In this document: piece after piece, positions 1-64,000 of the stretch | Position numbering within the stretch: position 1 is the first letter of the stretch | Layout: each line of letters begins with the position of its first letter | Source: an uncultured delta proteobacterium | GTDB taxonomy: Bacteria; Desulfobacterota; Desulfobulbia; Desulfobulbales; Desulfurivibrionaceae | Assembly (NCBI GenBank): GCA_903869265.1 | Contig: CAIPYE010000017.1 | Coordinates: 372,001-436,000 of the forward strand | DNA: 64,000 nt | Direction of reading: 5' to 3' | Program-made: the position numbers and the translations under genes | The notes under the pieces: generated by a model | What the model saw: the letters and a program-made list of their open reading frames with translations, nothing else | Database searches by the model: none | What the model was told of the DNA's origin: nothing

Positions 1-1349
1 TGAAGATAATGTGAAGGGTCTGTTTCTTGTTTTATGTATCTTTCCTTTGTTGTTAGATCATAAAAATATCGAGGGACTTTAGGTGGTCGCATGCCGTAAA
101 GAATGTCAATTAACTGCAAATCGTATGAGGCATCTTTTCGGCAAAATTGAGCAGGATCATTGTCGAAACTTGCGAATAATGATTTTAGCTTTTCAAGCAG
201 CGATATTTTTGCCGATTCCCAAAGGTATAAAGGGTCTTCGAGAACTCCAATGTAATTAGGATTGCCTGTGACGTCGAGTCCTATCCATACGTTATGTCGC
301 AATGCTCCTACCAACAATACGTCAAAGGTGGCTGGAAATTTTACTCCATCTTTTCCTGCATTTTTTCCAAAATATAATTTTCTGACTGATTTGTTATTTG
401 TTGTGACCCACTGATAAAAGTTAGTGCCCCTTATCCTAGACGCTCCGGTGAAGGAGTCATACTTTAGTGAAAAGGACATTGTGTCTCTTATTTTGAAAAT
501 TTCGTTAGCAAGGGGAGCTAAATGATATAGGTTTCCTTCACTGTCGGCTGTTTTGCCAAACCATTTACTATGCACAGCCGCGACGCCAGTCGCTGCAAAT
601 TTATGCGTAGACCTTTGGTCGCTAGCCGTTATTTGGGGGTGTTGAAACCAGTACGGGTCTATGCTGGCTAATAATCGAATAAAGTGGTCAGACCTTATGC
701 TATCACTATGTGCCTCACTGTCACCCTCGTGCCAGCTGACAAATTTTTTGTTGTCGCCCAACCAGTCTTTGAAATTGTTGTAGAGCCCTAAGTAGTCAGC
801 CTCCGTTGTAGGAAGCAGAGCACGATTTTTATTTCTGGCTGATGCAATGTCGTTTACAATTTCTTTCCGTGCTGTTCCCTCTAATTGTTTAGGTAATTCA
901 ATTAACTCTATATGTACGAGACATTTTGCGTCTATATCACCGGGGAACGTTACTATGGAAAAATAAGTGTGTCCCCCGTTGCAAATTCCATCTCCTTCAC
1001 GAAATGTGATGGTGAGAGAATGGTCTCCTCCCTCATAGGTTACATTGTCACATATCACGCTAATTCCATTGTTAAGATGATGAAATTTTTCTGGCGTTAT
1101 TTGGATGGTCTCTTGCATTTCCCTCACAACTGTAGCCAGCGTTGGTTCCCTTGGGTTTGCGTCTGTCGGGAGGCAAATTTCTTTGAGTTGATGGGCTGTA
1201 ACGTATATGTGGTAAAATTGGAAGCCATCCTCAAAGGTATAGCTCGGTTCGAATTCTATATTTTCAAAAGTGATTGAGCTCGGCGTTTGTAATACATCGT
1301 ATTCAATCTCGTCATCGGCTGACTTTTTCTTGCATTTTTCGCTCGCCAT
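1..1349 (-). CDS. AIPR-type (abortive infection/phage resistance) protein, 3' end cut by window
   Basis: The minus strand is open from an ATG at 1349 to the window edge, giving at least 449 residues with no stop. A GGAGG lies five bases upstream of the ATG, which supports this start. The protein has the arrangement typical of AIPR-domain proteins: an LNNGISVICDN segment (about residues 92-102) followed by an NGGHT segment (124-128), matching the family's NNGI and NG-QT signatures. AIPR proteins are found in abortive infection and other phage-resistance loci; their biochemical activity is poorly defined. The gene points away from the radical SAM/GHKL operon starting near 1619, so the two may share the intervening 270 bases for regulation. 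The family call rests on motif recognition only. The C-terminus is missing. Confidence 0.7.
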   Translation of the reverse strand, partial: MASEKCKKKSADDEIEYDVLQTPSSITFENIEFEPSYTFEDGFQFYHIYVTAHQLKEICLPTDANPREPTLATVVREMQETIQITPEKFHHLNNGISVICDNVTYEGGDHSLTITFREGDGICNGGHTYFSIVTFPGDIDAKCLVHIELIELPKQLEGTARKEIVNDIASARNKNRALLPTTEADYLGLYNNFKDWLGDNKKFVSWHEGDSEAHSDSIRSDHFIRLLASIDPYWFQHPQITASDQRSTHKFAATGVAAVHSKWFGKTADSEGNLYHLAPLANEIFKIRDTMSFSLKYDSFTGASRIRGTNFYQWVTTNNKSVRKLYFGKNAGKDGVKFPATFDVLLVGALRHNVWIGLDVTGNPNYIGVLEDPLYLWESAKISLLEKLKSLFASFDNDPAQFCRKDASYDLQLIDILYGMRPPKVPRYFYDLTTKERYIKQETDPSHYL

Positions 1350-1618
1350 GGAGGCCTCCGTGAATTGACTTCGCTTGGGGGACTCATTCATCCCTCTTCT
1401 TGATCAAGAATCACATCGGAATGGAATAGTCAAATACTATTGTTGGTCAACTGTTCGATTTCCCATGATTTTTTTGTGGGTTTATCAAACTTGGATGAAG
1501 ATTAAATTTGTATCGCGGCGAGTAGCCTGGATAGTTTTAGATAGCGGAAATTTTTTTTTTGTGCTAACACACCCGTGTGTGATGTCTTCTTGAATGAGAA
1601 TAACCCTTGGTGTTGCTT
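1350..1618. promoter_or_regulatory. Divergent intergenic region between AIPR-type gene and radical SAM operon
   Basis: This 269-base AT-rich stretch separates two genes that point away from each other and therefore should hold both promoters. It contains a short inverted repeat, ACACA-CCCG-TGTGT, near 1567-1580, close to the radical SAM start, which could be an operator. I could not pick convincing -35/-10 pairs. Short open frames here show no family resemblance and are not called. Confidence 0.35.
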
Positions 1619-3049
1619 ATGAATCGTAATATTTTGCTCATTGAACCGGCCTATAAAACCAAATTTCCCCCTCTGGGTTTAATGAAAATATCAGCTTACC
1701 ACAAGGCGCTGGGGGATAACGTGACTTTTGTCAAAGGCATCAAGACAAGCTTGTCGGATGAATATTGGGACCGAATCTACATCACAACTCTCTTTACGTT
1801 TAATTGGAAAATTACGATTGATACCATCAAGCATTACAAAATGCTGGTTGGTGGCGATACTACTCGCCTTTATGTTGGCGGAATTATGTCAACTTTGATG
1901 CCGCAAGAAGTTTGGCAAGAAACTGGTGTGGCTCCAACGGCAGGTGTTTTAAATTATCCCGGCGCGCTAGACGGCGACAATGATTTGATTGTGGATGAAA
2001 TGATTCCCGACTACGAATTGTTTGACGGGGCTGGGCAGGATTATACTTTAGTGCTTGATAGCTACTTTGGTTATTCTACACGTGGTTGCGTCAATAAGTG
2101 CGAGTTTTGTGGTGTTAGAAAGTTGGAGCCTGATTTCATTGAATATTCGGGCTTGAAACCCTATGTGGAAGCCATTGCTGACCGCTATGGGGAAAAGCAG
2201 CATTTAGTGCTTTTCGATAACAATGTGCTGGCTTCCAAAAAATTTGAGCAGATTATCAGTGATATCAAAGACCTTGGGTTTGAGCGTGGGGCAAAGTTTG
2301 CCACTTCTGTTCGCTCAAAAGCTATGCGTAAGGTGGATTTCAATCAAGGGACAGACGCTCGGCTCATGAATAAAAAAAATATGAAGTTGCTGGCCGGAAT
2401 AGCTATCAATCCACTTCGTATTGCTTTTGATAGCATTAAGTATAAAGACAATTATTCCCAGAAGGTGGAATTGGCTGCAAAGTGCGGCATACGGAATCTT
2501 TCTAATTATATATTGTATAATCACAAAGATACGCCAGAGGATTTCTGGCAACGATTAAAAATTAATATAGGCCTAAATAACCAACTTAAGTTGAAAATAT
2601 ATTCATTCCCGATGAAATTTATTCCACTCGATGCTAAAGATAGAAGTTTTGTCGATGAGCCTCACTGGAATTGGTATTTCTTAAGAAGTGTTCAGAGAAT
2701 ATTAAATGTGATGAAGGGAAGTGTAATGCCTGGCGAGGAATTCTTTTATCGTGCTTTTGGCCCAAATGAAAAAGAATTCATAAGGATTCTTCATATGCCT
2801 GAAAACATATTAATGTATCGAACGCGCGAGGAAACGTTAATCGAAAAGGAATGGAAAAATGCTTTTGATAAGTTGACGGATAATGAGAGGAAAGAAATGT
2901 TGGCAATTCTTTGTAACGATAGGACGAAAGCTGCTTTTTTATCAGCATATACGGCGACAAAGAATGGAAAAATAAAAAATATTCTTGAGTACTATTTTCC
3001 TCAGCAGCCAGTCTCGTCAGCTGTAAAAGGCGAAGAGGTTACAGTATGA
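1619..3049 (+). CDS. Radical SAM protein with B12-binding-like N-terminus
   Basis: This is a protein of about 476 residues. The N-terminus (RNILLIEPAYKTKFPPLG) resembles the start of cobalamin-binding-like domains that precede radical SAM domains. The cluster-binding motif CVNKCEFC lies at about residues 157-164 and would hold a [4Fe-4S] cluster that cleaves S-adenosylmethionine. TTG (1607) and GTG (1610) codons in frame upstream are alternative starts; ATG 1619 is chosen because the alignable domain begins there, but no start has a strong ribosome site. The stop overlaps the ATG of the next gene (ATGA at 3046-3049), so the GHKL ATPase is almost certainly cotranslated with it. The substrate is unknown. 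Base composition is lower in GC than the tns genes. Confidence 0.75.
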   Translation: MNRNILLIEPAYKTKFPPLGLMKISAYHKALGDNVTFVKGIKTSLSDEYWDRIYITTLFTFNWKITIDTIKHYKMLVGGDTTRLYVGGIMSTLMPQEVWQETGVAPTAGVLNYPGALDGDNDLIVDEMIPDYELFDGAGQDYTLVLDSYFGYSTRGCVNKCEFCGVRKLEPDFIEYSGLKPYVEAIADRYGEKQHLVLFDNNVLASKKFEQIISDIKDLGFERGAKFATSVRSKAMRKVDFNQGTDARLMNKKNMKLLAGIAINPLRIAFDSIKYKDNYSQKVELAAKCGIRNLSNYILYNHKDTPEDFWQRLKINIGLNNQLKLKIYSFPMKFIPLDAKDRSFVDEPHWNWYFLRSVQRILNVMKGSVMPGEEFFYRAFGPNEKEFIRILHMPENILMYRTREETLIEKEWKNAFDKLTDNERKEMLAILCNDRTKAAFLSAYTATKNGKIKNILEYYFPQQPVSSAVKGEEVTV

Positions 3050-4377
3050 CCAACAAAGTAAGATTTAAAGCAGGGATGTATCTCTTGGAAACACTTACAT
3101 CTGGCATGTATAATGAGCCACTTTCTGTCTATAGAGAATATATCCAAAATGCAGTAGATTCCATCGATCAGGTAGCTCCTGGTGCCAAGGGAAACTTCGC
3201 GACAGATATCACGCTCGATCCCTTCAGGAAATCCATCATCATCTTCGATAATGGCGCTGGAATTACCGCTGCACAAGCCGAGAAAACTTTGAGTAGTATT
3301 GGCTGTAGTGGGAAGATTGGAACCAGGCAAAGAGGGTTTCGGGGGATCGGTAGGCTTGGAGGGGTGGCCTTTGCTGAAAGAGTGGTGTTTCGCACAAAGG
3401 CTAAAGGTGAATCTGTTGAATCAATTCAAGAGTGGGATTGTAAATCGTTGAGAGGTCTACTTACAGACCCCACTCGGGCAACTTTGTCTATTGAAGAGGT
3501 TTTTGGCAAAGTAACGCTTTTTAAGCAGGGAAAAAGCTCGGCCAAGGAAAGGGATAGTTTTTTTGAGGTGACGTTGGAAGGGGTTAAGAGTTTCCGGAAT
3601 CAAATTTTTGATATCGCACGGATTAAAGAATACTTGGGGCAAGTAGCTCCGCTGCCATTTGATCCTCAGAATTTCAATTTTGCCTCAGAAATCAATCAAT
3701 TCCTTTCCGAGAATCTCGATAACTACGCTGAATACCAGATTCGCTTGAACGGGAGCCCCGTTTTTAGGCCCTATAGTGACCTTGTCAAAGTGACGAACAA
3801 GGGAAGTGATGACTGTATTGAGGATATTAAATTGCTCAGATTTGAGGTTAACGGTTCCCCTATTGCCTTTGGCTGGTACGGTAAACGTAAAGAATTACTT
3901 GGTGCCATTTCCAAGGGAGAGGGGGTGGGGGGTGTTCGAGTGAAGGCCGGGAACATCACGATTGGCGATGAGCATCTGTTGGATAAGTGTTACAGAGAGA
4001 ACCGATTTAACAGTTATATCATTGGCGAGATACATGTGCAAAGCCCTGAGCTGGTCCCCAATAGTAGGCGCGATGATTTCATTGATAATGACATGAAGAA
4101 TTTATTTTACAACATATTGGAAAGAGAGCTTGGTTTGCCGCTTTCAAAGGAGATCCGGCAGCGTTCGAGGTTGGGAAAAGACGTTGTTGGTGAGAAGAAA
4201 ACTATCATGGCTGCTCCGGGAACCGCAAGAGAAGCTGAGGGAAACGGAAAAAAAGTAACGGAAAAAGCCTCACAAGATGGCCCCAAGACAGAAAATTCTA
4301 TCATGCAAGCTATCTTGTCTCAGTGTAAAAAATGTGAGCGTTTCGAAAAAATTTTTAGTGAAGCGCAGGCAAGTTAA
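3046..4377 (+). CDS. GHKL/HSP90-like ATPase
   Basis: The 443-residue protein has a clear GHKL ATP-binding fold at its N-terminus: YREYIQNAVDS (29-39, with the magnesium-binding Asn and catalytic Glu positions), DNGAGI (68-73), and a glycine-rich lid GFRGIGRLGG (97-106). It is far shorter than HtpG (about 620 residues) and lacks an obvious C-terminal dimerisation domain. It ends in a helical tail with a QCKKCERFE motif (CxxC) that might bind metal. Translation is coupled to the radical SAM gene by a 4-base overlap. GHKL/HSP90/MORC-like ATPases are recurrent in bacterial conflict loci, which fits the neighbouring AIPR-type gene, but no named system is recognised here. Confidence 0.75.
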   Translation: MTNKVRFKAGMYLLETLTSGMYNEPLSVYREYIQNAVDSIDQVAPGAKGNFATDITLDPFRKSIIIFDNGAGITAAQAEKTLSSIGCSGKIGTRQRGFRGIGRLGGVAFAERVVFRTKAKGESVESIQEWDCKSLRGLLTDPTRATLSIEEVFGKVTLFKQGKSSAKERDSFFEVTLEGVKSFRNQIFDIARIKEYLGQVAPLPFDPQNFNFASEINQFLSENLDNYAEYQIRLNGSPVFRPYSDLVKVTNKGSDDCIEDIKLLRFEVNGSPIAFGWYGKRKELLGAISKGEGVGGVRVKAGNITIGDEHLLDKCYRENRFNSYIIGEIHVQSPELVPNSRRDDFIDNDMKNLFYNILERELGLPLSKEIRQRSRLGKDVVGEKKTIMAAPGTAREAEGNGKKVTEKASQDGPKTENSIMQAILSQCKKCERFEKIFSEAQAS

Positions 4378-4386
4378 CCTGAAACC

Positions 4387-4441
4387 GTTGTGTCACTGGC
4401 ATTGTCAGTGCGTTGCAGCATGGGACACCGGGCCTCTATTC
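4387..4441. repeat. Imperfect direct repeat, copy A
   Basis: Starting ten bases after the GHKL stop codon is a 55-base segment that matches a segment at 5953-6008. Shared blocks in the same order and almost the same spacing are GTTGTGT, ATTGTCAGT, GTTGC and CGGGCCTCTATTC, at least 36 identical positions with one single-base length difference. The two copies bracket the membrane-HAD gene. Confidence 0.65.
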
Positions 4442-4519
4442 GTCGCCCGCATAGATCAATTCTGCTTTTAAGTTTTTGTAAACCGTTCTGTGGGTGAAGG
4501 GTTTCTGTAAAAATTTAAC

Positions 4520-5881
4520 TTAAAGACTAAAAACTCTCAGTTGCTTGAATATTTCAACCCAGTTTTTAACTCTCGCAATATTATTCGGCATCTCAAAGTT
4601 TTTATTGTAAGGATGTTCAATTAAAAATACAAAGTCGCACAGCATGCTTAGTTTTATTGCCTTTTCTGGGTCATCTTCTATGAAATATTGAATCTGGCTT
4701 TTTGAGGAAGAGAAACGGCAAGCATTTTTTCTTCCAAATGATATATTTTTATTTTCAACTGTTAATTTGTCATATTTCAAGTTATGTTTCTTTAGCCATA
4801 ATTTTGTAACTTGATTTATTAGTTTATTTTTGTTTGTACAGTATAAATAGTAAAATATAATTTTTTCTTTATTTCTAAAATAGAAACTCAAATCCATCTC
4901 GTCAATAAATGTAAGAATTTCTTTTTTCCATTCCAGCCAAATGCTCCTATTCTTCTTATGTTCAGTTTTTTTAGTAATCGGCCATGCTCTCTCTGTGTAA
5001 ATCCATACGATTTTTCCTAGCGAAGTTGAAAGCTTCTCCAATTGAGAAGGCGCGTCAGGGTCTAAAGGCATTTGTGTCCAATAGCGAGGGTCATTGAAAA
5101 TTTCCTCCTCGTCCTCTTTTGTAATCTGTAAGCAAGCCTCATGTACAGGAATATGTGTTATTTTGTCAGGATGAATTGTGATATTTTTTTTGTCGAAGAG
5201 CATTTTGCAAAAATGATCTCTATGCTTATTTAAAACACCATCTATGTCTACGCCTACTTTGTTGGTAACCAAATAATCATTTTCCCTTTTTCTAGAGTCC
5301 GTTTTAAAAAATAAAAAATGGAGTATGAAAAACAGTATTGCTACAGTGCAAACAGAATATATATTTTTATTTAGTTGTATGTGCGCAAAATCATTTATTA
5401 GAAATAATCCAACAATTAAATATCCACAGTCAATTATAGAAAAAACCCATATTACTGGCCTAAAACTTGTATCTTCGTAGTCTGGGATATATATGCTGTG
5501 TGGTAGAGTTCTAATGCTTATTTTCTGTAGCTGAGATAATCCAGATTTATAATAAAAATATTTTCTTATGCCATTTACACTTCTTGCATATAGTAATGAA
5601 TCATGACGCAAGCTTACAAGGTATCTACTTATAAATATTCCAAATAATGGAAGTATCAAAAAAATAAACCCAAAAATTAAGTTTGAATATAGTTTTAGGT
5701 CTGGACTTATTTCTTTGTTAGCAAGCAACAATGGAAGTATTGCAGCTCCAAGAGGGATTGGGACAGCCATCAAAACAGCATAATATCTGAAAAAACTTGA
5801 GATAGTATTAATGGTATTAAAATGAGCATTTGCTATCTGTTCATATTCTTTAAGTAGGTACTCATCAAATTTGTTTTGCAT
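4520..5881 (-). CDS. Four-helix membrane protein with C-terminal HAD-type (5'-nucleotidase-like) domain
   Basis: This is a protein of about 453 residues from ATG 5881; a TTG at 5899 is in frame but gives only six extra residues. Four hydrophobic segments lie at about 35-54, 68-86, 143-162 and 175-192, followed by a soluble domain. That domain begins with VGVDIDGVLNKHRDHF, a HAD motif I with Asp at about 212 and 214, and ends with IEDDPEKAIKLS, resembling the late acidic HAD motif. This resembles 5'(3')-deoxyribonucleotidase-like HAD enzymes fused to a membrane module. The gene is very AT-rich compared with the tns genes, suggesting transfer. It is flanked by two direct repeats and transcribed against the GHKL operon. 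A role as a membrane effector acting on nucleotides is a guess from architecture and context. Confidence 0.6.
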   Translation of the reverse strand: MQNKFDEYLLKEYEQIANAHFNTINTISSFFRYYAVLMAVPIPLGAAILPLLLANKEISPDLKLYSNLIFGFIFLILPLFGIFISRYLVSLRHDSLLYARSVNGIRKYFYYKSGLSQLQKISIRTLPHSIYIPDYEDTSFRPVIWVFSIIDCGYLIVGLFLINDFAHIQLNKNIYSVCTVAILFFILHFLFFKTDSRKRENDYLVTNKVGVDIDGVLNKHRDHFCKMLFDKKNITIHPDKITHIPVHEACLQITKEDEEEIFNDPRYWTQMPLDPDAPSQLEKLSTSLGKIVWIYTERAWPITKKTEHKKNRSIWLEWKKEILTFIDEMDLSFYFRNKEKIIFYYLYCTNKNKLINQVTKLWLKKHNLKYDKLTVENKNISFGRKNACRFSSSKSQIQYFIEDDPEKAIKLSMLCDFVFLIEHPYNKNFEMPNNIARVKNWVEIFKQLRVFSL

Positions 5882-5952
5882 GATGGATAGTCCGATCAAG
5901 AATTGTAGTCATTGTCTTTTGGACTTTTTTCCAAAAGAAGGTCACGTCTTCG

Positions 5953-6008
5953 GTTGTGTTGCCAGTATTGTCAGTAAGTTGCCACCTCTGGTATTCGGGC
6001 CTCTATTC
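5953..6008. repeat. Imperfect direct repeat, copy B
   Basis: This copy of the segment at 4387-4441 lies just upstream of the membrane-HAD gene and past the 3' end of the ImmA/IrrE gene. It is followed immediately by GAAAAATAAAGTTAAC (6011-6026), which shares 11 bases with the TnsB-site-like repeats at the transposon left end. Confidence 0.65.
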
Positions 6009-6021
6009 CCGAAAAATAAAG

Positions 6022-6828
6022 TTAACTTTCTGAGATCACCCATAAAATGGTTAAGATAGTCGGATAATTCCCGAGCCGAATCGATTGTTCGTAAACCTCG
6101 AACCCTCGTCTTTCCCTCATCCATGGAAACCACGCTTCATTCGGAACTCTGACCATTTTTGCAGATACCTTCCTCCCACGGAATACCTCGCAGGCCTCAC
6201 TTTCCAGATGAAGCGGGTGATGTTTCTCAATGCCTGGAATGGATGAATACTCCTTTCCTTTCCGCCACCAGCAGACTATTCCGTTCCTGGAAAAAATAGC
6301 CATACAGTCTTCTTTTGAAATTTGTATGAATTTAACTGCGGCGGCGGTCAACGACACATTATATGCGCTGGAGAGTTCCTTGATGATCTCAAGAGATGGC
6401 GTGGCCGATCTGAATTCCTTGCTTGCGAGGCGAGTGGGTATGAGCAATTCGGAGGCAAAAGCATTCGCCTCGATTTCCATTGGGCTTCCCTGGTAGCCGC
6501 CGATGTCGTCCTCCGAACAAAATTTAAGCTGGGTCTCTTCTGAGTGCATTTCCCAATGACCCATCTCATGGGCGATTGCGAAGCGTTTTCTGCCGGCCTC
6601 GGGTATGTCTTTGCGGACTCTTATGATACCCTTGTTGCCTTTCCGGATCAGATAGGCCTCCGATCCGCTTAACGCACCCTCCCTGACCAGAACATTCCGG
6701 TCCATTGAGATATCCTCAAGGCGTATTTCTTCAGGCCTGGTGATAGCATATTCCCTGATGAGCTTGTCCGCCAACCTCCTGGCCCTGGTTTCGTCGGCCT
6801 TGATGGGGTCATTCGAAAACATCGCCAT
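6022..6828 (-). CDS. ImmA/IrrE-family metallo-endopeptidase
   Basis: A protein of about 268 residues with a zinc-metallopeptidase motif HEMGH at about residue 88 and a downstream EIEANAFASELLIP segment that supplies the third ligand and is typical of ImmA/IrrE proteins. Members cleave repressors or regulators, for example ImmA acting on the ICEBs1 repressor. Possible starts are GTG 6831, ATG 6828 and ATG 6822; all overlap the 3' end of the upstream gene, which points to translational coupling. It is the last gene of an operon with a sigma factor and an unknown acidic protein. A likely job is proteolysis of a partner, perhaps the 146-residue protein, to release sigma activity. That pairing is inference from gene order. 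Confidence 0.8.
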   Translation of the reverse strand: MAMFSNDPIKADETRARRLADKLIREYAITRPEEIRLEDISMDRNVLVREGALSGSEAYLIRKGNKGIIRVRKDIPEAGRKRFAIAHEMGHWEMHSEETQLKFCSEDDIGGYQGSPMEIEANAFASELLIPTRLASKEFRSATPSLEIIKELSSAYNVSLTAAAVKFIQISKEDCMAIFSRNGIVCWWRKGKEYSSIPGIEKHHPLHLESEACEVFRGRKVSAKMVRVPNEAWFPWMRERRGFEVYEQSIRLGNYPTILTILWVISES

Positions 6829-7249
6829 CACTTTCGAGTATCATCAAATCTTCCAAGATCGAAGCCATGTCCGCTTCGTTGGCCCCCTCAAGTTTTCTGA
6901 AATACACCGAGGCAAGTTTCGGCTGTGATTGGGTTAATCCATTGAGTATTTCCAAAATCGCTTCTTTGACATTTGCCTTTTCATCGATGTACTTTTTGAT
7001 TTCCGTTAGCCCACCAAGACGATGTCTCTTTTCCTTGGCGGCTTCGAGTCGTCTTCCCGCCAACTTTTTGGAGATCATGAGGTTCACATCGGAAATCATT
7101 TGATCGACGTCGATGCCTTCTTTTCTGAGACCTTCTCTTATCTCGGCGATCGGAAGATTTTCTATGTCTTCCTCTTCCTCGGAATTGGTAAGCAGTCCGT
7201 GCAAACTTTCCAGTACGTCGGAATATTTTTCAGGGCTGGACCTTTTCAT
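6809..7249 (-). CDS. Acidic helical protein of unknown function between sigma factor and ImmA/IrrE
   Basis: A predicted 146-residue soluble protein rich in Glu, Lys and Leu with several likely amphipathic helices. It has no recognisable catalytic motif, signal peptide or membrane segment. Its ATG overlaps the stop of the sigma factor gene (7246-7249), and its 3' end overlaps the start of the peptidase gene, so all three are made together. Position suggests an anti-sigma factor or a proteolysis target, but the sequence itself does not show this. Confidence 0.65.
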   Translation of the reverse strand: MKRSSPEKYSDVLESLHGLLTNSEEEEDIENLPIAEIREGLRKEGIDVDQMISDVNLMISKKLAGRRLEAAKEKRHRLGGLTEIKKYIDEKANVKEAILEILNGLTQSQPKLASVYFRKLEGANEADMASILEDLMILESDGDVFE

Positions 7250-7887
7250 TTTTTTCCCTCTCCATTCTTAATTTCCTGAAATGCTTTGAGCCGCCTTTGA
7301 AGCTGCTTTTTCAGATTGTCGAACTCTTTTACTTTTATGCCCATACTCGCGGCAATGTCCGCTCTTTTCTTATCCCCTTCTGTGATGCGTTCAAGGATTG
7401 TTTGGAGCAGGGGCGTATCGGCAATGAATTCGTAAAATTTCCAAAAGAAATCTTCGCTCAAACGTTCTCGTTCCCTATCAAGCAAGATCTCTTCCGGGCC
7501 GGAGTTTGGGCAGGAAACATTATCCCAAAATTCGGCTGTCTTCCCATCGCTGTTAGGTCTTCCTGACAGGACGGCTTCCCTGAAGAAGTGCCGATTCTCC
7601 CAACCGTCGATCAAGTGGCTGATCTCGCTGTCAATTACACTGATCAAATGTTTGAAGAGATTTTCTTGGGAATGGGGATCCCATGCCCTATCGCCAGTCA
7701 AGATTTTTTCAATGCTTATGTGCACTACGTCTTTGGCTTCAATTCCGCTTGGGGCAGGCCCGCCGAGAATGCCCTGCCAGAAGAGTTTCCTCATTTTCCC
7801 AAAGGCATACCGTGTCAGCCTTGGAATGCTCTCGCCCCAAGGGTGACTGGCCATCAAATTTAACACTTCATCTGAAACCTCTGTCAT
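7246..7887 (-). CDS. Sigma-70/ECF-like RNA polymerase sigma factor
   Basis: The 213-residue protein has a sigma region 2-like segment with AKDVVHISIEKILTGDRAWDP at about 50-70 followed by a helical stretch, and a region 4-like helix-turn-helix near the C-terminus (GDKKRADIAASMGIKVKEF, about 170-188). Length and layout fit the ECF group. The start ATG 7887 has an AGGGAG ribosome site. It is the first gene of an operon with the unknown 146-residue protein and the ImmA/IrrE peptidase, an arrangement suggesting a self-contained regulatory module. What it transcribes is unknown; the promoter region upstream (7888-8134) also serves the small gene on the other strand. Confidence 0.65.
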   Translation of the reverse strand: MTEVSDEVLNLMASHPWGESIPRLTRYAFGKMRKLFWQGILGGPAPSGIEAKDVVHISIEKILTGDRAWDPHSQENLFKHLISVIDSEISHLIDGWENRHFFREAVLSGRPNSDGKTAEFWDNVSCPNSGPEEILLDRERERLSEDFFWKFYEFIADTPLLQTILERITEGDKKRADIAASMGIKVKEFDNLKKQLQRRLKAFQEIKNGEGKK

Positions 7888-8134
7888 GGGACTCCCTTTA
7901 AATATATGCCGCTCCGGACAGGGAAATTGCCGTTCGGGACGGAAAATCAGGCTTCATAGTTGAAACTAAAACAATAAGACACATTGGCAAAGAACAACCA
8001 AGAGGTCAATCGAATAAAGCCCCCAAGCTGACCGGTTACTGAATAGACGATCCGCAAAAAAAAATAATCCCGGCGGCAAATTTTAGAAGCAGCCCGGCAA
8101 AAGAACATAAGAAGAAAATTTTAAGTGAAAGGAG
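7888..8134. promoter_or_regulatory. Divergent region between sigma operon and small gene/tns operon
   Basis: The 247 bases lie between genes pointing away from each other. Two related motifs, GGACAGGGAAATT (near 7916) and GGGACGGAAAATC (near 7936), are spaced about two helical turns apart and might be sigma or operator sites. No TGT-led sequence with repeats like those at the 24403 end is visible, so I do not place the transposon right end here. Confidence 0.3.
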
Positions 8135-8146
8135 GTGATGGCAAAG

Positions 8147-8320
8147 ATGGCGAAGAATCCCCCAGTCGGAGATGGCCACCGGATCGGCGCGGTAAAAGAC
8201 CGGTCCCAGACCTACAATCCGCAAAACGATCGGTGGGTAAAGCGGGATACCGGGACAGGACAGTTTATTGACCAGAAAGCGGACGATAAGCCCTTCAAAG
8301 GTGTGCGCAAGGAAAAGTAA
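8147..8320 (+). CDS. Small conserved-looking hypothetical protein upstream of tnsA
   Basis: A 57-residue basic protein beginning MAKNPPVGDGHRIGAVKDRS. ATG 8147 is preferred because a strong AAGGAGGTG (8129-8137) sits at ideal distance; GTG 8135 and ATG 8138 overlap the ribosome site. It has no membrane segment or signal peptide. The sequence style resembles small proteins of unknown role seen beside mobile or defence genes, but I cannot name a family. A GC-rich hairpin follows its stop, so it may be a separate transcript from tnsA. Confidence 0.6.
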   Translation: MAKNPPVGDGHRIGAVKDRSQTYNPQNDRWVKRDTGTGQFIDQKADDKPFKGVRKEK

Positions 8321-8328
8321 CAGTGTGG

Positions 8329-8357
8329 CGGGCGAGTCTTCCGGGAGGGCTCGCCCG
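8329..8357 (+). terminator. Hairpin after small gene
   Basis: CGGGCGAG (8329-8336) pairs with CTCGCCCG (8350-8357) and is followed by TTTCTAATT. The stem is strong but the T-run is short, so it may be a weak intrinsic terminator or an attenuator ahead of tnsA. Confidence 0.45.
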
Positions 8358-8425
8358 TTTCTAATTCGCCGCCGCTCAGCCAAATTCCCGTCTCGGGAGC
8401 CGCTCCCCCAACAAAAGGAATCGGT

Positions 8426-9256
8426 ATGCCACGTCGCAAGATAACCAGCGCGGATAGAAAGCTTAAGCAAGGCCGCGGTCAGGGGCATGGTGAAAAATAC
8501 AAACCATTCTTGACGGTCCGCGAAGTCCCTTCGCGCGGGCTCTCCCACCGAATCAAGGGGTGGACGACAAGGCGCGTTCACCACTTCCTCTCGAATCTCG
8601 AGAAGAATTACTTCTACCTGCTTGACTGGTCCTCTCTCGTCGTCGACATCCGCGAACAGTTCCCCCTGCCGATCGAGGACACCATGATGATCTCCGAGCG
8701 GCTCGGCGTCAGGCATCCCACAAACCCAAAAACCAAAGAATCCACGATCATGACCACCGACTTTCTTGTCGACCTTCTCTCCGAGGAAAGAACCGTCATG
8801 GTGGCCCGATCCGTGAAGATGAGCCAGGATCTCGGCAGCAAGCGGGTCCTGGAAAAGTTGGAGATAGAGCGGACCTACTGGGCAGAGCGGAAAGTTGATT
8901 GGGGGATCGTCACGGAATTGGATATTCCAAAGGCCATGGCTGAGTATGTCGAATGGGTCCACTCATCCGCAGACATTAGAAATTTGCCAGGCCTCACGCC
9001 TCAGATTATCTCTCAGGCCGAGGAGGCCTTGTACGGCCTGATCAACGAAAACCCACGGGAGTCTTTGGCGCATGCCGCTCTTGCGATCGACCACGCTCTG
9101 GGGCTGAATGCGGGTTCTGGCCTGTGGGTCGTCAGGCACCTCATTGCATCTGGACGGTGGACGGTGGACATGACAAAAGCGGTCGCAACCGACAAGCCCC
9201 TGCGTGTCGCAAGAGTGGCCGGCGCGATGATAATCAAGCGGGGGCAGAGTGCATGA
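8426..9256 (+). CDS. tnsA: TnsA endonuclease subunit of Tn7-type transposase
   Basis: The 276-residue protein matches Tn7 TnsA in length and layout: an N-terminal GRGQGHG motif (16-22), an HRIKGWTTRRVHHFLSNLE stretch, DIREQFPL (74-81), and a helical C-terminal part. The restriction-enzyme-like catalytic set is present: Glu59 in SNLE, Asp112 in TTDFLV and Lys131 in ARSVK, corresponding to Tn7 Glu63, Asp114 and Lys132. TnsA cuts the 5' ends of the element so that, with TnsB, transposition is cut-and-paste. Its stop overlaps the tnsB start (ATGA). Confidence 0.95.
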   Translation: MPRRKITSADRKLKQGRGQGHGEKYKPFLTVREVPSRGLSHRIKGWTTRRVHHFLSNLEKNYFYLLDWSSLVVDIREQFPLPIEDTMMISERLGVRHPTNPKTKESTIMTTDFLVDLLSEERTVMVARSVKMSQDLGSKRVLEKLEIERTYWAERKVDWGIVTELDIPKAMAEYVEWVHSSADIRNLPGLTPQIISQAEEALYGLINENPRESLAHAALAIDHALGLNAGSGLWVVRHLIASGRWTVDMTKAVATDKPLRVARVAGAMIIKRGQSA

Positions 9257-11466
9257 ATCGCCTCCTTGCTATCAATACCCTGATCGAATGGGTGCCGGTG
9301 GAGGGAGACGCCACGCAGCGCCTGGAAAGAGTGCTCTGGATGGACAACGCCGGCGAGCAGGTCGTTGTTGTTTCGGTTTCCGATGCTGACTCGCTTCCAT
9401 TTCCCGTTTGGAAACGAGGTTCGGAGCTGGAGGCGGCAATCGCGGGCGGCCAAGCCTTCCGCCGCATGGTCGATCCCTTCGCGCAGCTCGCCATGCCGGA
9501 TCCGGCTTTTCTCCACAAGCACAAGGACCGGATGGAGAGGGCCTGGGAGCTCATCCGTGACTTGGTGGCGGTTGAGCCGGGGATTTACCTGGAGGAACAG
9601 AGGGGACCTTTGGTCCGGAAGGCAGCGGAACGATCCAAGGTCGATCCGAAAGAGGTCTACAGGAAGCTCAAACGCTTCTGGCGCGGAGGGAAGATCAAGC
9701 ACGCCCTGCTTCCGGCGTACAAAAACTGCGGAGGCCCCGGGAAGGAACGCCTCATCACGGAGTCCCGCCTTGGCCAGCCCAAAAGGGGCAGGCCGCGCAA
9801 GATCCTCCAACTCGACCCGGAGTATGTAGGCGTTAACGTCGACGAAGAACTTCATAGGATCTTCAGGATCTCCATCGACCTCTATTACAACACCAAAGAG
9901 GGAAATCCACTTCGGCGCGCCTATGATCTCATGATCGACAAGCACTTCAACCTCGGCTACCGGAACGAGGGCGGAGTCAGTGTCCCGGTCCTACCCCCTG
10001 CCTCCCAGCTCCCCTCCTTTCCGCAATTCCGCTATTGGCACCTCAAGGAACGGGATCTGGCCCATTCGATCGTCTCGAGGCGAGGAGAAAAAAGATATTT
10101 CTTGAAAAGCCGACCCATACTGGGCAACTCGACCCAGATGGCCTTCGGCCCGGGGTCCATTTTCCAAATCGACGCCACTATCGGGGATGTCTACCTGGTC
10201 AGCACCCTCAACCGCAACTGGATCATCGGCAGGCCCGTGATCTATTTCGTCGTCGATGTGTTCAGTCGAATGGTAGCGGGGATTTATGTGGGACTTGAGG
10301 GGCCGAGCTGGGTAGGGGCGATGATGGCGCTCGCCAACGCTACTACCGACAAGGTCTCCTTCTGCTCGGAGTATGACGTTGAAATTGACTCCGAGGCTTG
10401 GCCGTGTCGGTATCTTCCCGAGATGATCCTCGGGGACCGGGGAGAGCTTTTGGGCCTTGATTCCGATAGCCTTGCCGACTCCCTGGATATCCGCGTTGCC
10501 AATTGCCCTCCTTACCGGGCGGACTGGAAAGGGATTGTGGAGCAGATGTTCCGGCGGGCGAACTTGAAAAGCATCCACTGGCTTCCTGGGGCTGTGAGGA
10601 AACGCGAAAGAGGAGACCCCGACCACCGCCTGGATGCTACCCTTGATCTTCGCCAGTTCACCAAAATCATTATTCTTACGGTGATTAAATATAATCTCCA
10701 TCATCGGGTCGAGGACTATCCGCTGGACAGGGACATGATTGCCGACGACGTGCCTACGATCCCCGTCAATCTGTGGGAATGGGGCATTGGCAACCGGGGC
10801 GGCCATCTGCGGGAGAAGAGCCCGGAAACCATCCGGCTGAATCTAATGCCGACCGGATCGGCAACCGTTACCCCCAAGGGGATTCGGTTTCAGGGCGTCC
10901 ATTATACGACAGCCCGTGCACTCCGGGAGCAATGGTACGTCCGTGCGCGAAGCGAGGGAACCTGGACCGTCCCGGTCTCGTACGACCCTCGCAATATGGA
11001 AGTCATCTATCTGCGCGCAGGCGACGGCAGCAGTTTCGATCCCTGCACTCTTTTGCCGGACGAGGAACGATTCAATGGCGTCATGCTGGAAGAGGTGCTC
11101 GATTTTTTTGCTCTGAACAAGTTGAAGTCCCAGCTGCATGAAGGCAGGCGGCTGCAGTCCGATGCTGCGTTGCGGGCACAGGTTGCGGCCATAAAAGCAG
11201 AGGCCGCTAAGATGAAGGAGGAATCTGGCCCCCAGAAACAGAGCAACAATCAGCGACTGAAAGGGATTCGCGACAATCGAGCCGAGGAAAAGAAGCACAA
11301 TCGACAGGGCGAGGCGTTCGACTTGCGGGCCGAACGGCACTGCGGTACGTCTGGAACCTTGCTTCCTCTAGCCAAAGGGGAAACGAGTGCCAAGGCCTCA
11401 TCCTCGGCCAAGCGAAAGGACTTCCTCGACATACTAAAAGGCGATGGCGAGGAGGAACAGCCATGA
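9253..11466 (+). CDS. tnsB: TnsB DDE transposase subunit
   Basis: A 737-residue DDE/rve transposase that binds the element ends and performs 3' cleavage and strand transfer. Catalytic residues are Asp307 (QIDAT), Asp395 (LGDRGE) and Glu430 (GIVEQMFRR). The spacings of 88 and 35 residues equal those of Tn7 TnsB. An N-terminal helix-turn-helix region (about 60-200, including KRGRPRK) would bind the end repeats, and the charged C-terminal tail would contact TnsC. ATG 9253 overlaps the tnsA stop and is preferred to longer in-frame extensions that would overlap tnsA. The tnsC start overlaps its stop. Confidence 0.95.
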   Translation: MNRLLAINTLIEWVPVEGDATQRLERVLWMDNAGEQVVVVSVSDADSLPFPVWKRGSELEAAIAGGQAFRRMVDPFAQLAMPDPAFLHKHKDRMERAWELIRDLVAVEPGIYLEEQRGPLVRKAAERSKVDPKEVYRKLKRFWRGGKIKHALLPAYKNCGGPGKERLITESRLGQPKRGRPRKILQLDPEYVGVNVDEELHRIFRISIDLYYNTKEGNPLRRAYDLMIDKHFNLGYRNEGGVSVPVLPPASQLPSFPQFRYWHLKERDLAHSIVSRRGEKRYFLKSRPILGNSTQMAFGPGSIFQIDATIGDVYLVSTLNRNWIIGRPVIYFVVDVFSRMVAGIYVGLEGPSWVGAMMALANATTDKVSFCSEYDVEIDSEAWPCRYLPEMILGDRGELLGLDSDSLADSLDIRVANCPPYRADWKGIVEQMFRRANLKSIHWLPGAVRKRERGDPDHRLDATLDLRQFTKIIILTVIKYNLHHRVEDYPLDRDMIADDVPTIPVNLWEWGIGNRGGHLREKSPETIRLNLMPTGSATVTPKGIRFQGVHYTTARALREQWYVRARSEGTWTVPVSYDPRNMEVIYLRAGDGSSFDPCTLLPDEERFNGVMLEEVLDFFALNKLKSQLHEGRRLQSDAALRAQVAAIKAEAAKMKEESGPQKQSNNQRLKGIRDNRAEEKKHNRQGEAFDLRAERHCGTSGTLLPLAKGETSAKASSSAKRKDFLDILKGDGEEEQP

Positions 11467-13187
11467 GAAAGGCGGGGGACCGGGAACTCGGGCATTTCCT
11501 TATCGGCAATAGGGTAAATGCCATTTACCAGGAGAGCGAAGAACCCCTCTATCGCCACAACTGCTTTATCGAATCGCTACCGCAGGAATTGTCTCCAGAG
11601 AAAGCCGGCAGCCTGTTGAGGCGGATGCCTGCCTATTCGGAAGCCGAGCGAACCCTTCCCGCGTTGCGCAGACTGAACGCAGTCCAGAGAATTCAAAATA
11701 TCGTCGTTCCTTTGCCAGAATACTTGGAGATAGAGCAGAAGTTCTCCCGGATGATCCGAAACGGGTATCTTGCGCGAAATCCTCTCTCGTCCGAGTGGAT
11801 CAGACAGATTCAGGCCGGCTTTCCAGACCTCGACTGGAACCGGGGCTCCTCCTATCCGTACACACCCACAATTCGGTCGACCGCGGCCGGATTCTCGATT
11901 ATCGGCGCCAGCGGGGTCGGGAAGTCGACGCTCATCGAGAGCATTCTTTCCCTCCTTCCCCAGGTCATTATCCATCGGGAGTACAACGGCTGCCCCTTCG
12001 ACCAGCAGCAATTGGTATGGCTCAAACTCGACTGTCCCTACGATGGGTCTCCGAGGGGTTTGTGCAGCAGCTTTTTCCATGCGATTGATCGGCTCCTGGG
12101 AACCCGCTACGCGGAAAAGTATGCCAACCAGAGACGGACCGCCAACGACCTAATGCCCATCATCGCCATAATCGCGGCAAACGTCGGGCTGGGCGTCCTG
12201 GTAATTGATGAGATCCAGCGCCTGAGGGGGGGCCACAAGGACAATTCAAACCTTCTGCTCAATTTCTTCGTCCAGCTGACCAACACCATCGGTGTGCCTG
12301 TCGTCCTTATGGGAACCTATAAGGCCTTTGGCCTGTTCACCAAGGAGTTCTCTCTGGCCCGAAGGACCACCGGGCAAGGCGACGTGCTCATGCACAACTT
12401 CGCCGAGGATCAAATTTGGGATTATTTTATCGAGCGTGTCTGGCGTTACCAGTGGACTGCGGTCCCGACTCCCCTGGAACAGCCGCTAAAGAAGGTGATC
12501 TATGAGGAGTCGCAGGGGATCTTGGACATCGCGACCAAGCTCTACATGCTGGCGCAATGGGAGGTGATCGGTTCAAAGGATGAAGCGGAAAGGATCACCC
12601 TGGCGATGATCAGGGTGCTCGCCCGGGAGAATCTTACCGCAGTTGCTCCGATTCTCAGAGCCCTTCGGGTGGGTGATTTGGAGGCGTTGAAGGATATCTC
12701 GGACATCGGCCTGCCCGGAAACCTGCTGCATGATCATTTTCGGAAAGCTCTAGGCCGGGTGCAACTACAGGGGACCTTGAACACTTTGCGAAACCAGGTT
12801 GCGGTAGCCGAGGCGGATGAAGAAGGCTTGGGGGAATCTCCCGAAGAGCAACTCGCCGCCCTAATCGTCCAAGCGGGATACGCCCCGGAAATCGCGGTAA
12901 GGAGCGCCCAGTCGGCCTGCCGCCGTTTCGCTGCCGAGACGGACATGCGGCTTGCCGGCAGTGAGGCCTTTCGCCTTGCCGCGGAAGAGACGGCTCTGAA
13001 AAAGGCGAACGTTGAGGAAGCCGCGAGCTCGCAGGAGAAGAAAAAAAGACTGAAGGTCGTTTCACTCAGCGGAGACCTGCGAGAGATCGTCGCAAAGGCC
13101 GCCAAAGAAACATCTCCTTACGATGCGTTGAAGGCAGCCGGAGTCATCAAGTCTGTAGAGGAATTCCTGGCTGCGGGAGCCCCATAA
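11463..13187 (+). CDS. tnsC: TnsC AAA+ ATPase transposition regulator
   Basis: The 574-residue protein has Walker A GASGVGKST (148-156) and Walker B VLVIDEIQ (about 244-252), followed by the sensor region of TnsC/TniB ATPases. It links the target selector (TnsD or TnsE) to the TnsAB transposase and mediates target choice and immunity. At this length, close to Tn7 TnsC (555), it has the N- and C-terminal extensions that contact TnsD and TnsA/TnsB, unlike the short TnsC of CRISPR-associated type V-K elements. It overlaps tnsB by four bases and is three bases from the next gene. Confidence 0.93.
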   Translation: MRKAGDRELGHFLIGNRVNAIYQESEEPLYRHNCFIESLPQELSPEKAGSLLRRMPAYSEAERTLPALRRLNAVQRIQNIVVPLPEYLEIEQKFSRMIRNGYLARNPLSSEWIRQIQAGFPDLDWNRGSSYPYTPTIRSTAAGFSIIGASGVGKSTLIESILSLLPQVIIHREYNGCPFDQQQLVWLKLDCPYDGSPRGLCSSFFHAIDRLLGTRYAEKYANQRRTANDLMPIIAIIAANVGLGVLVIDEIQRLRGGHKDNSNLLLNFFVQLTNTIGVPVVLMGTYKAFGLFTKEFSLARRTTGQGDVLMHNFAEDQIWDYFIERVWRYQWTAVPTPLEQPLKKVIYEESQGILDIATKLYMLAQWEVIGSKDEAERITLAMIRVLARENLTAVAPILRALRVGDLEALKDISDIGLPGNLLHDHFRKALGRVQLQGTLNTLRNQVAVAEADEEGLGESPEEQLAALIVQAGYAPEIAVRSAQSACRRFAAETDMRLAGSEAFRLAAEETALKKANVEEAASSQEKKKRLKVVSLSGDLREIVAKAAKETSPYDALKAAGVIKSVEEFLAAGAP

Positions 13188-13189
13188 CC

Positions 13190-15076
13190 ATGCTCGCCTT
13201 TTTTCCGGCATTACACCCCGACGAGATGCTCTACAGCGCCTGTGCCCGTTACCATCGAAGAAGCGGTAATCTGAGCATCAAAGCCACCATGAAGGATCTT
13301 TTCGGATCTACCACCGCCAGCGCAGTGGTAGATCTGCCAAATCGCCTGGATTGCCTGCGAAGGCAGCTCCCTGCCGGCACCCTCACCACAGTCGATCGCT
13401 TGATCAAGGAAAATACCCTCCTTCCGCTCTATAGCCCTTTCTTGCCAAGGAATCGAGTGGACAGGATAATCGCTTGGATGCAGGGCTCCACTCACGGGGG
13501 CGGCATCCACATGGCCATGGGTATCATGGCGAGCGGCGTTCCGGTACCCCGGCATCTCAGGTTCTGCCCAGAGTGTCTCGCCGCTGACGAGAGCCGGTAC
13601 GGGGAACCATACTGGCACAGAAGCCATCAGGCAGCCGGGGCCCTGCTTTGTCATAAACACGAAGTATGGCTTTGCGAAAGCGATGTCCCGACAGCCGCCC
13701 CCCAGAATAAGCACGCCTTCGTTGCCGCTCCCGTACCCAACGGGAAATACCTGCCGCAACCTTACGAGAGGTATTTTCTTCACTGCCGGGAAATAGCCCG
13801 TTCGGTGGCTTGGCTGCTCAGCCATCCGGAGACCGAAAGTCCCGGGCTTTTTTCCCTGCGGAAAAAGTACCTGCATCATCTTCGACAGATGGACCTTGCG
13901 AGCTATTCAGGTCGGGTGGCTCAACGTGAGCTTCTGGAGAGGTTTACCGCACATTACGGAGATTGCTTTTTGGAGCAAATCCACTGCCGCATAGACATCG
14001 ACTCTCAGGACAATTGGTTGAATAGCATTGTGCGCAAGCCACGCAAGGCGAGCCATCCTCTTCGCCACATCCTTTTGATCCACTTCCTTGGGAAAGGGAT
14101 TGAGGAATTTTTCTGTGCCGGCGTTCCAGAGAGCCGTCCCTTCGGAAGGGGCCCTTGGCCTTGCCTCAATCCTGCCGTATCCCATTACCGGCAGGCAGTT
14201 ATCCTCCGGTGCGTCATTACCAGGAATTGTGAAACGGGGGAGCCGGTCGGGCATTTTTACTGTTCATGTGGTTTCAGCTATGCCCGGACCGGCCCTGACC
14301 GGGAAAGAAGCGACAAGTTTCGAAGGGGAAAAATTCTTGAAGTAGGTCCGGTGTGGGAGGCGGAATTGATCCGTCTTGCGGAAAAGGAGGGGAGAAGTCT
14401 GAGGGCAACCGCCCGTGCCCTTGGCGTGGATGTGCGCACAGTAATTCGCCACCTGGCCCATCTGGCGGACTGCCGGCAGGAGGAAAATTTTGTCGAGGAT
14501 GGAAAATCGCTGATTGAGCGCCGCACGCGATGGCTCGCGCTTATAGCCAAGCATCCCAAAAAAGGACGGAAGGAACTTAGGACGCTGGGCCCAGCCGATT
14601 ATTGCTGGCTTTACCGCAATGATAGGGGATGGCTTTTCAAAAATCTCCCTCCGGCCAAGGCCAGGAAAGGGTCTGCCGGACGCCGAGTTGACTGGCCAGG
14701 CCGAGATCACGAGCTCGCAGCCCGGATCGGTCACGCCGCGCATGCCATCCGTTACGCACCCGGGAGACCCGTGCGCGTCACTTTAAGCGCCATCGGCAAA
14801 AAACTAGGTGCGCTCGCCTTATTGCAAAGGAATATCGACAAGCTCCCCGCAGCAAGAGCGAGTCTTGAAGGCGTTATCGAAACCAGGGCCGCCTTCGGGA
14901 TCAGGCGCGTGAGGGCTGCGGAGAGAGAACTCTTGCGGCGAGGAAAGTCATTGGAGACCTGGCGAATCGTTCGCGAAGCGCATCTTCGGCCCGGAAATCC
15001 CGCCAGCGTTGCGGCTGAGATCGAGCGGATAATTTATGCATTTGAAAAAGGGGTGATGCATGGATATGAAATTTAA
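13190..15076 (+). CDS. tnsD: TnsD/TniQ-family target-site selector
   Basis: The 628-residue protein has the TniQ N-terminal domain (FFPALHPDEMLYSACARYH) and its zinc-binding set, CPECL at about 125-130 followed by LCHKH about 35 residues later. A long C-terminal part holds several helix-turn-helix-like segments. Its length is much closer to Tn7 TnsD (508) than to the short TniQ proteins (about 300-400) that pair with CRISPR Cascade, so a sequence-specific attachment-site selector is the best reading. Which chromosomal gene it recognises is not visible, because the right-end flank is not in the window. It starts two bases after the tnsC stop. Confidence 0.88.
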   Translation: MLAFFPALHPDEMLYSACARYHRRSGNLSIKATMKDLFGSTTASAVVDLPNRLDCLRRQLPAGTLTTVDRLIKENTLLPLYSPFLPRNRVDRIIAWMQGSTHGGGIHMAMGIMASGVPVPRHLRFCPECLAADESRYGEPYWHRSHQAAGALLCHKHEVWLCESDVPTAAPQNKHAFVAAPVPNGKYLPQPYERYFLHCREIARSVAWLLSHPETESPGLFSLRKKYLHHLRQMDLASYSGRVAQRELLERFTAHYGDCFLEQIHCRIDIDSQDNWLNSIVRKPRKASHPLRHILLIHFLGKGIEEFFCAGVPESRPFGRGPWPCLNPAVSHYRQAVILRCVITRNCETGEPVGHFYCSCGFSYARTGPDRERSDKFRRGKILEVGPVWEAELIRLAEKEGRSLRATARALGVDVRTVIRHLAHLADCRQEENFVEDGKSLIERRTRWLALIAKHPKKGRKELRTLGPADYCWLYRNDRGWLFKNLPPAKARKGSAGRRVDWPGRDHELAARIGHAAHAIRYAPGRPVRVTLSAIGKKLGALALLQRNIDKLPAARASLEGVIETRAAFGIRRVRAAERELLRRGKSLETWRIVREAHLRPGNPASVAAEIERIIYAFEKGVMHGYEI

Positions 15077-16640
15077 GAATTGGCCTTTTGACAAGACCGA
15101 AGCCGTCTATCTCCACTGGCTTCGGTCGCCCTACCATGCGGGGCAACATAAACAGTGGCAGATGCAGGCAGTCTTCCGGCGGGAGAATGGCACGTTGCAC
15201 GACCTAGCCATGCCTTGGGGAGCACTGCCGGCCTTTCGTCTCGGCAGTGCTTATCGGGATGGTAAACCGACAGGGGCGAACCATTTGGGCACTCGGATGC
15301 AGATCCGGTTCTGTTCATCGCCGAAGGTGAGTATCTGCGATGCGATATCGGTGCCAAGGCAGTATGAACTGCGGACGAGGTTCAATCTCCAGGAGAAATG
15401 CGTGGTCATCTGGAATCGCGGGGAACGGATCGTGGTTCCCTGCCTGGAGGTGATTCGAGCCTATTTCGCTCCCAACAGGATGATGGTAGCCGAATTGCTG
15501 GGGCCGGATCTTTTCACGGATGTATGCACATCCACCCTGGCGGACGGCCAGGCGCATCTTAAGTTCTCGGAACGGGTCGCCATCGCCTCGCTGTCTATCG
15601 AAGTCGTCAAGAGGATGGCCGCGGTCCTTTTTGACGGGGAGTTTCGGGCTGCATGGAAGAAGGTCTGGGCCTCCGTTTCTAACGGCGGCGGGGAGAACAT
15701 GCGAAATGGGGAGTATGCGCATCCGCTTCATACCGAGCCGCCGGCCATCCCAGGCAGTAGCTGGGTGGTCAGGGGGATGAAAATCGAGAATACCATCCTG
15801 GTCCTGGAAATAAAACAGTTCAGTTCCGCTGTCAGACTGCCATTTTCCACCCTAACTTATGAACATCCTGGTTTCAGAATATATGAAGGTGGAAAAAAGG
15901 GGAACGGGAGAGGAAGGACCAAGGAGGAGCCGGGAGAGGCCGCCATCAATCCGGAGCCAAAGTCACCGAAAGAAATTACGTCTCCTTATGCTGTAAGAAT
16001 CGACTTCACCACTGCGGATTTTGCGCAGCGGATCGAGGTGGTCAAAGTCCAGGAGAGAGTAAACGAAAATGGTCAAGGCGAAGATCGCCAGGGAGGCGGA
16101 GGGGTACGTTTAGAGCACGTCTCTACAAAGGATGGGACTCTTTACGAGGAGGCAGGCTGCGGTGAGCTACCGTCAATTGAATTTGCCCCGTTCAAGTCTG
16201 AGAGCGATGTTTCGTTGGGCTTTCAAAAGTTATTTAAGGCTCTAGCCTACATCAAAGGGGCGAACCTGTCATTTTGCGAAGGGGAAGCCCCTGAAGGCTG
16301 CTGTCTTCCCAGGGTGCCTAAGATTTCCGGGATCCTGCGGCCGTATGTTCTGGTGGGAGTTTCGTTCTCAAACCGACGGTTTTTCATAGTGGAGGTCGAC
16401 GGAAGGGACGATCATGGGATTTCGACCCTTCTATTTATGATGCCGAGGCGCGGATCCATCACTGCCACCGCATATACCGAAAATCTGCTGAAAAAATGTA
16501 TTGCGGGAGGAGGGCATTGGGACAAGGGGGAACTAAGAACGCTTTTCAATGGAGGAAAGTACGAGCTTGTAAAGCACACAAAATCCTCTTTGGAAAAATG
16601 GGGTATGAGACTGTGGAGGGCAGGGCGGAGATTATTTTGA
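15060..16640 (+). CDS. tnsE: TnsE-like target selector
   Basis: The 526-residue protein is the fifth gene of the tns operon, overlaps tnsD by 17 bases, and is close in length to Tn7 TnsE (538). The N-terminus (HWLRSPYHAGQHKQWQMQAV) and the C-terminal stretch VLVGVSFSNRRFFIVEVDG resemble corresponding parts of TnsE, the central linker being variable and charged. In Tn7, TnsE directs insertion to replicating DNA such as conjugating plasmids through the sliding clamp and 3'-recessed ends. An AAAAGGGGTG ribosome site supports ATG 15060. Assignment relies on operon position plus recalled similarity; a profile search would settle it. Confidence 0.8.
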   Translation: MDMKFKNWPFDKTEAVYLHWLRSPYHAGQHKQWQMQAVFRRENGTLHDLAMPWGALPAFRLGSAYRDGKPTGANHLGTRMQIRFCSSPKVSICDAISVPRQYELRTRFNLQEKCVVIWNRGERIVVPCLEVIRAYFAPNRMMVAELLGPDLFTDVCTSTLADGQAHLKFSERVAIASLSIEVVKRMAAVLFDGEFRAAWKKVWASVSNGGGENMRNGEYAHPLHTEPPAIPGSSWVVRGMKIENTILVLEIKQFSSAVRLPFSTLTYEHPGFRIYEGGKKGNGRGRTKEEPGEAAINPEPKSPKEITSPYAVRIDFTTADFAQRIEVVKVQERVNENGQGEDRQGGGGVRLEHVSTKDGTLYEEAGCGELPSIEFAPFKSESDVSLGFQKLFKALAYIKGANLSFCEGEAPEGCCLPRVPKISGILRPYVLVGVSFSNRRFFIVEVDGRDDHGISTLLFMMPRRGSITATAYTENLLKKCIAGGGHWDKGELRTLFNGGKYELVKHTKSSLEKWGMRLWRAGRRLF

Positions 16641-17022
16641 CAGTTGGTTGCGACTCGCTCTCTTGAGGTCGTTGCAGGTTTTGCATTCCTATGGAACTTC
16701 TTTGAGGGGTTCACCTAGCTAGGCCAAGTTGCCGAGCGCATGGCGAGTTCACCAATGAGTTATCTGGGCAGATTGGCGGCATGCTTTAACTCCGTATTTT
16801 TTCGGTATTGTATCCCGTCAGGCGATGTGATAGCCTTGAAAAAGGTACTTTTCAGACTCGTGCTTTGTGGTTAGAGATATCCCCAACAGACCGTGGCCTT
16901 GATCAAGGAATTAGAACAAAGTCTGCGAACTGCTCAAGAAGTGGCCCCACTCGTTTGAACAACATCCTGCGATTTTTAAGTGGATTCTCTTCGGCAGCAT
17001 CACGGTGTAAGCCTCATCAGGT
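16641..17022. other. Intergenic region after tnsE without recognisable gene
   Basis: The 382 bases between tnsE and the resolvase fragment contain only short open frames without family resemblance. The last part, near 16980-17022, may be decayed resolvase coding sequence, because it runs directly into the readable remnant. Confidence 0.4.
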
Positions 17023-17262
17023 GTGTTTTTGCCCAGGCTCGAATGCGGCCGGAACGGCGGGGCACCCTACAAGATGACCGCCGCCAAACTCCGCCTGGCC
17101 ATGGCTGCCATGGGGCAGCCGGAGACCAATGTGGGCAGACTCTGCCGGGAATTGGGAATCACCCGGCAAACCCTTTACCGCCATGTGGCCCCCGATGGTA
17201 GCCTACGGACCGATGGGGAAAAACTCTTGGCCAGTCAGAAAAATCAAATCCACTTGAAATGA
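17023..17262 (+). pseudogene. Serine resolvase/invertase C-terminal remnant (Tn3-type)
   Basis: Only the C-terminal DNA-binding end of a serine recombinase remains: GRNGGAPYKMTAAKLRLA is the hinge and start of the Hin-type helix-turn-helix, followed by LCRELGITRQTLYRHV and the terminal DGSLRTDGEKLL. The catalytic domain, about 120-140 residues with the active-site serine, is absent, and upstream sequence does not continue in any frame. This marks an earlier insertion or recombination event between tnsE and the zinc cluster and may show that the cluster arrived with a Tn3-family unit. Confidence 0.75.
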
Positions 17263-17295
17263 CGAGGAGCCCAAAATAATATCCTCACCCGCAGA

Positions 17296-17312
17296 AATTT
17301 ATAGTATAAATT
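17296..17312. promoter_or_regulatory. Zur-like operator palindrome upstream of zinc cluster
   Basis: AATTTATA-G-TATAAATT is a perfect 17-base palindrome ending six bases before the first gene of the cluster. Its core TTATA-N-TATAA equals the core of proteobacterial Zur boxes. Repression by zinc-loaded Zur is therefore a reasonable inference; no zur gene lies in the window. Confidence 0.6.
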
Positions 17313-17318
17313 CAGGGT

Positions 17319-17750
17319 ATGTTGACACAATATGGCACATTCAGGAAGGTATTCCTTTTGGGATTTGCGCTCAGCCTGCTGGCGGCGACGCTGGTGGTGG
17401 TGTCCCCTGGCTTGCAAGCTCTCCATCTTTCCTCCTGCCACCACCATGGCGCGAACCACGGCTTTGCTGCCCTTCTCCATGACCATGATACACATGCCCA
17501 CCACAGCACTAAAAATTTCAAGTCTTCCAAAGATTCATTTTTTATTGCCCATAAGCATAGTTCTGAACACTGCCCTATTTGCCAGGCGCTGGCCTCACTG
17601 GCCCAGCACTTCACCGTACACGAAAAAATCGCTATTGCCCGGCCAACTCTAGCGACTGTTGCCGGGCCACCCGACCCTTGCCGACCCCTCCTCTCTCCTC
17701 CCATCAACTATTCGATCTCCCCACGCGCTCCCCCCTCCCTGCTGGCTTAA
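17319..17750 (+). CDS. His-rich exported protein with CxxC, DUF2946-like
   Basis: A 143-residue protein with an N-terminal hydrophobic signal or anchor (VFLLGFALSLLAATLVVV, about 11-28). It is followed by a His-rich stretch (CHHHGANHGF then HDHDTHAHH, about 40-65) and a HCPICQAL motif near 83-90. This layout is like the small DUF2946-type periplasmic proteins found in metal uptake or resistance clusters, suggesting zinc or copper binding. The first codon lies just behind the Zur-like palindrome; no strong ribosome site is seen, so the start is uncertain. The gene leads the zinc cluster. Confidence 0.6.
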   Translation: MLTQYGTFRKVFLLGFALSLLAATLVVVSPGLQALHLSSCHHHGANHGFAALLHDHDTHAHHSTKNFKSSKDSFFIAHKHSSEHCPICQALASLAQHFTVHEKIAIARPTLATVAGPPDPCRPLLSPPINYSISPRAPPSLLA

Positions 17751-17949
17751 CCCTTCATTCTTCTCGTACATAGTGACCTTTCCCAGCATTGGAAAAAACG
17801 GATTGCTTTGCCTGCCGTTGTTCTGCTCGGCGGGACTTTCCCGTATCTAACCGGTACCGGCGAGCAAGAAGGTAAACGTCGTTTTCACCGAATCGCATTA
17901 GGTATGGATGGGTTTTTAGCTACGCAACCTTTGCCAGAAGGAAAATTTC

Positions 17950-19335
17950 ATGAAAGCCAAAAAAATCATCGGCGCCTGCGCGTTTGCCGCGGCGCTCCGG
18001 GCACTGTCACCGGTTCCGGCTTGTGCCGTAACGGATGAAGATCTTTCTCAAATACGGCAATCCATCAAGAAGCTTGAGATGCAACACGCCGAAGATGCAA
18101 AGCGCATCAAGGAACTGGAACAGCGCGTGAAGGTTGCCGAGGCCAAGGCCCAAACCAGCCAAGCGTCGGCAAACGCAACTCCCGTTGTTGCAGATACCCA
18201 AACAACGGCATCAAGCGCACCAATCCCTGCGGCGGTGTCTGTGTCTGGACAAAGTGGTGCGCCCGCCTCGGCCGGCGCTTTCAATCCGGCCATCGGGGTA
18301 GTTCTTATGGGGACCTATGCCCATTTCAGCCATGATCCCGATAATGCCCCCGTCCCCGGCTTTGCGCTTGGAGACGAGGCCCGCAGTTTAGCCACCCAGG
18401 GATTTTCGCTCGGCGAGTCCGAGGTAAGCCTTAGCGCCAACATCGATCAAGCGCTTTACGGTCAGGTGGTTCTCAGCTTCCCGCGCGAAGGCGGTGCCAA
18501 TGTCGAAGAAGGATTTATTCAAACCACGAGTTTGCCTTGGGGCTTGACGGTCAAAGGTGGTCGCTTCTTCTCCGGCATCGGCTATCTCAACGAACAGCAT
18601 CAGCATGCCTGGGATTTTCTTGATGCGCCCTTGCCCTATCGGGCCATGCTCAACAACCAATTGGGGGATGACGGCGTACAGGTGCGTTGGACAGCTCCCA
18701 CCGAAACCTTTCTGCAATTCGGCGCCGAGAGTCTGCGCGGCGCCTCTTTCCCGGCCACGCCTACCCATGACGGCGCGGGCGCGCAAAGTGTCTTTGTCCG
18801 CGCCGGAGGCGATGTGAACGAGAGCAACTCGTGGCTGGCAAGTCTCGCCTATTATCACGCCGACGCCACGGATCTGGTGACGGGCATCGATAGTTTCACC
18901 GGTGCAACCCATCTCGGCATCGCGGGGCTGGTCTGGAAATGGGCGCCGAACGGCAATTCCGTTCAGCGCAGTTTGAAACTGCAAAGCGAGTTCTTTTTCA
19001 GGCGGCAGGACGGCACCTTCGATACGCTTGCCTATCGCGGCGACCAGACAGGTTTCTACGGTCAGGCCATCTACCAGTTCATGCCGCGCTGGAGCGTTGG
19101 CGCACGTTATGATCAGCTCTCGGCCAATGATGTGGGGGCGGATTTTGCGGGCACGACCCTGGACAATCTTGGCCATACACCGCACCGGTACAGCACCGTT
19201 TTGATGTACGACACCAGCGAGTTCGGACGCTTCCGCCTGCAATACAACTACGACGATTCCGCACTGCAAGCGGACCAGGGCGTGATGCTGAATTACACGG
19301 TCAGCCTCGGCGCCCATGGCGCTCATCAGTACTAA
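17950..19335 (+). CDS. Outer-membrane porin-like protein of zinc cluster
   Basis: The 461-residue protein has a signal peptide (cleavage likely after CAV or ACA, about residue 26), then a coiled-coil (about 30-75, repeating Lys/Glu heptads) and an Ala/Thr/Ser linker. A long beta-rich region with alternating hydrophobic residues follows, with aromatic residues near the C-terminus (ends HQY), as in outer-membrane barrels. It lies immediately before a ZnuA-like gene and probably admits or binds the metal at the outer membrane. A similar protein often precedes zinc uptake genes in proteobacteria. AAGGAAAA sits before the ATG. Confidence 0.65.
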   Translation: MKAKKIIGACAFAAALRALSPVPACAVTDEDLSQIRQSIKKLEMQHAEDAKRIKELEQRVKVAEAKAQTSQASANATPVVADTQTTASSAPIPAAVSVSGQSGAPASAGAFNPAIGVVLMGTYAHFSHDPDNAPVPGFALGDEARSLATQGFSLGESEVSLSANIDQALYGQVVLSFPREGGANVEEGFIQTTSLPWGLTVKGGRFFSGIGYLNEQHQHAWDFLDAPLPYRAMLNNQLGDDGVQVRWTAPTETFLQFGAESLRGASFPATPTHDGAGAQSVFVRAGGDVNESNSWLASLAYYHADATDLVTGIDSFTGATHLGIAGLVWKWAPNGNSVQRSLKLQSEFFFRRQDGTFDTLAYRGDQTGFYGQAIYQFMPRWSVGARYDQLSANDVGADFAGTTLDNLGHTPHRYSTVLMYDTSEFGRFRLQYNYDDSALQADQGVMLNYTVSLGAHGAHQY

Positions 19336-19354
19336 GCCAAAGGAGAAACACCCC

Positions 19355-20266
19355 ATGAACAAACTACTCATCGGCATTGCTTTGCTCAGCGCACTATTTT
19401 CCACTACGGTTCCGGCAAAGGCCGCGGTCAATATTTTTGCCTGCGAACCCGAATGGGGATCGCTCGCCACCGAGATCGGCGGCGATGCCGTTTCGGTTTA
19501 TGTCGCCTCGACCGGCCGGCAAGATCCGCATCAGATCCAGGCCCGGCCAAGCCTGATCGCCCGCGCCCGTACTGCCGACCTTGTATTCTGCACCGGCGCT
19601 GAGCTGGAAGTCGGCTGGATGCCTGTTGTTTTGCGTCAAGCCGCCAACGGAAAAATCCAGCCCGGCTCCCCCGGTTATCTGGAAGCCGCGAGCGTAGTGT
19701 CCATGAAGGAAATTCCACAACATCTTGACCGCGCCGAGGGCGACGTGCATGCGGCGGGCAACCCGCACATTCAAACCGATCCGCGCAACTTCCTGCCCGT
19801 GGCCGATGCCTTGGCAGCCCGTCTGGCTGAAATTGATCCGGCTCATGCCGCTCTCTACAAAGCCCGACACGATGCCTTCGTCGTCAAGTGGCGTGCGGCA
19901 ATCAAGAAATGGGAAACTGAAGCGGCGCCTCTTAAAGGCATGCCGATTGCCGTGCAGCATAAGAGCTGGGTTTATCTCCTCGACTGGTTGGGGCTCAAGG
20001 ATCTTGTGGCACTGGAGCCCAAACCCGGGGTGCCGCCGTCAAGCGGTTATCTGGCTGAGGTGCTGGCCAAGGTCAAGGCAAGCCCAGTCAAGATGACCAT
20101 CCGTGCGGCCTATGAAGATGACCGCCCTTCGCAATGGCTGAAGCAGAACGCGGGCGTGCCCGCGGTTGAACTGCCTTTCACGGTGGGTGGCAGTGACAGG
20201 GCCAAGGATCTGTTCGCCCTGTTTGACGAAACAATCGATCATCTAGTGAAAGGAGTTCGTCAATGA
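19355..20266 (+). CDS. Zinc/manganese ABC transporter substrate-binding protein (ZnuA-like)
   Basis: A 303-residue periplasmic cluster A-I binding protein. It has a signal peptide (LLIGIALLSALFSTTVPAKA) and the three expected metal-site regions: GRQDPHQIQARPS, GNPHIQTDP and VQHKSWVYLLDW, each carrying a candidate ligand His, plus an acidic AYEDD near the C-terminus. The His-rich loop of canonical ZnuA is absent. A strong AAGGAG supports ATG 19355. Its stop overlaps the permease start. Confidence 0.85.
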   Translation: MNKLLIGIALLSALFSTTVPAKAAVNIFACEPEWGSLATEIGGDAVSVYVASTGRQDPHQIQARPSLIARARTADLVFCTGAELEVGWMPVVLRQAANGKIQPGSPGYLEAASVVSMKEIPQHLDRAEGDVHAAGNPHIQTDPRNFLPVADALAARLAEIDPAHAALYKARHDAFVVKWRAAIKKWETEAAPLKGMPIAVQHKSWVYLLDWLGLKDLVALEPKPGVPPSSGYLAEVLAKVKASPVKMTIRAAYEDDRPSQWLKQNAGVPAVELPFTVGGSDRAKDLFALFDETIDHLVKGVRQ

Positions 20267-21039
20267 ATATGGCAAACTTTGACCTCACCATCCTGCTGCC
20301 GGCTCTGCTGGCCGGTCTGTTGATTCTGTCCACCCATGTGCCGCTGGGCCGGCAGGTGCTCACCCGCGGGATCGTGTTTATCGATCTTGCCTTGGCCCAA
20401 GTGGCAGGACTGGGAATCATCCTGATGGATACGCTGGGTTTTGAGCCGCATGGTTGGCGCGCGCAGGCAGCAGCCTGCGCGGCGGCGCTGCTTGGCGCTT
20501 TGCTCTTGACCTGGACACAAAAACGTTGGGGCGAAGTGCAGGAAGCGCTGGTGGGCACGCTTTTCGCCGCCGCGGCGTGCGCCGGGCTTTTGCTTCTCGC
20601 GCACAACCCCCACGGCGGCGAACACCTGCAGGATTTGCTGGGAGGTCAGATTCTCTGGACCTCGCCACGCGATCTGGTACCTGTAGTCGTGCTCTACGCT
20701 GCCATATTAACCATATGGTTCGGCTTCCGGCAACGGCTCGGTGATCTTGGCTTCTATCTGCTATTTGCCGTGACCGTCACCGCCTCAGTGCAGCTTGTCG
20801 GCATCTATCTCGTCTTCGCCAGTCTGATTGTTCCCGCCCTTGCGGTGCGAGGGATGCGGGAGGCGTTACAATTGCCGATGGGCTATGTCATCGGCGCTTT
20901 GGGCTACGCTGTGGGCCTGCTTTTTTCGGCGATGTTCGACTTGCCGACCGGTCCTGTCATCGTTTGTGTCCTTGTAGTGATGATGGCTTTAACGTGGATG
21001 GCGGACGCAAAATTGCGCCTAGTTCCGGATAAACCTTGA
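20263..21039 (+). CDS. Metal ABC transporter permease (ZnuB-like)
   Basis: The 258-residue, highly hydrophobic protein with about eight membrane segments belongs to the ABC-3 family of zinc, manganese and iron permeases (conserved GRQVLTRGIVFIDLALAQVAG near the N-terminus). Its ATG overlaps the stop of the binding-protein gene. No typical ZnuC ATPase follows; the next ATPase gene (21532) looks like a LolD/MacB-type protein paired with its own FtsX-type permease. The ATPase partner of this permease may therefore be elsewhere or shared. Confidence 0.85.
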   Translation: MNMANFDLTILLPALLAGLLILSTHVPLGRQVLTRGIVFIDLALAQVAGLGIILMDTLGFEPHGWRAQAAACAAALLGALLLTWTQKRWGEVQEALVGTLFAAAACAGLLLLAHNPHGGEHLQDLLGGQILWTSPRDLVPVVVLYAAILTIWFGFRQRLGDLGFYLLFAVTVTASVQLVGIYLVFASLIVPALAVRGMREALQLPMGYVIGALGYAVGLLFSAMFDLPTGPVIVCVLVVMMALTWMADAKLRLVPDKP

Positions 21040-21097
21040 GACAAGTCCGTGTTTACCCCTGTGTGCCTTAAAACACCATATCCCAAAGAGGAATCCC

Positions 21098-21535
21098 ATG
21101 TCTGGCAAATTATTTCGCATAGGTAGCTTTTTTTTCCTGCTTCAACTCATTCTCGTCCTTGCCGCCCAAAGCGCAACCGTGGTTTCTTGGAAGTCGCTCA
21201 AGAAACTCGATGATCTGGCCGAACGTTCCGAGGCATTATGTGAACGGAAGGCTGTGGCCGAGTTGCGCGAGCTGGCCCCGGCGATCAAGAAAGCCGCCGC
21301 CGCTGTTATCGCGGATCCGGTTCCGGCCGGCGCCAAGGATCCTGCGCAAGTCAAGGTGCTGCAAGGCGATCTGAAAAGCCTGAGCGATGCGCTATCCAAT
21401 CCAAAACAACAAGACGGGGTCGAACTGACCGCGATTCTTTCCGGCATCCACCCCATTGTCGAAAAAATGATGGAGGCGGCAGGAATGCCGCATGTCCACG
21501 AAGACGAAAAACAGTCCAGGAAGGCAAAACCATGA
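21098..21535 (+). CDS. Exported helical protein of zinc cluster, unknown function
   Basis: A 145-residue protein with an N-terminal signal or anchor (FFFLLQLILVLAAQSAT) followed by an Ala/Lys/Glu-rich, mainly helical domain and a His-containing tail (MPHVHEDE). AAAGAGGAA precedes the ATG. Its stop overlaps the ABC ATPase gene (ATGA at 21532), so it is translated with the ABC pair and may act as its periplasmic partner. No family recognised. Confidence 0.6.
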   Translation: MSGKLFRIGSFFFLLQLILVLAAQSATVVSWKSLKKLDDLAERSEALCERKAVAELRELAPAIKKAAAAVIADPVPAGAKDPAQVKVLQGDLKSLSDALSNPKQQDGVELTAILSGIHPIVEKMMEAAGMPHVHEDEKQSRKAKP

Positions 21536-22242
21536 TGGAGCCGCAGCCACTCACCGTTACCATCCAAAATTGCCGCCTGCGCCTTGGCACCGTTGGCGAC
21601 GAGGCCATAGTCTTTCGCCTCGACGATTTTCGGCTCAGGCATTCAGAACATGCCGCCTTAACCGGCCCGAGTGGCTGCGGGAAATCGACTCTTTTAAACC
21701 TCGTCTCCGGACTGCGTCAGCCGGACAACGGGGAGATTTCCGTCCAGGGAACGGACTTGCGGAAGCTGTCACCTGCAAGCCTTGATACTTTTCGAGGACG
21801 GACGATGGGTTTTATCTTCCAGAGTTTCAACCTGCTTGACAGTTTCTCGGCCCTCGAAAATGTAATGATCGGAATGCGCTTCGGTCGAGCCTATCATGGC
21901 GCGGAACAGCAGCGGCGGGCTACGGCTCTGCTTGACCGGGTCGGGCTGCTACGACGATTGCACACTCGGCCTGGCCGTTTGTCGGTCGGCGAACGGCAAC
22001 GGGTTGCCATTGCCCGCGCCATCGCCAACCGCCCGGCTCTTCTTCTGGCTGATGAACCTACCGGCGCTCTTGACCCTACCACGGCTGAAGATGTTTTTGC
22101 CCTGATCCGTGAGATCTGCCGAGAGGAACAATGCGCTTTGATGCTGGTGACCCACGATCTTGACTTGGCCGCGAAACTGCCGCGCCAGATAGACTGCCGT
22201 GGCTTCGTGACCCATGTCCCATCCTTGGAGGGAAAATCATGA
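21532..22242 (+). CDS. ABC transporter ATP-binding protein, LolD/MacB type
   Basis: A 236-residue ATPase with Walker A GPSGCGKST, Q-loop FQSFNLLD, signature LSVGERQRVAIARA, Walker B LLLADEPTGALD and switch His (LVTHD). The FQSFNLLDSFSALENV sequence is typical of LolD/MacB-type ATPases that work with FtsX-like permeases. It overlaps both neighbours by four bases and surely pairs with the 22239 permease. Related pairs occur in zinc-regulated loci of proteobacteria. Confidence 0.9.
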   Translation: MMEPQPLTVTIQNCRLRLGTVGDEAIVFRLDDFRLRHSEHAALTGPSGCGKSTLLNLVSGLRQPDNGEISVQGTDLRKLSPASLDTFRGRTMGFIFQSFNLLDSFSALENVMIGMRFGRAYHGAEQQRRATALLDRVGLLRRLHTRPGRLSVGERQRVAIARAIANRPALLLADEPTGALDPTTAEDVFALIREICREEQCALMLVTHDLDLAAKLPRQIDCRGFVTHVPSLEGKS

Positions 22243-23492
22243 CCCTCTGGCGTATGGCATGGCGATATCTCTGGGGCAGAACGCTGGTCACGATCCTGAC
22301 GCTGACCGGCATCGCGCTTGGCGCGGCATTGATCGCCAGCGTGCTTACTCTGCAACGCGAAAGCGAAACAGGGTTTCTGCGCGAGAGCGGCCAATTTGAT
22401 CTGGCGGTTGGCGCCAAGGGCAGCCCGTTGCAACTCGTGCTGAGCAGCATCTACAACCTCGACTTGCCGACCGGCAATATCCCATATGCCCGTTTCGAGG
22501 CATTGAGCAGGGATCCCCGCGTTGCCAGCGCGATCCCGCTCGGCCTTGGTGACAACTATCGCGGTTACAGGATTGTCGGCACAGACAGCACGTTTATGGA
22601 TCTTGCCGACCGACGTGATTCTCAACACCATCTCCTCACCCTCGCTCTGGGGTCATTTTTCCAAAACGACTTTGAGGCAGTCATCGGCGCCCAGGTGGCT
22701 CAACAGACAGGACTCAAAATTGGCGACACTTTCGTCGGCAGCCATGGTCTTGTGGTCACGCCTGGATCGTCGGAACATCGGGACTTTCCCTATAAAGTCG
22801 TGGGGATTCTGGCCTCAAGCGGTGGCTCGACAGACCGGGCGATTTACGTCTCGCTCGCTTCAGTATGGCATATTCACGAAACAGAGACAGAAACCCATCG
22901 TAAGATAGCGGGCGTGGAGACAAAAGCCGCTTTATCCCAAAAAGATCTCGAAGTCACGGCGGTTCTGATACGACTCAAGACTGTCGGGCTCAGACTCTGG
23001 ATGGCTCAGGAGCTCCAGAAGCAGACCGAGGCGATGGCTGCTATCCCGGTCAACGAAATGCATCGGCTCTATCAGCAGGTGCTTGAACCGATACAGCGCC
23101 TGTTGCTGGCAGTGGCGGCCTTGGTTGTCGTTGTTTCGACTTTGAGCATTACCGCCACCTTATATCAATCAGCGGAACGCAGGAGACGCGATCTCGCGGT
23201 ATTGCGGGCGCTTGGCGCCCACCCGCGCGAGATATTCAGCCTGGTCGTCATCGAGGCTTTGCTGCTGACCTTGCTTGGTCTTGCGGCTGGCTGGTTTCTC
23301 GGTCACGGCGGCTTGGCCCTTGCCAACCCATATCTGCGCGACAGCCTCGGCATCGGAATTTCACCTTGGAGCACCAATCGCATCGAGGCCATAGCCCTGT
23401 TAATTGTCGCCGCCGGTGGTCTGCTGGCCGGAATCATTCCAGCTGTGCTGGCCTATCGCCGCGAACCGGTCAATGATCTTTCCGCAACATAA
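22239..23492 (+). CDS. FtsX/LolC-like ABC permease
   Basis: The 417-residue protein has one N-terminal membrane helix (about 15-37), a large periplasmic domain (about 45-280) and three C-terminal helices around the conserved segment RRRDLAVLRALGAHPREIF, the FtsX/MacB arrangement. It overlaps its ATPase gene. Such permeases are mechanical rather than transport channels, working on lipoproteins or periplasmic partners. In this cluster it may act on the neighbouring small exported proteins. Confidence 0.88.
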   Translation: MTLWRMAWRYLWGRTLVTILTLTGIALGAALIASVLTLQRESETGFLRESGQFDLAVGAKGSPLQLVLSSIYNLDLPTGNIPYARFEALSRDPRVASAIPLGLGDNYRGYRIVGTDSTFMDLADRRDSQHHLLTLALGSFFQNDFEAVIGAQVAQQTGLKIGDTFVGSHGLVVTPGSSEHRDFPYKVVGILASSGGSTDRAIYVSLASVWHIHETETETHRKIAGVETKAALSQKDLEVTAVLIRLKTVGLRLWMAQELQKQTEAMAAIPVNEMHRLYQQVLEPIQRLLLAVAALVVVVSTLSITATLYQSAERRRRDLAVLRALGAHPREIFSLVVIEALLLTLLGLAAGWFLGHGGLALANPYLRDSLGIGISPWSTNRIEAIALLIVAAGGLLAGIIPAVLAYRREPVNDLSAT

Positions 23493-23514
23493 CAAAGAGG
23501 ATAAGGAGTTCACG

Positions 23515-23979
23515 ATGAAGCGCATCATAACAATTTTTTTCCTGGCAGCTCTTGTCGGGGGGCTTCCATGGATGTCCAGAGCGGCAGGAATTGAGGTATC
23601 AACGATTACCTTTGCGCTCTTGGGAAAAACCACTTTCAGCAACACCCCGCCCCCGAAATTCCCGGCTGGACTTAGCAAATTGGAAGGCAAGCGGGTCCGC
23701 CTTTCCGGTTTTGCAACCCCTTACGATGATCCCGAGAAACTGATAAAGATAGTGCTGGTCAAATCTCCAGGCGGCTGCTTCTTCTGCTCACCTCCAGCGC
23801 CGAATGCCGTTGTCTTTGTACGCCGCGTACCCGGTGATCCGCCATTGAAAAACATCGATGATATGGTCGAGGTAGAAGGGGTTTTGCACCTGTGGCGAAC
23901 CGAAATGAAGAATAACGATGAGGCCAAGGGGTTCTTTTTCACGATTGATGAGGCTAAAGTTAACCTCAACAGGAAGTGA
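23515..23979 (+). CDS. Exported DUF3299-like protein
   Basis: A 154-residue protein with a signal peptide (IITIFFLAALVGGLPWMSRA) and a beta-rich domain with KLEGKRVRLSGFATPY and a CFFCSPPAPN motif. This resembles DUF3299-type proteins that accompany FtsX-type ABC genes in zinc-responsive loci. The CxxC may bind metal. AAGGAG upstream supports ATG 23515. Last gene of the cluster. Confidence 0.65.
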   Translation: MKRIITIFFLAALVGGLPWMSRAAGIEVSTITFALLGKTTFSNTPPPKFPAGLSKLEGKRVRLSGFATPYDDPEKLIKIVLVKSPGGCFFCSPPAPNAVVFVRRVPGDPPLKNIDDMVEVEGVLHLWRTEMKNNDEAKGFFFTIDEAKVNLNRK

Positions 23980-24070
23980 GCCTTGAGAGAAGGGGTCGAC
24001 ATGTGATCACCGGCAACGGGAAGCCTCCCGAGTCTGGTGGAAAAAATACAAGATATGTGCTGGAGGTCTG

Positions 24071-24217
24071 ATGAACAATTATCTATTGTCCACTCTGCTG
24101 GGGATCATTGAAGGCTTGACGGAGTTCCTGCCAGTCAGCTCCACCGCGCATCTGCGGATTTCAGCGGTGGATGCCATCTATGGCCGCGCCAAAAAGATCA
24201 TTCCTTCGGACGCCTGA
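24071..24217 (+). pseudogene. uppP N-terminal fragment (undecaprenyl-diphosphatase)
   Basis: The 48 residues start like UppP/BacA, with GIIEGLTEFLPVSSTAHL at about 11-28, the conserved first active-site segment. The frame then departs into unrelated sequence and stops; intact UppP is about 265 residues. A GGAGG precedes the ATG. The fragment sits about 40 bases inside the first left-end TnsB-like repeat, suggesting the original gene was cut when cargo was captured or lost. Confidence 0.75.
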
Positions 24218-24254
24218 TTGATGCACTTCTTGGGGGGGCAATTTTGGAGCGTTA

Positions 24255-24403
24255 TTGGCCAACTTTATTTTTTGGCCGCTGTAGACAGCAGGGGCGAAAT
24301 TCCCAAACTTTAATTTTTTTGTATTTTCTTTAAATGAAAAATTATGGCATAACTTGGCGTAATTGGAAAAATCATGATTTCCCAACTTTATTTTCCTCAG
24401 ACA
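24255..24403. mobile_element. Tn7-like left end with three TnsB-binding-site-like repeats
   Basis: Read inward from 24403 on the minus strand, the end begins TGTCTGAG then GAAAATAAAGTTGGGAA. Tn7 begins TGTGGGCG then GACAAAATAGTTGGGAA, so the terminal TGT, the eight-base lead and the first TnsB site correspond. Two more copies of the motif lie further in. The plus-strand positions are 24379-24397, 24300-24320 and 24255-24275, sharing CCAA-CTTTA-TTTT. Three separated sites over about 150 bases are the arrangement of the Tn7 left end. GTAGA follows the terminal ACA. Confidence 0.82.
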
Positions 24404-24498
24404 GTAGAGGCAGGCCCGCCAAATCGCGAGCGTCAGAAAACACAACGGCTCCATTGGGCCGATTATTGAAATTATAGAAAAATGGAATCCGGGCAATA

Positions 24499-24849
24499 AT
24501 GATGGTAGGTATTCAAGGCATGCCCTGGCTTTATCTCGTTATCGCCATTGTTTCGGAAGTTGCTGCCACCTCCGCACTCAAGGCCGCCGATGGGTTTACT
24601 CGATGGGTTCCGTCGTTTGTGGTGGTGGTTGGGTATGCCTCGGCATTCTACTTTCTTTCGCTCACTCTGCGCACCATTCCGCTGGGCATCATCTATGCCA
24701 TCTGGTCTGGTGTCGGGGTGGCGCTGGTTTCCTTCGTTGGCTGGGCCATTTACCATCAATCCCTTGACGCAGCGGCGTTTATTGGCATCGCACTTATCGT
24801 CGCAGGGGTGGTGGTTTTGAACCTTTTTTCGAAGGTGGTGATCCACTGA
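24499..24849 (+). CDS. Small multidrug resistance (SMR/EmrE-like) transporter
   Basis: A 116-residue (or 109 from ATG 24520) four-helix protein of the SMR family. Conserved features are WLYLVIAIVSEVAATSALKAADGF with the essential Glu of helix 1, and YAIWSGVGVALVS in helix 3. Proton-driven dimeric exporter of cationic or guanidinium compounds. The transposon boundary is 96 bases upstream, so the insertion may have separated the gene from its promoter. ATG 24520 gives the usual SMR N-terminus. Confidence 0.9.
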   Translation: MMVGIQGMPWLYLVIAIVSEVAATSALKAADGFTRWVPSFVVVVGYASAFYFLSLTLRTIPLGIIYAIWSGVGVALVSFVGWAIYHQSLDAAAFIGIALIVAGVVVLNLFSKVVIH

Positions 24850-24862
24850 CCCCATTTTCCCT

Positions 24863-26311
24863 TCATTCGCACCCCCTGCCTCTCAAGCCAAAAAAGAATT
24901 TGAACCCCTTGCGCACGGGTTCCGAAAATATTTTTTTGGCAAAAACCGCGCCGGCCACCTTTTTGTTGATTTCCCCCAAGGTGGGGTAGGGATGGATGGC
25001 CGAGGCAATCTTTGCCAACCCCATCCCGCCGTTCATCACCGCCACCCATTCGTTCAAGATCTCCCCAGCCTGGGGACCGAGAATCTGAACGCCAAGAGGT
25101 TTTCCCCTGCGGCCGAGCAGCAGCTTGATCTTCCCGACACTTTCTCCCTCGGCCAATCCCCGGTCGTTGTTTCGGAACTCCTCGCTCCAGACCGTGTAGT
25201 CGATCCCGGCTTTTCGGGCGCTTTTTTCGTTCAAGCCGATGGAGGCCAGGCCCGGATGGGTATAGGTACACCAGGGCACCAGGGTGTAATCGGCTTTTTT
25301 CGGCAGATGAAAAACCGCGTTGCTCAACACCACCCCGCCTTCATAACCGGCAACATGGGTGAACCGATAGCCGCCGATGACGTCGCCTGCACCATAGATA
25401 TGGCGGTGGCTGGTCCGCAGATGGCTGTTCACCGCGATCCCGTTATGATTGAAAGGGATATCTATTTTTTCAAGACCAAGACCCTCCACATTTGGGACGC
25501 GGCCAAGGGCGACCAGAATCGCCTCGGTCTTGAGGGCCATGGTTTCGCCGGTCGCAGTCTTCACCACCACCTCCCGCTCGCGTCCCAGATCACCCACCCG
25601 GAGCACCGCAGCGTTCAGCAGAAAGGTTACGCCCTCCTCCTCCAACGCCTGCTGGACGATATCGGCCATATCCCGGTCTTCCTTGCTTAAGATCTGGCCG
25701 CTGCGCTGGATCACCGTTACTTTGGTGCCGAGTCGGCAGAAGGCCTGCGCCATTTCCACACCAATGGGACCGCAGCCGAGGATGATCATCGAGTCGGGCA
25801 GCTTTTCCAGGGAGAAGAGGTCGCGGTTGGTCAGGTAGGGCGTTGTCGCTAGACCCTCGATGGCAGGGATGTCCGGGGATGAACCGGTGGCGATGACCCA
25901 GGCGCGGGCGGAAATGGTTTTGCCGCCCAGGCCAATGGCGTGTTCGTCGGTGAAAACCGGGCTGCCGAATTCGACCCTGGCGCCGAGCTTGCAAAACCGA
26001 GCCACCGAGTCGTGCTCTTGAATGGTACTTATCACCGAGTTGATCCGGGCGGAGACCTGCCGGAAATCCACCGCAGGCGGGGTAATAGCCGGTAGGCCGA
26101 AGTTAGGCCCGTTCTTCATAAGATGGTAAACATGGGCGGTCTTGATCAGGGTCTTGCTCGGCACGCAGCCATAGTGGAGGCAGTCGCCCCCAAGCGCCGC
26201 CTCTTTCTCCACCAACAAGGTCTTGGCCCCAAGCTGCGCTGCGCCGGAAGCCACCGTGAGCCCCGCAGCTCCGCCGCCGATGATGCCCAGATCATAATCA
26301 TAGTCTGCCAT
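24863..26311 (-). CDS. FAD-dependent pyridine nucleotide-disulfide oxidoreductase (mercuric reductase-like)
   Basis: The 482-residue flavoprotein has the FAD motif GIIGGGAAGLTVASGAAQLG, the redox-active pair in GGDCLHYGCVPSK, the NAD(P) motif ILGCGPIGVEMAQAF, and a dimerisation domain with HPYPTLGE. It resembles the MerA/dihydrolipoamide dehydrogenase group. It lacks an N-terminal heavy-metal domain and the C-terminal Cys-Cys pair of true MerA (it ends with a single Cys), so mercury reduction is unlikely. The start at 26311 has a GGAG ribosome site; an upstream extension to 26452 is unlike the family. Confidence 0.85.
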   Translation of the reverse strand: MADYDYDLGIIGGGAAGLTVASGAAQLGAKTLLVEKEAALGGDCLHYGCVPSKTLIKTAHVYHLMKNGPNFGLPAITPPAVDFRQVSARINSVISTIQEHDSVARFCKLGARVEFGSPVFTDEHAIGLGGKTISARAWVIATGSSPDIPAIEGLATTPYLTNRDLFSLEKLPDSMIILGCGPIGVEMAQAFCRLGTKVTVIQRSGQILSKEDRDMADIVQQALEEEGVTFLLNAAVLRVGDLGREREVVVKTATGETMALKTEAILVALGRVPNVEGLGLEKIDIPFNHNGIAVNSHLRTSHRHIYGAGDVIGGYRFTHVAGYEGGVVLSNAVFHLPKKADYTLVPWCTYTHPGLASIGLNEKSARKAGIDYTVWSEEFRNNDRGLAEGESVGKIKLLLGRRGKPLGVQILGPQAGEILNEWVAVMNGGMGLAKIASAIHPYPTLGEINKKVAGAVFAKKIFSEPVRKGFKFFFGLRGRGCE

Positions 26312-26516
26312 GCTGTTTTTTCTCCGTCTTGTCTGGTTTATGGCAGGGTTGGCTTGAGAATTTGCTGTTTCCATAGTAGGATGTGCCGCAGAATAGATAC
26401 GGCGAGTGGCGCAGCGTGCGCCCCCATGGGTTCTGGATAAAGTATACAGCATTATTCTGTCGGCAAGCCAAGATAAAACCAGCTGAGTTTGCAGCGACAG
26501 TGCATTAGGAGCTGAG

Positions 26517-27653
26517 ATGAAGAAAAAAGCATTGATTACCGGGGTGACAGGGCAGGACGGCGCTTATCTGGCGGAATTTCTCCTGGAAAAAGGCTACGAG
26601 GTCCATGGCATCAAGCGTCGCGCTTCCTCTTTCAATACCGATCGTATCGATCACCTGTATGAGGATCCGCATCAGTCCGGGCGAAAGTTCATTCTCCACT
26701 ATGGCGATATGACTGATTCCACCAACCTGATCCAGATTATTCAGAAAGTCCAGCCGGACGAATTGTACAATCTGGCGGCCCAGAGCCATGTGGCTGTCTC
26801 TTTCGAGACTCCCGAATACACGGCCAATGCCGATGCCTTGGGAACCTTGCGGTTGCTCGAGGCCATCCGAATTTTGGAGCTTACCAAGAAAACCAAGTTT
26901 TATCAGGCCTCGACTTCGGAGCTGTTCGGCAAGGTGCAGGAGACACCGCAACGGGAAACAACCCCGTTTTATCCTCGCTCCCCCTACGCAGTGGCCAAGA
27001 TGTACTCTTATTGGATTTGCGTAAACTATCGCGAGGCTTACGGAATTTATGCCTGTAACGGCATCCTGTTCAACCACGAATCTCCGATCCGCGGCGAAAC
27101 ATTCGTGACCCGAAAGATCACTCGGGCGGCGGCCCGCATTGCCTTGGGATTGCAAGATTGTCTGCATTTGGGCAATCTTGAGGCAAAAAGGGACTGGGGA
27201 CATGCTAAGGATTATGTCCGCATGCAGTGGCTCATGCTCCAGCAAGAGAGTCCGGAGGATTACGTGATCGCCACGGGCGAACAGCATTCGGTGCAGGAAT
27301 TTTGTGGGTTTTCCTTTGCAGAGCTTGGGATTGGCCTGCGTTGGCAGGGCTCTGGCCTTGAGAAAATCGGGGTTATCGATTCTCTTGATACAACAAAGCT
27401 ACCCCAAGGGATCGCGAAGAAATCTCCGCAGGTGGGGGATACGATTATCCGGGTCGATCCTCGTTATTTCCGGCCCACCGAAGTGGAAACCCTCCTGGGT
27501 GACGCCACAAAAGCTCGGGAGAAACTAGGTTGGGTTCCAGAGATCGCTTTCATGGACATGGTGGCGGAAATGGTGCGTAAAGATTTGGCCGATGCGCAGC
27601 GTGATGCCTTGTGCCGGAAGGAGGGGTTCAAGACCTACCAGTATCATGAATAA
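26517..27653 (+). CDS. gmd: GDP-mannose 4,6-dehydratase
   Basis: The 378-residue short-chain dehydrogenase-type enzyme converts GDP-D-mannose to GDP-4-keto-6-deoxy-D-mannose. It shows [20 protein letters not shown] (nucleotide binding), [10 protein letters not shown], and the catalytic SPYAVAKMY with Tyr and Lys, plus [10 protein letters not shown]. Length is usual for the family. The next gene (fcl) overlaps by eight bases, so both steps of GDP-L-fucose synthesis are made together, presumably for cell-surface polysaccharide. Confidence 0.96.
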
Positions 27654-28587
27654 AGAGGACAAGATTTATATCGCCGGGCATCGTGGTTTGGTTGGCGCCG
27701 CCATTGTGCGCCAGCTCCAGCGGGAGGGCTATTCCCAGCTCATTACCCGCATGCATGCCGAACTGGATTTGACAAGTCAGTCTGCGGTGCAGGAGTTTTT
27801 TGCCGCGGTGCGGCCCGATTATGTTTTTTTGGCGGCGGCCAAGGTGGGTGGCATTCAGGCCAACAACAGCTACCCGGCTGATTTTATCCGCGACAATCTG
27901 CAGATCGAACTGAATGTCATTGACGCCGCGTATAAAACTGGAGCGCAGAAGCTGCTCTTTTTAGGATCTTCCTGCATTTATCCAAAATTCGCGCCCCAGC
28001 CCATGCCGGAAGATTGTCTGTTGACAGGCCCCCTTGAGCCAACCAACGAATGGTACGCCATCGCCAAGATCGCCGGAATCAAGCTGTGTCAGGCATACCG
28101 GCGCCAGTATGGGTTTAACGCCATCTCTTTGATGCCCACCAATCTCTATGGCCCAGGGGATAATTTCCATCTCGCCAACTCCCATGTGCTCCCAGCCCTA
28201 ATCCGCAAATTTCATGAGGCGAAGACCAGCGTGGTCAAGGAAGTGGTTGTCTGGGGTACCGGTTCTCCGCGCCGCGAGTTTCTGCATGTGGATGATCTTG
28301 CTGATGCGGCTGTATTTTTGATGCAGGAATATGCAGGGGAGGAGATTGTCAATGTAGGGGTTGGTGATGATCTGACCATTGATGAGTTGGCCAATCTGGT
28401 CAGGGAGGTGGTGGGATTTGCCGGAGAAATCGTTTACGATGCCAGCAAGCCGGATGGGACTCCCCGCAAGCTTCTCGACGTGTCAAAGTTGACAAAACTT
28501 GGCTGGCAGGCGCACATTTCTCTGCGGCAGGGCGTTGAAGAAACCTACCGTTGGTTTTTGGAGAATCAGGATGCCTTCAGGAATTAA
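27646..28587 (+). CDS. fcl: GDP-L-fucose synthase
   Basis: The 313-residue epimerase/reductase converts the Gmd product to GDP-L-fucose. Conserved features are [14 protein letters not shown] (NADPH binding), GSSCIYP and the catalytic Tyr-Lys in [14 protein letters not shown] 27646 inside the gmd 3' end is chosen because [14 protein letters not shown] is the family N-terminus. Upstream in-frame codons would overlap gmd further. Confidence 0.96.
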
Positions 28588-28608
28588 TCCGTCTACGCCT
28601 GAACAGTG

Positions 28609-29283
28609 ATGGCGCAAAGTTGGATGCGCAATGCAGGGGGAAGCAAACCATTGCCGTCGTCTCCTGTCCTTTTTCTGCCCGGATGGGGATTTTCCGGACA
28701 AGTTCTCGATCTGGCAGAACAGCCTTCCCCGTGGGTACGACCGGTGGCCCCGCTGGACCCGGCCACTGCCCAGCCGGGGATTTTGGCCTTTCTTGCCGAA
28801 CAGCATCTTGATTCCGTCCAGCTTGTCGGTTGGTCCATGGGCGCTTCCTTGGCTTTTGATTTCGCCTGCGCTTTTCCAGAAAAGGTGGTGAAGCTTACCT
28901 TGATAGGCATGCGGGCCTCCTGGCCCCCCTCGGAAATCGTTGCCATCCGCCAGGGCCTTGCGGCCGACCCTCCGGCATTCCTGCGGGATTTTTACCGCAA
29001 AAGCGTTCTGGGCTATAAGAAAGAATACCGACGGTTTGTGGCGGAACAGCAGGAACCGCTTTTGGAATCTCTCGATATGCAGGTTCTTGATCGGGGTCTT
29101 GACTATCTGGGACAATGGCGTCTGCCTGTGCACGGGGTGCAATGCCCTGTTTTTTGCTGGCATGGGCGGCGGGATATCATCGCGCCGGTGACGGAGCAAG
29201 CTTTGATCCCCGGAGCTCGCACCACCATTATCGAGCATGGCGGGCATGCCCTGTTCCTCGACCGGGAGTTTGTTCCGTGCTGA
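28609..29283 (+). CDS. Alpha/beta hydrolase, BioH-like pimeloyl-ACP methyl esterase
   Basis: A 224-residue alpha/beta hydrolase with the nucleophile elbow GWSMGA and a C-terminal HGGHALF holding the catalytic His; an Asp in WHGRRDIIAP is the third member. It overlaps bioC, which methylates malonyl-ACP, so removal of the methyl ester at the end of pimeloyl-ACP synthesis is the likely role (BioH function). It is shorter than E. coli BioH (256). GTG 28606 is an alternative start. Confidence 0.75.
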   Translation: MAQSWMRNAGGSKPLPSSPVLFLPGWGFSGQVLDLAEQPSPWVRPVAPLDPATAQPGILAFLAEQHLDSVQLVGWSMGASLAFDFACAFPEKVVKLTLIGMRASWPPSEIVAIRQGLAADPPAFLRDFYRKSVLGYKKEYRRFVAEQQEPLLESLDMQVLDRGLDYLGQWRLPVHGVQCPVFCWHGRRDIIAPVTEQALIPGARTTIIEHGGHALFLDREFVPC

Positions 29284-30056
29284 ACTCTCGGAAGCAGCGA
29301 ATCAGGCAACGGTTTTCCCGCGCCGCCATCACCTATGACGCCCATGCTGAGACGCAGAAGGACCTGGCTGCCCGGCTGCTTCGGGAGATACCCGCGTCCA
29401 GCAATCCGAAAAATATTCTGGAGATCGGCTGCGGAACCGGATATTTCACGGTGCTGCTTGCCGAGCGTTTTCCAGAGGCCCGCATCACCGCTCTGGATTT
29501 TGCCGAAGGCATGGTGCAGCAGGCCAGAAAGCGGCTGGGAGACAAGGGCAATGTTTCCGTGCTCTGCGAGGATGGGGAGCGGTTTCTGGTTGTCTGCCCC
29601 GGCACCTTTGATCTGATCTGCGCCAATTCCACCCTGCAATGGTTCGATGACCTCGGGGCGGCTCTGGGGCAGATTGGCCGTCTGCTCTCCACCAAAGGAT
29701 GTTTTGTCGGGGCGCTGTTTGGTCCCAGAACCTTCAGCGAGTTGGGCCAGGGATTGAGTCAGGTTTTTGGCCACGAGGTACAACTGCCGCCTCAGGGATT
29801 TCCAGGCGGGGAGAAACTGGAGGTCATGCTGGAGGGGATTTTTTCACGTTTTGCCGTGCAGGAAGAGAGCAGGATCAAAAACTATTGCTCGCTTCTAGAC
29901 CTGCTGGACCATATCCGTAAGACCGGAACCGGCGGCGGCCAACTGCCCGGCGCTTTGACCCGCGGGCGGCTGCGCCAGCTTGACGCCTGGTTTCAGACAA
30001 TCCATGGCGGGTACCCTGCCACCTATCAGGCTTTTGTCGTCAGGGGTGAGAAATGA
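29277..30056 (+). CDS. bioC: Malonyl-ACP O-methyltransferase
   Basis: A 259-residue SAM-dependent methyltransferase with motif I EIGCGTGYFTVLLAERFP, and the BioC-type N-terminus KQRIRQRFSRAAITYDAHAETQ. It primes pimeloyl-ACP synthesis for biotin. The start is GTG 29277, which overlaps the upstream hydrolase stop by seven bases; longer frames would lie inside that gene. Its stop overlaps bioD. Confidence 0.9.
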   Translation: MLNSRKQRIRQRFSRAAITYDAHAETQKDLAARLLREIPASSNPKNILEIGCGTGYFTVLLAERFPEARITALDFAEGMVQQARKRLGDKGNVSVLCEDGERFLVVCPGTFDLICANSTLQWFDDLGAALGQIGRLLSTKGCFVGALFGPRTFSELGQGLSQVFGHEVQLPPQGFPGGEKLEVMLEGIFSRFAVQEESRIKNYCSLLDLLDHIRKTGTGGGQLPGALTRGRLRQLDAWFQTIHGGYPATYQAFVVRGEK

Positions 30057-30742
30057 ACGCGATCTTTGTGGCCGGCACGGACACCAATGTGGGCAAGACC
30101 CAGGTCTGCGGATTGCTCCTTGATTTTCTGCGAAAAAACGGCAGCGATGCCGGGTATCAGAAATGGGCGGCCACCGGACCGGAATTTCCGCCTGCCGATT
30201 TGGAAGCGTGCCTGCGAATGGCGCAACTTCCGCTTCTCCCGGAGTTGGTCAACAGTCAGGTGGTCTATCATTTTTCCCTGCCTGCCTCGCCCCACCTTGC
30301 CGCCGAACAGGCAAGGGAGCTCATCGATCCGGAGCTGATCCGTGTCCGGTATCAGGAGATGCTGGCCTGCCATGATCTGCTCATTGTCGAGGGGGTTGGC
30401 GGGTTGCTGGTGCCGCTCAATCGGGAGTTGTTGCTGGTGGATTTGCTGCGGGAGTTGGAGATTCCTACTCTGGTGGTGGCGAAGAGCGGCCTTGGCACGA
30501 TCAATCACACCCTGCTTACCCTGGAGGCCCTGCGCCACAGGGGTATTCCTATTCTTGGGGTGGTGTTTTCCGATGGTGCAACCGAGGAAAATGAGCTGTT
30601 GGTTGAGGACAATATGCGCACCATCGCCGAAATGGGGCGGGTGCAAATCTTTGGCCGACTGCGGTGTTGTGTTGATCCTGTCCAAGCCCGGTTGGATTTT
30701 GCCCCGGTCGGTAAGGCGATTGCCCAGATGTTGAGGTTGTAA
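30053..30742 (+). CDS. bioD: Dethiobiotin synthetase
   Basis: The 229-residue P-loop enzyme carboxylates 7,8-diaminopelargonate to dethiobiotin. Motifs are GTDTNVGKTQVCGLLL (P-loop), the Lys in KWAATGPE and VEGVGGLLVPL. ATGA overlap with bioC. Genes for bioF, bioA and bioB are not in the window. Confidence 0.93.
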   Translation: MNAIFVAGTDTNVGKTQVCGLLLDFLRKNGSDAGYQKWAATGPEFPPADLEACLRMAQLPLLPELVNSQVVYHFSLPASPHLAAEQARELIDPELIRVRYQEMLACHDLLIVEGVGGLLVPLNRELLLVDLLRELEIPTLVVAKSGLGTINHTLLTLEALRHRGIPILGVVFSDGATEENELLVEDNMRTIAEMGRVQIFGRLRCCVDPVQARLDFAPVGKAIAQMLRL

Positions 30743-30754
30743 TTGTCTGGAGCC

Positions 30755-30973
30755 TTATTTTTGGTAGCAGCCTTTGCCTTCGCGGCTTTCCTGCACCCCG
30801 AGTTTCTTGAGGATCATGGCCAGCGGGCAGAACTTGCTGAAGCCGTACTGAAAGAGGTTGGCTCCGACAAAGGCGGTGAAAAAGTACCAGTAGGGGTGAA
30901 CCCAGGTGCCCAGGGCCAGGCTGATCAGGATGAAGGCACCGGCAAAAACATGAACCCAGTCCGTGATGATCAT
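30755..30973 (-). CDS. DUF2892-type inner-membrane protein
   Basis: A 72-residue protein with two hydrophobic segments (about 7-24 and 28-44) and the DUF2892 pattern WVHPYWYFFTAFVGANLFQY followed by CPLAMILKKLG. Related proteins occur beside rhodanese or ArsR regulators. It lies 31 bases downstream of the ArsR-type gene on the same strand, and probably forms an operon with it. Function unknown. Confidence 0.8.
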   Translation of the reverse strand: MIITDWVHVFAGAFILISLALGTWVHPYWYFFTAFVGANLFQYGFSKFCPLAMILKKLGVQESREGKGCYQK

Positions 30974-31004
30974 GAGGGAGTCTCCTTGGTGGTATGGCCC
31001 GGGA

Positions 31005-31292
31005 TCAGGAAACCTGACAGAAGAGTTCCCGCATGGTTTTGATCAATTCGGTCACCCTCCCTTCCGCGATCCGGTTGAAAATGAAATTGGCATCCTTGCG
31101 GTAGGCGATGATCCCCTGGTTGCGGAGAATGGAGAGATGCTGGGAGACATTGGCATTGGTGGTGTGCACCTCTTTGTGGAGATCGCCCACGGTCATTTCC
31201 TTGTCCTGCAAGAGACAGAGGATCTTCAGGCGGATGGGGTGCGACATGGTCTTGAGGAGTTTGGCGATGTCCTCGATATGATTGTCCTGCAT
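31005..31292 (-). CDS. ArsR-family transcriptional regulator
   Basis: A 95-residue winged-helix repressor: LLKTMSHPIRLKILCLLQDKE and the recognition region VHTTNANVSQHLSILRNQGI. The recognition helix lacks the paired Cys of the classic arsenic site; single Cys residues occur at about 26 and 92. The partner gene is the DUF2892 protein, so sulfur or redox sensing is possible. It probably represses its own operon. Confidence 0.88.
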   Translation of the reverse strand: MQDNHIEDIAKLLKTMSHPIRLKILCLLQDKEMTVGDLHKEVHTTNANVSQHLSILRNQGIIAYRKDANFIFNRIAEGRVTELIKTMRELFCQVS

Positions 31293-31363
31293 GGAGCTGT
31301 TTCCTTACCTGAATTTAAGCTGTTACTTTAATCCTGCGTCGTCGTGTCTGTAAACAGAAAAAA

Positions 31364-32176
31364 TTACCCCTTCTTGCCCCGTGTCACCCGTACGGGATCA
31401 TCCACCTCTGCTCCAAGAATCCTGGCAGCACTCCCATTGGTTACTGCCAGTTCAAGGTAGCCGCGGCTGCCGATGAGCGCCAGAACCTGTCCGTTTAGCC
31501 CTGCGGCGTAAGCGCTTGCCAGCCCGGTCACTTGCTGCTGCTTATGAAAGATCTGGATGGAAGCCGGATCGGCAGTCAGCTCGGCAAGATCACGCTGGTG
31601 GATATTCGTAGTCAGGTTGCCGAAATGATCGATGTGGATCACGGACCCGGCTATGTTGCCATGAATCCGATCAATTTGCAAGGCGGGGGATGCAAGTTTT
31701 ATAAGTTTTTCCTTAAACGTCCGGGTACCAAGGCTGGAGAGCCCGGCGCCATTGGCCAGGGCCGCCGCGACTGGGGCGAGAATATCGCGGCCATGGAAGG
31801 TCGTGCTGAGCGGAGCAAGATAACGTTCCTGGCAATCAATACAGATTGCTTCTTTAAAGAGAGGCTCATGCAGAAAGGGAGTCAGGATGCCGTTGTCCGG
31901 CCCCAGAAAAACCTGGCCCATGGCTCGGACCGCAATGAGACGCCTGTTTGTGCCCACCCCAGGATCGACAATGGCCAGATGGATGGTGTCCTTGGGAAAA
32001 TACGGGGCTGCCGCCTGAAGAATAAAGGCCCCCTGCCGAATATCCTGGGGTCGGATGGTGTGGCAAAGGTCGATGAGGCTGGCCTGCGGCGCCAGGCCGG
32101 CCACGACCCCCTTGAGCACGCCGACGTATTCATCTTCCAGGCCGAAATCCGTGGTCAGGGTGATAATGGCAGACAT
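31364..32176 (-). CDS. SAM hydroxide adenosyltransferase (DUF62 family)
   Basis: A 270-residue member of the DUF62 family, with TLTTDFGLEDEYVGVLKG at the N-terminus and AIVDPGVGT and DNGILTPFL downstream. These enzymes split S-adenosylmethionine to adenosine and methionine using water-derived hydroxide and are related to fluorinases. ATG 32176 has GAGG upstream; an in-frame TTG at 32191 is less likely. It overlaps or abuts the deacetylase gene upstream, in a minus-strand run of four genes. Confidence 0.87.
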   Translation of the reverse strand: MSAIITLTTDFGLEDEYVGVLKGVVAGLAPQASLIDLCHTIRPQDIRQGAFILQAAAPYFPKDTIHLAIVDPGVGTNRRLIAVRAMGQVFLGPDNGILTPFLHEPLFKEAICIDCQERYLAPLSTTFHGRDILAPVAAALANGAGLSSLGTRTFKEKLIKLASPALQIDRIHGNIAGSVIHIDHFGNLTTNIHQRDLAELTADPASIQIFHKQQQVTGLASAYAAGLNGQVLALIGSRGYLELAVTNGSAARILGAEVDDPVRVTRGKKG

Positions 32177-32187
32177 GGCGTCATCCC

Positions 32188-33153
32188 TCAATGGACAAGG
32201 CGGGAAACCCCGACCATGTCGGTGCGGGTGCGCAGCTGGGTCTGGTACCGGCGCAGCGCCTCCAGCGTGGCCGGATTGGGGTGGCCGATGCCTATGGCCT
32301 GGCCATGCTCCCCGGCGAGTTTGACAAGGAGGTCGAGCTGGGCAAGGATCTTGTCCGGGTTTTGGTCGTTGTCGAGGAAAACGGTGCGGCGTTCCGCCTT
32401 TATGCCCATTTCACGGGCAAGGTCATAGGCAACGCTGTTGGCTGCGGTTACGCTGTCCAGGAAAAAAAGGTTGCGCGCCTGCACCATGGCCAGCAGGGTC
32501 CGCATGGCCTGGGGGTTGGCGGTGAAGCGGGAGCCCATGTGGTTGTTGACCCCGATGGCTTTGGGCACCGCTTGCAGGTCTTCGCGGAAAATGGCTTTCA
32601 TGGTTTCCGGGTCCATGGCTGTGGTCAGGGTGCCGGGGCCTGGATTCCATTTTGGGTCCATGGGCTCAAGGGGTAGGTGGAGGAGGATGTCTCGTCCCCT
32701 GGCTTGGGCCTCCTTTTGCAGCTCCTCGGAAAAAGGGGTGGAGGGCAGGAAGGAGAAAGAGAGGGGAAGGTCAAGGGCGAGCAGAGCCCTGCCGGTGTTC
32801 TGGCGGTTGCCCATATCATCAATGACAATGGCCACAAGGGGTCTGCCCGCAAGAGGTGTTTTCTCTGTTTTCCTGCTACGGATTGCGACCGGGGGGGCTT
32901 GCTGGGGCAGGGAAGGTTCTTCGTAGAGAGGGGCAGGCAGCTCGGCTTTCTGGTGCAGGGGTTTTTTCTTGGCCTGTTCGCTCAGGATGGGCAGCGTGAT
33001 TTTCCTTGGCGTGGTTGGATAGAGGACCATGAAATAGAATCCTGCGGCCAGGGTTGATGCTACAAAAAGAAACAGACAGAAGAGGCCAACGCGGCGGCCG
33101 GTCTTTTTTTTTGCCCCTTTCCGGGCGGGTTTTTTTTGGGAAATCTTGGGCAT
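32188..33153 (-). CDS. Divergent polysaccharide deacetylase family protein
   Basis: The 321-residue protein has a basic N-terminus, a membrane anchor (LFCLFLFVASTLAAGFYFMV, about 24-43), a Pro/Lys linker and a polysaccharide-deacetylase-like domain with AIVIDDMGNRQ, LHLPLEPM, and NNHMGSRFT, and a conserved HPNPATLEAL near the C-terminus. The family is the divergent DUF610-type deacetylase group; substrate unknown, probably a periplasmic glycan. It lies three bases from the prenyl synthase gene. Confidence 0.85.
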   Translation of the reverse strand: MPKISQKKPARKGAKKKTGRRVGLFCLFLFVASTLAAGFYFMVLYPTTPRKITLPILSEQAKKKPLHQKAELPAPLYEEPSLPQQAPPVAIRSRKTEKTPLAGRPLVAIVIDDMGNRQNTGRALLALDLPLSFSFLPSTPFSEELQKEAQARGRDILLHLPLEPMDPKWNPGPGTLTTAMDPETMKAIFREDLQAVPKAIGVNNHMGSRFTANPQAMRTLLAMVQARNLFFLDSVTAANSVAYDLAREMGIKAERRTVFLDNDQNPDKILAQLDLLVKLAGEHGQAIGIGHPNPATLEALRRYQTQLRTRTDMVGVSRLVH

Positions 33154-33155
33154 GG

Positions 33156-34136
33156 TTATTTGTCCCGGCTCAAAACATAATGGGCCAGACCGATCAGAGG
33201 CTCTTTGGCCGGGGCCTCGCCAAAAATGGCCAGCCCGGAAAGAGCTTGGGCAAGGAGCGCTTCGGCCTGCGCCCTGGCCAGAGAAAATCCTTGATATTTT
33301 TCCATCAGGGTGTGGGCCAAGGGCAACTGCTGGCTGCGTTCCTGCGGCGTCGCCTGGAGCAGCCCAAGCAGCACCTCGCGATCGTTGGCTTCGGCCCGAG
33401 CTAGGGTCTTGATCAGGGGCAGGGTCATCTTGCCCTCCTGGAAATCGTTGCCCACCGCCTTGCCGGTTTTAGCCGGATCTCCGAGATAATCCAGCAGGTC
33501 GTCAACGATCTGGAAGGCCAACCCCAGGTTGGTCCCATAGGTGCGCAGGGCGAGCCGTTGCTCGCTGGAACCCTGGTTGTGACCAATGCCCGCCTCGCAG
33601 GCCGCGGCAATGAGGGCGGCGGTTTTGCCCATCAGAACCTGGAAATATTTCTCTTCGGAGATCAGGCTTTCCTGGGCGTTGTGCATCTGCATAAATTCCG
33701 ACTCGACCATCGCGGCGGTGGCGCGGCCGATCAGGGCCATGGCTGCGGGGCCGCCCACCTCGCTGGCCAGGGCCATGGCATGGGCATGCAGATAATCCCC
33801 GGCCAGGATGACCGGCTCCATGCCCCAGATGGTGTTGGCGGTTTTCGCCCCCCGCCGCAGGGTGGCATGGTCGATGACATCGTCGTGCAGGAGGCTTGCC
33901 GCGTGGAGATACTCAAAGGAGATGGCCAACCGGGCGGTATCGGGGGGAGGATTGCCGACCAGGCTTGCGGCCAAAATGGTGAGCAGGGGGCGGATGCGTT
34001 TCCCCCCCTGGAAGATGGCATGGCGGATGATCTCGGCCAGGAGCGGACTTTCGACGATGGCCAGGTCTTCTTCCATCACCGCGTCGATCCGGAGAGCCTT
34101 TTCTTTGAAGACGGCAAGCAGCTCACCGTTGGTCAT
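33156..34136 (-). CDS. Polyprenyl (octaprenyl-like) diphosphate synthase
   Basis: The 326-residue trans-prenyltransferase has the two Asp-rich motifs, DDVID (in HDDVIDHATLRRG) and DDLLDY (in QIVDDLLDYLGD), and GGKRIRPLL. It makes a long-chain prenyl diphosphate, probably the quinone side chain. ATG 34136 overlaps the upstream helicase stop by four bases. Confidence 0.92.
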   Translation of the reverse strand: MTNGELLAVFKEKALRIDAVMEEDLAIVESPLLAEIIRHAIFQGGKRIRPLLTILAASLVGNPPPDTARLAISFEYLHAASLLHDDVIDHATLRRGAKTANTIWGMEPVILAGDYLHAHAMALASEVGGPAAMALIGRATAAMVESEFMQMHNAQESLISEEKYFQVLMGKTAALIAAACEAGIGHNQGSSEQRLALRTYGTNLGLAFQIVDDLLDYLGDPAKTGKAVGNDFQEGKMTLPLIKTLARAEANDREVLLGLLQATPQERSQQLPLAHTLMEKYQGFSLARAQAEALLAQALSGLAIFGEAPAKEPLIGLAHYVLSRDK

Positions 34137-36103
34137 GGTCGTTCCTCCTGGAAAAAATCCCGTACTGGGCTAATCTCGCGGCAGATCGGGCTCTGGGGCA
34201 GGCTTTTGAGAAAGAGTCTGCCGTACTGCTTGCTAAAGAGGCGGACATCGCAGATGGCCAAGACCCCCCGGTCGGTGGAGCTGCGCATCAGCCGGCCCAC
34301 CCCCTGGCGCAGGGTCAGGATGGCGCGGGGAATCTGGAAATCGAAGAAGGGGTTGCCGCCCTCATTCTTGATTCGTTCCATGCGGGCCATAATAACAGGG
34401 TCCGAGGGGACTTCAAACGGAAGTTTGTCGATGATCACGCAGCTCAGCGATTCACCCACCACATCCACCCCCTCCCAGAAGCTGGCCACCGCCAGGAGGA
34501 CGGAATGGGTCTGGTCCCGGAACTGTTCAAGCAGCCTGGCCTTGGGCGCCTCCCCCTGCATCAGCACCGGGAAAGGCAGCTGGGCCAGGAGAACCTCGTG
34601 GGCCCCGCGCATGGCGCTGATGCTGGTGAAGAGCACCAGGGTTCGGCCATTGGCGGCCAGGATCAGCTCCTGCATCAGTCGCTGGGTTGCCCCGGGAAAC
34701 GCCCTGTCCGTGGGCTCGGGAAAGCCCTTGCCCGGCACGAACAGCAGGGTGCGCTTTTCGTAATCAAAGGGGGTGGCCAGGGTCAGGGTAGGGGTGTCTC
34801 CAGGCAGGCCGAGGCGGCTGAAAAAATAGCTGAAGCTGTTGTCCGTGGTGAGGGTAGCCGAGGTGAAAATCACATTCCGGGTCTGCTCGTAGAGAAAGTC
34901 CTGCAACTCGCTGGCGATGTCGATGGGCGAAGCGGAAAGGGCCACGGTTTTCTCCCGCCGTTCGTACCAATACACCGAGGAGGTATCCCGCGCCTCGGTG
35001 ATGGCGTTGAATGCACTCAGCATCTCTTCCGTCCGCCGCTGCATGCCCAGCCAGGACTCCCCGCCCATGGCCGCTTTTGCCAGTTGATTGCAGACCCCCT
35101 TGATCTGGTCGGCCAAGCGCTGCCGCTCTTCTTCCCAGCCCGGAAACCGCTCGATGAATTGCAGCAGGGAAAAGCGACCCCGTTCCCTGGGAAACAGCTC
35201 GGTAAAGAGATCGACCTGTTTGGCCAGGGCCCTGGCGGTCTGCACCACCCTCTCCTTGGCGAACCCCTTCAGATCGGCCTGGGCTGCTGTTTCCAGATCT
35301 TTCACCAGATCGATCACCTGATAATGGCTGAAGGAGGTGCCGAAGTACTGGGTTGCCACCCCTTCCAGATGATGGGCCTCGTCGAAGATCACCGATTCGT
35401 AGCGGGGCAGGACTTCGGCATGGCCGAAACGGCGCAGGGCCAGGTCGGAAAAAAAGAGGTGATGGTTGACCACCAGCAACTGGGCCTGGCCCGCCTTCTT
35501 GCGCAGCCGGGTGATAAAGCAGGCGGAACTGTTCGGGCAGTTGGAGCCCAGACACTGGCTGGCCGAAGCGGTGATTGCCTGCCAGAGCGGGGCATTGTCT
35601 GCCAGCCAGGCGAGTTCGCTGCGGTCGCCGGTCTCGGTTTCTTCTAGCCAGTCGGCGACCCGCTGGGTGTCGCGGTCATCGGCCAGGACAGTGCGTTGGG
35701 GTGAGGCGAGGAACTGCTGCCAGCGGTAGAGGCAGAGGTAGTTTTGTCGCCCCTTGATGCAGAGCACGTTCAGGTTCGGGGCCAGGTGCTTTTTGATGAA
35801 GGGGATTTCCTTGGTGAGAATCTGGTCTTGGAGGTTCAGGGTGTTGGTGGAAACCACCACCTTTTGGCCGCTCAAGATGGCCGGAACCAGATAGGCCAGG
35901 GTTTTGCCGGTGCCGGTGCCTGCCTCAACCGCCAGCATTCCAGGCTGGCCCGGTCGCTCGCCTTCTTCCAGCTCCAGGGTGGCCCCAATGGCCTCGGCCA
36001 TGCGGAGCTGGCTGGGGCGCGATTCGTAGCCGGGCAGCTTTTGGGCCAGGATGCCGTCTGCATCAAAGATCTCGGCCATGGCTTCGGACAGGGAAATGGA
36101 CAT
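34133..36103 (-). CDS. DinG-family ATP-dependent DNA helicase
   Basis: A superfamily 2 XPD/DinG helicase of about 656 residues (ATG 36103; ATG 36130 also in frame). Motifs: Walker A EAGTGTGKT, iron-sulfur Cys set (NYLCLYR, then CLGSNCPNSSAC), DEAH in VIFDEAHHLEG, and C-terminal QGVGRLMRS. It unwinds DNA 5'-3' and likely helps remove D- or R-loops. The alternate upstream start adds MNPHPEQSP. Confidence 0.9.
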   Translation of the reverse strand: MSISLSEAMAEIFDADGILAQKLPGYESRPSQLRMAEAIGATLELEEGERPGQPGMLAVEAGTGTGKTLAYLVPAILSGQKVVVSTNTLNLQDQILTKEIPFIKKHLAPNLNVLCIKGRQNYLCLYRWQQFLASPQRTVLADDRDTQRVADWLEETETGDRSELAWLADNAPLWQAITASASQCLGSNCPNSSACFITRLRKKAGQAQLLVVNHHLFFSDLALRRFGHAEVLPRYESVIFDEAHHLEGVATQYFGTSFSHYQVIDLVKDLETAAQADLKGFAKERVVQTARALAKQVDLFTELFPRERGRFSLLQFIERFPGWEEERQRLADQIKGVCNQLAKAAMGGESWLGMQRRTEEMLSAFNAITEARDTSSVYWYERREKTVALSASPIDIASELQDFLYEQTRNVIFTSATLTTDNSFSYFFSRLGLPGDTPTLTLATPFDYEKRTLLFVPGKGFPEPTDRAFPGATQRLMQELILAANGRTLVLFTSISAMRGAHEVLLAQLPFPVLMQGEAPKARLLEQFRDQTHSVLLAVASFWEGVDVVGESLSCVIIDKLPFEVPSDPVIMARMERIKNEGGNPFFDFQIPRAILTLRQGVGRLMRSSTDRGVLAICDVRLFSKQYGRLFLKSLPQSPICREISPVRDFFQEERP

Positions 36104-36261
36104 CGGGCTCTGCTCTGGGTGCGGATTCAAGGGGGGTCTCTCCTATTGACAAGGGGGAAAGCATTCTGCTAGCCTGATCATGGAGAGAGGATAACGCGCC
36201 CAGGCTCGGCCTTGGTCGCGATTGTGCCTACAGCTTGACATCTATACCATAAGGAGGGGAA

Positions 36262-36708
36262 ATGAACGAAATTAAAAAGATTCTGGTTCCCGTGGATTTC
36301 TCGGAGAATTCGCAGAAGATCCTCCGCACGGCCGTGGACTTTGCCGCCAGATTCAAGGCGGAGGTGGTGATAGTTTTTGTGGTGCAGAGTTTTGACGATT
36401 ATTCCGGGTTTTTTGTGCCCCATATGCCCATCATTCAGCTTGAAGAAGAGATGGTCAAAAGCGCCACGGAAAAAATGAAGAGCTTCGTGGCGGAAACCCT
36501 CAACGGCTCGGTGCCGCATAGCACAGCGATCCTGAGCGGCGATGTGGTCGAGGAGATCAACCGTTTTGCCGGGGAAGGGAAGGCCGACTTGATTGTCATG
36601 GGCACCCATGGCTACAAGGGGCTGGACAAGATTCTCTTCGGCAGCGTGGCGGAGAAGATTGTCAAGACCGCGCCCTGTCCGGTGCTGACCATCAATCCTT
36701 ATCGATAG
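36262..36708 (+). CDS. Universal stress protein, UspA family
   Basis: A 148-residue single-domain Usp with ILVPVDFSENSQKI at the start and the ATP-binding type GTHGYKGLDKILFGSVAEKIV. GGAGGGG precedes ATG. A TTGACA at 36146 with a poor -10 is a candidate promoter. It stands alone between the helicase operon (divergent) and a convergent unknown gene. Confidence 0.92.
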   Translation: MNEIKKILVPVDFSENSQKILRTAVDFAARFKAEVVIVFVVQSFDDYSGFFVPHMPIIQLEEEMVKSATEKMKSFVAETLNGSVPHSTAILSGDVVEEINRFAGEGKADLIVMGTHGYKGLDKILFGSVAEKIVKTAPCPVLTINPYR

Positions 36709-36713
36709 AGGGC

Positions 36714-37778
36714 TCAGCCCAGAACCGCGAGAAGCCCTGTGTTTGTCGTTGTGGCTGTGCGCGATTCACCGCATAGGTTGGCAAAAAGATCGATGAGCGA
36801 AGTCCCTTCGTAGGCGTAAAAGCGCATGGCCTTTTCCGTCGGGCTGCCTTTCAGAAAAGGAAGGGCTGCCCGGTTCAAGTCGTTGCCCGCCCCTTGCAGT
36901 TCTGCCAGCAGCTCGGCGGAGAGTGTCCCGCTTGCGGCAACCCCCACCAACAAACGGTTAAAATGTTCCCTGGAAGTCCCGGTGGCATCCCTGAATTTCT
37001 CAACCAGGGCACCATATTCCGCGCTCTCTGCCAGGGTGGGCAGGGCGAGGCTGACCAACTGCCTGGTGGGGCTGCCGGTGAGAGTCTCATACTCCTCGGC
37101 GAGCAACCCCTGGAGTTCTTCGTGGGTCGTGACCAGCAGGGGGATTTCCGTTGCCTCGTTATCCCGGGTGTAGAGATGGCCCCAAGCCTTGGCCAGCCGG
37201 GCCAGGTTGAGCGTCGGGCTACTTAGCGTCGTGGCTGTGGCAAGCTCCTGCAGCGCCTGAACCTCTTCCTCGTCCCCATCCTCTTCTTCCGTCTCTTCAC
37301 CCCGGATGGCGGCAAAAAGTTCGGCCTCTTTGCCCGAGAGGGCCGTGAATCCTTGAGTGATTTCCCGTTCCTCTTCCCGATACATCTCCGCCAGCTTCAG
37401 GATAAGCATTGCCCGCCAGAGCGCTTCGTCCTTCGCCTTTTGAGGGTCAACGGGCTTTGCCTCGGAGCGCAGGCGGGAGGCCAACGACCCGACCGAGGCC
37501 TCGTCCCGGTCGCCATGTCCTGCGGCAAGAGAGGCGAGGAGTCCGCCATGGAATTCAGCCTCATGGCCCTTGAGTTCATGGGCAAGGGATTGGAAGCGGG
37601 CTTGTTCTTCTTCAGAAAGTTGTACCGGCGTGTATCCCGTCCACAGTTCCTGCTGTTCGGCCTTGCTGCCCGGCAAGGCATAAAAAAAGAGTGCATCGCA
37701 CAAGAGTCGGAAGGGTTGCAAATCAGCGTGGTAGGGACTGGTTTCCGGAGAAAAAAGGGCGTTGAGCGATTGTGTCAT
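36714..37778 (-). CDS. Hypothetical protein, soluble, acidic helical
   Basis: A 354-residue acidic helical protein with a Glu-rich low-complexity stretch (about 161-172) and no signal peptide, membrane segment or catalytic motif that I recognise. The frame is clean over 1 kb with codon use like its neighbours, so it is a real gene. It ends six bases from the UspA stop (convergent). Confidence 0.7.
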   Translation of the reverse strand: MTQSLNALFSPETSPYHADLQPFRLLCDALFFYALPGSKAEQQELWTGYTPVQLSEEEQARFQSLAHELKGHEAEFHGGLLASLAAGHGDRDEASVGSLASRLRSEAKPVDPQKAKDEALWRAMLILKLAEMYREEEREITQGFTALSGKEAELFAAIRGEETEEEDGDEEEVQALQELATATTLSSPTLNLARLAKAWGHLYTRDNEATEIPLLVTTHEELQGLLAEEYETLTGSPTRQLVSLALPTLAESAEYGALVEKFRDATGTSREHFNRLLVGVAASGTLSAELLAELQGAGNDLNRAALPFLKGSPTEKAMRFYAYEGTSLIDLFANLCGESRTATTTNTGLLAVLG

Positions 37779-37861
37779 TTGTAATTCCTGTTACAATGGG
37801 CCAAAATTCTCCCCAGGCAGAGCAGGGGATCTTCTGGAATATTTTTTAAAACAGGCTGCGC

Positions 37862-38266
37862 ATGCAAAGAATGATGGACCCGCAAAAAGGGAAAAAGGCC
37901 ACAAGTCCGCAACACGAAATCGAAGAGTTCCCAAGCGATAACTGTTGTAATCGCGGTTTGTTGCGATTTCAACAAAGAATACGGGAGCAGATTTCCCTGG
38001 TTATCCTGATTGTCGTCTATCTGTTGGCCAGTGTCCGTTATTTTCCTGGGCGGGTCATGCATTCAATGGTGGAAACCTTGATCCATGTGCTGTCCGTGGC
38101 GCCGATCAATCTGGGCGCCACGCTGGTGATTGTCGCCGTCTTGCAACGTCTGGTCAAAGAGCGGCTGCCGTTTAGCAGAACGCTGCGTCTCTTTCTCGCG
38201 GTGGCCATTTGTCTGGAGTTTATCCTTGGTCTTGCCCATTTTTTTGAGATGAACGGGGCCATTTAG
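37862..38266 (+). CDS. Small membrane protein, unknown
   Basis: A 134-residue protein with a polar N-terminus (about 40 residues) and three predicted hydrophobic segments (about 44-60, 78-95, 107-125), ending HFFEMNGAI. It resembles DUF1622-type small membrane proteins in layout, but I am not sure. Weak ribosome site; starts at ATG 37862 or 37871. Confidence 0.65.
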   Translation: MQRMMDPQKGKKATSPQHEIEEFPSDNCCNRGLLRFQQRIREQISLVILIVVYLLASVRYFPGRVMHSMVETLIHVLSVAPINLGATLVIVAVLQRLVKERLPFSRTLRLFLAVAICLEFILGLAHFFEMNGAI

Positions 38267-38288
38267 CGGCGGCCTTTTGTCTACGCGT

Positions 38289-39119
38289 TTACTCCTGCTG
38301 TGCTGCGGAGCGTTTACTTTTAGCGCGGATCAGCGAGTTGTCGGGGTGCCAGCCGGAAGGCACTGTGGTGTTGGGCAGGACAAGGGATTTTCTGCCGAGT
38401 ACCGTGCCGGGGTTGGTCACCGCGTTACAGCCGGTCTGAACCTTGTCTCCCAGGATTGCCCCGAATTTGCGCAACCCCGAACTGATGTTGCCGACCGGGG
38501 TTTTCACCGGGACGTCGCCTCCGCCGAAGCGCAGGTTGGCCAGCTTGGTGCCAGCTCCCAGGTTCACCTCGTTTCCCAGGATGCTGTCGCCCAGATAGGC
38601 GAAATGCCCGGCCTTGGCATCGTCTAGAAAAATGGCATGCTTAACCTCGGTGACATGGCCGACCACGCAGCGGGCTCCCACCAGGCAATGGCCGCGCAGA
38701 TAGGCGCCCTGCCGGACCTCGCTCTGATCCCCGATGATCGTCGGGCCCTTGATAAAGGCTCCGGATTCAACCAGCACCCCCTTGCCGATACTGAGCGCTC
38801 CACCGGCCAGCACCACCCCGGCCATGAGAACGCTGGCCCCTTCCAATAGTGTGCTGTTACGGAAGACCTTGAGTTTGCCTTTGGTGGCGTCGCCGAATTC
38901 GATGGTGAGGTCGGTACCCTCCATCAGCATCGAATCGTGGAGGACCAGGGTGGCAGGAAGCGGGCCTGGGGTCTGCGGCCAGGCGATCTGCGGCCAGGGA
39001 TACGCCGCCATGTAAGCCTTTAACCGGGCCAGCGGTTGCCAGGGGTATTCCTCCGCCACGAAAAGAGAGGCATGGGTATAGTTGCTCAGATCAAAAAAAG
39101 AAGCGTTTGTAAGGTTCAT
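38289..39119 (-). CDS. Left-handed beta-helix nucleotidyltransferase-like protein (GlmU C-domain-like)
   Basis: A 276-residue protein made mainly of hexapeptide repeats (such as GAFIKG, GAYLRG, GAGTKL), with the GlmU/GlcNAc-1-P type region HVTEVKHAIFLDDAKAGHFAYLGDS and LANLRF. The nucleotidyltransferase domain is missing, so it is probably an acyltransferase-like or sugar-nucleotide related protein. Divergent from lon. Confidence 0.75.
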   Translation of the reverse strand: MNLTNASFFDLSNYTHASLFVAEEYPWQPLARLKAYMAAYPWPQIAWPQTPGPLPATLVLHDSMLMEGTDLTIEFGDATKGKLKVFRNSTLLEGASVLMAGVVLAGGALSIGKGVLVESGAFIKGPTIIGDQSEVRQGAYLRGHCLVGARCVVGHVTEVKHAIFLDDAKAGHFAYLGDSILGNEVNLGAGTKLANLRFGGGDVPVKTPVGNISSGLRKFGAILGDKVQTGCNAVTNPGTVLGRKSLVLPNTTVPSGWHPDNSLIRAKSKRSAAQQE

Positions 39120-39381
39120 CGGTCTCGGTTGCCGGTTGTTTTTTGTTGGCCGTCATGGCATGATTGCTCAGGTGGTGTTTAGCATCCCGTGCGGAACATC
39201 CTGTGACTCCCAAGCCTACTATGGTGCAAAACAGTGATTTCTTCAAGCATATTTCCGGGCTGATCCTGCCCTGCGGATATCGCCTTGACTTCATGGGGAG
39301 GGGTGCTTATGTTGCCACACTTACACCCTGGTTCTTTCCGGCAAGGCCGGTTTGCCTATAAATTTAGCCTGGAGGCATGTT
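39120..39381. promoter_or_regulatory. Divergent region upstream of lon
   Basis: The 262 bases lie between the minus-strand beta-helix gene and lon. GGAGG (39371-39375) six bases before GTG 39382 decides the lon start. No clear heat-shock or vegetative promoter could be assigned by eye. Confidence 0.35.
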
Positions 39382-41757
<2,376 letters not shown>

Positions 41758-41773
41758 GACAGGAGTGAAATTG

Positions 41774-41820
41774 CAGTGCGATTGCCCCTCTGCTTTTTGT
41801 GCAGGGGCAATCGCGTCACT
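41774..41820 (+). terminator. Stable hairpin between lon and mltG
   Basis: GCGATTGCCCC (41778-41788) pairs with GGGGCAATCGC (41804-41814), with an outer CAGTG/CACTG extension and a T-rich loop. No T-run follows, so it may be an attenuator or a bidirectional terminator, or a processing stem. Confidence 0.5.
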
Positions 41821-41845
41821 GTAACAATCCGCAGGAGATGGCGTT

Positions 41846-42904
41846 TTGGGCCAGGGAAAGGGAGTCCGAAAAAAAGGTCAACATCGGCCCAGCACCATCC
41901 GGCGTCTGGCCGTTTGGCTGTGTGCTCTTGCTTTTCTGGGCTTGGCTGGTTTCGGGCTCTGGCTCTGGTCCTATGCCGTGACCCCCATGCCCATGCGGGA
42001 AGGAGCCAACCCGCATGTCCTGATTCCTCCCAAAACAAGCCTTGCCGGGATAGAAAAAATCCTTGCCGAAAACGGGGTGATCCCGCCGGGGCGAGGGTTT
42101 TATTATCTCGCCAGGGTCTCCAGGCTCAGTCAGCGGTTGCAGGCCGGCGAGTATCTCTTCAGTCCCGGGCAAACCCCCTATCAAATCCTCTGTGTTCTTG
42201 CGAGCGGGGCCACCGTGCGCTGGGCGGTCACCATCCCCGAAGGCGCCAGCATCTATCAGCTTGCCGATATCCTGGCCCAGGGCGGCTGGGGGGAGCGGGA
42301 TCTTTTTCTCAAGCTGATGCGCGATCCGGAGATTCTTGCCCGGTACGGCGTGCGGGCGGCAAGCTTGGAAGGCTACCTGTTCCCGGACACCTATCAGCTG
42401 GTGCGCGGCCAGAATCCGAGGGAGATCATCGCTTTGATGGTTGAACGGGGCAGAAAGGTGCGGCAGGAACTGGGCGATCTAACCGACAATCCCCTGAACC
42501 TTTCTCCCCATGAGGTGCTTACCCTGGCCTCCATCGTGGAAAAGGAAACAGCTGCCCCGGGAGAGCGGCCCCTTATAGCCCAGGTTTTTTTAAACCGTCT
42601 GCGGCTGAACATGCGGCTGCAGACCGATCCCACCGTGATCTACGGCCTGACCGATTTTAACGGCAATCTCACCAGGAAAGATTTGGAAACGCCTACCCCG
42701 TACAACACCTACCTGATCAACGGCCTGCCCCCAGGCCCCATCGCCAATCCGGGACGCGCCTCCATCGCTGCGGTGCTGCATCCCGCCTCGGAATCCTATC
42801 TCTATTTCGTTTCAAAAAATGACGGGACCCATTATTTTTCCCACGATCTGATCGAGCATAACCGGGCCGTCTGCAAGTACCAGAAGGGTGGAAGCAAGCG
42901 CTGA
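41846..42904 (+). CDS. mltG: Endolytic transglycosylase MltG
   Basis: The 352-residue YceG-like protein has an N-terminal membrane anchor (LAVWLCALAFLGLAGFGLWL, about 21-40), a LysM-like region and the catalytic SIVEKETA with essential Glu, then LQTDPTVIYG and TPYNTY. It cleaves nascent glycan strands at the inner membrane. Starts at TTG 41846, with AGGAG at good spacing. Confidence 0.93.
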   Translation: MGQGKGVRKKGQHRPSTIRRLAVWLCALAFLGLAGFGLWLWSYAVTPMPMREGANPHVLIPPKTSLAGIEKILAENGVIPPGRGFYYLARVSRLSQRLQAGEYLFSPGQTPYQILCVLASGATVRWAVTIPEGASIYQLADILAQGGWGERDLFLKLMRDPEILARYGVRAASLEGYLFPDTYQLVRGQNPREIIALMVERGRKVRQELGDLTDNPLNLSPHEVLTLASIVEKETAAPGERPLIAQVFLNRLRLNMRLQTDPTVIYGLTDFNGNLTRKDLETPTPYNTYLINGLPPGPIANPGRASIAAVLHPASESYLYFVSKNDGTHYFSHDLIEHNRAVCKYQKGGSKR

Positions 42905-42920
42905 TTTTTTCAGTCGATGG

Positions 42921-44426
42921 TCAGGCGGAAACCCCGGTCAGCAGATGCAGCTGCCGCCGCATGGCCGCTGCCTTCTTTTTCTTGCCAAGGTCCTCATATA
43001 GGCGGGAGAGCAGGTCAAAGCCCCACGGGTTTTCCGGCTCTTCTCTGGTGAGGGTCAGGAGAATCTGTTCAGCCCCGGCCCAATCCCCTTGCCCCAGAAG
43101 CTGAAAATGGCGGGCGATGGTTCGAACCGGATTCGGCGCCGTGTCCGGTTCGACCTCTTCCCGGCGAAAGCCTTCCCTGTCATGGAGCTTGGCCAGCGTC
43201 TGCTGGTATTTTTTCTTCCATTTCCGTGCCGAGGCGGGGGAATAAAGAAGTATCTCGCCTTTGCCAAAGAAACGCTGCGGCTCCAGCCTTTGGGCAAGCC
43301 CGGTGCCCGGATACAGGGCCAGGGGGGAGGCCACTGCGTCAAGCAGCCCTGAATGCTGGATAAAGTTGAGGGTCTCCGTGCCTTCGGCCTCGGTTTCATC
43401 CATCCCGTAGATAAAATAGCCAAAAGGCCGAATGGCCTGACGGCGCAGGGTGTTGATCGCTTGGGTTGTCCGAGCGGGTGAACCCTGTTTGTTGAGCATC
43501 CCCACCAGCCGGGGCGGGATGGCCTCGATCCCCATTTGGAGCTGGTCGCAGCCAGCCTCGGCCAGGGTGCGGGCCAGCTCGTCATCGAGCAGGTGGGGCG
43601 AGCCCTGGGCATTCCAGAGATAGTGGAGGCCGCTGTGTTTGAGGGCTGCGGTGAACTCCTGCACATGGGCCCGGTTGACCAGGAAATTCTCGTCCCGCAG
43701 GCTGAAATAGATGGCCCCGGTTGCGGCGCGCAGGTCGACGAGGTAGCGGAGCAGCAGATCAATTTTGTGATGGCGGACCCGGTTCTGCCAGAGCGCCGTG
43801 GAGGAGCAAAAGGCGCAGCGGTAGGGACAGCCCCGGGAGGAAATGAGCACGGCGAAATTTTCCGGCTGAACCCCATGGCAGTGGGGCATCACCTCGGAGG
43901 GCAGAAAGAAGCAGCGGTCGATATCAGCGAGCAGCCGGGTGGGGATTTCGCTGATCCCGGTCGAGGTGCGGAACACCGCGCCGTGGGTCGAGGATATCGG
44001 CCCTTGCCCGAAGAAAATGGAATCGAGCAGGGCCACGCTTGCTTCTTCGCCTTCCCCCCGGACGAGAAAGTCGATCTCCCCCACCCGTTCCAGAACGGCC
44101 GCGCCAAGTACGGAAAGAGGCCCGCCCAGAATCACGGGGGCTGTGGGGGAGACCTTTTTTGCCGTCCTGGCCAGTCCATATGCCTCATGGTGGCAGCCGA
44201 AAAAGGCGGAGAGGAGATAGGCTGCGGCGTCGAGATGGAGCAGGGTCTCGGCCAGTTTGGCGCGGGGTGTATGGGAAAGGTTGTGCAGGCTGGCGTCATA
44301 TCCTGCCTCGCGCAGGCTTTTTAAGACATTGAAAAGCCCCATGGGAACGAAGGAGGAAAAAACATCTTTGCCCTCATGTTGCGGGCCACGGTACAGCAAG
44401 GCAACCCGGATTTTTTCCCGTTTCAT
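42921..44426 (-). CDS. B12-binding-type radical SAM protein
   Basis: The 501-residue protein has an N-terminal cobalamin-binding-like domain (about 1-150), the radical SAM motif CPYRCAFC (about 198-205) and a C-terminal tetratricopeptide-like helical part (about 430-495). Substrate unknown. It is distinct from the radical SAM protein in the accessory region. Confidence 0.85.
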   Translation of the reverse strand: MKREKIRVALLYRGPQHEGKDVFSSFVPMGLFNVLKSLREAGYDASLHNLSHTPRAKLAETLLHLDAAAYLLSAFFGCHHEAYGLARTAKKVSPTAPVILGGPLSVLGAAVLERVGEIDFLVRGEGEEASVALLDSIFFGQGPISSTHGAVFRTSTGISEIPTRLLADIDRCFFLPSEVMPHCHGVQPENFAVLISSRGCPYRCAFCSSTALWQNRVRHHKIDLLLRYLVDLRAATGAIYFSLRDENFLVNRAHVQEFTAALKHSGLHYLWNAQGSPHLLDDELARTLAEAGCDQLQMGIEAIPPRLVGMLNKQGSPARTTQAINTLRRQAIRPFGYFIYGMDETEAEGTETLNFIQHSGLLDAVASPLALYPGTGLAQRLEPQRFFGKGEILLYSPASARKWKKKYQQTLAKLHDREGFRREEVEPDTAPNPVRTIARHFQLLGQGDWAGAEQILLTLTREEPENPWGFDLLSRLYEDLGKKKKAAAMRRQLHLLTGVSA

Positions 44427-44543
44427 GCGTGGTGCTCCGAGAGTAGGGCTTCAAGCGGGGAGGCGGAAGGTGTTGCGGAACCGAGGCGCATCCCTGTGGG
44501 CAAGCGCCTCGGCGGTTCTTGTATGCCGTTTGCGTGTGACGGC

Positions 44544-46508
44544 CTATTCCTTGAGGAAATCGATCTTGCTCTCGGTGGGCGGCATTGCCGAATCCGGGAT
44601 AATGTTGATCTCGACCTGATGCTCCTGTTCCAGCTCCATCAAATCCTGGCGTTTTTTGTTCAGGATGTACTGGGCAACCTCCATGGGCAGGCGGCAGATC
44701 ACCCGCTTGACATCCTTTCGAGTCACCCCGGTCTGGATATGTCGGAAATGCACCAGGGCCTGGGTTTCCACGGAACGGACCATGCCGCGCCCTTGGCAAT
44801 GGGGGCAGATCCGGTAGCTGCCCACCGCAACCGGAGCAGCCATCTTCTGCCTGGAGATCTGCATGAGGCCGAATTTGGAGATTTTGGAGAAATCCACCTT
44901 GGCCTTGTCGCGCTTCATGCAATCGCGCACCTTTTTTTCCACCTCGCGGATGTGTTTGGAATCCCGCATGTCGATGAAGTCCACGACAATGAGGCCGCCC
45001 AAGTCGCGAAGCCTGAGCTGGCGGGACAATTCCTCCGCCGCCTCCATGTTGGCGAGGAAGATGGCGTCTTCAAAGCTCTTGTCTTTGCCGGTGCGGCCGG
45101 AGTTGACATCAATGGCGACCAGGGCCTCGGTGGGATTGATGACAATGGAGCCGCCGGAATGCAGGGGCACGGTGGGCTGGTAGATCTGCTCGATTTGTTT
45201 TTCCACATGGTATTGGTGGAACAGGGGCTGGATTCCCTTGTGCAGCTTGGCAACGGTGGATTTGCGCTGGGCTGCGGGCAGCAGTTCGAGGAAGTTATTG
45301 ACCTGGGTCAGGGCTTCTTCCGCGTCCACCAGAATCTCTGTGATCTCGGAGGTGAAATGGTCGCGCAGGAACCGGGAGACAATGTTTTGCTCCTTGTGCA
45401 ACAGGGCCGGGGCCTTCTCGGTCTGGCCCTTCTTTTTGATCTCCTTCCAGAGGTTGAGCAGATAGCGGACATCCTGGGCCAGCGCGGTTTTGGTGATCTC
45501 CTGGCTGGCGGTGCGGACGATGTAGCCGATGCCCTCAGGGATGCTGACGCTCTCTATCATCTCCCGCAGTTTGTTGCGTTCTTCCTCGGACTCGATCTTC
45601 CGGGAGATCCCGGCGCTGTCGCTGCCGGGCATGAGCACCAGATACCTCCCCGGCAGGGAGAGATAGGTGGTGAGGGTGGCGCCCTTGTTGCCGGTGGCCT
45701 CCTTGACCACCTCCACCAGCACCTCCTGCCCCTTGCTCAAGACATCCTGAATGGGCAGATCCTTCCAGTGGGTGTCGGCCGCAACCTCGTTGGCGTAATA
45801 TTCCGGATGGATATCGCCGAAGGGCAGAAAACCGTTTTTTTCCGTGCCGTAATCGACAAAGGCGGCCTGGAGGTTGGCCTCCACCGCCGTGACCCTTCCC
45901 TTGTAGATGTTGCCCTTGGTTTGCGCCTGGCTGACGGTTTCCACGTAAAAGGATTCCACCCGGCCGCCTTCCAGAAGGACAAGGCGGCATTCTTCCGGTT
46001 CATCGGTGTTGATCAGTAGCTTCAGAGTGGTGTCACCCTTGGCCGACGGCCTGCTCTCGGAGGGTGCAGGGGTTTCTTTGCTGTGTTCCGCGTCTTTCCG
46101 GGGCCGAGGCGACCGTTGACGGGGAGGTCTGGCTGGGACGGCGGCTTTTTGTTTTACCGCTTCAGTCGGAACTGGGGTGGGTTGCATCCCCTCGGCGGTT
46201 GCTTCTGTTTGCTGGCCTTCCGGCTTGGGAGATTTTGACCGTCTCCGGGGGGGGCGTTTCCTGCGGCGGGGTCTGCCGCCCGTGGGGGAGGCTGCCTCGC
46301 CCTCTGGTCGGGGGGGTCCGCCGGAAGGCGGAGCCGAATCTGTCCGGCCCGAAGCCTGGTTGGAGGTCTGGCCAGCGGACGGGCTTTCTCCCTCGCCCGG
46401 TTTGCCTGGTTTTTTCAGCCACTTGCTGACACGGGAAAGAATCCCGCGTTCTTCGGCGTTTTGGCCGTTTGGCCGTTCATCTGTTGGTTTGGTAGTATCG
46501 TTTGTCAT
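44544..46508 (-). CDS. Ribonuclease E/G family protein with N-terminal disordered tail
   Basis: The 654-residue protein starts with about 150 residues rich in Pro, Arg, Lys, Glu and Gly, then an S1 domain (KGRVTAVEANLQAAFVDYG), the catalytic DNase I-like region with AIDVNSGR and DFIDMRDSKH, and the Zn-link CPHCQGRG. RNase E of E. coli has its disordered scaffold at the C-terminus; here it is N-terminal. It matures rRNA or degrades mRNA. The upstream radical SAM gene overlaps its start by about 30 bases. Confidence 0.9.
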   Translation of the reverse strand: MTNDTTKPTDERPNGQNAEERGILSRVSKWLKKPGKPGEGESPSAGQTSNQASGRTDSAPPSGGPPRPEGEAASPTGGRPRRRKRPPRRRSKSPKPEGQQTEATAEGMQPTPVPTEAVKQKAAVPARPPRQRSPRPRKDAEHSKETPAPSESRPSAKGDTTLKLLINTDEPEECRLVLLEGGRVESFYVETVSQAQTKGNIYKGRVTAVEANLQAAFVDYGTEKNGFLPFGDIHPEYYANEVAADTHWKDLPIQDVLSKGQEVLVEVVKEATGNKGATLTTYLSLPGRYLVLMPGSDSAGISRKIESEEERNKLREMIESVSIPEGIGYIVRTASQEITKTALAQDVRYLLNLWKEIKKKGQTEKAPALLHKEQNIVSRFLRDHFTSEITEILVDAEEALTQVNNFLELLPAAQRKSTVAKLHKGIQPLFHQYHVEKQIEQIYQPTVPLHSGGSIVINPTEALVAIDVNSGRTGKDKSFEDAIFLANMEAAEELSRQLRLRDLGGLIVVDFIDMRDSKHIREVEKKVRDCMKRDKAKVDFSKISKFGLMQISRQKMAAPVAVGSYRICPHCQGRGMVRSVETQALVHFRHIQTGVTRKDVKRVICRLPMEVAQYILNKKRQDLMELEQEHQVEINIIPDSAMPPTESKIDFLKE

Positions 46509-47409
46509 GGTGATTCGTCTCTATGATGCGGCCGCTGGCGGCCAGTTGTTGTAAAATGATCTGCGTGGTGTCCGGGTCCAGATTGAGGGCCTCGCTGACA
46601 TCGTTGGTAGTGCAGGGGCGTCTTTTCAGCATTTCAATAATTTCGTCTTCGGAAAGATTGCGGAATTTCTCCCGATCCCGGGTGGTGAAATCAACCAGAA
46701 TCTCCACCTCTCCAGGAAGCTGGCGGGCAACACCTTCCAGTTCCTCCCGGGTCAGCGGTTTGGCAAAGCTTTCCAGGGGCGGTCGGGCCACGGTGTTGAG
46801 CTGCACCTTGTCCGGCCTGATCTTTTTCACCGCCGCAACCAGGGCAGCGATGTCCTTCGGGCTGTCATTGATCTTACTGGCCAGGAGGATTTCAAGCCAG
46901 AATTTTCCGGAAAATTCCTTGCGAAAGGCAATAAGCCCTTCGATCAACTCGGACAGGGGCGAGCAGGCGGCCGGCCGGTTGATGCGGCGGTAGCTTTCAT
47001 CCCTGGCCGAATCCAGGGAGGGGATGACGATATCCGCTGCCATCAGGTCCTGGCGCACTTCCGGGAGAAAGAGCAGGGAGCCGTTGGTCAGGACCACCAC
47101 CGGCTTGTCGGACTTTTTCTTGAGGTAGCGGATTACCTGGCCGATGCCGCTGTGCAGGGTGGGCTCCCCGCTGGCGGTGATGGTGAAAACATCAAGGTGG
47201 GCCAGGAGTTCTCGGTCGGCAAGTACGGTGTCTATTTCCGCCAGCAGCTCGGGCAGCGGAATATACTCCTTGCGGGTACAGGTCAGGGTGGTGGTGGCGC
47301 CGATCTCGCAATATATGCAGTTGAAATTGCATATCTTGGGGGGGACGAGATCAATGCCTTGTGAAATTCCCAGACGGCGGGAATTGACCGGGCCAAATAC
47401 ATATTTCAT
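46477..47409 (-). CDS. Radical SAM protein with C-terminal winged-helix-like region
   Basis: A 310-residue protein with CNFNCIYC (about 27-34), SGEPTLH (about 81-87) and a C-terminal part (about 240-300) resembling a winged helix. It resembles the moaA/nifB-like group of small radical SAM enzymes. The role is unknown. It overlaps the RNase gene. Confidence 0.8.
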   Translation of the reverse strand: MKYVFGPVNSRRLGISQGIDLVPPKICNFNCIYCEIGATTTLTCTRKEYIPLPELLAEIDTVLADRELLAHLDVFTITASGEPTLHSGIGQVIRYLKKKSDKPVVVLTNGSLLFLPEVRQDLMAADIVIPSLDSARDESYRRINRPAACSPLSELIEGLIAFRKEFSGKFWLEILLASKINDSPKDIAALVAAVKKIRPDKVQLNTVARPPLESFAKPLTREELEGVARQLPGEVEILVDFTTRDREKFRNLSEDEIIEMLKRRPCTTNDVSEALNLDPDTTQIILQQLAASGRIIETNHHDKRYYQTNR

Positions 47410-47569
47410 GGGGTTTTACGGGTCCGAGGCGAAGCGGCTGAGGATAAAGGTCTGAGCGTCAAGGGTCGCAGGTCATTCCCTCCGCTGGTAGGGGATTTTT
47501 TCTTGTTTGGCAAGGTATAACAATCTGGGGCTCTTGGCAAGGCAAATTTGGCGGCAGGAGACTTTTGCC

Positions 47570-47597
47570 TTGACAGCAGGCGGCGTCCTGCTAGTAT
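47570..47597 (+). promoter_or_regulatory. Candidate sigma-70 promoter of ilvD
   Basis: TTGACA (47570-47575) and TAGTAT (47592-47597) are separated by 16 bases and lie 56 bases before the ilvD ATG at 47653. The -35 is perfect and the -10 is two changes from consensus. Confidence 0.55.
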
Positions 47598-47652
47598 TCT
47601 CAAGTTTTGATGAAAGTATGAAAAATTCGGGACAATTGACGGGAATCGACCT

Positions 47653-49341
47653 ATGAAAAAGATGCGCAGTGATGCATTACGCAAAGGGGTGGAGCGGGCG
47701 CCGCATCGTTCCCTGCTCAAGGCCATGGGCTATACCAACGAGGAGATACGGCGGCCTCTGGTCGGCATTGCGCATGCCCACAGTGAGATTGTTCCCGGCC
47801 ATATGCATCTTGACAAGATTGTGGAGGCGGTGAAAACCGGGATTCGCATTGCCGGGGGCACCCCCATTGCCTTCGGGACCATAGGGGTCTGCGATGGCCT
47901 GGCCATGAACCACAAGGGCATGAAGTATTCCCTGGCCAGCCGCGAGATCATCGCCGACTCGGTGGAGATCATGGCCATGGCCCATCCCTTTGACGCCATG
48001 GTGCTGATTCCCAACTGCGACAAAGCGACGCCCGGTATGCTCATGGCCATGCTGCGGGTCAATATCCCGGCCATCATGGTGAGCGGCGGGCCCATGCTCA
48101 CCGGGCGTTTCCGCGGCAAGGACGTGCATCTGGTCAGCGTGTTCGAAGGGGTTGGCCGGGTGAAGGGTGAGACCATGAGCGCGGAAGAACTGGACGAACT
48201 TGAAGACCATGCCTGCCCCGGCTGCGGCTCCTGCGCCGGGATGTTTACCGCCAATTCCATGAACTGCCTCACCGAGGCCATTGGCCTCGGGTTGCCGGGA
48301 AACGGCACCATTCCCGCAGTGGCTGCGGCCCGAATTCGGCTGGCCAAGGAGGCGGGCATGGCGGTGATGCACCTGCTGGCCGAAGACATCCGCCCTCGGG
48401 ATATCGCCACCCGTGCGGCCTTTGAAAACGCCATGGCCATTGACATGGCGTTGGGCTGTTCCACCAACACCGTCCTCCATGTGCCCGCCATCGCCAGGGA
48501 GGCAGGGGTGGATCTGCCCCTGGCCCTGTTCAACGAGGTAAGCGAGCGGGTACCCCATCTCTGTAGTCTGATTCCCGGCGGGCCGCACAGCCTGCAACAG
48601 TTGGACGAGGCTGGCGGAGTGCCGGCGGTGATGCGTGAACTGACCAACACCGAGGCAGGGCTTAATCTGGAGGTCATGACCGTTACCGGCAAGACCCTGT
48701 GCGAAAATCTGGAAAAGGTCCGGGTGCGGGATGCCGACATCATCCACCCCGTGGATGAACCGTACCACCCCTTTGGCGGCATCGCCGTGCTCTACGGCAA
48801 TCTGGCTCCGGACGGCTGCGTGGTCAAGCAGTCGGCGGTGGCTGAAGAGATGCTCAAGCACAGCGGTCCGGCCCGGGTGTTCGAATCCGAGGACGAGGCC
48901 CAGGCCGCCATCTTGGGCGGCAAGATCAAAGCCGGAGATGTGGTGGTCATCCGCTACTGCGGCCCCAAGGGCGGCCCCGGCATGCCGGAGATGCTCTCCC
49001 CGACCTCGGCCATTGTCGGCATGGGGCTTGGCAAGAGCGTGGCCCTGATAACCGACGGGCGTTTCAGCGGCGGAACCAAGGGGGCCTGTATCGGCCATGT
49101 CTCGCCGGAAGCGGCGGATGGCGGCCCCATTGCCTTTGTTGAGGAAGGCGACAAGATCGCCATTGATATCCGGCACAAGTCCATTGAGCTGGTCGTGGCG
49201 GAAGAGATTCTTCTTCAGCGTCAGAGCAATTGGCAGCCGCCTGCGCCTAAAATTACCACCGGCTACGTGGGCCGTTATGCCCGGATGGTGACCTCCGGCA
49301 GCACCGGCGCGGTTTTGAGAGATGATGCCTGCAATCGGTAG
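47653..49341 (+). CDS. ilvD: Dihydroxy-acid dehydratase
   Basis: The 562-residue enzyme performs the third common step of branched-chain amino acid synthesis. It has the iron-sulfur Cys set including CDK and the segment [17 protein letters not shown], and a C-terminal GFSGG-type region (RFSGGTKG). Length is usual. A good promoter lies upstream. lptD follows 39 bases downstream. Confidence 0.96.
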
Positions 49342-49380
49342 GCGCTTGCAGGTAAGGGCAGATTGTCCGGCGGGGAAGAA

Positions 49381-51711
49381 ATGGCAGACAAACGGATAAC
49401 TCCAGGCGGCGGCCTGTGCATCGTGGTGACCTTGGCCGCCCTTGTCGGTCTTGGCCCTGCTCCGGCTTCGGCCAAGCCCATTCCTTGGGAAATCACGGCG
49501 GACAGCATGGTCCATCTCAACGACCCGGACAGTATTCTGGCCGAGGGCAATGTCGTCGTGATCCGGCCCAAGGGGCAGGGGCCCGGCGGGATGTTCATCA
49601 GGGCGGACTGGGCCCGTTATGATAAGCAACGCGGTACGATCAAGGCCCGGGGCAACGTCTACATCCTTTCGGACGCAGACGAGATTACCGCCAACAGCGC
49701 GGATATGAATCTTGAGACCGAGACCGGCACCTTTACCGATTCCACTATTTTCATGGCCGAAACCCACATGTATGTCACCGGGGAAGAGGTCGAGAAAACA
49801 GGGGAGTTTAGCTATACCTTGAAAAAAGGGTGGGCCACCGCCTGCAAACCCGAAGAGGGCAAGAGCACCCCCTGGTCGTTTACCAGCACCACGACCAAAC
49901 TCACCGTGGACGGCATGGCCCAGATGACCAACGCCGTCTTCCATGTAAAAGATACGCCCCTGGCCTACACCCCATATTTCACCTTTCCCGCCAAGACCAA
50001 ACGTGAAACCGGGGTGCTTTACCCGGAATGGTCGAACTCCAGCCGGAGCGGGTTCGGCTTCATGGTGCCTGTTTTTCTCAATGTCTCTCCCAGCACGGAT
50101 ATCACCTTGTATCCCGGTTATCTCTCCAAGAGAGGCGTCCAATATGGCGGCGAGTTCCGTTATGTGAAAGGGCCTGAGTCCTATGGCACGTTCATGCTCA
50201 GTTATATGCACGATGATCTTAAGGACGGCGCGGATATAACTGAGGAATATAAGCAGGACGGACTTATCCGGCGAGAGGCCAGCCGTTACTGGCTTCGGGG
50301 CAAGGCCAACCATGATTTCGGCGACCATCTGACCGGCAGGATTGACCTTGATCTTGTTTCCGATCAGGATTATCTGCAGGAATTCAAGGAAGGCTCCTTT
50401 GGCTCTACAGCGAGCAGGCTCCTGTTTCTTGATGAATTTGGCCGGGACTTGCAGGAGGAAACCATTGTTGAGCGGGAGTCTTCCTTTCAGCTGATCAAAT
50501 CCTGGTCCAACATGCTTGCCAGCGGTGAAGTGCGGACCAGGCAGAATACGGCCAATGACATCCGCCTGGTGGGGGGGGAGCAAGTCTTTTTGCCCCGGCC
50601 GGTCAGCCCCTTGCAGACGCTGCCCCGGCTTGATTTCACTGGACGCATACCCATCAGCGGCACACGGATGAGCACGGCCTGGGATTCGGAGTACGTCAAT
50701 TACTGGCGCGCAGATGGGATCGGCGGTCAGCGGTTGGATCTGCACCCCAAGCTGATCACCTTTCTGCCCCGGGGCGGATGGCTCGAGGGCAAGGTCAGCG
50801 GCGGGGCGCGGGAGACTGCCTATCAGGTTGAGTCCTACGGAGATTCCTCCTGGGACAAAAATAGTTTTCAGGACCGGCAGGCCTACGATTTTACCGGCAA
50901 CATGGCGACCGTCTTCCTGCGTGATTTTGATCTGGGAAATAGCGGCTGGTTGGAGCATATGGTGCGGCCAAACCTCTTGTATGAATATATAACAAGAACC
51001 CAGGAACTGCCAAATTTTACTGAAAACCCAATCCCTGATGACACACCAGGGTATTTCGACAGCGTGGATCGTCTGGAGAGAAGAAACTGGCTGACCTGGC
51101 AGCTCAATAATTATTTTGAAGCCGGCGGCACCACGGAGCGTGGTGGGTTCTGGAACCGCAATCTTGCTTTGTTCAAGATTCTGCAGACCTATGACCTGCG
51201 GCAGAAAAATCCGGAAAGTTTGGGCTTGCCAGAGGAAGGCAAGCGGTATGACTGGTCCGATCTCAGGTTTGAGACGACGGTGTATCCGGTGCCAAACTGG
51301 GCGCTGGGCTATCAGACCAACGAGAGCATGTACGGGAAAGGCGTGACCCGGTATGAGTTGCTCAATCAGTACACTCTTGCCGGCGAGCATACTATTGGCC
51401 TCAATTACCGGTATCTGAAAGACAGCGGCATGGTCGCCCCCTATTTTTACACCGATCTCGGCGAGTCGACCCATGACCTGATCGGCTCGGTGGGAACGCG
51501 TTTGACCGAAACGCTCACCGCCTCCTACTATCTGGTCAAGTCATTTTCCACGAGCCACACGGTGGAATCCCAAGCTCGCCTGATCTACCAACCTGCGTGT
51601 TGGATGATGGAACTGGAGGCAAGCACGAGTGTCGATGACAACCGAGTCATGCTCATTTTCTCCCTTGATGGTGTTGGCCGCGTTGCCCGCATGGGCAAGG
51701 GAAATCTCTGA
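49381..51711 (+). CDS. lptD: LPS assembly outer-membrane protein LptD
   Basis: The 776-residue protein has a signal peptide (LCIVVTLAALVGLGPAPASA), an N-terminal OstA/LptA-like domain (WEITADSMVHL through ITANSADMNLE) and a long C-terminal beta-barrel with many aromatic beta strands. It inserts LPS into the outer leaflet. ATG 49381 is preferred over an in-frame TTG at 49363. Confidence 0.9.
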   Translation: MADKRITPGGGLCIVVTLAALVGLGPAPASAKPIPWEITADSMVHLNDPDSILAEGNVVVIRPKGQGPGGMFIRADWARYDKQRGTIKARGNVYILSDADEITANSADMNLETETGTFTDSTIFMAETHMYVTGEEVEKTGEFSYTLKKGWATACKPEEGKSTPWSFTSTTTKLTVDGMAQMTNAVFHVKDTPLAYTPYFTFPAKTKRETGVLYPEWSNSSRSGFGFMVPVFLNVSPSTDITLYPGYLSKRGVQYGGEFRYVKGPESYGTFMLSYMHDDLKDGADITEEYKQDGLIRREASRYWLRGKANHDFGDHLTGRIDLDLVSDQDYLQEFKEGSFGSTASRLLFLDEFGRDLQEETIVERESSFQLIKSWSNMLASGEVRTRQNTANDIRLVGGEQVFLPRPVSPLQTLPRLDFTGRIPISGTRMSTAWDSEYVNYWRADGIGGQRLDLHPKLITFLPRGGWLEGKVSGGARETAYQVESYGDSSWDKNSFQDRQAYDFTGNMATVFLRDFDLGNSGWLEHMVRPNLLYEYITRTQELPNFTENPIPDDTPGYFDSVDRLERRNWLTWQLNNYFEAGGTTERGGFWNRNLALFKILQTYDLRQKNPESLGLPEEGKRYDWSDLRFETTVYPVPNWALGYQTNESMYGKGVTRYELLNQYTLAGEHTIGLNYRYLKDSGMVAPYFYTDLGESTHDLIGSVGTRLTETLTASYYLVKSFSTSHTVESQARLIYQPACWMMELEASTSVDDNRVMLIFSLDGVGRVARMGKGNL

Positions 51712-51753
51712 TTTCCTGATCCGAAAAGCAGGGGAACTCAGGGCGGCGATGGC

Positions 51754-52716
51754 ATGACCACGGCATATTACGACATCTTCAACGGCGATGCGGACGGCAT
51801 CTGTGCCCTGCACCAGCTCCGTTTGGCAGAGCCCCGGGAGGCCACGCTGGTGACCGGGGTTAAACGGGATATCCGGCTGCTTGACCAGGTGGCCTCGGTG
51901 CGGGGGGCTGAACTCACCGTGCTGGATATCTCCCTGGACAGCAACAGAACTGTCTTGCTGCAACTGCTTGAGTCCTGCCGGGTTTTTTATGTGGATCACC
52001 ATTACGCCGGTGATCTTCCGCCCAGCCCCAATCTGATCGCCCATCTTGATCCCAGCCCCGAGGTCTGTACCTCCCTCATTGTCGATGTCCTGCTGGGTGG
52101 TCGTTTTCGGGGTTGGGGTGTGGCTGCTGCCTTTGGCGACAATCTGCACGATTCTGCGCGCAAGGTCGCCGTCACTCTCGCGTTGACCGAACCCCAGGTG
52201 GAGCGATTGCGGGAACTGGGCGAGTTGATGAACTACAACGGCTACGGGCAGACAGTGGCTGATCTGCACGTGCCGCCCCAGGAGCTGTATGCGGCGGTAA
52301 AGCCCTATGCCGATCCCTTGGTTTTTTGCGAAGAGAGCCAGATTCTCGCCCTATTGCGCCAGGGGTTTGCCGATGATCTGCGCCGGGCCAAGGCGGTGAC
52401 ACCCTTGCGGGAAACGATCAAGGGCCGGATTTTCGCCTTTCCTGCGGAAAAATGGGCCAACCGGATAGCCGGGGCATTCAGCAATGAAAAGGCCAGGGAA
52501 AGGGTGGATGCGGCCCACGCCCTGCTGGTGGACAATGGCGACACCACCTTTATGGTCAGTGTGCGTGCGCCCCTTTCCCGGCGTGTTGGGGCCGACAACC
52601 TGTGCCGCGCTTTTCCCACTGGTGGCGGCAGGGCGGCGGCAGCCGGGATCAATGCCCTGCCCGGAGGGCAGGTTGAGGATTTTTTACAGAAATTTTTCGA
52701 GGTGTTTTCTCCATGA
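51754..52716 (+). CDS. DHH-family phosphoesterase
   Basis: The 320-residue protein has the DHH-type metal site, IFNGDADGICALHQ and YVDHHYAGD, and a C-terminal DHHA1-like GGGRAAAAG segment. Members split nanoRNA, cyclic dinucleotides or polyphosphate. It lies in a plus-strand run between lptD and mltB and overlaps the latter by four bases. Confidence 0.85.
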   Translation: MTTAYYDIFNGDADGICALHQLRLAEPREATLVTGVKRDIRLLDQVASVRGAELTVLDISLDSNRTVLLQLLESCRVFYVDHHYAGDLPPSPNLIAHLDPSPEVCTSLIVDVLLGGRFRGWGVAAAFGDNLHDSARKVAVTLALTEPQVERLRELGELMNYNGYGQTVADLHVPPQELYAAVKPYADPLVFCEESQILALLRQGFADDLRRAKAVTPLRETIKGRIFAFPAEKWANRIAGAFSNEKARERVDAAHALLVDNGDTTFMVSVRAPLSRRVGADNLCRAFPTGGGRAAAAGINALPGGQVEDFLQKFFEVFSP

Positions 52717-53813
52717 AGTTTATGTCCCATAGAGCCGTTGTCGTTGTGTCTCTTATTCTGTCCTGTGGCGTTGTCTCCTGTGGTCCGCCGAGTCTGGTCG
52801 GAACCGGTCCCGGTGCTGGAGAGCCGCCGTTGGCCGCCAAACCGACGCCGCCTGCCGAGCCATCGCCGCCACCCGCCGTGCGGGCTGAGGAAGGACAGGC
52901 TATTGATCTTACCAGCCCGCGCTATCAGGAGTTGTTCCAGGAACTGGTGTCGCGGCACGGTTTCAGCCAGGAAGAACTGGACCACCTTTTTGTCGGGCTC
53001 ACCATCAAGAAACGGGTGCTGGAGCTCATGGACACCCAGTGGGAGGCCAAGCCCTATTTCGCTTACGCTCCCCGGTTTATTACCCCGCAGATGATTGAGC
53101 AGGGCAAGCGGCTTCTCTGCGAGCACCGCGAGGTTCTGGACCGAATTGAAAACGAGCTGGGGGTCGAGCGGGAGGTTGTCGTGGCCATCTGGGGGATCGA
53201 AACCCAGTTTGGCACGCATAAAGGGGCCTTCAGCATCTTTCAGACCCTTAACACCATGTTTGACGCCTATCCTCGCCGGAGTAAATTCTATCGGGAGCAG
53301 TTGATCGAATACCTCCTGCTCTGCCGGGAAAACGGGGTTGATCCGCTGACGATCACCGGCTCCTACGGCGGGGCCTTTGGTCAGACCCAATTCATCCCCT
53401 CAAGTTTCCGCCTCTATGCCGTGGATTTTGACGGGGACGGCCGCCGCGATGTCTGGGAATCGGTGCCCGATGTCCTGGCCAGTATTGCCAATTATCTCCA
53501 CAGGTTCGGCTGGACCTTCAATGCTCCGATCTACCAAGAAATCGGCAAGAAGTTGAAGGGGAATAAGCTGGAAAAGGCCTATGCCCAAGGGCGGAAAGGT
53601 TTTGTTTCCCGCGCGGAGGTAAAGAAGATTCAGGATGTTGACCTGCCGCAATCTCCGGAAGACAAGGATCTCACCATTGTCGGCCTTGAGCTGCGCAACG
53701 GCACCATGCGGTACGTGGCCGGGTACCCGAACTTCCAGGCCATCACCAAGTGGAACAACTCCAACCGCTACGCCATGGTCGTCGCTGAACTGGCGGAAAA
53801 AATGAAGGAGTAG
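52713..53813 (+). CDS. Lytic murein transglycosylase, MltB family lipoprotein
   Basis: The 366-residue protein has a lipoprotein signal (VVSCG near residues 21-25), a Pro-rich linker and an MltB-type domain with catalytic Glu in WGIETQFGTHKG, then YGGAFGQTQFIPSSF. It cleaves peptidoglycan glycan strands. It overlaps the DHH gene. Confidence 0.9.
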   Translation: MKFMSHRAVVVVSLILSCGVVSCGPPSLVGTGPGAGEPPLAAKPTPPAEPSPPPAVRAEEGQAIDLTSPRYQELFQELVSRHGFSQEELDHLFVGLTIKKRVLELMDTQWEAKPYFAYAPRFITPQMIEQGKRLLCEHREVLDRIENELGVEREVVVAIWGIETQFGTHKGAFSIFQTLNTMFDAYPRRSKFYREQLIEYLLLCRENGVDPLTITGSYGGAFGQTQFIPSSFRLYAVDFDGDGRRDVWESVPDVLASIANYLHRFGWTFNAPIYQEIGKKLKGNKLEKAYAQGRKGFVSRAEVKKIQDVDLPQSPEDKDLTIVGLELRNGTMRYVAGYPNFQAITKWNNSNRYAMVVAELAEKMKE

Positions 53814-53848
53814 CGGGGGTTGTCCCTCCGCTCCCTGTTGTCCCCGCC

Positions 53849-54513
53849 CTATCGCTTAAAATACCGCTCGGTTTCCGCCTTGACCACCTGGGAGAGCAGC
53901 AACAAGCCGACAATGTTGGGGATGGCCATCATTCCGTTCATCAGGTCGGAAAAATTCCAGACGAATTCCAGTTTCATCATCGCCCCCACAATCACCACCG
54001 CGACAAAGACCACCCGATAGGGGGCAATGGCGCGGCGGCCTGTCAGATATTCGATGGCCTTTTCCCCTGGCTGCGGCAGGAGTAAAGGCATGGGTGAAAA
54101 TCAGCGTCAAGGCATGGGGCCGCCGCGCATGCCGTGTTCGCCTTTTTCCCGGGACTTCACGGCCAGTACCGCTTCCGCGTATTTGGTGGCCATGCCGACC
54201 AACCCGGGCATCCACATCCAGAACACCGCCCCCGACCCGCCTACGCTGATGGCGGTCGCAACCCCGACAATGTTGCCGATCCCCACCGTGACGGCGAGCG
54301 CGGTCATCAGCGCGGCAAAATGGCTGATGTCGCCGTCGTCGGCGTGCTCTTTGTGCCAGATCAGGCGCAGGGCGTGGGGCAGGGCGCGAAACTGCATGCC
54401 GCGCAGGATTATGGTCAGGTACAGGCCGATTCCCCACCAGCAGGGCGAGCATGGGCGGCCCCCCAAACCCAGCCGGAGAGGGTGGCAATCAACAGCTCGA
54501 TGGAATCCATGGA
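53849..54513 (-). pseudogene. Sodium:alanine symporter (AGCS) remnant
   Basis: Pieces in different frames resemble one AGCS symporter. They are [17 protein letters not shown] at the N-terminus, a block ending [15 protein letters not shown], and a C-terminal block with VVKAETERYFKR. The pieces total about 220 residues against about 450 for an intact protein, with a frameshift near 54462 and the middle missing. It is a decayed gene. Confidence 0.75.
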
Positions 54514-54602
54514 TGCGCGCCTTATGTGCAATGGTTTTGGGAGAGACGTGAGTTTGCCCGGTCAAAATACCTGAAAAGGAGCGGGAAGCACCAACAAAAA
54601 AA

Positions 54603-54624
54603 GGAGCCGGGTTTCCCCGGCTCC
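54603..54624 (-). terminator. Strong intrinsic terminator
   Basis: GGAGCCGGG (54603-54611) pairs with CCCGGCTCC (54616-54624) around a TTTC loop, with an A-run before and a T-run after, so it can end transcription in both directions. It lies between acs (minus strand, ending at 54654) and the AGCS remnant. Confidence 0.85.
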
Positions 54625-54653
54625 TTTTTTTGTGATGTTATGAAGGGAATCGC

Positions 54654-56645
<1,992 letters not shown>

Positions 56646-57042
56646 TAGTACCTCCGAAATTTTCTAAGGCCGGGGATATAGGGATATATACCTAAGTGGG
56701 TAGGAATATATAACGAGTGTCCGCGACAATTGCCACATTTTTTTTATAACTATCCAGCACCACCACATCTGCTTCGCAGTCTCGCTGTGCTCGCTTAGCT
56801 GTCATCGGCCTGCTCATGTGCGAGAGCACACTTCGCAGGCCTCTTCGCGCACCTGTGGCAGCAGCGAAGCGGCGCTGCTGGACAGTTGCATTCTTTAGCC
56901 ATCATGGGGGTCGGTCCGCACTTGCAAAAGACCGGACTGGGCAGGGAAATGGGTCTCTTGAATTGTGTTTCGCCCGGTGCATTTCGGGAGATTTTCTGTT
57001 AAGGTTCTACGCGTTCAGACACCATGAGGAGGCGCGGAGCGG
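56646..57042. promoter_or_regulatory. Divergent region between acs and mltA with palindrome and hairpin
   Basis: The 397 bases have an imperfect palindrome, TATATACCTA...TAGGAATATATA (about 56684-56712), about 40-70 bases upstream of the acs start, which could be an operator. Further right, GGCCTGC (56807-56813) pairs with GCAGGCC (56835-56841) around an inner GTGC/GCAC stem with GAGA loop; this strong hairpin is not explained. No coding gene was found. Confidence 0.45.
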
Positions 57043-58236
57043 ATGCGGACCTTGGCGGAAACAATACGGATTTTTTTCGGCCTGATTATCCTGGGATGCG
57101 GGTTGGTCACAGCCTTGCCTGGGCCGGTGGCTGCCCAATGCGAACAGGCTGCCACCGCGCCCCTCGAGGCGGATATGCCATTGCTCGAAGATGACCTGGG
57201 GTATGACTCCTTGGCCCCGGCCATTGACCGGAGCGTGCATTATCTTAAGCAGCTTCCCGCAGAAAAGGGGTTTGTCCTCTGCGGGCAGGAGTATCCTGTT
57301 AGCTGGCTCATCGAATCCCTGCTTGCCTTCAAACGGATCATTGAGGAGAAACCCTCATCCCAGACCCTGACCGCAACTCTAAAAAAACAGTTCACCCTGT
57401 GCCAGGCAAGGGGCAGTGGCGCGGGTCAGCGGATGTTTCTCACCGGGTATTTCGAGCCGTTTTTCAAGGCCAGCCTGACGAGAACAGCCACCTATCGCTA
57501 CCCATTATACCGCAAGCCCCCGGATCTGGTTTCGCTTCCTGGCGGGAAAGGGAGGGAGAAGAAAACAGGCAGGATGGAAAACGGCAGCCTGGTCCCCTAT
57601 CCCACCCGGGCCGAGATCGAGAAAGGCCAGCTGTTGACCGGGCAGGAGTTGGTCTATCTCGCTGATCCAGTGGATGCTTTTATCCTTCATGTGCAAGGGT
57701 CCGGCCAGTTACAGCTTGCGGATGGTTCGCTGCGGCGGGTGCAGTTCGCCGCGAAAAACGGGCAGGAGTACCGCAGCATCGGGCGATTGCTGGTGGAAAA
57801 AGGCGTCATGCGCCGGGAAGAGGCGACCATGCCGAAGATCGTTCGCTATCTCAAGGAACACCCCGAGGAGCAGGAGGCTGTCCTGCATTATAACGATTCC
57901 TTTGTCTTTTTCCGGTGGGGGGATGATACCGCAGTCGGCCCTATGGGTTGCCTGGGCGAATCCCTTACCCCGGGTCGGTCTGTGGCCTTGGACCAGGACT
58001 GCTTTCCGCCGGGGGGTCTTGCTTTTTTGAAAACGCGCAAGCCAAGAGTCAATGCAGCCGGGGAGATCGTCGGTTGGGAACCCTTGGCTCGTTTCGTGGT
58101 GAACCAGGATTCCGGTTCCGCCATCACCGGTCCTGGGCGGCTGGACCTGTTCTGGGGTGCGGGAGCTTATGCCGAGGTGGCGGCGGGCAACATGAAACAT
58201 CCCGGTGTGTTGTATTTTCTGGTGAAAAAGAAATAG
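57043..58236 (+). CDS. mltA: Membrane-bound lytic transglycosylase A
   Basis: The 397-residue protein has an N-terminal signal-like helix (FFGLIILGCGLVTALPGPVA) and the MltA pattern: FLTGYFEPFF, VDAFILHVQGSG, FAAKNGQEYRSIG and RFVVNQDSGSAITGPGRLD with catalytic Asp. It lyses glycan strands in the periplasm. It stands alone after the acs divergent region. Confidence 0.92.
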   Translation: MRTLAETIRIFFGLIILGCGLVTALPGPVAAQCEQAATAPLEADMPLLEDDLGYDSLAPAIDRSVHYLKQLPAEKGFVLCGQEYPVSWLIESLLAFKRIIEEKPSSQTLTATLKKQFTLCQARGSGAGQRMFLTGYFEPFFKASLTRTATYRYPLYRKPPDLVSLPGGKGREKKTGRMENGSLVPYPTRAEIEKGQLLTGQELVYLADPVDAFILHVQGSGQLQLADGSLRRVQFAAKNGQEYRSIGRLLVEKGVMRREEATMPKIVRYLKEHPEEQEAVLHYNDSFVFFRWGDDTAVGPMGCLGESLTPGRSVALDQDCFPPGGLAFLKTRKPRVNAAGEIVGWEPLARFVVNQDSGSAITGPGRLDLFWGAGAYAEVAAGNMKHPGVLYFLVKKK

Positions 58237-58321
58237 TTGTCAGAATCCGGCCCCTTCTTATACAATCCTAGCAGGGCATCGGGCTAAGCAGGCGACGGAA
58301 GATGTTGGAGAGGGGACACCC

Positions 58322-59500
58322 ATGAAACAGACGGAAATAGATTACTGGATCACCAGCATGTTGGAAACCTATGGCAATGTTTCCGACCTCAACATCACGG
58401 TGGGCAAGCCCCTGCAGGTGGAGACCTCGGGACAGCTGGTGCCGGTGGTGGTGGAGCCGCCGGTGGAAGCTCTCTCACCGTTTCAGGCTGAGGTCTTCGC
58501 CCTCAACCTCATCGGCGGCAACAAGCGGCTGCTTGATGATTTGGTCAAGCACGGCTCCTGCGATCTCTCCTACTGGCTGGGGCAAAAGGCCCGGTTCCGG
58601 GTGAATGTTTTTTCGCAAAAGACCAATCTTTCCACGGTGCTGCGGAAGCTGGAGATGAAGATCCCGACCATCATCCAGCTCAACCTGCCCAAGCTTTTTT
58701 ACAACATGGCCGAGGAGCGCAACGGCATCATTCTCGTCACCGGCGCCACCGGTTCCGGTAAATCGACCAGTCTGGCCGCGTTGCTGGACAAGATCAACGA
58801 TGAGAAGCCGGTGCACATCGTCACCCTGGAAGATCCCATCGAGTATGTGCATCAGCACAAGATGGCGACCTTCAATCAGCGGGAGTTGGGCAATGATTTT
58901 GACTCCTTTGCCTCCGGCCTGCGGGCGGCCCTGCGGCAGGCGCCCAAGGTTATTCTGGTGGGCGAGATGCGCGACCGCGAGACCATGGAGATCGGGCTGT
59001 CCGCAGCGGAAACCGGGCATCTGGTGCTCTCCACCCTGCACACCGTGGATGCGGGCCAGACCATCAACCGGATACTTGGCATGTTCGAGCAGGAGGAACA
59101 GGCCCAGGTGCGCAATCGGCTGGTGGACACCATCCGTTGGGTCGTCTGCCAGCGGCTTTTGCCCAAGGTGGGCGGGGGCCGAGTGGCGGCCTTCGAGATC
59201 ATGGGCATGAGCCTGCGGGTGCGGGAGCTGATCATGACCGGGGAAACGGAGGACAAGACCTTCTATGATGTTATTGCCGACGCCAAGGCCCTCGGCTGGC
59301 AAACCTTTGACCAGCATATCCTTGAGCTGTACGAGGACGGCCTGATAACCGAAGAGACCGCTGCCAGCTACTGCACCCGGAAAACCGCGGTCAACCGTGG
59401 TTTGGACAGCATCAAGGCGGCCCGGGGTGAATCCACCACCGGGATCACCGGTCTGGCCATGGATGAGAAGAAGGAAGAGAAGCGGCGCTCGGGTTTTTAG
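58322..59500 (+). CDS. PilT/PilU-type twitching motility ATPase
   Basis: The 392-residue secretion ATPase has Walker A GATGSGKST, an Asp-box (VTLEDPIEYVH), Walker B-like VILVGEMRDRETME and a His-box HLVLSTLHT. It retracts type IV pili. Pilus assembly genes are not in the window, so it is likely part of a scattered set. GAGGGG precedes ATG. Confidence 0.9.
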   Translation: MKQTEIDYWITSMLETYGNVSDLNITVGKPLQVETSGQLVPVVVEPPVEALSPFQAEVFALNLIGGNKRLLDDLVKHGSCDLSYWLGQKARFRVNVFSQKTNLSTVLRKLEMKIPTIIQLNLPKLFYNMAEERNGIILVTGATGSGKSTSLAALLDKINDEKPVHIVTLEDPIEYVHQHKMATFNQRELGNDFDSFASGLRAALRQAPKVILVGEMRDRETMEIGLSAAETGHLVLSTLHTVDAGQTINRILGMFEQEEQAQVRNRLVDTIRWVVCQRLLPKVGGGRVAAFEIMGMSLRVRELIMTGETEDKTFYDVIADAKALGWQTFDQHILELYEDGLITEETAASYCTRKTAVNRGLDSIKAARGESTTGITGLAMDEKKEEKRRSGF

Positions 59501-59518
59501 AAGCCTTTTGCAGCCTAC

Positions 59519-59550
59519 AGCTATCAGCTTACAGCTTTAAGCTGATAGCT
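59519..59550. repeat. Perfect inverted repeat between pilT-like gene and next gene
   Basis: AGCTATCAGCTT (59519-59530) pairs with AAGCTGATAGCT (59539-59550) around an eight-base loop. No T-run follows. The AGCT-rich unit looks like a dispersed repeat hairpin; it may protect the upstream mRNA 3' end. Confidence 0.7.
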
Positions 59551-59567
59551 TACTATCGGAGGAAACC

Positions 59568-60356
59568 ATGCTTGCCCAGTGTCCCCATTGTCAGCAGACC
59601 CTCATGCTGAGTGACGCCCAGCTTGAAAAAATCAAAACCGCTCTTGCCTCGTTGTCCGTGGGCAGAACCCTGAAGATCGGTTGCCCGAAATGCAAACAGC
59701 CCATCGAGCTGAATGCTGACGGTTCGGTGGCCGGTCAGGCGGCGAGCGCCCTGAAGGATGTGCTGTATGCCGAGCACACCGGCAATGAAGACCAGGCTGC
59801 GGCGGGAATTGTGGCGGCGGCCCAGAAGAGACCCGCGCCGGTGCGACTGCCGCCTGCCGCGCCCAAGCCGCCCGATCTTGGCTGGTTGTCCAGCGGAGTA
59901 TACAGTGAAAAGGAAGTCGTTGAAAATGTGCCCCACGCCTTGATCATGATCGGGGACGAGGAGATAACCACCCAGGTGACCATGGCCTTTGGCGAGATAG
60001 GATATCAGCCGACCTATGTCCAATCCGCGGAAGAGGCCATCGACAAGATGCAGTTTATGAATTTTGAGGCGGTGGTTCTGCACAGCAGATTTGAAGGGGG
60101 AGACCTGGATGGCTCCACTGTTCACCGGTACCTGCGGGAAATGGCCATGTCCCGCAGGCGTTATATCTATTATATCATTGTAGGCCCGGAATTCCGAACT
60201 CTGTATGATTTAGAAGCGTTGGCAAACAGCGCGAATCTGGTGGTGAACGACAGCGACGCCAGTCATTTTTCCATCATTCTGAAACGGGGGATGAACGATT
60301 ATAATGATCTGTTCGGACCCTATCTGGAAGCCCTTGCCAATTATGGGGTGAAGTAG
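59568..60356 (+). CDS. Zinc-ribbon plus receiver-like domain protein
   Basis: A 262-residue protein with an N-terminal zinc ribbon (CPHCQQ at 4-9, CPKC about 45-48) and an Ala/Pro linker (about 75-105). A C-terminal domain (about 120-255) begins PHALIMIGDEEITTQ and resembles a response-regulator receiver but lacks a clear phosphoacceptor Asp. Gene order with the pilT-like ATPase suggests a link to motility, unproven. Confidence 0.65.
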   Translation: MLAQCPHCQQTLMLSDAQLEKIKTALASLSVGRTLKIGCPKCKQPIELNADGSVAGQAASALKDVLYAEHTGNEDQAAAGIVAAAQKRPAPVRLPPAAPKPPDLGWLSSGVYSEKEVVENVPHALIMIGDEEITTQVTMAFGEIGYQPTYVQSAEEAIDKMQFMNFEAVVLHSRFEGGDLDGSTVHRYLREMAMSRRRYIYYIIVGPEFRTLYDLEALANSANLVVNDSDASHFSIILKRGMNDYNDLFGPYLEALANYGVK

Positions 60357-60388
60357 GGATTTTGGCCCAATTCTCCCCAGCCAGATGA

Positions 60389-62467
60389 TCACCTTATGGC
60401 CATAACTACCCTGCTGCGGCCTTCGGATTTTGCTTCGTAAAGGGCCTTGTCCGCAAGGGCATAAGCGGCTTCCAGACTCCCCGTTTTGGGGTCCAGCCGG
60501 CTGACCCCGATGCTGACGCTGGGATGTTTTTCCGTATCGTCCCTGATAATGTGTTTTGCGGCAAAGTTTTTTCGAATCCGCTCGGCCACGGCGAGAGCCT
60601 CTTCTTCATGTGCTTCCACCACCAAGGCGGCAAATTCCTCTCCTCCCATCCGTCCGAAGATGTCAGCCTTCCGTAACCCTGCGGTGCAGATAGAGGCAAA
60701 ATCCTGCAAAACCTGATCTCCTGTTTCATGGCCGAAGGTGTCGTTGATCTCCTTGAAATGATCAAGGTCAAACATCAGGAAGAAAAGATCCTTATTGTAC
60801 CGTTTACTCCTGGCAACCTCCTGCTCCGCCAGAAATAGAAAATGCCGCCGGTTGAACACCCCGGTAAGGCCATCCATTGTGGCCAGCATCACCAGTTTTT
60901 CTTCTTTGACCTTGCGGTCGGTGATATCGAGGACCGCGCCGACCGCCCAATAGGCATCGTCCTTTTTCACCCGGGCGACAAAAACTTCGGCGGGAAAGAT
61001 TCGGCCATCTTTTCTTCTGGCAAGGAGTTCCTGCGACTTGTTAATGATTGGCCCCTGTCCCGTCTGCCAGAACGCTGCCAACCCGTCATGCGCTGCTTGT
61101 TTCATTTCTTCGACGACCACCAGCCGGTGGAGTTTTTCGCCAAGAATCTCCTCGCTGGTATAGCCGAAGATGTGTTCTGCCGCCGGATTGAAGAACCGGA
61201 CCGTGTCCTGGTCGTCGATGAGAATCACGGCGCTCTGCACTGAGTTGAAAACAACCCGAAAGATATCCTCGCTTTCTTCAAGTTTCCGCTGGGAAATCTG
61301 GCGTTCCTGTTCCATGGCGGCGTATCGGGCCAGGAGGGAGTCCATCTTGTCTGAAAAAGTGGAGATTTCCATAATTTGCGAGTTTTTGTTGAACATGCTC
61401 TGTCTTTGCTGGAGAAGGGATTCTTCCAGGCAGGCAAGGAACTGGCCGGAAAGTCGCCGGACATATTTCGAAAAAAAGAAGGAGAGGAGCAGCGACAGGG
61501 TGAGAAGCAGAGCAAGGGTCACCAGGACGGTGAACAGGATCTTTTTGCGGGCTGTCTGTACCGAAGCAAGATCGACCTTTTTCCCTGCCCACAGGGAAAT
61601 GGTGTTGTTTTGCCCGACAAGGAAAGGGATCCAGGCCATTTTTTGGTCGGCAATGTCCCAGATGGCGGTTTTTTTCGAGTCAAAAATCTGTTTGAGTCCC
61701 GGGAAATCCTGAAAGGCGGGGGTATTGCCTTTCGCTTCCGACAGATAGCTACCATCATTCAAGACCCAGAGCATCTCTGGGAAAAGCTGGGTGAGCTCTC
61801 CCATGTCGATGTCGGCAATATAGGTCCCGATCGTTGCGTCCTCGGCACGGATCGGAGTGAAAAGCCGAATCTGTAGCTGGTGGAGCGGTGGGTGCTCCTC
61901 GCCATGCTGGTATTCTTGCAACGGGATGAGGAGAAATCCTTTGTCCTGCATGGCAAGAATTTTTTTGATTGCTTCCGGATCCACGGTGAGTTTTGGGTTT
62001 TGGTTCTGTCGGTATTTCGTGGAGCCCGCTATTTTGGAGAGGGAAAATTGAATGGTCGAATCCCGATCAAGGACATGGATGTTCACCACGTCGCTGTTTT
62101 TGGCAAAGGCCCTGTTTAGCACGCCGGTATAGCGGAGCAAGGCGGTCTCCCTGTCGATGCTGCCGGCTCTGCTTTTTCCGTGGTCCAGAATCTCCATGAC
62201 CGCGGGAAGCTGCGAGACGAAATCGATCATCTGCCGGTAATGATCAATGCGTGTATCAAGCTGAAGGAGTTCGTCCTTCATGAAGTGGAGCTCTTCGTTT
62301 TCTTCAATGGTGTTCAACTGGGAGACAACCCCTTCCAGGGTGAAGAATGAAAAGGCCATCAGGGGAGCGAAGCTGAAAACAAGGAGAAACCCGAGGACAA
62401 GGGTGGCAAGGTTCACCTGTCGGGGAAAAAAAGATTTTTTTGGTATACCTGTCATGCCATGGTCCAT
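60389..62467 (-). CDS. Diguanylate cyclase with sensor and PAS domains
   Basis: The 692-residue protein has two membrane helices (about 18-43 and 309-334) bounding a periplasmic sensor, a PAS domain (about 410-515) and a GGDEF domain (about 530-690). The GGEEF active site (in GRMGGEEFAAL) is intact and an RKAD inhibitory site lies five residues before it, so it is likely active and feedback-inhibited by cyclic di-GMP. Confidence 0.93.
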   Translation of the reverse strand: MDHGMTGIPKKSFFPRQVNLATLVLGFLLVFSFAPLMAFSFFTLEGVVSQLNTIEENEELHFMKDELLQLDTRIDHYRQMIDFVSQLPAVMEILDHGKSRAGSIDRETALLRYTGVLNRAFAKNSDVVNIHVLDRDSTIQFSLSKIAGSTKYRQNQNPKLTVDPEAIKKILAMQDKGFLLIPLQEYQHGEEHPPLHQLQIRLFTPIRAEDATIGTYIADIDMGELTQLFPEMLWVLNDGSYLSEAKGNTPAFQDFPGLKQIFDSKKTAIWDIADQKMAWIPFLVGQNNTISLWAGKKVDLASVQTARKKILFTVLVTLALLLTLSLLLSFFFSKYVRRLSGQFLACLEESLLQQRQSMFNKNSQIMEISTFSDKMDSLLARYAAMEQERQISQRKLEESEDIFRVVFNSVQSAVILIDDQDTVRFFNPAAEHIFGYTSEEILGEKLHRLVVVEEMKQAAHDGLAAFWQTGQGPIINKSQELLARRKDGRIFPAEVFVARVKKDDAYWAVGAVLDITDRKVKEEKLVMLATMDGLTGVFNRRHFLFLAEQEVARSKRYNKDLFFLMFDLDHFKEINDTFGHETGDQVLQDFASICTAGLRKADIFGRMGGEEFAALVVEAHEEEALAVAERIRKNFAAKHIIRDDTEKHPSVSIGVSRLDPKTGSLEAAYALADKALYEAKSEGRSRVVMAIR

Positions 62468-62589
62468 GTTGTGGGGAAAGGAGAGTCCCTGCCGGAAGAA
62501 AGACTTTTTTTCAATGGTATCTAGCGGAACAGGAAAAATCTAGAAATATATCTTTGGCCTCAGGGGAGGATTGGGCTAAAGAGGATATT

Positions 62590-63558
62590 TCAGGGAAGGA
62601 TGGTGGCAAGAAAAGCAAGGATGTGCCTGCGCAGGGCGATACAGACCATTAAGGTCAAGGTGGAGGAAAGCAGCATCAGGCGGTTGGCACGGAGGATGTC
62701 TCTGGGTTCCAGGGGGCGGGTGGCATCGCCGATAGTGGGTTTATTCACTACCGTGCCGAAGTAGCTGTTCGGGCCGCCCAGTTGCACGCCCAGGGCCCCG
62801 GCCACCGCCGCTTCGCTGTGGCCGGAATTGGGGCTGGCATGGGCAAAACGATCGCGGAGCAGAGTCATCAGGGAGCGTTTCGGATCGAGACCGAGCGGAA
62901 AGGAGGCGGCTGGAATCATCAGGGAGGTGAGGCGGGCGGGGACAAAGTTGGCCAGGTCATCCAGCCGGGCAGCAGCCCAGCCGAAGGTCAGATATTGCTC
63001 GTTTTTGTAGCCGAACATGGAGTCCATGGTGTTGATCGCCTTGTAGAGCATTGCCCCCATGGGGCCTCCCAGCAGGGCGAAGAAAAGCGGGGCGGTCACC
63101 CCGTCCACCATGGATTCGGCCACCGATTCCACGGTCGCTCTTGCCACTCCACTTTCGTCCAGATCGGCCGTGTCCCGGCCGACGATCATGCCTACCCGTT
63201 TGCGGGCCTCCGGGAGATTTCCTTCTTGTAAAGCCAAGTAGACCTCGGTGCTGTGGCGTACCAGATCCCGGGCTGCGATGGTGGTGTAGAGGAGGAGAAT
63301 GGACATCGCCAGACCCAGCCAGGGATGGAGAAGGGTTGCGCCAGCAAGCAGGCCCCAGATCGTTGCCCCGGTAAGCGCTAGGCCCAGGGCGACGGAGCAG
63401 ATGCCCGCCGCAAAGGATGGCAAAACGGCGCGGGTGAGCCGCTCGCAGCCCACGCAGGCCGCGCCGATGATCCGCACCGGATGCGGCAGCCAGCGTGGGT
63501 CGCCGAGCAGCTGATCCAGAAGAATGGCGATCAGGATTTGGTATTCGAGCCCGATCAT
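62590..63558 (-). CDS. cbiB: Adenosylcobinamide-phosphate synthase
   Basis: The 322-residue membrane protein (CbiB/CobD) attaches aminopropanol phosphate to the corrin ring. It has the family N-terminus AILLDQLLGDPRWLPHPVRIIG and ESMVDGVTAPLFFALLGGP. Its start overlaps the cobyric acid synthase stop (ATGA), so both steps are adjacent. Confidence 0.93.
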   Translation of the reverse strand: MIGLEYQILIAILLDQLLGDPRWLPHPVRIIGAACVGCERLTRAVLPSFAAGICSVALGLALTGATIWGLLAGATLLHPWLGLAMSILLLYTTIAARDLVRHSTEVYLALQEGNLPEARKRVGMIVGRDTADLDESGVARATVESVAESMVDGVTAPLFFALLGGPMGAMLYKAINTMDSMFGYKNEQYLTFGWAAARLDDLANFVPARLTSLMIPAASFPLGLDPKRSLMTLLRDRFAHASPNSGHSEAAVAGALGVQLGGPNSYFGTVVNKPTIGDATRPLEPRDILRANRLMLLSSTLTLMVCIALRRHILAFLATILP

Positions 63559-64000
63559 TTTTTAAGCAACCGGTAGATGGCTTGCATGTCGATCTGGCTG
63601 CGCACCGCCTCGGCCAGCCGGTCAAAGGCCGGTTCCAGGTCATAAGCAGCCTGGACCCGGCTAAGCGGGGAAAGCCCCCGTCTTTCCCGCAACCGGTCGA
63701 TGAACCAGCGCCGGAAGGGGTCCGCGTCAAAGATGCCGTGCAGATAGGTACCCCAGATGGTTTGGCTTTGGTTGCCCACTCCGCCGCTTTCTCCGTTGCT
63801 GAAGGTGAGGATGTCGCAGGTTTCTGTCGCTCGGCTCTGGCCGTGGTGGATCTCATAGCCATGCACCCCAAGGCCCGAGGCGAGATGGCTGCCGGACTGC
63901 CGGGTCAGGGTTTTGTCTTTTTCCAGCACCGTGGAAAGGTCGAGCAACCCGAGGCCGGTCAGGGCTTCTCCGGCAGACTCGATGTGGTAGGGGTCGTCGA
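63555..64000 (-). CDS. cbiP: Cobyric acid synthase, C-terminal part (5' end cut by window)
   Basis: The open frame runs from the window edge to 63555 and contains the end of CbiP/CobQ, the amidotransferase that amidates the corrin side chains. Seen are GLGLLDLSTVLEKDKT, GYEIHHGQS and IWGTYLHGIFD, which belong to the glutaminase half. About two thirds of the gene, including its start, is outside. The stop overlaps cbiB. Confidence 0.9.
   Translation of the reverse strand, partial: DDPYHIESAGEALTGLGLLDLSTVLEKDKTLTRQSGSHLASGLGVHGYEIHHGQSRATETCDILTFSNGESGGVGNQSQTIWGTYLHGIFDADPFRRWFIDRLRERRGLSPLSRVQAAYDLEPAFDRLAEAVRSQIDMQAIYRLLKK

Follow-up and report, generated by a model that had tools for sequence, protein, structure and literature searches.

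Five open reading frames in the order of the Tn7 genes lie at positions 8,426 to 16,640 of the window, the whole 64,000-nucleotide stretch of DNA analysed here, and raise the question of what element they belong to, which site that element occupies, and whether the last of the five encodes a second target selector in addition to the first.

The tnsABCDE genes

All five tns frames are open in the window genome (G000) and follow the Tn7 order on the + strand. The first, tnsA (8426..9256), would encode an endonuclease of 276 aa in which E59, D112 and K131 align with the catalytic residues E63, D114 and K132 of Tn7 TnsA (1F1Z, 2.1e-46), and which matches the N- and C-terminal TnsA models of Pfam at 3.5e-18 and 3.3e-12. 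The putative DDE transposase gene tnsB (9253..11466; 737 aa) carries D307, D395 and E430 at a spacing of 88 and 35 residues together with a Pfam Mu-transposase C domain, and matches Tn7 TnsB (7PIK) at 2.4e-103; a GTG at 9124 is merely its mechanical first start, and the gene start was taken at 9253. The product of tnsC (11463..13187; 574 aa) is a predicted AAA+ regulator with a Walker A motif at residue 148, a Walker B motif at residue 245 and Pfam matches to AAA_22 and TniB, and it finds the Tn7 TnsC structures at 2e-65; the model for the TnsA-binding tail of TnsC (PF11426) had no match in the window genome, and none in any control genome either. The fourth gene, tnsD (13190..15076; 628 aa), combines a TniQ domain (Pfam, 2.9e-25) with a long, putatively target-binding C-terminal part (Pfam TnsD, 7.1e-105; 8GLU, 1.2e-30); among the 395 genomes sampled across the phylum, six contain a match above the cut-off of the Pfam TnsD model. 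For all four proteins the top PDB sequence matches are those of prototypic Tn7. The locus thus holds a TnsA and a TnsB with intact catalytic residues, an AAA+ TnsC and a TniQ/TnsD selector, as in the Tn7 family. A reading made from the sequence only had proposed a TnsABCDE operon with overlapping starts, the Glu-Asp-Lys set in TnsA, the Asp-Asp-Glu set of TnsB with its 88/35 spacing and a long TnsD/TniQ; the gene order, both active sites and the long selector were borne out, the profile searches recovered the TnsA, TnsB, TnsC and TniQ families, and overlaps were found at three of the four junctions (A/B, B/C and D/E), the exception being C/D, where 2 nt separate the genes.

Ends and attachment site of the transposon

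The five genes are part of a complete, divergent Tn7-family transposon at the canonical attTn7 site of a bacterium of the Desulfobulbales, formerly counted among the Deltaproteobacteria. The transposon is 25,183 bp long (C17:371221-396403, corresponding to window -779 to 24403), and the window begins within it: positions 1..24403 (+ strand) belong to the transposon, and its glmS-proximal R end lies 779 bases upstream (G000:C17:371221) and was read from the same contig. A span of 8426-16640, as the sequence-only reading had given, therefore holds for the operon and was rejected for the element, the ends of which map at -779 and 24403. Twenty-three nucleotides separate the stop codon of glmS (L002:17353-19197) from the TGT terminus of the R end, where an array of TnsB-like sites begins, spaced by 20 bp. 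The L end (24230..24403, - strand) contains TnsB-like sites at 24256 and 24379, with a degenerate one near 24300, and closes with ACA at 24401-24403. Both termini are flanked by GTAGA, at 24404..24408 and, upstream of the window, just before the R end, which constitutes a perfect 5-bp duplication. With up to two mismatches allowed, the analyzed 124 kb contain 10 copies of the motif AATAAAGTTGGNAA, every one of them at one of the two ends. TGT...ACA termini, a 5-bp duplication and, at either end, arrays of TnsB sites of roughly 20 bp are the anatomy of the Tn7 family, and the insertion lies just downstream of glmS in the fixed orientation. As Tn7 has been reported to insert approximately 20 bp downstream of the glmS stop codon and to duplicate 5 bp there (PMC2918618), the distance from glmS and the GTAGA at both termini establish glmS as the attachment gene, which had earlier been regarded as unknown for this TnsD. 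Rfam and tRNA scans returned no RNA target gene.

Two further features of the ends were observed. The R array of the window copy is doubled, with eight sites as against four in its relatives; a second TGTTCGCGG start with four further TnsB-like sites lies 150 bp inside the first (window -779 to -545; L002:19221-19455). This arrangement suggests stacked insertions or recombination, and may affect the function of the end. Beyond the L end, a small multidrug resistance (SMR) transporter gene (24499-24849) lies before the chromosomal reductase gene; it is missing at sites that lack the element, and may be a leftover of an older insertion.

The favored interpretation, to which a probability of roughly 93% is assigned, is that the 25.2-kb transposon at attTn7 belongs to the Tn7 family, is autonomous and probably still functions. 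According to this model, TnsA and TnsB would most likely cut the element out at its TGT...ACA ends, with TnsC linking the transposase to the target selector. TnsD would bind the conserved 3' end of glmS, directing insertion to a point about 23 nt past the stop codon with duplication of 5 bp, and TnsE would provide a second pathway that seeks out mobile elements and serves spread between cells.

TnsE and a proposed second pathway

The fifth gene, tnsE (15060..16640, + strand), encodes a highly divergent protein of 526 aa. The sequence-only reading had called it TnsE-like and proposed a TnsE profile as a check. The Pfam TnsE_C model (PF18623) gave 19.3 bits (E 0.0011), under its curated cut-off of 26.7, although this is the threshold of a single model, which a divergent member can miss. 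A hidden Markov model built from six annotated TnsEs of public plasmids, with the window protein left out, scored 59.8 bits on it as against 1.6 for the best of 500 shuffles, by which chance similarity was rejected. Profile-profile comparison with hhalign gave a probability of 98.1 (E 8e-14) over 381 columns, and on rerunning a score of 100.6; 60 shuffles of the columns did not exceed 24.3, and the reversed profile reached 19.9. The similarity covers most of the protein, the C-terminal domain included. A phmmer search against PDB chains returned no match, and in alignment the protein is approximately 16-18% identical to most enterobacterial TnsEs. By profile similarity, then, the 526-residue protein is a distant TnsE homolog.

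In a sample of 395 genomes of the phylum, scanned with a profile of all TnsEs including that of the window, TnsE was found in two, the window genome and G409, in which tnsABCDE lies directly beside glmS (L060). This agrees with the rarity in the group that had been supposed beforehand, as does the deltaproteobacterial character of the host with the name of a relative carrying the element, ‘Desulfobulbaceae bacterium UBA2273’. The pairing of TnsD and TnsE is itself unsurprising, as TnsE with a glmS-type TnsD is the usual Tn7 combination (PMC11406308).

Short derivatives of the element may bear on both pathways. An 887-bp derivative lies beside glmS in G010 (L024:3367-4253), flanked by the duplication GCAAC and with an extra internal L-like end; its sole cargo is a toxin-antitoxin pair resembling Phd/YefM-YafQ, a similarity that is weak in Pfam and falls short of the curated cut-offs. 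When the genus was searched by pattern, a single R array turned up outside the glmS site, that of a 669-bp derivative in G001 (G001:C10:28709-29377, within L089, G001:C10:20001-40000), which has the perfect duplication GCAGG and is flanked by a tyrosine integrase on one side and a MobA/MobL relaxase-helicase on the other. No TnsB, TnsD or TnsE match was found in the 81%-complete assembly of G001. This single insertion is into the kind of target that the TnsE pathway would be expected to choose.

It is conceivable that the 526-residue protein, though of TnsE ancestry, has another function, such as that of an accessory factor binding the target or the ends, and does not steer insertion to replicating mobile elements. 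Such a role would be consistent with how little identity it shares with most known TnsEs, and with the nearest relative among the proteins compared being an unannotated Azospirillum oryzae protein (23%) that is found at the same place in its operon, following a short TniQ. AlphaFold, applied to the full-length and C-terminal TnsE with three near-identical sequences or a single sequence as input, gave no usable structure (pLDDT 29 and 37). However, the extent of the similarity through the C-terminal domain, an operon position that is that of Tn7 tnsE, and the off-glmS derivative in a mobilizable element argue against this role, which is considered unlikely. A stronger form of the favored reading is more tentative, namely that a deep, little-described TnsE lineage still selects mobile elements in Desulfobulbales, and that sub-kilobase derivatives have been moved in trans via both pathways, the toxin-antitoxin derivative to glmS and the other to the mobilizable element; this is possible and on balance doubtful.

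Related sites, cargo and known Tn7 elements

Among the 17 genomes of the genus, the element is present in three: the window genome, G015 and G007. The latter two appear to correspond to contigs JAHJRQ010000015 and DDWZ01000016, respectively, that of G007 being the UBA2273 genome. In both the element occupies the same glmS site with the duplication GCAGC; in G007 it is split over two contigs, and its tnsD (L013:3112-4994) reads in two overlapping frames and is either broken or misassembled. The comparison of related genomes for an empty site, as earlier proposed, showed at least eight congeners with a glmS site free of Tn7 ends. In G008, G005, G013, G016, G011 and G006, the reductase that in the window lies past the L end comes immediately after glmS; the neighbors of glmS are different in G009, G012, G014 and G001, where the site is free of Tn7 ends, and G013 and G006 have a second glmS-bearing contig with a different neighbor. 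In the glmS tree, element-free G016 groups with G007 and G015 (support 100/99), and the window genome is placed elsewhere. As the duplications also differ (GTAGA versus GCAGC), more than one insertion, and at least two, is likely.

An alternative scenario, in which an element no longer mobile has been passed on vertically at glmS as a relic, its tns genes persisting without recent transposition, is regarded as quite unlikely. It would be consistent with the shared duplication of G007 and G015, the split tnsD of G007, and the divergence between G000 and G015 at fourfold sites, which is 11-24% in the tns genes, close to the 18-24% of chromosomal genes. However, the five frames are open in the window genome, its duplication is perfect and unlike that of the other two copies, G016 lacks the element despite grouping with G007 and G015, and the two short derivatives have perfect duplications of their own. 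Some copies may still have been inherited in common, the tns genes being about as divergent as the chromosome or slightly less so, and a probably functional transposon remains the preferred reading.

The cargo of this transposon has turned over. Between G000 and G015 the core (5995-16642) is 92% identical in nucleotide sequence, and the cargo on both sides differs. On the R side, low-G+C cargo in the window (1607..5899) encodes a radical-SAM-like protein, an HATPase protein and a 459-aa protein without a match; in this slot G015 instead has an Ssp-type defense operon (SspC, D, G, H and A), and G007 a PRTase-CE/ORC-CDC6-like pair. The L-side cargo of the window (16641..24229, + strand), comprising a ZnuA-type metal-binding protein, an ABC-3 permease, an ABC ATPase, a MacB/FtsX permease and a DUF3299 protein, differs from that of both congeners, G015 having a dGTPase-type defense gene and a kinase. 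The flanking slots are occupied by exchangeable defense and efflux cargo, and Tn7-like elements are well known to carry defense genes (PMC8649781). Adjoining tnsA, a three-gene module on the - strand (6022..7887) is kept in G000 and G015. It consists of a CapP-like M78 metallopeptidase (6022-6831; PADLOC capP, 2.6e-60; Pfam Peptidase_M78), a 146-aa protein (6809-7249) and a possible sigma-like protein (7246-7887), read as such by eye only. In a search of 97 genomes, G000 and G015 alone gave a match to the sigma-like protein; none came from G007, which has the element, and this counts against the module always accompanying it. The module is a possible regulator of cargo or transposition.

With prototypic Tn7 the element shares its gene order with tnsE last, the catalytic residues, the 5-bp duplication, a four-site R end and insertion just past glmS with tnsA towards glmS. 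It differs in its longer TnsD (628 aa versus approximately 500), in the approximately 9 kb of cargo between R end and tnsA, and in the doubled R array of the window copy. Its TnsB is 33-36% and its TnsE approximately 16-20% identical to those of E. coli and other Tn7-type elements. The closest TnsB (39%), TnsC (42%) and TnsE compared are those of the Azospirillum oryzae plasmid element (NZ_CP054617, L049), which has the same operon order but a short TniQ (311 aa) in place of the long TnsD and lies away from glmS. The glmS element of G409, in the same phylum, differs in that tnsA adjoins glmS without R-side cargo, and its TnsE is 19% identical to that of the window. Tn6022-type elements also carry a TnsE homolog but, by description, target comM via TniQ and TnsF, with tnsE far from the core genes (PMC10293859). 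The element is of a known kind on a distant branch, a new and divergent addition to the Tn7 family with an unusually diverged second target selector. With its ends, target site and insertion-free sites defined, it brings the complete two-pathway system of Tn7 to a group in which TnsE is rare, and supplies a TnsE far from the one studied, a review having noted that mechanistic information on TnsE is confined to prototypic Tn7 (PMC11406308). The three congeners, with their different cargo at one shared site, also offer a small natural series on the turnover of defense genes in Tn7 elements. Just after tnsE, at approximately 17050-17260, a resolvase-like remnant can be discerned by eye as the end of a Tn3-type resolvase.
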